The notes under the pieces were generated by a model. The model did no database searches, was not told the origin of the DNA, and saw only the letters and a list, made by a program, of their open reading frames with translations. Positions 1 to 23,296 of a stretch of 23,296 nt of DNA are shown in pieces. The first letter of the stretch is position 1. Each line of letters begins with the position of its first letter. The position numbers and the translations under genes are program-made. Source of the DNA: a virus; the IMG/VR virus record IMGVR_UViG_3300046459_000238, positions 1-23,296 of that record. The stretch is one strand, 5' to 3'.

Positions 1-903
1 CGTGTGTTCCGCCTGATGCAGTTTGCCGCTCGGAGACAACCACAACGAACTTTTCGACATTGGGACAGAAAAAGCATTGTCGGGGTCTGCTTCCTTTGGC
101 GGCTGAAAAGCAGCTTCCGCCATTGAGGGCTCTGCAATGGTGTGCCCCCGGTCGTCGGTAATCGGCTTGCCGGTCGCCTGCGCTAGGTCTTCCATCGCGC
201 CTTGCTGCTTTGGATTCAGGCCGCGATGCTCTGCTGCGATGTATCCGCTCATGTTGGCCAGCCGGGCGTAGCCTTTGCCGAGCGCGCCTTCTACGGCTCC
301 GTTCTTGTGCTCCCGCGCGCCTTCGATATTGTGACCGGCCCAAAAAAGGTGTGAGTCGTGCGCATTATAAATGTCCCCTGACGGGTGCATCCACATGGAC
401 TGATACCGCGTTGCATTGCGGACCTTTTCCAGGTCGTCAATCTTGTCTGCCGCCGGTGGTTGAAATTCTGCGCTCGCTTGCGGTGACATTGTGGTCGTCG
501 GCGTCGGCTCCGAAATCAGCGGCAGGTGGTCCATGAACTCCTCCGGGGAGTAGGTGTGCAACGCTACGCCGTCCTGCTCAACAACTTTGTCCGCTTTGTT
601 GTCGAGCAAATGAACGTCCATGTTGTCGATTTTCCCCTGGTTGACGCGCGCCATTTCCCGCGCTGATTCCCGGAGCTTCGGCCAGTCCTGCTGACGAGCC
701 TCAATCTTGAGAGTGCCCGTGTTTTTCTCGTAGTTGACCCTGGCGAAACCTTTCTGCAAAGCCTCCGAGCGGTTGTCTTCGCCGCTGGTAGTTGCTTTCA
801 GACCATACTTTTTCGCAACGTCCGGATTTTCGTTCACCCATTCATGGTGCCACTGCCCGCCGAGTTGCACCGGCTTACCATCGGGGAGAATCCAGGCTTT
901 CGA
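1..903 (-). repeat. Repeated C-terminal module (at least 3 copies, last one cut) in the giant protein
   Basis: Protein-level repeats starting at Trp1556, Trp1723 and Trp1840. Each begins W-h-x-P-[DS]-G-x-h (WILPDG, WMHPSG, WLSPSG). In the first two copies a histidine and a second Trp follow (WHHEW at 1570-1574; HLFW ending at 1740), then an ALxKGxAR stretch and a segment rich in E, A and R. The third copy is cut by the window edge. I recall similar 'WLSPDG' domains in phage polyvalent proteins, but cannot name the family. Confidence 0.55.
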
Positions 904-3900
904 AAACAGGCCGGGGCCGGTTTTTAGTTCGTAGTCCTGTTTTGACTTGCGGCCTTCGGTGACCGGCTTAGCTTGAAATTGCGCCGGATTTTCGACACGT
1001 TCGCCGGACTTGTTTACGGCTTCGACATTTCCCCGAGCCGCCGCTTTTGCGTTCTCCACATGCTTCGACAACTCGTTGAAAAGTTCCTCCGAGGGCAACA
1101 GGTTTTTCGGGTCGGCGAACTGACGCTTTGCAAACGGGACGAAATCCGGGTCGCCCTTCACCGGCAATGAGCCATCGGGACGCCGCAAGTGCCGCCCGGC
1201 GAAATACCAGGACGACTGCATCAGCAATTCCGACATGAGCGCCCGGCGGGCCTCTGGAGAAAAAAGCTGGTAGTGCGTGAGCAGCGCATTGTATTCGCCA
1301 CGGGGTCCGAACTCGTTCCCTTCCGGGTTGTGCCCGTAATAGTCGTGCACGAACCGCAGGACTTCATTGACGTTCAGTTCTTTTCCGTGCAGCACCATCC
1401 CCGAGGGTTTGGTCAGCAAATTGTTTTGAATTTCGGGGGCCGCTTCCTTCAGTCCGCCAGCCGCGCCGAATTCGGTATCGGTCGGCAGGAAATAAAGATG
1501 CTTGTTGTTCTTCACGTCCTCAACCATCGCCTTCGAGCTTTTATAGGGCTCGCCCTTGTTGGGCCAGGGCTCTACGTCGATACCGGCATCCAGAATCCGT
1601 TGACCCTGGTCCTTGATTTCGTCGAACATTTTCGAGTAGCCCGCCTTCACCGCCGGGTCGTCCGGAGTGTGCGGCGTGTCTTCGAGATAGTCGGCCAGCC
1701 GCTTGATGAATTCCATCGGCACAGGCCGGTTATTCGGCAGCACCGGCTTAGGAAGGCCCACAGAAGCCGCGTAGTCTTCCGCAAGCTTCTCAGCTTCCGG
1801 ATTTTTTACGCGCTCGCTGGGAGGCTGAAAACTTGCTTCTCCGGGGTGCGTGTTCACCATCGGCGGACGCGGCCCGCCCTCTGCCTGAGTCGGCGGGCGC
1901 AATTCCGGAAGCTTGAAACCTTTCTTCTCCAGCGAAGGCCCGTATGTGGTGCTCTTCGCGACTGGTCCCCCCAAGTGGCTCAGGTCATCAACTGCGGTTA
2001 GCTGCGGCGCAATGCCCATGCCTATCGAAGAGAAATCTTGGTATCCGTCGTGAGTGGCCCGGTATTTTTTTCCGTCCGGCCCTTCAATATCAATCGGGAC
2101 GCGTTCCATCGGCTTGAATCCGGCGGTGACCGTGAGAGTGTTGCCCCGGAACTGCGGAAGCTCCGGCGCGGGCGTCACCTTCTTGATATTGGCGACGTTC
2201 AACTGCTGCAAAACGTTCTTCGGCTCCGGCAAACCGGGCGAAGCTTTTTTCATCGCATCGCGAAGCGGATTGACTTCGGCAATAGGCGCGCCAGCAACGC
2301 CGATTTTCTCCGCCCCTGGCCCGGCGAACTGACGACCAGTCGGAGTGACTCTCCCCGGCGCGGTCGCCTCAGAAATTTCCTGCGCCTGCAAATTACGCGG
2401 CAGCTTAGTGCCCCGGACAACGTCGGTTCGGGGAATAGCAGAGAGTTGGCCCTTGCTGCTGAAAAGGTGGTTGATTAAGTCCGCTTCGCCTTGGGAAATC
2501 GGCGTTGGCTTCGCGCCGGTCTTCTCCGGGGGAAACACGCCTCCGCGCGCCTGCGTTCCTGACGGAACTACTAATTCCTGGCCTGCGCCAGTGAAGCCGC
2601 CCATTTGATTCTGCACGTAGGCGTTTACCGATTTCTGGAAGCGGTCCCACTCTGGAGGAGTCAGCGAACGCAGACCGGCGTCCGTTTTGAACGGCACAAG
2701 CCCCTGGATTTCGGGATGGTCCGAAACGTAGCGAAAAAAGTCATGCGCGTTCTGCTCGAAAATTCCGGGGTCCCATCCGAGGATGGTATGTCCGCCGTCC
2801 TTCGTCGGCACTACCCGATAAGGAAAGAATTCTTTGCCGGTCTGGCTCGTGGTGTCAATCTTGACGCCGCCGTTGTTCGCGATTGCGTCCGAAGTCGTCG
2901 CCAGGGCATCTTTGACCGGCGGAGTGGTCGCAGTGTTGGCCATCTGCTGCGCTTCCTGCGCGGCCTGCTGACGCTGCTCCGCAGTGGCGGGAATAGCGTG
3001 AGAGGGCAGAGACACCGGCGGGGTCCCGGCGGGGGTAATGTCTGAAGGGGCAACAGGCGCGTTTTCACGCAGCCCTTTCGCCGCTTTCGCTTGCCCCTGC
3101 ACCACTTTATATTTCAGTGGCAGTTGCCCGTAGTCGGTCGTCCGGCCTGCGAGCGGCTCGCCGCCGAAAAACGAAATCATGTTTGCCACGCCGCGCCACA
3201 TTTTGCCGCCGAGCGTGTTCGGGCTCTGGCCAGCCTTCATCCAGGCGTCACCGTTCTCTGCGCGGATTTCGTCGCCGATGTAGTTGTCAACCACGCCCTG
3301 TTTTTCTTCCGGCGTCAGGACGGTTTCCCAAAGCTGTTTGCCCTGCGAGTCTGCGGCTGCTTGCGCGTCAGTGATTGCCTTGGCTTGCGCTGCGGGGTCC
3401 TCGATTCCGGCAATCAATTTTTCTCTTGCGGCTGCGTCACCTTTGCCGGACTGCGTAATCACGTAGGAGCCGGGGTCCGTGGTTAGAGTTCCATTGCCAG
3501 AGAGCCGCTTGGCGTAGGACTCCAGGTAGCCGTTCCACTCTTCCGAAGTGTAGGATTTCTTCGCGGCATCGTTGAGCGCCTGGACCGCGTTTGCTCCAAG
3601 CACGTCATCCATTGCGTGCATCGCCTCGTGTGGTGCTGCGTCCAGGTTACGGAAAAGAACTACTTTACGGTTTACGCCGTTGTTGTCCTTCAAATTAATT
3701 GCGTTGAACCCCTGTTGCTGCGAATAAAATTGCGCGTCTTCAGGAGACAAACCGGCCTTCTCCAGCGCCGCCGGTAATTGGTCGGGCTGGCCTTCGGCGG
3801 GCCTGGGAACATAAAAAGCCTCTGTGTCGGAGCCGATGCCTTTTCCGAATCCCCGGACCGCGTTGATTCGGGTCTGCGTTCCCTTGTTCGCCGAGTTATA

Positions 3901-5559
3901 AGCCGAGTTGTGTATGGCCCCCAAGGTGTTCGCAAAATTCTGAGTGTTGGGAACAAAGGTGCTTTCCCCGTAGGCGCGCGGAGCAATGATTTGCCCGCTC
4001 ACTAATCGGCTGCCGGTGCCCTTCAGTGCTCCAGCAGCGCCGAAGGCAGTCCCGAAAGGAATGAATCCGTCGCGGTCCGATGGTTTGTCTGTGGTGACTG
4101 CCAATAGACCGGCGTCAAACGCAGCGCCGGTGCCGAGGCTGGCCACTGCGGCGGGCGTAGATTCTAAAACGTCGCGCGCGGCCTGGACGTTGCGAGAAGT
4201 GACTTCTTCAGCGGGTCCGGCGATTTCTCTGCCGAAATCGGCAACCTTGCCGCCGTATTTCTCTCCGAGCCGAGGGAGTCGCTCCAAAACTTTCTCACCG
4301 ATTCCACCAACAAGCGCGCCGGTCAATCCGCCGTGATGCGCGCCCCCGGCAGCGCCGACAAGAGGGGCGATAGTCTTGAAGGTCGGCGACGATGTAACTT
4401 TTTCAATTCCTGCACCGGTCTTTTCGGCTGCGGTGCCCGCACCTTGCAAGGTTCGCCCGGTCGCTACACGCAGAGCAGCGCCGAAGTCAATCGGCTTCGT
4501 CGCGGGCAGTGCGGCAATGTCCTGCGCCGCCGCCGGGATAACAGATTCGCCGGTTATTTTTGAAATAGGTTCGGCTAATTTCGAAACGCCCCGCATCCCG
4601 GCCCTCGCAACCCCACCCGCGCCCTCAAAAGCAAGCCCCATTCCCTTCCACACAAACGGCGAGCCCGCTGCGAGTTCCGAAACTTTCTCCGGACGAATCG
4701 GTTTCCCCTCTTCCGCCAGTGTGGCAACGGTGTCCTTCAGTCCGGGAATATTTCCACTAGCAGCGCGCGCCATCGTGCCACGATTTGCAATCTCGTTGAC
4801 AAGCGCATGGTCCATGTCGGCAGAAGTGTAATCCTTGGGGCTCGGTGCCGCGCCAATCCACTGCGCCGCTTTCTTGCCCGCCTTGACTGCCATTTCCCCG
4901 AGGCCGAGGAGCCCGGTTGCCGTGCCTACAGCGCCTTCAGTTTGCTCCCGCAGCCGGTTATAAAAAGTATCTCGCTCTTCCGGTGTGAGTTCCTGGTGAA
5001 ACAGAGCCTTGACCGCAACGGGCGAATCTTTCAGCGCCTTAACAGTGTTCGCCGCCCACCCAAACATTCCCTTGCCAGTTTCAACAGCGGCTTTTTTGAC
5101 TCCCTCGACAGAGAGGCCGGTGAACAGTCCTTGCTGCTGAAGTTTGTTGAGCGCAAGCTTTGTCTTGTCCCAAACTTCCTGATTCGATTTGGTTTCCGGG
5201 TCGGATTGCTGATAAAGCGCAACCGGGTCGAACGCCGCAGGGTTTTGCTTTGCCTGTTCGACAATTTGGTCCACCGTCATTTCTTTGAGTGGATGAAAAG
5301 CTTCCGGCTGCTGCCCCACTTCTTCAGAAGACAGTTTAAACGAGTCCCCGGAGGGCGCGCCGAGTTCTTCAGGAGAAAGCTTAAAAGAATCCGGCGTGGT
5401 GACGACGGGGGTTTCCGGCACGGTGCCGGGCGCGGAGACCTGGAGGAACGCCGCAGCCGGTGCGGGAGGAGCCGCAGGGGCAGCCGCAGACGTAGCGGAA
5501 AAGACCGGGGGTGCATTCACCGGCCCGGCCTGGACAGGAGTCGGAAGAAGGTCGGGCAT
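1..5559 (-). CDS. Giant phage ejection / large polyvalent-type protein, 3' end outside window
   Basis: Reading the minus strand from ATG at 5559 gives 1853 codons with no stop to the window edge, so the C-terminus is missing. The start lies 3 bp after the upstream stop, implying translational coupling. The N-terminus (1-60) is Pro/Ala-rich and carries two DSFKLSxEExG repeats (57-67, 72-82). Residues about 150-600 are Ala/Gly-rich and probably helical. HEAMH at 644-648 fits the HExxH zinc-metallopeptidase signature; the third ligand is not certain (E764 in GDEIRAEN is one candidate). FVHDYYGH at 1403-1410 leads a segment resembling a domain I recall from large polyvalent proteins of phages. 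From about 1553 a W-x-x-P-x-G module recurs. No cysteine was found. By position (last after smaller ejection-like genes) and size it corresponds to T7 gp16 (1318 residues), the channel-forming, wall-degrading ejection protein. The peptidase activity is inferred from a short motif only. Confidence 0.75.
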   Translation of the reverse strand, partial: MPDLLPTPVQAGPVNAPPVFSATSAAAPAAPPAPAAAFLQVSAPGTVPETPVVTTPDSFKLSPEELGAPSGDSFKLSSEEVGQQPEAFHPLKEMTVDQIVEQAKQNPAAFDPVALYQQSDPETKSNQEVWDKTKLALNKLQQQGLFTGLSVEGVKKAAVETGKGMFGWAANTVKALKDSPVAVKALFHQELTPEERDTFYNRLREQTEGAVGTATGLLGLGEMAVKAGKKAAQWIGAAPSPKDYTSADMDHALVNEIANRGTMARAASGNIPGLKDTVATLAEEGKPIRPEKVSELAAGSPFVWKGMGLAFEGAGGVARAGMRGVSKLAEPISKITGESVIPAAAQDIAALPATKPIDFGAALRVATGRTLQGAGTAAEKTGAGIEKVTSSPTFKTIAPLVGAAGGAHHGGLTGALVGGIGEKVLERLPRLGEKYGGKVADFGREIAGPAEEVTSRNVQAARDVLESTPAAVASLGTGAAFDAGLLAVTTDKPSDRDGFIPFGTAFGAAGALKGTGSRLVSGQIIAPRAYGESTFVPNTQNFANTLGAIHNSAYNSANKGTQTRINAVRGFGKGIGSDTEAFYVPRPAEGQPDQLPAALEKAGLSPEDAQFYSQQQGFNAINLKDNNGVNRKVVLFRNLDAAPHEAMHAMDDVLGANAVQALNDAAKKSYTSEEWNGYLESYAKRLSGNGTLTTDPGSYVITQSGKGDAAAREKLIAGIEDPAAQAKAITDAQAAADSQGKQLWETVLTPEEKQGVVDNYIGDEIRAENGDAWMKAGQSPNTLGGKMWRGVANMISFFGGEPLAGRTTDYGQLPLKYKVVQGQAKAAKGLRENAPVAPSDITPAGTPPVSLPSHAIPATAEQRQQAAQEAQQMANTATTPPVKDALATTSDAIANNGGVKIDTTSQTGKEFFPYRVVPTKDGGHTILGWDPGIFEQNAHDFFRYVSDHPEIQGLVPFKTDAGLRSLTPPEWDRFQKSVNAYVQNQMGGFTGAGQELVVPSGTQARGGVFPPEKTGAKPTPISQGEADLINHLFSSKGQLSAIPRTDVVRGTKLPRNLQAQEISEATAPGRVTPTGRQFAGPGAEKIGVAGAPIAEVNPLRDAMKKASPGLPEPKNVLQQLNVANIKKVTPAPELPQFRGNTLTVTAGFKPMERVPIDIEGPDGKKYRATHDGYQDFSSIGMGIAPQLTAVDDLSHLGGPVAKSTTYGPSLEKKGFKLPELRPPTQAEGGPRPPMVNTHPGEASFQPPSERVKNPEAEKLAEDYAASVGLPKPVLPNNRPVPMEFIKRLADYLEDTPHTPDDPAVKAGYSKMFDEIKDQGQRILDAGIDVEPWPNKGEPYKSSKAMVEDVKNNKHLYFLPTDTEFGAAGGLKEAAPEIQNNLLTKPSGMVLHGKELNVNEVLRFVHDYYGHNPEGNEFGPRGEYNALLTHYQLFSPEARRALMSELLMQSSWYFAGRHLRRPDGSLPVKGDPDFVPFAKRQFADPKNLLPSEELFNELSKHVENAKAAARGNVEAVNKSGERVENPAQFQAKPVTEGRKSKQDYELKTGPGLFSKAWILPDGKPVQLGGQWHHEWVNENPDVAKKYGLKATTSGEDNRSEALQKGFARVNYEKNTGTLKIEARQQDWPKLRESAREMARVNQGKIDNMDVHLLDNKADKVVEQDGVALHTYSPEEFMDHLPLISEPTPTTTMSPQASAEFQPPAADKIDDLEKVRNATRYQSMWMHPSGDIYNAHDSHLFWAGHNIEGAREHKNGAVEGALGKGYARLANMSGYIAAEHRGLNPKQQGAMEDLAQATGKPITDDRGHTIAEPSMAEAAFQPPKEADPDNAFSVPMSKSSLWLSPSGKLHQAEHT

Positions 5560-5562
5560 ATT

Positions 5563-7062
5563 TTACTGGGGTTTGGCCGGTCTGAAAAATCCGTTGCCCT
5601 GGGGAACTACCCATTGGCCTTTGCGAGTGCCGCTTACCACTTGAATCGCGCCGGGCTCGTAGCCGGTCCCGGTCGCCGCAGGGGCGGCAGCCGGTTGAAT
5701 GTCTCCCGCTCGCACGCTTTCGCCGGGTGTCGCTGGAAGGTCTCTAGCCAATAGGACCGCTTCCGGACCTGAAAGCATTCCCACAATGTCGGGATTTTCT
5801 TTCACCTTAGACTTGATGGCACTCTGAGCGTTCTTCTCTCGGACTAGAGCCAAGTTTTCTGCTTGGGCCAAAAGTTGGTCCCGAATTTCCGGAGCAAACT
5901 TTTCTGTCCTCAAAAGAGTTTCTTTTAACCGCGAAAGAGTCGTGACGACGGGCTGACCGTGTTCGATGTATTCGACTTGGTCCGACACTTGCCCTCCTCG
6001 TGCGCCGGGCGTAGCTCCAGGGGCGCGCAACTGCATCAGCGCGTTCATCAAAAGATTGTCGTTGTTGGTCGTCGGTCCGCCGTTTTTATCCAGCTTCCCA
6101 TAGTCCGCCTTGATTTGTGGAAGCGCGCCGATGGCAAGAGATTTCGCGGCCCACTCGTTGCGCCAAGGGTCTTCCGTCAGTCGTTTGTAAACGTCGGGAG
6201 CGAGAGTCCCCGCCGGAGGAGCCGTTAGCACGCCGCCAACCGCCGGAGCGCCAGCCGCAGCCGGGCGAGTAGGCATCACTTCCGGGTAATCCGAATCTGA
6301 CACCGCAGAAGAGGGCTGCACTAAGCCACTGCCGCCGCCGCTGCTGCCCTTTGCGCCCTTCGCGGGCTTCATGAAAATGTCCATCGCCTGCTGCCGCAGT
6401 CCGTGGTAATATTCGAACGCGTCAGAGCCAGGAGAAATGTCCTCCCGCAGTGCGTTTCGATAAATGGTGTGCGTTCCGGTCTTGTCCGTTATCACTTCCG
6501 GAGCGCCTACGACCGTCAAACCTTGGGCCGCGACTTGCTGAGCAGTGCCCGCGCGGACGTAGGGACGCCCTGCGTCTGCCATAGCCGGATAGTCCGGCTC
6601 ACTGGTCGGCTTTCCTTCCTTGTCGGTTTTATAAATCGGCGAGTTATACTGGAGAAAAGTATCGGTCGCATTTTTGTTCAGCAAGTCCGATTGCTCTTTC
6701 GTCAGTTTTGCCTGCGCGAATTGAGATTCCGCCGGGAGCAACTGAGACTGAGCGTGCGCTTTCTGCGCTTCAAGGTTTGCCGTTGCACCGGCAGCTTGGA
6801 CCTGAGCCTTTCGAGAAGCAATCGCTTCGGGAGAAACAAACTCGCTGAGTTGCTGCATGCGAGATTTTCTTCCCGCCTGCGCGACGTTGTCAACGCGGTC
6901 CAAAATGTCGTTCATTGTGATGGACCCGTTGCGAAACGAGTTCACCAAATTCTCCACCGCGCCCGCGCCCACTACGCTAGGGTCCGCGCTCGTCGCCAAA
7001 GGCTGAGCGGCCATCCCCGCGTTTACATTTTCTTGAACATCACCAGCACCACCGATAGGCAT
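5563..7062 (-). CDS. Putative internal virion / DNA-ejection protein (499 aa)
   Basis: No family recognised with certainty. The ATG at 7062 follows a strong AAGGAGG at 7073-7079 (spacer 10), which lies inside the last codons of the upstream gene. Residues about 85-125 form a long Ala/Gln/Lys-rich helical stretch. Residues about 225-300 are a Gly/Ser/Pro/Ala-rich linker, followed by another mostly helical region. The last 30 residues (GAIQVVSGTRKGQW...) look like a small beta unit. There is no cysteine, signal peptide or membrane span. Its place between two other low-complexity, cysteine-free proteins and directly before the giant gene suggests a T7 gp15-like ejection role. That is inference from order and composition, not homology. 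Confidence 0.6.
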   Translation of the reverse strand: MPIGGAGDVQENVNAGMAAQPLATSADPSVVGAGAVENLVNSFRNGSITMNDILDRVDNVAQAGRKSRMQQLSEFVSPEAIASRKAQVQAAGATANLEAQKAHAQSQLLPAESQFAQAKLTKEQSDLLNKNATDTFLQYNSPIYKTDKEGKPTSEPDYPAMADAGRPYVRAGTAQQVAAQGLTVVGAPEVITDKTGTHTIYRNALREDISPGSDAFEYYHGLRQQAMDIFMKPAKGAKGSSGGGSGLVQPSSAVSDSDYPEVMPTRPAAAGAPAVGGVLTAPPAGTLAPDVYKRLTEDPWRNEWAAKSLAIGALPQIKADYGKLDKNGGPTTNNDNLLMNALMQLRAPGATPGARGGQVSDQVEYIEHGQPVVTTLSRLKETLLRTEKFAPEIRDQLLAQAENLALVREKNAQSAIKSKVKENPDIVGMLSGPEAVLLARDLPATPGESVRAGDIQPAAAPAATGTGYEPGAIQVVSGTRKGQWVVPQGNGFFRPAKPQ

Positions 7063-7065
7063 AAA

Positions 7066-7998
7066 TTAAATTCCTCCTTGCATCAACATTGTTGAGGGTC
7101 TTCCCGCGCCGCCGTAGCTGCTTCCGTATTTCGCAGCCGGGGAAACCCATCCCGAAGTAGTATTCGGATTCCACATTGCGCCGGTATTCTGCTGCCCCAC
7201 CGAGCTTTGAATCTGCGGAGGATACGCGGGCGAGAGTGCCGCCGCCTGGGCAGTCCGGCTCGCTTGGTCCGCCGATTGGTTCAGCACGCGCTGATACGCG
7301 CTCGAAGTGGCCCAATCCGGATTGACTGCCGAGCCGAAAGCTCCGCCGGTCGGATTCGCAACCGGATTGCCAGAGTTCCACCGGGCATTCCAATTCGCCG
7401 CGCCCTGCTGAATTTCCGAATTCTCCATCAGGTTACGCCGGGCGTATTCCTGGGACGCGTAAGCTTGCGCCATGATTGTAGCCGGGTCTGCTACGCCTCC
7501 ACCACTGAGAGAGCCTACGCCAGTGTTTGCCTGATTCAAAAGGCTCTGGTAGTTGGGGCCTAAAATGTTTGCCAGCAAATTGTTGATGGTCGATTGATTG
7601 CTGCCGGGCGTCATCGCCGCTAAAGGCGTTGCTCCCGCTTGCAAAGGTCCGTGAACAGTAGCACCGGCAGGACGCGCGCCGAAAACGACTCCGCCTGGAG
7701 CCCCGCCTGTAACGCCTCCGCCGATTGGAGTCCCTGAGACGGACGGCGCAATCGCCGCCGGAGCAGTCGGGTTGCCTAAAATTCCGCTCATGAGGCCCGC
7801 GCCCGGCGAGCCCATGTCAATCTGGTCGTTGGCTAGACTTCCCGGTATCGAGCCGGGGTTGAGTCCGCCGGTGCCGGTCTGAGTATCTTGGACTCGCATG
7901 CTCTGAGCGCCGTTCGGAAGTATGGGAGCACTTGCGCCCGGCTGAATCGAAGGCATCAGCGATTGCGCGGTCCAAGCTCTCGTAAGATTAATGGCCAT
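7066..7998 (-). CDS. Putative virion protein, Gly/Ala/Pro-rich (310 aa)
   Basis: The start overlaps the upstream stop by one base (TAATG). Residues about 10-130 are low-complexity Gly/Ala/Pro/Ser. Residues 130-290 are richer in Asn, Gln and Tyr, with a possible helix around residues 185-215 (AYASQEYARRNLMENSEIQQ). No cysteine, no signal peptide and no recognised motif. It sits between two proteins that look like ejection proteins and shares their composition, so a capsid-interior or ejected protein is the best guess. Product unknown. Confidence 0.6.
   Translation of the reverse strand: MAINLTRAWTAQSLMPSIQPGASAPILPNGAQSMRVQDTQTGTGGLNPGSIPGSLANDQIDMGSPGAGLMSGILGNPTAPAAIAPSVSGTPIGGGVTGGAPGGVVFGARPAGATVHGPLQAGATPLAAMTPGSNQSTINNLLANILGPNYQSLLNQANTGVGSLSGGGVADPATIMAQAYASQEYARRNLMENSEIQQGAANWNARWNSGNPVANPTGGAFGSAVNPDWATSSAYQRVLNQSADQASRTAQAAALSPAYPPQIQSSVGQQNTGAMWNPNTTSGWVSPAAKYGSSYGGAGRPSTMLMQGGI
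7073..7079 (-). promoter_or_regulatory. Shine-Dalgarno AAGGAGG for the 499-aa gene
   Basis: AAGGAGG on the minus strand, 10 bases before ATG 7062 and inside the final codons (Gln-Gly-Gly) of the upstream gene. It is one of the strongest ribosome binding sites in the window and supports that start. Confidence 0.75.
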
Positions 7999-8999
7999 TA
8001 AAAGCCTCCGCCGGGATTGTAGCCGTTGGCTGGATTGTAAGCATCGTTAGCGGGAACATTCCACGAAGCCGGAGTGTTGCTTCCTCCGCCGAGACTGATA
8101 GGAGGAATTGCGCGGCCTAAAGCGCTCGAAGCGCCGCCCACTGCGTTGCCCCAAATTGCGCCTTGGCCCATTGCGTTTGCTGCGCCTGCGTTAGCGGCAG
8201 ATTGTGCGAGTTGGTTCGTTGCTCCTACCCTGGCGAGCATTACATTCGTAATTGCCTGCCCGCCGAGCCCCGCATCCGGCAACATGCTGGCGGACGTGCC
8301 TAAAACTTTTCCGCTTCCGCCCAAGTTATTTAGCTGCGTCGAAGAGAGTGAAGGGAAAAGTCCTTGCAGAATATTCTGCCGGGAGTTTTCCAAATTCTGC
8401 GCGGACGTTAAAAGACCCTGCGCTTGCTGCTGGCGCTGCTGTTGAAGCTGAAGCCCGGCAGTGCCGAGAATGGTCCTTAGTTGCTGGCCCCCGATGCCAC
8501 GCCCCGAGGCTGCGCCGGTCACCATGCCGCTCGATTCAAGACCGGCCTGGACCATCTGCGCCTCTACGTCCGGCGGAAGAGTCGCGCCAGCTTTTAGCTG
8601 CGAAAGCGCCTCGTCCACCATCTTGTTTTTTGCCTCCTGCATCCCAGGAGTTCCGGCGAGAGCTTCCTTAGTCGCTTGGTCCGCGACTTGGCCGGACTGC
8701 ACGCCAATCTGTGCGCCCTGGTTGAGGAGTTGCGATTCCGATTGGTATCGTGCCTGCAACAGAGCGGGGTCTGTGACGCCCTGCAACTGCAAACGAGCAA
8801 GAGAATTCTGAATGTCCGCTTGTGTGGCTTGCGCCTGCACCGTGTTAGGGTTCAGGTTGTCGAATACAAACTGGCGCTGTTTATTAAGCGCGTCAATCTG
8901 CATCTGCGTGGCGTCTTTGAGTGCCTTAGATTGAATCTCCGAGGAGATTATGCCCCCCGCCGCCGAGGCTACGCCGCCAATTCCAAATGTGTCTCCCAT
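7998..8999 (-). CDS. Putative DNA-ejection protein, T7 gp14-like in position (333 aa)
   Basis: The N-terminus (GIGGVASAAGGIISSEIQSK) is a small-residue, glycine-zipper-like segment that could insert in a membrane. It leads into a long Gln/Ala-rich helical region with a Q-run (LQLQQQRQQQAQ) near residue 190, and ends in a Gly/Asn/Pro-rich tail. This layout is common in short-tailed phage ejection proteins such as the gp14 group. There is no cysteine. AGGA lies 10 bases before ATG 8999, and the start is 2 bp after the stop of the GNAT-like gene. Role inferred from order and composition. Confidence 0.6.
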   Translation of the reverse strand: MGDTFGIGGVASAAGGIISSEIQSKALKDATQMQIDALNKQRQFVFDNLNPNTVQAQATQADIQNSLARLQLQGVTDPALLQARYQSESQLLNQGAQIGVQSGQVADQATKEALAGTPGMQEAKNKMVDEALSQLKAGATLPPDVEAQMVQAGLESSGMVTGAASGRGIGGQQLRTILGTAGLQLQQQRQQQAQGLLTSAQNLENSRQNILQGLFPSLSSTQLNNLGGSGKVLGTSASMLPDAGLGGQAITNVMLARVGATNQLAQSAANAGAANAMGQGAIWGNAVGGASSALGRAIPPISLGGGSNTPASWNVPANDAYNPANGYNPGGGF

Positions 9000-9001
9000 A
9001 G

Positions 9002-9442
9002 CTAAATTTTCCTGTAAAACGCTTCCCCATAAGGGGCATACCCACGAGCTTTGTAAACTCGCCGCAATTTCTCCGGCGGAACATCAGAGAGATGCGAGAG
9101 CCCCGAAACAACGTAACCGCATCCCGCCGCCTTGCAATCTTTTTCGAACATGCGCAACAGGTCGAGCGCCTCGCCGCCCGGCTCCGTCATCCACGTATGT
9201 TCGAAGCCGCAAAGGCTGCCCGTGTAAAGGTCCGGCACAATCATGCCGAGAAAAAACGCTTTCGGCGCGTCGTGCTGAAATGAGCCGTAAGCTTTTCCAA
9301 AACCCTGCTCCATCATTCGCGCCCAAGACTTTATCAAAAATCCCACGTCCGCCGGACCGATAAACTTAATTCCGGCCACACGATTCGCCCACACTTTTGT
9401 CACAGCATCAGTCATTTCAGGCGTATTTAATCGGCGGACCAT
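9002..9442 (-). CDS. GNAT-fold-like protein, T7 gp13-like in position (146 aa)
   Basis: The second half follows the GNAT acetyltransferase pattern: a hydrophobic strand (FFLGMIVPDL), a helix (ALDLLRMFEKDCKAAGCGYV), then a Y-x-x-x-G-Y end with two Tyr-containing segments (VYKARGYAPYGEAFYRKI). A clear acetyl-CoA pyrophosphate loop (Q/RxxGxG/A) is not visible, so catalysis is doubtful. T7 gp13 is also small (138 residues), is placed by family classification near GNAT folds, and lies just before the ejection genes. The start is ATG 9442; an in-frame ATG ten codons in (MTDAV) is an alternative, and neither has a clear Shine-Dalgarno. It is preceded by a 24-bp gap holding a promoter-like repeat. 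Confidence 0.6.
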   Translation of the reverse strand: MVRRLNTPEMTDAVTKVWANRVAGIKFIGPADVGFLIKSWARMMEQGFGKAYGSFQHDAPKAFFLGMIVPDLYTGSLCGFEHTWMTEPGGEALDLLRMFEKDCKAAGCGYVVSGLSHLSDVPPEKLRRVYKARGYAPYGEAFYRKI

Positions 9443-9450
9443 GTATGGAG

Positions 9451-9480
9451 AATAGTCTCTAATTTTCTACGTCTTGACAA
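9451..9480 (-). promoter_or_regulatory. Promoter-like element upstream of the GNAT-like gene
   Basis: Minus-strand TTGTCA, 17 bases, then GACTATT. A near-copy with the same spacing lies at 15422-15451 (21 of 30 positions identical, including the 10-mer AGAGACTATT). It occupies one of the few uncoupled gaps. The -10 match to TATAAT is poor, so promoter function is tentative. Confidence 0.3.
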
Positions 9481-10285
9481 GCGTCCACAAAGCGATTTCG
9501 CCGGGGAAAACAAACGTCCCGGCAGCATAAAGCTTGTCCTGCTGAAACGTTTCGAATGCGGCCCTTGGAGTGATGCCCAAACCAACGGTAAGATTCGTTT
9601 CCGGCGTCGCGCCGGGGTCTTTCGTGGCCTGCGAGAGCACCCGCCCGCGAAAGTCCACGTTGCCCGCGCCGAAAAGCGCCCACCCTGGATTGCTATTGAG
9701 CGCATCGGTGAGGACTTCGAACGCCACTTGCTTAATGTCGCCCGGCACTCCGGAGACAGTGCGCCAGGAGGCGCGCTCCCACCAAATGAGACAGTTGATT
9801 GTGGTATCGAAAAATTGCTGGTAGTCCACCGGCGATGCTGGCCGCGCAGAAGTTGGTCCGGACGGGGGCTCGCTGTTGAACGGGGTCCAATTAACACCAT
9901 CGAACACATACCAACCCACCGCAGAGCCGAAATCATTCGGCGCAATGTCGGTAGCGTCTTTTGTGGTCCGCAGCCACACCGGCGGCGTGCTGGTGCCCGG
10001 CGTCGAAGTGCCGATGAAAAATGGAATGGTGAACGAGGCCGAAATATCCAGCGGCACATATCGCTTGATTGAGTCGTCCCACACCCACCACTGAGTCCCG
10101 TTTTTCAACCAGGGGCCAACGTTGCTCGTCGGCTCGGTGTCGCCGATGAAAATAAAGTTGGTGCCGTTGGGCGAAAGGATTTTCATCCGCTTCACCATCG
10201 CGGCGAGGAAGTCGTTTGGCGTGCCGCGAAAAGTTGCGGGCAGTGGCGCGGCCTGAATGAACAGGCTAGTAGGAATTAAGCTCAT
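9467..10285 (-). CDS. Probable tail/receptor-binding structural protein (272 aa)
   Basis: The start overlaps the upstream stop as ATGA. Residues 40-85 contain GDTEPTSNVGPWLKNG followed by WWVWD and YVPLDIS, an aromatic-rich motif I associate with phage tail/fibre proteins. A second aromatic cluster occurs at GWYVFDGVNW and a third at CLIWWERASW. The C-terminal third (TDALNSNPGWALFGAGN onward) resembles tail-fibre tip segments. There is one cysteine, no signal peptide and no enzyme motif. Its neighbours are tail components upstream and the GNAT-like and ejection genes downstream. Structural role likely, exact function unknown. Confidence 0.6.
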   Translation of the reverse strand: MSLIPTSLFIQAAPLPATFRGTPNDFLAAMVKRMKILSPNGTNFIFIGDTEPTSNVGPWLKNGTQWWVWDDSIKRYVPLDISASFTIPFFIGTSTPGTSTPPVWLRTTKDATDIAPNDFGSAVGWYVFDGVNWTPFNSEPPSGPTSARPASPVDYQQFFDTTINCLIWWERASWRTVSGVPGDIKQVAFEVLTDALNSNPGWALFGAGNVDFRGRVLSQATKDPGATPETNLTVGLGITPRAAFETFQQDKLYAAGTFVFPGEIALWTLVKT

Positions 10286-12027
10286 ACGTTTGTAAAGGTT
10301 GCTTCAAGTTCGATTTCGGTTTGCGTGGCGACTGATGGAGCGGCGCAGACTCCGCCCGCGATAACTCCAACGTCCACAATAAGTGTATAGGGCACTCCGC
10401 CGTTAGACGGCAGGGTGAGAGGAACATCATAGGTCCCAGCAGCATGTGCGGATGGGTCCCAGTTGAAAGAGAACGCAGGACCCCCCGGTCCGGGATTGAA
10501 AATCGCGATGCCTCCGCAAAGAGTGGGAATGTCTCCGCTTTTGTTCAGAACGATGTGGACATTTATGTTGCAGGTGCCGTTGCCCCCTACGGTGACCGAA
10601 GACTGGCGCTCGATTTGCGCATCGCTCGTGAACGGATTAGGAATGTTGGCGTGCACGGCTTGCTGGTTAGGCGTCGTTTGAGAGAAGCCGAACGTTCCGC
10701 CGCCATCGGCTCCGCTTGCAAGAGTGAACCAACCCGGCGTCAGCGAATCCCAATTCGGGCACGAGTTAATTACCCAGGTGCAATGTGGTTCGCACGCGTC
10801 GCACGAATTCCAGCAGTCGTTGTCCTTGTCGCATTCGATGACGTTGAAATCGTAGGTCCCCGGAGTCGTCGCAGTTCCCGAAAGCGTAGCCGTCGAAGCG
10901 TCGAAGGTGAGCCCCGGAATTCCAAACGGGTGCGGCGCTATATATTCAATCTGCCAGAAATACGGCGGGGTTCCGCCGGTTGCCGTCCAGGTGAATGAAT
11001 AGGGCACGCCGATTTCAGGAGTCGGAGGAGGCGACGTGCTGTTGACGCCCTCAACGAAAAGTCGGTAGCTCAGTTCTTGAAACTGGTTGCTCGCGTCCGT
11101 GATTTCGACAACGAAATTAAAAGTTCCGTATTCGGTCGGGGTGCCGTGAATGGACGCGCTCAGTGGCGTATCTTGCGTAAACACGATGCCCGCCGGGAGC
11201 GGGCCGACAAGTGAGAACGTGCAGGGGGCCGCAAAGGTGCCCGGCGCATCAAAAGTGAAACCGTCCGCGAAGTCCTTGCACATGTTGAACTCGAACGGCG
11301 GGCCGGGAGGACCCGCCGGTATGCACTTGCATTGCGTGGTGTCCCAAGCGAAGCCGGTATCACACGGCAGGTCCGGGAAACTACACGGAACACACTCACA
11401 CATTAATTCATTGAAACCGAAACCGTCTTCGCAGAGCGTGAGAGGCACGCAGCTACAGGCCGGTTTGCTGAGCGGCGTTTCGCCGTCCAGGGTAATCGCC
11501 GATACGGCATAGCAGCCGTCCGCGCAGGTCTGAAATATAAGTCCGGTGTTGGACACCAACTCAAGCGAATAGGTGCCGTCAATCGTTTCGCTCCGGTAGA
11601 TGTTGATTTGCGTCCCGGTCGGGAACTGGTCAATCGTCCAGTAGGAGTATCCGGTTCCGTCCGAGTGAAACGCGTCGCTCAGCGGAGTCGTCGAACCATC
11701 GGCGAGCACGGCGTCAAATTTGTAATAGCCAATCTTGCAAAGCGCGATGGTTCCGGGAGGCACGCACTCGCTGATGATGGCGAACTGGTCGCCCACGGTA
11801 GGCTGAAAATAAATCGTGTAACAGAGCGCGCCAGGGTAAGTGTTCCAGGACAAATACGAGTGGCCGATACCGCGCTTAATCAGACCGGTCGGGGAGTTGT
11901 TCCCGCCGATGGGCTCCAGCACAATCACGGCGTGGCCGGAGCCTGAGAAAATGGTTTCGCAGACCGGCGGGCAGACATATTCAATCCGAGGAGTCCGCAA
12001 AAATAAAGTGTCGAGGACGGTATTCAT
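10282..12027 (-). CDS. Cysteine-rich multidomain adhesin-like protein with fn3-like, EGF-like and He_PIG-like domains (581 aa)
   Basis: The start overlaps the nozzle-like gene stop as TAATG. I count 27 cysteines. Residues about 55-100 and 125-190 look fibronectin-III-like (LSWNTYPGALCYTIY; YAVSAITLDGETPLS). Residues 190-240 form a dense Cys cluster (CEDGFG...CECVPC...CDTGFAW...CKC) with EGF-like spacing. Residues 260-330 (LPAGIVF...IHGTPTEYGTFNFVVEITD) and 340-400 (GLTFDASTATLSGTATTPGTYDF) match the He_PIG/putative-Ig pattern. A second Cys group lies at 399-423. The C-terminal 150 residues look like a beta-sandwich. No signal peptide. Position right after the tail tube genes suggests a tail-tip or spike adhesin. 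Domain calls are from pattern recognition only. Confidence 0.65.
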   Translation of the reverse strand: MNTVLDTLFLRTPRIEYVCPPVCETIFSGSGHAVIVLEPIGGNNSPTGLIKRGIGHSYLSWNTYPGALCYTIYFQPTVGDQFAIISECVPPGTIALCKIGYYKFDAVLADGSTTPLSDAFHSDGTGYSYWTIDQFPTGTQINIYRSETIDGTYSLELVSNTGLIFQTCADGCYAVSAITLDGETPLSKPACSCVPLTLCEDGFGFNELMCECVPCSFPDLPCDTGFAWDTTQCKCIPAGPPGPPFEFNMCKDFADGFTFDAPGTFAAPCTFSLVGPLPAGIVFTQDTPLSASIHGTPTEYGTFNFVVEITDASNQFQELSYRLFVEGVNSTSPPPTPEIGVPYSFTWTATGGTPPYFWQIEYIAPHPFGIPGLTFDASTATLSGTATTPGTYDFNVIECDKDNDCWNSCDACEPHCTWVINSCPNWDSLTPGWFTLASGADGGGTFGFSQTTPNQQAVHANIPNPFTSDAQIERQSSVTVGGNGTCNINVHIVLNKSGDIPTLCGGIAIFNPGPGGPAFSFNWDPSAHAAGTYDVPLTLPSNGGVPYTLIVDVGVIAGGVCAAPSVATQTEIELEATFTNV

Positions 12028-14039
12028 TAGGTGTCGATGCCTGCTGAAATTGTGGGCGGAACTACTCCGGCAAGCTCTGCCTCCGCCTGTTTCGTGGCGA
12101 TTATTTTAGCGACTCGGTCGGCGGCGTTCTGATTGACGATGCTCTCCGCGAAACCAACGCCCACGGCGCTGAATCCGTCCTGGATTACAAGCTCCGTTTG
12201 GTTAGAAGTGAAGTGCTGTTCCTGCACGTCCGCAAGAGCGGCAGTGACTTCCTCCCGGTCGGTGCCCTTGACTGCGGCTCCGTCGTATCGGACCGCGTTC
12301 AGGCCGGTCTCGTCCTCGCACGCATTGGACGCGCCGGATTTGTCTTCCGGAGTAGTCAGTGCAAAAGAGCGGACATATTTAACCGTGGCCGGGCCGTGCC
12401 CCACAACGAGATATTGGAAGCAGTCGTCAATGTTGTCAATGTCGGCGCGTTCAATACCGCACGCACTCAAAGAATCGTTGTCGGTTTTCTGGTTCGCGTC
12501 CTCCGTGCGGACGGTGCGAGACTGTGGCTTGAAAGAAAAAATTGTGGTGTTTGCGTCCATCTCTACGTCCCAGGAGAGACTACCTTTTTCAACAGAAATC
12601 CGCTTGGACATGACTTGCTGAAAAGCGCCCCTGGTGCCGCCCGCATAAAACACGCCTAAGTCCAGGTCCTCCGCGATGCCAACCAGCGCAATGTCTACCC
12701 ACTGCAAGCGGCAGGTAGAGCCCGGCAGTTTGGCCTGCACCGGCGCGGTCTGGCCGAAGTGCGCGCGCGTGGTGAACGCCCAGGTAATCGGGCAACCGTT
12801 ATCTAGCCGGTCCGGCCTGAAGGATTCCCACAGCCGATTGTGCCCGTCCGTATCGGCGGAGACGTGAAAGGCGCGCTCTGCGTCCATGATTTCGCCGCAG
12901 ACCCACTCAACCGGGCGCGTCCCGGTCCAATGACCGGCCCACGACGGACCAGAGGCATCGGTCAGCGTCGCCAGGGAGGCGTTATTCAAAACCCAAGTGT
13001 GCTTGTTGAAAGTGTCCTCCGCCGGAACTGACATGACGAAAAATTGCCCGAAGGTGCCCGCCGCCACGAGACTCAAGTCCTCGCTGAGAGTGACTTTCGA
13101 GAACATCATTTCATTATCCCGGACCGGCAGCCGGGACGTTAGCTTGCCGGACGTGGCCGGGTCGAACACCGCGACGCCCGAAGGAGAAAACCAAATGACC
13201 TGCCCGTAGTGAGACTTTATCGAGCGATTCGAGAGGCATCCCACCTGCAAAATTTCTTCTTGAAAATTCGTGGTCGTCGGCCACTGCGAACGGTCCTGAA
13301 TGTTGGCCTGGAGGATGGAAGCGTTAGCCTCAGTGAAGACCAACAACTGCGGCGATTCCACGCTGGGAGTTTTTACCATCCCGGTCACTTCGCTGGCGAA
13401 GTAGAACGCGGTCTGTCCGCCGAGATAGATTTGCTCTCGGAAGCTAAACGGATTTGCAATGTCGCTCGCCTGCACCGAATTATTTACGGAGACCCAAAGA
13501 CGGTTGCCCACCCATACCATAGGCCCACCGGCGGGGGTATCAAAAGCGTGGTCGCGAATGTGGCCGGAGTTGGACCCGTCATACCAAGCGGGCGCGGTAA
13601 AGCCGCCGTCCTGCATAATGAGCACGGACTTGGGGGAAATTACTTTAATGCCCGATGAAAAGTCCTCGTTTAAACGCTCTGCCGCCTGAGTGGTGAGCGC
13701 CCAAAAAATCTGCTTCGCGGTCGGAGAAAAAAGAACGTTCGTGAGCAGGTGAAATTGATTGAATGGCCACAGGGCAACATAGACCTGCCCGTCAATGGCG
13801 ACGACCATCTGCTCCAGGCCCTCTTGCGGCTTGAAAATGGCCGCGCCCTGAAGGTTGCCGTCCGGTAACTGCACGATGCAGCGATGCCCAGGACGGCAAG
13901 AGAGTTGCCCGCCAAGGTTAATCATGTTCAGCATGGTCCAGCACGCGCCTATGCGGGTCTGCGACGGGTCATTAGACGAGTCAGCGCCCACGAAGAACGT
14001 GCCGTCATAGTCGAGGATTCTAGCGCCAGCTTCTCCCAT
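12027..14039 (-). CDS. Tail nozzle / tail tubular protein B-like structural protein (670 aa)
   Basis: The start overlaps the adaptor-like gene stop as TAATG. The protein is beta-rich with repeated strand-turn segments (VWVGNRLWVSVNNSVQASD, LLVFTEANASILQ, VIWFSPSGVAVFDPATS, FFVMSVPAEDTF) suggestive of a propeller or stacked beta domains. About ten cysteines are scattered. The C-terminal 80 residues are helical and Ala/Glu-rich. Length and place directly after the adaptor-like gene fit T7 gp12 (794 residues), the nozzle of the short tail. The call rests mainly on order and secondary-structure impression; an alternative is a generic baseplate or tail protein. Confidence 0.6.
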   Translation of the reverse strand: MGEAGARILDYDGTFFVGADSSNDPSQTRIGACWTMLNMINLGGQLSCRPGHRCIVQLPDGNLQGAAIFKPQEGLEQMVVAIDGQVYVALWPFNQFHLLTNVLFSPTAKQIFWALTTQAAERLNEDFSSGIKVISPKSVLIMQDGGFTAPAWYDGSNSGHIRDHAFDTPAGGPMVWVGNRLWVSVNNSVQASDIANPFSFREQIYLGGQTAFYFASEVTGMVKTPSVESPQLLVFTEANASILQANIQDRSQWPTTTNFQEEILQVGCLSNRSIKSHYGQVIWFSPSGVAVFDPATSGKLTSRLPVRDNEMMFSKVTLSEDLSLVAAGTFGQFFVMSVPAEDTFNKHTWVLNNASLATLTDASGPSWAGHWTGTRPVEWVCGEIMDAERAFHVSADTDGHNRLWESFRPDRLDNGCPITWAFTTRAHFGQTAPVQAKLPGSTCRLQWVDIALVGIAEDLDLGVFYAGGTRGAFQQVMSKRISVEKGSLSWDVEMDANTTIFSFKPQSRTVRTEDANQKTDNDSLSACGIERADIDNIDDCFQYLVVGHGPATVKYVRSFALTTPEDKSGASNACEDETGLNAVRYDGAAVKGTDREEVTAALADVQEQHFTSNQTELVIQDGFSAVGVGFAESIVNQNAADRVAKIIATKQAEAELAGVVPPTISAGIDT

Positions 14040-15046
14040 TACCTTATGTCGTAGTCGTATTTGTCTCGCGGCTGGCTCATGTCGATGACCTGAATGGGCA
14101 TATACAAGGGCGGCTCTGCCATTTGCTGCGCTTCAATTTCCAGTCGCGCGGCGTCCGCCTCGTAGGCGTGCGCGTCGGCAATCTGAAGGTCTGCGTAATG
14201 TTTCCGAGCCTGCATAGCGAGCAAGAAAGCGACGCGGCTTTTCAAGGCGATATGGTCGAAGCGACTGAAGAAAACTGGATTGGTCTTGCGGTAGGCGATG
14301 CGCGCCCAGTTGCAAGAGCGGTTGAGTTGAATCCGCCGATACTGCGGGTTCTGTTCGTCCGGCTCGTAAATTCCCAGGAGGGTGCCGGTGGTGCCGCTGT
14401 CATCCGTGGTGCTGAGCCGGACATTGCCCACAGTTCGGTCTTTGAAAATTCCGGTGATGCGTGCAATCTCTGGCGCGCCCACGTCCGGGACTGCGACGCC
14501 GTAAATCGTTGGGACCCGATAGCCGTTTAACACCTGCCCGCCCTCCGTGTGGCGCAGGACATTGCCCTTGCTATCGAACCCGTAAACTATGAAAGTCTTG
14601 CCGTTGTCTTCCGGCGTCTGGAGATACGCGACGAGTTGCGCCGGGTGCACAAGGTCACGAAAAGTAAAATGGTAGCCGCCCTGGTCCATCCACTTCCACT
14701 CGCAGATTGTTTTGCAGCTTCCGGGACCGTTCAAATGGAACTCGAAAAGCTGAGCCATCCCGAGCACGGGTTGCCCGCCGATGTTCACGCCGATGACCAT
14801 TTCCACTTCGCGCGGCATCGTGATGCAGCGCCGCCCGCACCCGGCAGGATTGTTGCAAATGCTGCCGATTTTATCGCACCCGCTGCAACCGGCGGAACAA
14901 ATGTCGATGAAGCCTTTCCAGCCTTCCAGGTCGGCCTTATTCGAAATCAGGGTGACCGCATCACCGCACCAGCGAAAAAGTTTGGTGTCGTCGCAGACGC
15001 CAATGATTTTTTTGGCCTCGTCGTATATATCGTCTACTCGGAAAAT
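14039..15046 (-). CDS. Head-tail adaptor-like (gp11-like in position) protein with probable ATT start (335 aa)
   Basis: The ORF is open from a TGA inside the upstream gene, but no ATG, GTG or TTG occurs before codon 77 (ATG 14818). The 76 codons before that ATG read as a good protein: VDDIYDEAKKIIGV, then WCGDAVTLISNKADLEGW, a helical start I recognise from phage adaptor/neck proteins, then a Cys cluster (C50, C54, C57, C64, C70, C74). ATT at 15046 stands 5 bases after GGGGAGG, ideal spacing. After residue 77, ITMPREVEMVIGVNIGG and FEFHLNGPGSC continue a family pattern I recall from phage structural proteins. The C-terminal 80 residues are helical (ARKHYADLQIADAHAYEAD). It ends in a TAATG overlap with the nozzle-like gene. 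If ATT is wrong, a sequencing error near 15046 or a 259-residue product from 14818 are the alternatives. Confidence 0.7.
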   Translation of the reverse strand: MFRVDDIYDEAKKIIGVCDDTKLFRWCGDAVTLISNKADLEGWKGFIDICSAGCSGCDKIGSICNNPAGCGRRCITMPREVEMVIGVNIGGQPVLGMAQLFEFHLNGPGSCKTICEWKWMDQGGYHFTFRDLVHPAQLVAYLQTPEDNGKTFIVYGFDSKGNVLRHTEGGQVLNGYRVPTIYGVAVPDVGAPEIARITGIFKDRTVGNVRLSTTDDSGTTGTLLGIYEPDEQNPQYRRIQLNRSCNWARIAYRKTNPVFFSRFDHIALKSRVAFLLAMQARKHYADLQIADAHAYEADAARLEIEAQQMAEPPLYMPIQVIDMSQPRDKYDYDIR

Positions 15047-15051
15047 AAATG

Positions 15052-15058
15052 CCTCCCC
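15052..15058 (-). promoter_or_regulatory. Shine-Dalgarno GGGGAGG that points to an ATT start
   Basis: GGGGAGG on the minus strand, spacer CATTT (5 bases), then ATT at 15046-15044 in the frame of the adaptor-like gene. No ordinary start codon lies at a usable distance in that frame. Confidence 0.7.
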
Positions 15059-15060
15059 GG

Positions 15061-15417
15061 TTAATCGTTTTCGTCGCCGTCGTCATCGTCTTCCGCCATT
15101 CGCTCCGCAGCGAGTTTGTCCAGGGCGTCCCCGGCCTCGTCCAGGCGCTTCGAAGGCTCATTGACTTCGGGCTCCGCTGAGATGACGCGCTTGATTTGAA
15201 TATCGCACTCGTAGCGCTCCCCGGCCTTCGTGGTCGTCTGCACTACCCTGGTGACAGCGTAGTGGACCAGCATGTTCCCGTGCGCCGGGATTTTAATTTC
15301 CTCGTCGCCGGAGTAGTGAATCGTCGGGAAAGTTTCTTGGGGCTCGTCTTTCAAAGGGACCATCCCGTTCAGACTGTCGCCGTAATTTATCGCCAAACTT
15401 TTATCAACTTTCAGCAT
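15061..15417 (-). CDS. Small structural-type protein with acidic tail (118 aa)
   Basis: The start at ATG 15417 (MLKVDKSLAINYGDSLNG) is chosen because the longer frame to 15510 overlaps the previous gene and reads as non-protein-like. The middle is a compact beta segment (FPTIHYSGDEEIKIP, VHYAVTRVVQTTTKAGERYECDIQIKRV). The C-terminus is helical and ends in an acidic run (AEDDDDGDEND). One cysteine. I recall similar small beta proteins with acidic ends near phage capsid genes, but cannot name the family. It is preceded by a 26-bp gap with a promoter-like repeat and followed after 14 bases by the ATT start of the adaptor-like gene. Confidence 0.65.
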   Translation of the reverse strand: MLKVDKSLAINYGDSLNGMVPLKDEPQETFPTIHYSGDEEIKIPAHGNMLVHYAVTRVVQTTTKAGERYECDIQIKRVISAEPEVNEPSKRLDEAGDALDKLAAERMAEDDDDGDEND

Positions 15418-15421
15418 ATCA

Positions 15422-15451
15422 AATAGTCTCTGTTTTCTCAGGTTTAGGCAA
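15422..15451 (-). promoter_or_regulatory. Promoter-like element upstream of the 118-aa gene
   Basis: Minus-strand TTGCCT, 17 bases, then GACTATT, ending 4 bases before ATG 15417. The near-copy is at 9451-9480. If it is a promoter, transcription would start at or next to the start codon, giving a near-leaderless message. Tentative. Confidence 0.3.
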
Positions 15452-16115
15452 GCAGCACAACCGCCAAATCGAAAATTTGTGGCTGCGACGCGGTGCCGTT
15501 CCACGAGCACTGCACCGAGTTAAGCACTCCGTTGGATTCACTGAACGCCATCGTCTGCGGTCCACTTTCCGAGAAAGCGTAACCAATCACTGCTGGAGAC
15601 GACAGTGCTACCTGAGTGAAAAAAACAGAATCAAGCACGTCGGCATTAGACGAATTAGGGGTAAACACTTCTGCGGTAAAATTTGGGCTCCCTTTGGTTA
15701 TGTCCACAAACAGCATAGCGCGATACGGGGTAAAGCCCGCCGCCGGGACAACCGCGTTGCCCGATGGAACAAACGAAGCCCCAAGGGCTACCGTAGTTCC
15801 TACTCTAGTTAATGGTGCTGGAGCAACCTGGGTATAAGAAAACGCATTGGTAGTCCAGTTTCCTCCGTATCGAATTCCTATAAAGTTTGTGGTGCTAAAA
15901 TCTCCTATGATGTTCGCGACTCCGGAGCCAAACCCCAAATGAAGCTGATATGAGGAATTCAGACCCACGAAAGGAGTCATCATCCAAAGAATCCCAACGC
16001 GAATTTTGGACCAAGTCGAAGGTAGCGTGATTGGCCGAGCCCAGGACGAACTCGACATTGAAATTGCAAGGTTAGGTCCCCCGCCGATAGTAGTGGTTGC
16101 TATGATAGATGCCAT
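15444..16115 (-). CDS. Adhesin-cassette second gene, copy 2 (223 aa, beta-rich)
   Basis: The start overlaps the upstream adhesin stop as TAATG. It is paralogous to the protein at 19709-20374: shared segments are SxSxWARxxTLPxxWSKxRxG, GDxxTTNFIG, xxFVDIxKGSPN, FFTQV, and the identical end AVVLLA. It is predicted to be all-beta, with few charged residues and Ser/Thr/Gly/Asn-rich loops, like phage tail-spike or appendage subunits. One cysteine, no signal peptide. Function unknown; constant pairing with the Ig-like gene suggests the two products assemble together. Confidence 0.65.
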   Translation of the reverse strand: MASIIATTTIGGGPNLAISMSSSSWARPITLPSTWSKIRVGILWMMTPFVGLNSSYQLHLGFGSGVANIIGDFSTTNFIGIRYGGNWTTNAFSYTQVAPAPLTRVGTTVALGASFVPSGNAVVPAAGFTPYRAMLFVDITKGSPNFTAEVFTPNSSNADVLDSVFFTQVALSSPAVIGYAFSESGPQTMAFSESNGVLNSVQCSWNGTASQPQIFDLAVVLLA

Positions 16116-17464
16116 TATCTAAATCCTCCGCCAAATGCTGTTCTGAGTATCTGCACTCTGTTGTATAAGTTCTGTGCCTGTGCCGCAGTCAGGCCGTGCG
16201 CCACACAGATAAAAGACATGACTGCGTTACTAAAGCCTTGTGCGACTCCAGCAACATTCTGAGCAAAAGCAGTTAGCTCTGTGGCGTTCAACACCCCAGC
16301 GGCTCCAGCGTTGCTGCCAACATTCACGAAAGGAACTGATGAACTTGCGAAGTATAAGTCCATCGCGGTCGCCGAAGTTCTGGACGTGATATAGAATCCA
16401 TTTCCGGGAGAGGCTGCTGTGATGCGCGCGGTAGCGAAAGCGTAAAAGTCCGTGATTACGTGAAACCCGAATGCCTGATAATCTGACAACAACGACCAAG
16501 TGTTTGCTCCTCCTCCGTCGTAGTTCCCAAGCTCTACTCCCTGGCTAGTCGAATTTTTTGTGTAATCATACATGGCAAGAACGCCATCGGTAACAGTCAC
16601 CCCGCATGTATTGGTTATTAGCCCGGTCTGCAAATACTTAGTGGACCCGTTGCCCGCGAGACCATTAACTGTCAGGTCTCCCGAAACAAAATTGTGATTA
16701 GTCCATAGAGCGTTCCCCGCCGTCTTAATCATCGGAGTGAGTGCAGCAGTAAGAGAGTCCGGCGCAATTCCAACCGCAGAAATCATCAGGGAGTCTGTTC
16801 CGTCCTGGTTAAGTCCGGAGAGGAAATCGGAAACTGCGTTCATACTCGCAGCCGATGGCAGCGAGCCTCCGTTCGTCACCACCTGAAGTCCCCAGGCGTT
16901 TGAACTGCTGGTGCTGGCTGCCGCGCAGGTGTTCGAAGTAAAAACGCGTCCCACGTTATCGGTCACTTGCAGAACGAAATTTCCGTCGTAAAAATTCTGC
17001 CAGTTCGCGATGCTCAGCGTCGCTGTATCGGCCCCGGAAATATCGCCTCCGTTCGACAACGGCGAGCCATTCCGAAACCACTGATACGTGAACGGGGGCG
17101 CTCCGCCGACAATGGGAAAAGTATAAAAGGACCCTGTGCTACCGGTGATGACAGTCTTAGAGTTCAATATCGACACAAAGATATTATCTCCGCCGTATGC
17201 AGCAGGCCAGCCGGTGCCTCCGTTCCGGGTAGCTATCTCTTGCCCCACGGTGTAAGACTCCATGTCGTCTACCGAGATAGTCCCCAGGTAAGTATTGCGG
17301 TCTGTGTATGGGGCTTTTTTGCACCACCCGGTCCCCTGATTGAGACCGTTGACAGTCGCTCCCACCGTGTAGGACTCCATCGTGTCAGTCAGGAGCCCGC
17401 CCGTGAGCATCGGAGGGCAGCGAAAAATGCCGCCGCTTCTTCGGTTGATGACGGGATTAGGCAT
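16115..17464 (-). CDS. Ig-like / lectin-like adhesin, copy 2 (449 aa)
   Basis: The start is ATG 17464 (MPNPVINRRSGG), because the same N-terminus begins the paralogue at 20379-21746; the longer frame to 17689 runs through two other genes. Residues 27-94 hold two copies of a D-x-h-E-S-Y-T-x-G...NGGTGW motif. Residues about 100-180 form an Ig-like domain (GSFYTFPIVGGAPPFTYQWF, RNGSPLSNGG, ATLSIANWQ, LQVTDN). The C-terminal part contains IAPDSLTAALTPMI, then LWTNHNFVSGDLTVNGL and GNGSTKYLQTGL, a lectin-like (LamG-type) pattern I recall in phage tail proteins. It ends AQNLYNRVQILRTAFGGG. Likely a surface-exposed receptor- or glycan-binding protein. It overlaps the 53-aa gene by 8 bases. Confidence 0.7.
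   Translation of the reverse strand: MPNPVINRRSGGIFRCPPMLTGGLLTDTMESYTVGATVNGLNQGTGWCKKAPYTDRNTYLGTISVDDMESYTVGQEIATRNGGTGWPAAYGGDNIFVSILNSKTVITGSTGSFYTFPIVGGAPPFTYQWFRNGSPLSNGGDISGADTATLSIANWQNFYDGNFVLQVTDNVGRVFTSNTCAAASTSSSNAWGLQVVTNGGSLPSAASMNAVSDFLSGLNQDGTDSLMISAVGIAPDSLTAALTPMIKTAGNALWTNHNFVSGDLTVNGLAGNGSTKYLQTGLITNTCGVTVTDGVLAMYDYTKNSTSQGVELGNYDGGGANTWSLLSDYQAFGFHVITDFYAFATARITAASPGNGFYITSRTSATAMDLYFASSSVPFVNVGSNAGAAGVLNATELTAFAQNVAGVAQGFSNAVMSFICVAHGLTAAQAQNLYNRVQILRTAFGGGFR
17183..17386 (-). repeat. Two ESYTxG...NGGTGW repeats in adhesin copy 2
   Basis: Residues 27-56 (DTMESYTVGATVNGLNQGTG...) and 66-93 (DDMESYTVGQEIATRNGGTG...) are about 40 residues apart. The same pair occurs in copy 1, so the motif appears four times in the window. 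Confidence 0.6.
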
Positions 17465-17618
17465 TTGGGTCTGGTATGTTTTTGACCACGAGAACGTATT
17501 CCGGCGCGCCTGCCGTCTTCGCGCCCCCGCGCGGAGATTTGCACTTGCTGGAATAAACATGCTCCTTGTCCCGCAGCACGGGAATGGCGCACGACTTGTT
17601 TCCTTTGTGGCATCCCAT
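17457..17618 (-). CDS. Small cysteine-containing protein (53 aa), unknown
   Basis: The ATG at 17618 lies one base after the stop of the fibre gene. The frame runs 53 codons to TAA at 17459-17457, overlapping the start of the adhesin by 8 bases (ATGCCTAA). The product begins MGCHKGNKSCAIPV, has three cysteines (C3, C10, C26), many Lys/Arg, and ends EYVLVVKNIPDPNA. It fills the only gap between two otherwise coupled genes, and its start and stop fit the window's coupling pattern, which favours a real gene. No family recognised; a small zinc-binding or accessory virion protein is possible. Confidence 0.6.
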   Translation of the reverse strand: MGCHKGNKSCAIPVLRDKEHVYSSKCKSPRGGAKTAGAPEYVLVVKNIPDPNA

Positions 17619-17619
17619 A

Positions 17620-18735
17620 TTACGCGATTCGAATGTGCGTGAACGTGGTGCCCTGCCACATTATCGAGGCGTGCGAGGCTGTGCTGCACTCGCCGTAGAG
17701 CGTGATTGTCTGGTTCGGGTTCAGCGTCTCAACAATGGAAATCAAAGTAATCTGCCGATACTGGCCCGCCGTCGTGGTCTCCCACCCGGAGATAGTTTGC
17801 TGACTGCCCACTACGTCCGCCGCCGTGTTGTCGTTGACGAGCTTCAGAGAGCAGAAGTCAGCGATATTAATTAACGCCGCGTCTGCGAGAATCATCGCGG
17901 TAACCATGACCAAATACTTCCCGGCCTCAACCGCCAAAAACTGCGGGATGGAAGTGCCGAAATCAACCGTCGCAAATGGGTTTGGTAACGGGAAATTAGT
18001 TCCCGCCGTGGCAGTGTATACGCCGTTCTCCGTGGTGAACGAGGAGCCGGGGTCACCTTTGTCGCCCTTGTCGCCTTTGATGGAGTCGCCTTTACGCCCC
18101 TGGACGCCAGGGATGCCGGATTCGACAACGAGCTTGCCCGCCGCAATCGTTGCTGGCGCTGAGGACAGAGCTTGAATGAGCGTCAGGAAAAGCGTGCCCG
18201 CGCCGTCTGCACTATTGACCACATACCATCCGGACGTGTCGATAAACAGATAGGTCCCGGTCAGGTTCACCGCCGGGTTGTTGGCCGTGAATACCGCAAC
18301 GGTCGGCGCGGAGAGTGACGGCTGTGTGAAAGAGGAAAGCGTCACCGTGTATGCATTATTCCCGTTAGTGCCTGAATTGCCTTTATCCCCTTTGTCGCCT
18401 TTTAGCCCAACAATGCCATCCATGAACAGGCGGAGGAAATAACAGGCGAGCCCTTCATCGGTTCCGCGCGGGTTCGCCGGGAGACCTACGTCGAGGCTGC
18501 ACGGCAGAGACCAGACGACCTTGCCGTCCACTTCGGTTTTGACGACTTCGCCAAAAAACTGCGTGGTGAAATTAGAAATCTGGCTCGGGAGTGATTCGCA
18601 CTTGGCCGAGTTGTGAGGGCCGCGCCCGCAGGGATTCTCGCAGCCGAGATTTTCCTTGCTGCACCCGTCGAGGAAATTTTCCTTGCGGTCTTCGTCACCG
18701 TCGCCGCAGTTCGAGCATTTGTGTGTATCACTCAT
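17620..18735 (-). CDS. Collagen-like tail fibre with Cys-rich N-terminus and C1q-like tip (371 aa)
   Basis: Residues 1-48 are Cys-rich (CSNC, GCSKENLGCENPCG, KC). Residues 49-108 contain a conserved-looking globular segment (SLPCSLDVGLPANPRG, GLACYFLRLFMDGI). Short collagen-type Gly-x-y runs occur at 107-120 (GIVGLKGDKGDKG) and 207-230 (GIPGVQGRKGD, KGDKGDKGDPG), separated by a beta domain of about 85 residues. Residues 260-371 resemble a C1q/TNF-type jelly roll (AGKYLVMVTAMILAD, FCSLKLVNDNTAADVVG, ITLYGE, GTTFTHIRIA). The architecture suggests a trimeric fibre with a receptor-binding tip. No good Shine-Dalgarno at ATG 18735. It is followed one base later by the 53-aa gene. Confidence 0.75.
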   Translation of the reverse strand: MSDTHKCSNCGDGDEDRKENFLDGCSKENLGCENPCGRGPHNSAKCESLPSQISNFTTQFFGEVVKTEVDGKVVWSLPCSLDVGLPANPRGTDEGLACYFLRLFMDGIVGLKGDKGDKGNSGTNGNNAYTVTLSSFTQPSLSAPTVAVFTANNPAVNLTGTYLFIDTSGWYVVNSADGAGTLFLTLIQALSSAPATIAAGKLVVESGIPGVQGRKGDSIKGDKGDKGDPGSSFTTENGVYTATAGTNFPLPNPFATVDFGTSIPQFLAVEAGKYLVMVTAMILADAALINIADFCSLKLVNDNTAADVVGSQQTISGWETTTAGQYRQITLISIVETLNPNQTITLYGECSTASHASIMWQGTTFTHIRIA

Positions 18736-18755
18736 TTGTCGTAAATGTCATTTGC

Positions 18756-18771
18756 GTAACACGTATGTTAC
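18756..18771. repeat. Inverted repeat between lipoprotein and fibre genes
   Basis: GTAACACGTATGTTAC has 6-base arms (GTAACA/TGTTAC) around a 4-base centre and covers the lipoprotein stop codon. It has no T-run, so it is not a classical terminator. It could be a protein-binding site or chance. Confidence 0.3.
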
Positions 18772-19532
18772 AATTTCTTTGCTACCGTCTTCACTACCGC
18801 TTGAACGTCGGTGTCCTGCGCGCCGTTCTGGGCGGCAGCGAAACCCGCCGTCACCTTGGCCGCGACTATCGGGTCAAGCTCTTTGCCCACCCACGCAAGA
18901 AAATCTTTGCTGCCCGCCACTACCTGAGTAAGGCCCTTGCCTGCCAGCGTGCCCGCCACGTTCATAGCGCCCACGCCCACGGCAGCGCCGGGGTTAGCCG
19001 CCGAGGCAACAGTCAAAGCGGTCTTGGCCAGATGCCAACCAACGAAAATAATCAGCACGAAGCCGCCCGCGTAAACAAAATACGGAACAGACACCGCGCC
19101 GGTGCCCTCGATTTTCTTTCCGGCGTTCTCGTTGTTTTCCACTGTAAAAGAGTCCAGCTTTTTCTCCAGTTTGGCAATCTGCCCCCGAAGGTCCGCAATG
19201 AGTGCGTCAGTCTGAATGTTCGCAGTCGCTTTAGCGGGAGCGCCTACCGATTCCGCCACGACCGCAGTGAGCTTTTCAGTCTCCACAGCAGGGGCAAGAA
19301 TATTAGTGCTAGACCCCTCAGCCAAAGCGGCGTGCAGAGTATCAGCGGCTTTCTCGTTTGCTTTCTGAGCAGCTTCTCGCTGCAATTCTTTTTGCTTCTG
19401 CGTAGCCGCAGGAACTTTATGCACCTTGTCCTGAAAAAATTCAACTGGCTTCGGTATCAGACTTGTGCAACCGGCTGCGCTTATCGCGACGGCGGCGACG
19501 AGAAGTAGCGCCTTTATTCTCTTTATTTTCAT
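18768..19532 (-). CDS. Lipoprotein with coiled coil and second membrane segment, possible unimolecular spanin (254 aa)
   Basis: ATG 19532 has AAAGGA four bases upstream. Residues 1-22 form a lipoprotein signal: KIKRIK, a hydrophobic stretch, then SAAGC with the lipid-bearing Cys22. Thr at the next position favours outer-membrane sorting. Residues 44-70 and 108-135 are helical or coiled-coil (KQKELQREAAQKANEKAAD; LRGQIAKLEKKLDSF). Residues about 149-168 are a membrane helix (PYFVYAGGFVLIIFVGW). An Ala/Gly-rich C-terminal domain of about 85 residues follows. Cys22 is the only cysteine. An outer-membrane lipid anchor plus an inner-membrane span is the layout of unimolecular spanins such as T1 gp11, although the long tail after the span is unusual. 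The first 92 bases overlap the holin-like gene in another frame, a typical lysis-gene arrangement. Confidence 0.65.
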   Translation of the reverse strand: MKIKRIKALLLVAAVAISAAGCTSLIPKPVEFFQDKVHKVPAATQKQKELQREAAQKANEKAADTLHAALAEGSSTNILAPAVETEKLTAVVAESVGAPAKATANIQTDALIADLRGQIAKLEKKLDSFTVENNENAGKKIEGTGAVSVPYFVYAGGFVLIIFVGWHLAKTALTVASAANPGAAVGVGAMNVAGTLAGKGLTQVVAGSKDFLAWVGKELDPIVAAKVTAGFAAAQNGAQDTDVQAVVKTVAKKL

Positions 19533-19704
19533 ATTTTCCTTTGATGATGTGGTAGATGGTGTAGAGCCCTGCGATTAACTGGACCAGTATGAGCAGGGTG
19601 GACATGATAGGAGTGATTTTCGTGATAACATCGTGAATGCCTTGTAAGGTGATATTCACCCCCGCGAGCGTGATTAATCGGTCGTTAAATTGCGGAGTGC
19701 TCAT
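19441..19704 (-). CDS. Small membrane protein, holin-like (87 aa)
   Basis: The start is ATG 19704 (MSTPQFNDRLITLAG); the longer frame to 19725 would use codons of the previous gene. One membrane helix spans about residues 33-54 (IMSTLLILVQLIAGLYTIYH). The C-terminus is strongly basic (RRRRRDKRSRLHK), predicting a cytoplasmic tail. The N-terminal 30 residues could form an amphipathic helix. Size, topology and the out-of-frame overlap with the lipoprotein gene suggest a holin. No endolysin is visible here, so the assignment is inferential; a spanin partner or a membrane anchor are alternatives. Confidence 0.55.
   Translation of the reverse strand: MSTPQFNDRLITLAGVNITLQGIHDVITKITPIMSTLLILVQLIAGLYTIYHIIKGKYENKENKGATSRRRRRDKRSRLHKSDTEAS
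19537..19542 (-). promoter_or_regulatory. Shine-Dalgarno AAAGGA for the lipoprotein, inside the holin-like gene
   Basis: AAAGGA then AAAT then ATG 19532. It supports independent initiation of the overlapping lipoprotein within the holin-like coding sequence. Confidence 0.6.
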
Positions 19705-19716
19705 AAAATTATGCGA
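19702..19716 (-). repeat. 15-bp junction repeat, copy at the 3' side of the 221-aa gene
   Basis: Minus-strand TCGCATAATTTTATG: the stop of one gene, four T bases, then the ATG of the next. It is identical to 20372-20386. The core CATAA-TT-TTATG is also an inverted repeat. Confidence 0.5.
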
Positions 19717-20374
19717 GTAGGACAACCGCCATGTCGTTGATTTCGCACACTACGGCAGTGTCGCCCCACCACACGGAGACTGCATTCAGCGGCCCGGCGG
19801 ATTCATCAAAAGGAATTGTTACCGCGCCGGTGTAGGCATGCTGGCCAAAAGAAGGAGTAGCAGCAATAACCTGGGTAAAGAACTGAGCAGAAGTGCACCC
19901 GGTAAAACCGCCGTTGATGTTCGGACCGAACATAAAAACAGAATAGTTGGGACTACCTTTGAGTATGTCCACAAAAATCATATCTTGGTTCGCCGAAGTA
20001 TTCGTCGTGCCAGCTTGCAGAAATGTGCGCAGAATACTCGTCCCAATCGTGGTCGTGGTTCCCACTTTTTTCATCGCGGCCAAGGTCATATCAAACTGGG
20101 CTCCGTTATAGGACCCCCCTACAACATTCCCTGCCCCTATGAAATTCGTAGTGAGATAGTCGCCTACCATGTTCGTGACGCCGGAACAGAACCCCATAGC
20201 GAAAGATGCCCCGCTGGTTATCTGAGTGTTGGGGCTTAGCATAAGACGTAAACCCAGCCGGACCTTACTCCAGTTCGCGGGAAGTGTGACTCCCCTGGCC
20301 CAAGTTGAATTGGACATGGAAATCACGTTGTCGTTTGCCGCGCTGATTACTCGTGTTTGAATCGTAGAAGACAT
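19709..20374 (-). CDS. Adhesin-cassette second gene, copy 1 (221 aa, beta-rich)
   Basis: The start is 4 bases after the Ig-like adhesin stop. It is a paralogue of 15444-16115 with shared segments at the start (NSTWARGVTLPANWSKVRLG), middle (GDYLTTNFIG; DMIFVDILKGSPNYSVF), FFTQV and the end AVVLLA. It is beta-rich with Ser/Thr/Gly/Asn loops, three cysteines and no signal peptide. A trimeric appendage or accessory adhesin subunit is plausible, but no family is recognised. It is bounded on both sides by an identical 15-bp sequence that includes its own start region and the next gene's start. Confidence 0.65.
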   Translation of the reverse strand: MSSTIQTRVISAANDNVISMSNSTWARGVTLPANWSKVRLGLRLMLSPNTQITSGASFAMGFCSGVTNMVGDYLTTNFIGAGNVVGGSYNGAQFDMTLAAMKKVGTTTTIGTSILRTFLQAGTTNTSANQDMIFVDILKGSPNYSVFMFGPNINGGFTGCTSAQFFTQVIAATPSFGQHAYTGAVTIPFDESAGPLNAVSVWWGDTAVVCEINDMAVVLLA

Positions 20375-20386
20375 AAAATTATGCGA
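20372..20386 (-). repeat. 15-bp junction repeat, copy at the 5' side of the 221-aa gene
   Basis: Minus-strand TCGCATAATTTTATG, identical to 19702-19716. The two copies lie exactly at the borders of the 221-aa gene. Confidence 0.5.
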
Positions 20387-21746
20387 AGCCTCCGCCTAGA
20401 GAAACTCTGAGCGCTTGTGTTGCGTTGAAAAGTGCCTGACCGTTTGCGGAACTGAGTCCATCCTGGACACAATAGAATGAAAACCGGGTGGCGTTCGCAT
20501 GGAACCCGGATTCTCCGTGGTAACCACCAAAGGCCATTGTTCGGTTGATTGGACCTTGCGTGTTGTTAGTGTTGCCGGTCCCCACAGACCCCCAAGCTAC
20601 TCCAGAGCTTGCTAAGTATAGTGTGTGAGAATTCGAAGCCGTCCTAGAGTCCATGATAAAATACCCAGCGGCCCCCAGGGTTGCTATAATGTCGATGCCT
20701 CCGGTTTCGAGACCATTTGCAAAAGTGCAAGTGCCGTTAAACGCGCTTCTCGGACCCCCGCCTAATCCAGGTCTGTTACCCGCTTGGTCGGAAATGTATC
20801 CTATCAAAAAATTGTCAATCGTTGGGACGCCGGGCGAACAGTAAATACTAAAGCCCATGTTCGCGGCAGTGAAGGAGGCTATAGCAGTGCAGTCAACCCC
20901 GGTGTCGTAGATTAAGCCATTGCAGTTTATCCCCGCCGTGGTTACTGACGGAGTTCCAGCGCCGCTAGAATGCCCGCTATAGTAAGTAAACCCAACCGTC
21001 GCAATATACGGGGTCAGCGCAGCTACCAAACTATCCGGAGCAATCAAGTTGACGTGATACAGATTTGCCCTGATGCCTGCGGTGGTGACTGCGGCGTCCC
21101 AGGTGTCGAAAGCCGAAATGGTGTTTGTGCTAGGCCAGCGTCCGCCGTTCGTGACTACTAGGTTAGCCCAAATTTGCGCGTTAGTCGTCCCCACTGAAGC
21201 GGCGCACGCTTGCGATGGCACAACTCTGCTAGTCGTGTCCGTGACGTTGCATGTATAAGATGCCGCGTCCGAATTCTGAAAATTAGAAATCCCGAGCGTG
21301 TTGGTCAGAGCGCCGGTGATGTTACCGGTGTTCGTTAGCGCGACTCCGTTTTTATACCACTGATAGGAATACGCCGGAAATCCGCCGCTTGCTGTGGCGA
21401 AAATACTGAGCGTGCTACCTGCGGTCGGGACTGCTGCCAAGTCAGAAATTACAACAGAAACGTCGTCCGCTTCGTATGCAGTAGCCCAAGCACCGGTGCC
21501 GCCGTTCAGGGTCCGAAGATTCACTCCGCCGGTGTAGGACTGAAAATCGTCGGTGGTGAGAATCCCCAGGTATGCCGTCCGGTCCGCGTAACTGGCCAGC
21601 TTGCACCATCCAACGCCGCCGCTGAGATTATTCAACGCGGCTCCGCTGACGTAGGACTCGAACGTGTCAGATTGTTCTCCGCCCACCTGCATAGCGGGGC
21701 AGCGGAAAGGTCCGCCGCTCCGCCGGTTGATGACTGGATTCGGCAT
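20379..21746 (-). CDS. Ig-like / lectin-like adhesin, copy 1 (455 aa)
   Basis: The start is ATG 21746, overlapping the upstream stop as TAATG; the extended frame to 21830 is a shadow of the previous gene. The N-terminus MPNPVINRRSGG matches copy 2 (16 of the first 18 residues). Residues 27-95 hold two ESYxxG...NGGTG repeats. Residues about 102-185 are an Ig-like domain (GSTLSIFATASGGFPAYSYQ, WYKNGVALTN, LGISNFQNSDAASYTCNVTD) with Cys166 at the classical strand-F position. The C-terminal part has IAPDSLVAALTPYI and a lectin-like region, then ends ALFNATQALRVSLGGGFA. Copies 1 and 2 are much more diverged after residue 200, as expected for receptor-binding regions. Likely virion-surface adhesin. 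Confidence 0.7.
   Translation of the reverse strand: MPNPVINRRSGGPFRCPAMQVGGEQSDTFESYVSGAALNNLSGGVGWCKLASYADRTAYLGILTTDDFQSYTGGVNLRTLNGGTGAWATAYEADDVSVVISDLAAVPTAGSTLSIFATASGGFPAYSYQWYKNGVALTNTGNITGALTNTLGISNFQNSDAASYTCNVTDTTSRVVPSQACAASVGTTNAQIWANLVVTNGGRWPSTNTISAFDTWDAAVTTAGIRANLYHVNLIAPDSLVAALTPYIATVGFTYYSGHSSGAGTPSVTTAGINCNGLIYDTGVDCTAIASFTAANMGFSIYCSPGVPTIDNFLIGYISDQAGNRPGLGGGPRSAFNGTCTFANGLETGGIDIIATLGAAGYFIMDSRTASNSHTLYLASSGVAWGSVGTGNTNNTQGPINRTMAFGGYHGESGFHANATRFSFYCVQDGLSSANGQALFNATQALRVSLGGGFA
21465..21668 (-). repeat. Two ESYxxG...NGGTG repeats in adhesin copy 1
   Basis: Residues 27-56 (DTFESYVSGAALNNLSGGVG...) and 66-94 (DDFQSYTGGVNLRTLNGGTG...). Same arrangement as in copy 2. 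Confidence 0.6.
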
Positions 21747-22390
21747 TAATCCTGCAAGATGCCGAAGGTGATTTGAACGTCGGTGGTCGCTGCGAAGGTC
21801 GGTGTGCCCGAAGTAACCACGGCAGCCCATAGAGAAGTGCCGGACGCTTTGAGCGCGATGCCCAAGCTGGTCTCGTGCGCTACCGCTTTGCTGTTCACGG
21901 TGACGTAGTCAGAAGCCGCCACGGAAACATGGGCGATGACTTTTAGGTCGTCGGTCGAGAAAACGAAAGCCGCTTTGTCGGTGATAGTCGCAGCCGTTGG
22001 GTCTGCGTCGAAAATGAAAATATCCAGAGCGGCCTTTTGATTGGCCCGGTCCAGAACGATGATGGACTCTAAAATGCCAGTGCCTACCGAAGTAAGCGCG
22101 CCGGTTAGAGTGCGTTTGCCGCCTACCGCGTTGCCTGCGGAATATCCGGAAGCAGTGACAGCAGTGGCGTCTTTGATGACGGTCGTTTTGCCGCCCACGT
22201 TGCCGGTTACAGCAGCGTTGAGTTGCGAGCCCGTAGGCTGGACGACTGTGACGTTACCCGTGACGCCTACATTGCCGGATACAGTTGTGCCCGTGCTTCC
22301 GCCGGTGCCGCCTGTGCCGTTTAGCGTATCGAGAATTTTGCGGAGGATATTGTATTGGTTGTCCCCCTGCCTGAAGGTTGTGTCTGACAT
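21746..22390 (-). CDS. Phage structural protein, possibly head decoration or head fibre (214 aa)
   Basis: Residues 1-25 are helical (NQYNILRKILDTLNG), then a Gly/Thr linker and a repetitive V-T-G-N-V stretch (about 38-70). Residues 90-214 form a beta-rich domain (ILESIIVLDRANQKAALDIF, IFDADPTAATITDKAAFVFS, DLKVIAHVSVAASDYV, LWAAVVTSGTPTF) of a type I recall from hypothetical proteins beside phage capsid or tail genes. There is no cysteine. No clear Shine-Dalgarno at ATG 22390. It is the first gene after the capsid-gene hairpin. Structural role likely; exact location in the virion unknown. Confidence 0.65.
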   Translation of the reverse strand: MSDTTFRQGDNQYNILRKILDTLNGTGGTGGSTGTTVSGNVGVTGNVTVVQPTGSQLNAAVTGNVGGKTTVIKDATAVTASGYSAGNAVGGKRTLTGALTSVGTGILESIIVLDRANQKAALDIFIFDADPTAATITDKAAFVFSTDDLKVIAHVSVAASDYVTVNSKAVAHETSLGIALKASGTSLWAAVVTSGTPTFAATTDVQITFGILQD

Positions 22391-22402
22391 AAGTCTAACG
22401 TG

Positions 22403-22455
22403 AAAAAAAGTTTTTGTTGTTGTGATAAGGGGCGGCAGTGTTGGCTGCCGCCCCT
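22403..22455 (-). terminator. Strong hairpin after the capsid gene, possible intrinsic terminator
   Basis: AGGGGCGGCAG and CTGCCGCCCCT form a perfect 11-bp GC-rich stem with a 6-base loop (22428-22455). On the minus strand a run of seven T lies 18 bases further on (22409-22403), too far for a textbook terminator. It could attenuate transcription after the highly expressed capsid gene or protect the 3' end of its message. The 91-bp gap 22391-22481 holds nothing else I can identify. Confidence 0.55.
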
Positions 22456-22481
22456 CAGTGTTCCCCTACCCCTAAGAGCGG

Positions 22482-23296
22482 TTACAGAGTCGGAACGCCC
22501 GGCCCGATGACCGGCGACTCATTGTCTCCGCAAACCCCAATGTCTACGAAGCTGTCAGCCCCGCTGAAGTTGCTGGAGCTAGGATTGGCGCAAGCCACGA
22601 GACCCAGGTCCGCAGTGCAGCGGCTATACAGAATCGGCACGATGTGCTGCGGGCGCAGAGGCCGGTAAGCACGGGTAATCTGGTATTTGTGCCAGCCGAA
22701 ATCGCCCCACTGATTGCACTGATTGTCAATCTGGTAGTGCCATTCCAACTCGCCCATGTGAAGCTGCGGAGCGAACTTGAACGAGCCTTCGCCGACATAC
22801 TTCTCGGGAACGAGCCGTTCAAAGCTGCCGTCAGCAATGAGGATGCCCACTTCATAGGCTGCATTCAGCCAAGCGGGATTCGGTTTCGCGAACGCCACGC
22901 CACGCGCCGGGTTAGCGACGATGGTGACAGGGTCAACGAGGGCCAGGGTGCCGTCAGCATTGAAGCCGGTAGCACGGAGCGGGCGCTGGTCAACGCCGAA
23001 GGCGATGCCACGGTAAGCGGGCGACTGCTCGAACGAATAAGCGGTCAGAGTGGTTTCACCCATCTTGTAGCCGCCGGTGGTCAGAGCAACCATCACGTTC
23101 TGGACGCCAACTTCCGAGCGGAAATATTCCACTTGGTCGGAGCCGCCGATGAAACGGAAATGCGGCATGCCCTGGTCTTGGGAATACCATTCCGCGAAAA
23201 GAACTTCCCGCATATAGCGAGCGATGAAGTGCAGAGCCTTGAAGGTCATGGGACCGGTAGGCAACAGAGGCGCGAATTTGACGCCCAGGTCGGTTT
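22482..23296 (-). CDS. Probable major capsid protein, 5' end outside window (at least 271 aa)
   Basis: The frame is open to the window edge, so the N-terminus is missing; the TTG at 23264 is internal. The visible part has FIARYMREVLFAEWYSQDQG near the start, then a mixed alpha/beta body. It includes NPAWLNAAYEVGILIADGSF with FERLVPEKYVG, a pattern I recall in phage major capsid proteins (NPxWL-x-APYE...LVP). Four cysteines lie in the last third (QC, RC, AC, VC). A strong hairpin right after the stop and a place at the head of a structural gene series fit a highly expressed capsid gene. No prohead protease or scaffold is in view. An alternative is another abundant head protein. Confidence 0.55.
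   Translation of the reverse strand, partial: TDLGVKFAPLLPTGPMTFKALHFIARYMREVLFAEWYSQDQGMPHFRFIGGSDQVEYFRSEVGVQNVMVALTTGGYKMGETTLTAYSFEQSPAYRGIAFGVDQRPLRATGFNADGTLALVDPVTIVANPARGVAFAKPNPAWLNAAYEVGILIADGSFERLVPEKYVGEGSFKFAPQLHMGELEWHYQIDNQCNQWGDFGWHKYQITRAYRPLRPQHIVPILYSRCTADLGLVACANPSSSNFSGADSFVDIGVCGDNESPVIGPGVPTL

Follow-up and report, generated by a model that had tools for sequence, protein, structure and literature searches.

The window analyzed here corresponds to a complete IMG/VR record (23,296 bp), and every gene discussed lies on its minus strand. It probably contains a portable two-gene adhesin cassette in two allelic versions, one in each of two tail/fibre slots, with A1 and B1 in slot 1 and A2 and B2 in slot 2 (Table 1). 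Slot 2 would most likely have been filled by a slot-1-type cassette through recombination with a related phage. Each A protein would dock to the virion via its nine N-terminal residues, with the Ig domain and the C-part facing outward, and would cooperate with a lectin-like B protein encoded by the next, closely spaced gene. The two cassettes may confer two surface (probably glycan) specificities, or one of them may be kept in reserve. Taken as a whole, we consider this account likely.

Table 1. Features of the two cassettes and of the neighboring genes in the window
Feature	Position	Strand	Remarks
A1, 455 aa (slot 1)	20379..21746	-	candidate docking tag, two FESY repeats, Ig and variable C-part
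A1 candidate virion-docking tag MPNPVINRR, residues 1-9	21720..21746	-	
A1 FESY repeats, residues 26-62 and 65-100	21447..21671	-	
A1 Ig-like domain, residues 97-185	21192..21458	-	Pfam Ig_3, E 1.9e-7; AlphaFold and Foldseek
B1, 221 aa, predicted lectin-like beta-sandwich	19709..20374	-	ATG 4 nt past A1 stop
A2, 449 aa (slot 2)	16115..17464	-	architecture as in A1
A2 candidate docking tag MPNPVINRR	17438..17464	-	
A2 FESY repeats, residues 26-62 and 65-99	17168..17389	-	
B2, 223 aa, B1 homologue	15444..16115	-	ATG overlaps A2 stop (TAATG)
Slot-2 segment, 2,021 bp, A2 ATG to B2 stop	15444..17464	-	absent in G4, G5 and G12
53-aa ORF, slot-2 marker	17457..17618	-	its stop overlaps A2 ATG (ATGCCTAA)
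Collagen-like fibre protein between the cassettes	17620..18735	-	86-89% aa conservation in sister phages
Lipoprotein-like protein between the cassettes, putative lysis role	18768..19532	-	lipobox read from sequence
Small basic protein	19441..19704	-	holin-like by position only
Conserved gene preceding slot 1	21746..22390	-	82-100% aa in sister phages

Two homologous two-gene units in the window

The preliminary description read the four ORFs as homologous pairs in the same order, and all four are present on the minus strand. Homology between A1 and A2 spans the entire proteins (38% identity, E 2e-85), and the same is true of B1 and B2 (40% identity, E 1e-48); these full-length protein matches beyond chance rule out a similarity confined to the first 20 residues. 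The N-termini of the A proteins are near-identical, as had been described (17/19 identical over the first 19 residues); identity is 59% in the N-part (95 aa), 43% in the Ig domain and 29% in the C-part, which is strongly diverged with homology still detectable. DNA alignment of the pairs was limited to the 5΄ end of A (66% over 286 bp) and a short part of B. The Ig-like domain said to be common to both A proteins was recovered above the Pfam cut-off as Ig_3 in A1 and below the curated cut-off as I-set in A2 (E 4.9e-4). What is present twice is a modular two-gene unit with a conserved N-terminus and variable C-parts, and an adhesin function of A and B, together with two binding specificities, is plausible.

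Between the pairs, a lysis/fibre block had been proposed; the collagen-like fibre is there, but the lysis part depended on a non-significant spanin match (E 0.078). The 53-aa ORF directly upstream of A2 (17457-17618), which had been overlooked, has the C-terminus PDPNA in the window versus PDPNVT(N) in the sister phages. At the other end of the window, positions 1-5559 of the minus strand encode a very large protein (>1,850 aa, truncated at the end of the record), which is kept in the sister phages and whose sole family match is a short one to phrog_3170, of unknown function.

We modelled A1 (with AlphaFold) and B, and compared the models using Foldseek. For A1, a confident Ig fold was obtained at residues 97-185 and the C-part was partly modelled; the model is too weak outside the Ig domain and part of the C-part, with pLDDT <50 at residues 1-93. 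Although the C-part of A appears LamG-like by eye, it had no match in Pfam, and we left it unnamed. The B model is a beta-sandwich (pLDDT 82) that matches L-type lectins such as ERGIC-53 (probability 1.00, E 2e-4 to 8e-4), with TM-scores to ERGIC-53 and plant lectins of mostly 0.33-0.43, all <0.5 to solved lectins, and a sequence identity of about 10%; the best viral structure match is an unnamed protein (TM 0.79). B is predicted from this model to be a lectin-like beta-sandwich. Family searches found no enzymatic or depolymerase family in A or B.

Slot 2 in related phages and the origin of A2B2

Scans of viral contigs identified phages whose backbone is almost that of the window, namely G4 (IMGVR_UViG_3300046689_000393), G5 (3300046536_000225) and G12 (3300046533_000302); G1-G3 are apparently fragments of the G4 phage. 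Backbone proteins of the window and these three phages are mostly 82-100% identical, and the identity of A and B between phages is only about 30-60%. The search of relatives for different cassette numbers, suggested in the preliminary description, found one cassette in G4 and G5, located in slot 1 after the homologue of the 21746-22390 gene, and one in the more distant G6, where a tag-FESY protein with a different C-part is followed by B. Slot 1 of G12 holds B-B-A, with another tag-bearing protein between the next two genes. In G34, the slot-2 position (L126:6343-9764, sense orientation) contains three collagen-like fibres in tandem, all with a B-type domain at the C-terminus. Similar pairs of an A-type and a B gene were found in other phages (L172, L176, L177 and L181). 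Among sequenced phages, the Ig domain of A1 alone had matches; B2 and the 670-aa tail protein had none, and no relative of the 670-aa tail protein or of B was confirmed in bacterial genomes.

Several additional arrangements were observed. A 238 kb contig (L179, IMGVR_UViG_3300037264_008423) contains seven consecutive ORFs with B-type domains at 9265-14797, a large local family expansion. At L165:8538-10663, a C-part protein adjoins a B-type protein and both start in a signal-peptide-like manner; this pair may represent a bacterial, secreted form of the cassette. Sugar-metabolism genes lie upstream of the tail region in G4 (L048:2825-3796 and 14034-14909); one encodes a nucleotide-sugar epimerase (E 1e-76), and the product of the other has a weak glycosyltransferase match (E 0.001).

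The DNA alignments of the window with G4 and with G5 both end where the A2 start codon begins, at its first base, and restart just past the B2 stop, and G12 has no gene in slot 2. The difference in slot 2 between the window and its sister phages is exactly two genes, A2 and B2 (15444-17464). Since A2B2 is of the slot-1 type, a gain by the window is preferred over losses elsewhere; however, the outgroups do not separate gain from loss, because slot 2 of more distant relatives holds other B-type genes.

In maximum-likelihood trees, the C-part of A1 groups with that of G5 (support 100/100) and the C-part of A2 with that of G12 (98/99), and the nearest relative is G4 for both the N-part of A2 (71%) and B2 (52%). 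By these affinities, A2 is a mosaic. AU tests rejected A1 and A2 as sisters for the C-part (P = 1.8e-8) and, at borderline levels with few taxa and long branches, A1 and A2 for N+Ig (P = 0.02) and B1 and B2 (P = 0.029). The comparison of synonymous divergence by parts gave a dS between the two cassettes of 1.31 in the N-part of A and undefined (saturated) values in the Ig domain, C-part and B, compared with 0.05-1.0 for backbone genes of the window and sister phages; the cassettes are therefore long-diverged alleles. The best reading of A2B2 is that of a recombined allele drawn from the wider population, not of a recent copy of A1B1.

These results bear on how the second cassette could otherwise have arisen. 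A recent duplication of A1B1 within this genome, with fast divergence of the binding parts, would account for the same gene order and the 17/19 identical first residues, but it is contradicted by the trees, where the rejection of A1 and A2 as sisters is strongest in the C-part, and by synonymous divergence that is saturated outside the N-part, against the backbone values; we give it very little credence. True tandem duplication is seen in G12, whose two B genes are sisters (100/99), unlike the A and B pairs of the window.

An ancient duplication in the lineage, with both slots filled in a common ancestor, subsequent loss from slot 2 of G4, G5 and G12, and later recombination that blurred the trees, is unlikely in our judgment but better placed. 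The frequent presence of B-type genes in slot 2 of distant relatives suggests that an occupied slot 2 may be old, and the window falls outside G4, G5 and G12 in the tail gene, so that a single loss and a single gain are equally parsimonious. Against this, A2B2 has the slot-1 make-up (tag, FESY, Ig and C-part) and clusters with alleles from slot 1 of G12 and G4, and among the mapped relatives no occupant of slot 2 is built in this way. The old duplication with diversification put forward in the preliminary description is only partly right and is not supported in the form given, as sisterhood of A1 and A2 and of B1 and B2 is rejected and the nearest relatives lie in different phages. The phylogeny largely points to independent acquisition instead, the rival being an ancient duplication with subsequent gene conversion and loss.

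The least probable source of the variation, to which we assign almost no weight, is a diversity-generating retroelement or a fibre-gene inversion switch. The binding parts are highly variable, and several relatives (G4, G16, G25, G33 and G37) encode a resolvase-type recombinase. However, a search of 10 records, the window and G4 among them, found no reverse transcriptase (PF00078), the cassettes share one strand, the window, G5 and G12 records yielded no recombinase, and the differences extend over whole genes. The recombinase, present in several of the longer relatives, is a resolvase/invertase-type serine recombinase far from the cassettes (in G4, L048:5922-6614).

Candidate docking tag and a proposed partnership of A with B

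The sequence M(P/S)NPV(I/V)NRR heads A1, A2 and differently built adhesins of related phages. C-part proteins of G12, G14, G15 and G16 that have neither FESY nor Ig start with the same nine residues or close variants, and the tag-headed adhesins comprise several domain make-ups. A scan of 2.9 million viral contigs for the tag at the DNA level yielded 12 matches, 10 of which start adhesin-type proteins in phages that share the same tail gene; the matches in L146 and L147, one identical unrelated 74-aa ORF, were set aside. The phages newly found among these 10 (G36, G37 and G38) carry this 670-aa tail gene. The conserved N-terminus had been regarded as the virion-attachment part, and this can be narrowed to a candidate of about nine residues, because the FESY repeats that make up the remainder are absent from other adhesins with the same tag. 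The shared virion-docking part is thus probably only M(P/S)NPV(I/V)NRR.

A homologue of the window gene at 10282-12027 in G15 (L123:8440-10041, sense orientation) ends in an A-type C-part, and therefore the module also moves into another tail gene.

The FESY motif, of about 35 residues (D-D-M-E-S-Y..G...L.GL.GGTGW....Y), follows the tag in A in two copies, or three in G12. The A-type proteins of L176, L177 and L181 also show degenerate FESY-like repeats. In the phages of L161-L164, L167, L168, L170, L174, L180, L182 and L186, the ORF directly upstream of a stand-alone B ends in FESY, and in L199-L203, which were found via FESY alone and are mutually near-identical, B lies 6 nt downstream. Other relatives have B fused to a collagen-like fibre as its C-terminal domain, directly behind FDDYS..G.I.TFD.G.GW. 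Among tag-bearing phage species, some of whose records are fragments, B was present in 5/5 with FESY and 0/5 without it (Fisher two-sided P = 0.008). These patterns support the idea that A and B act together.

We compared profiles with the fused fibres, and found that FESY joined to B scored 265.2, versus 240.9 for B alone and at most 249.0 for 100 column-permuted controls; the FESY profile alone had no significant match to the fused fibres (best E 0.61 and 3.5). Together with the position of FESY directly upstream of B genes in many phages and the fusion of a homologous segment to B in others, this suggests that A may dock B through a split lectin-like domain, and a split-domain partnership of the two proteins is plausible. 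More specifically, but only tentatively, A could serve as a scaffold in which the two or three FESY repeats represent first segments detached from the lectin-like domain of B; separately made B subunits would dock onto A by completing this domain and form a multivalent fibre tip, the same domain being unsplit and fused to collagen-like fibres in other phages. As a counterpoint, B modelled alone is fairly confident (pLDDT 82). A programmed frameshift or readthrough joining FESY and B was set aside, as reading-frame relations vary between loci.

Comparison with known adhesin systems

Swappable phage adhesins are an ordinary biological theme; in the present case the cassette boundary is unusually clear and the tag is newly defined. 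The window offers a traceable case of a phage that would have gained a second binding unit as a whole two-gene cassette, at a precise and otherwise empty site, with alleles from relatives. The nine-residue tag could also aid the annotation of adhesins without a known family match. Two molecular ideas, a docking tag and a lectin-like domain split over two genes, are raised in a phage group for which no cultured relative was found here.

Among known systems, the branched receptor-binding systems of Escherichia coli phages K1-5 and K1E, Salmonella phage SP6 and Klebsiella phages KP32 and KP34 have fibre genes that break an otherwise conserved gene order, and short N-terminal peptides are kept while the remainder of the adhesin is exchanged (hepta- and undecapeptides in K1E, K1-5 and SP6, and MALxxLV in KP34 viruses) (PMC6872550). 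The window is similar in that a short N-terminal peptide is shared by several variable adhesins. In contrast, the peptide found here is unrelated in sequence, belongs to uncultured phages and heads Ig/C-part proteins without a recognized depolymerase, and each FESY-bearing A is paired with a second gene, B. No match to a T4 gp10-like anchor or branching protein was found among the scanned window proteins, most of which have no family match at all.

In the tail-spike complex of Ackermannviridae, gaining extra tail-spike genes is reported to alter host recognition (PMC11414711). Several adhesin genes per phage are likewise present here, although the tail spikes of Ackermannviridae are clustered at one locus, whereas the cassettes of the window occupy two slots that are three to four conserved genes apart. 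The fold of the B model resembles L-type lectins such as ERGIC-53 at the TM-scores and identity given above. Ig-like decoration and tail proteins of phages (Hoc-like, I-set) match the Ig domain at residues 97-185 of A; however, the Ig domain of the window is one module of a tag-FESY-Ig-C protein, rather than a whole head decoration protein.
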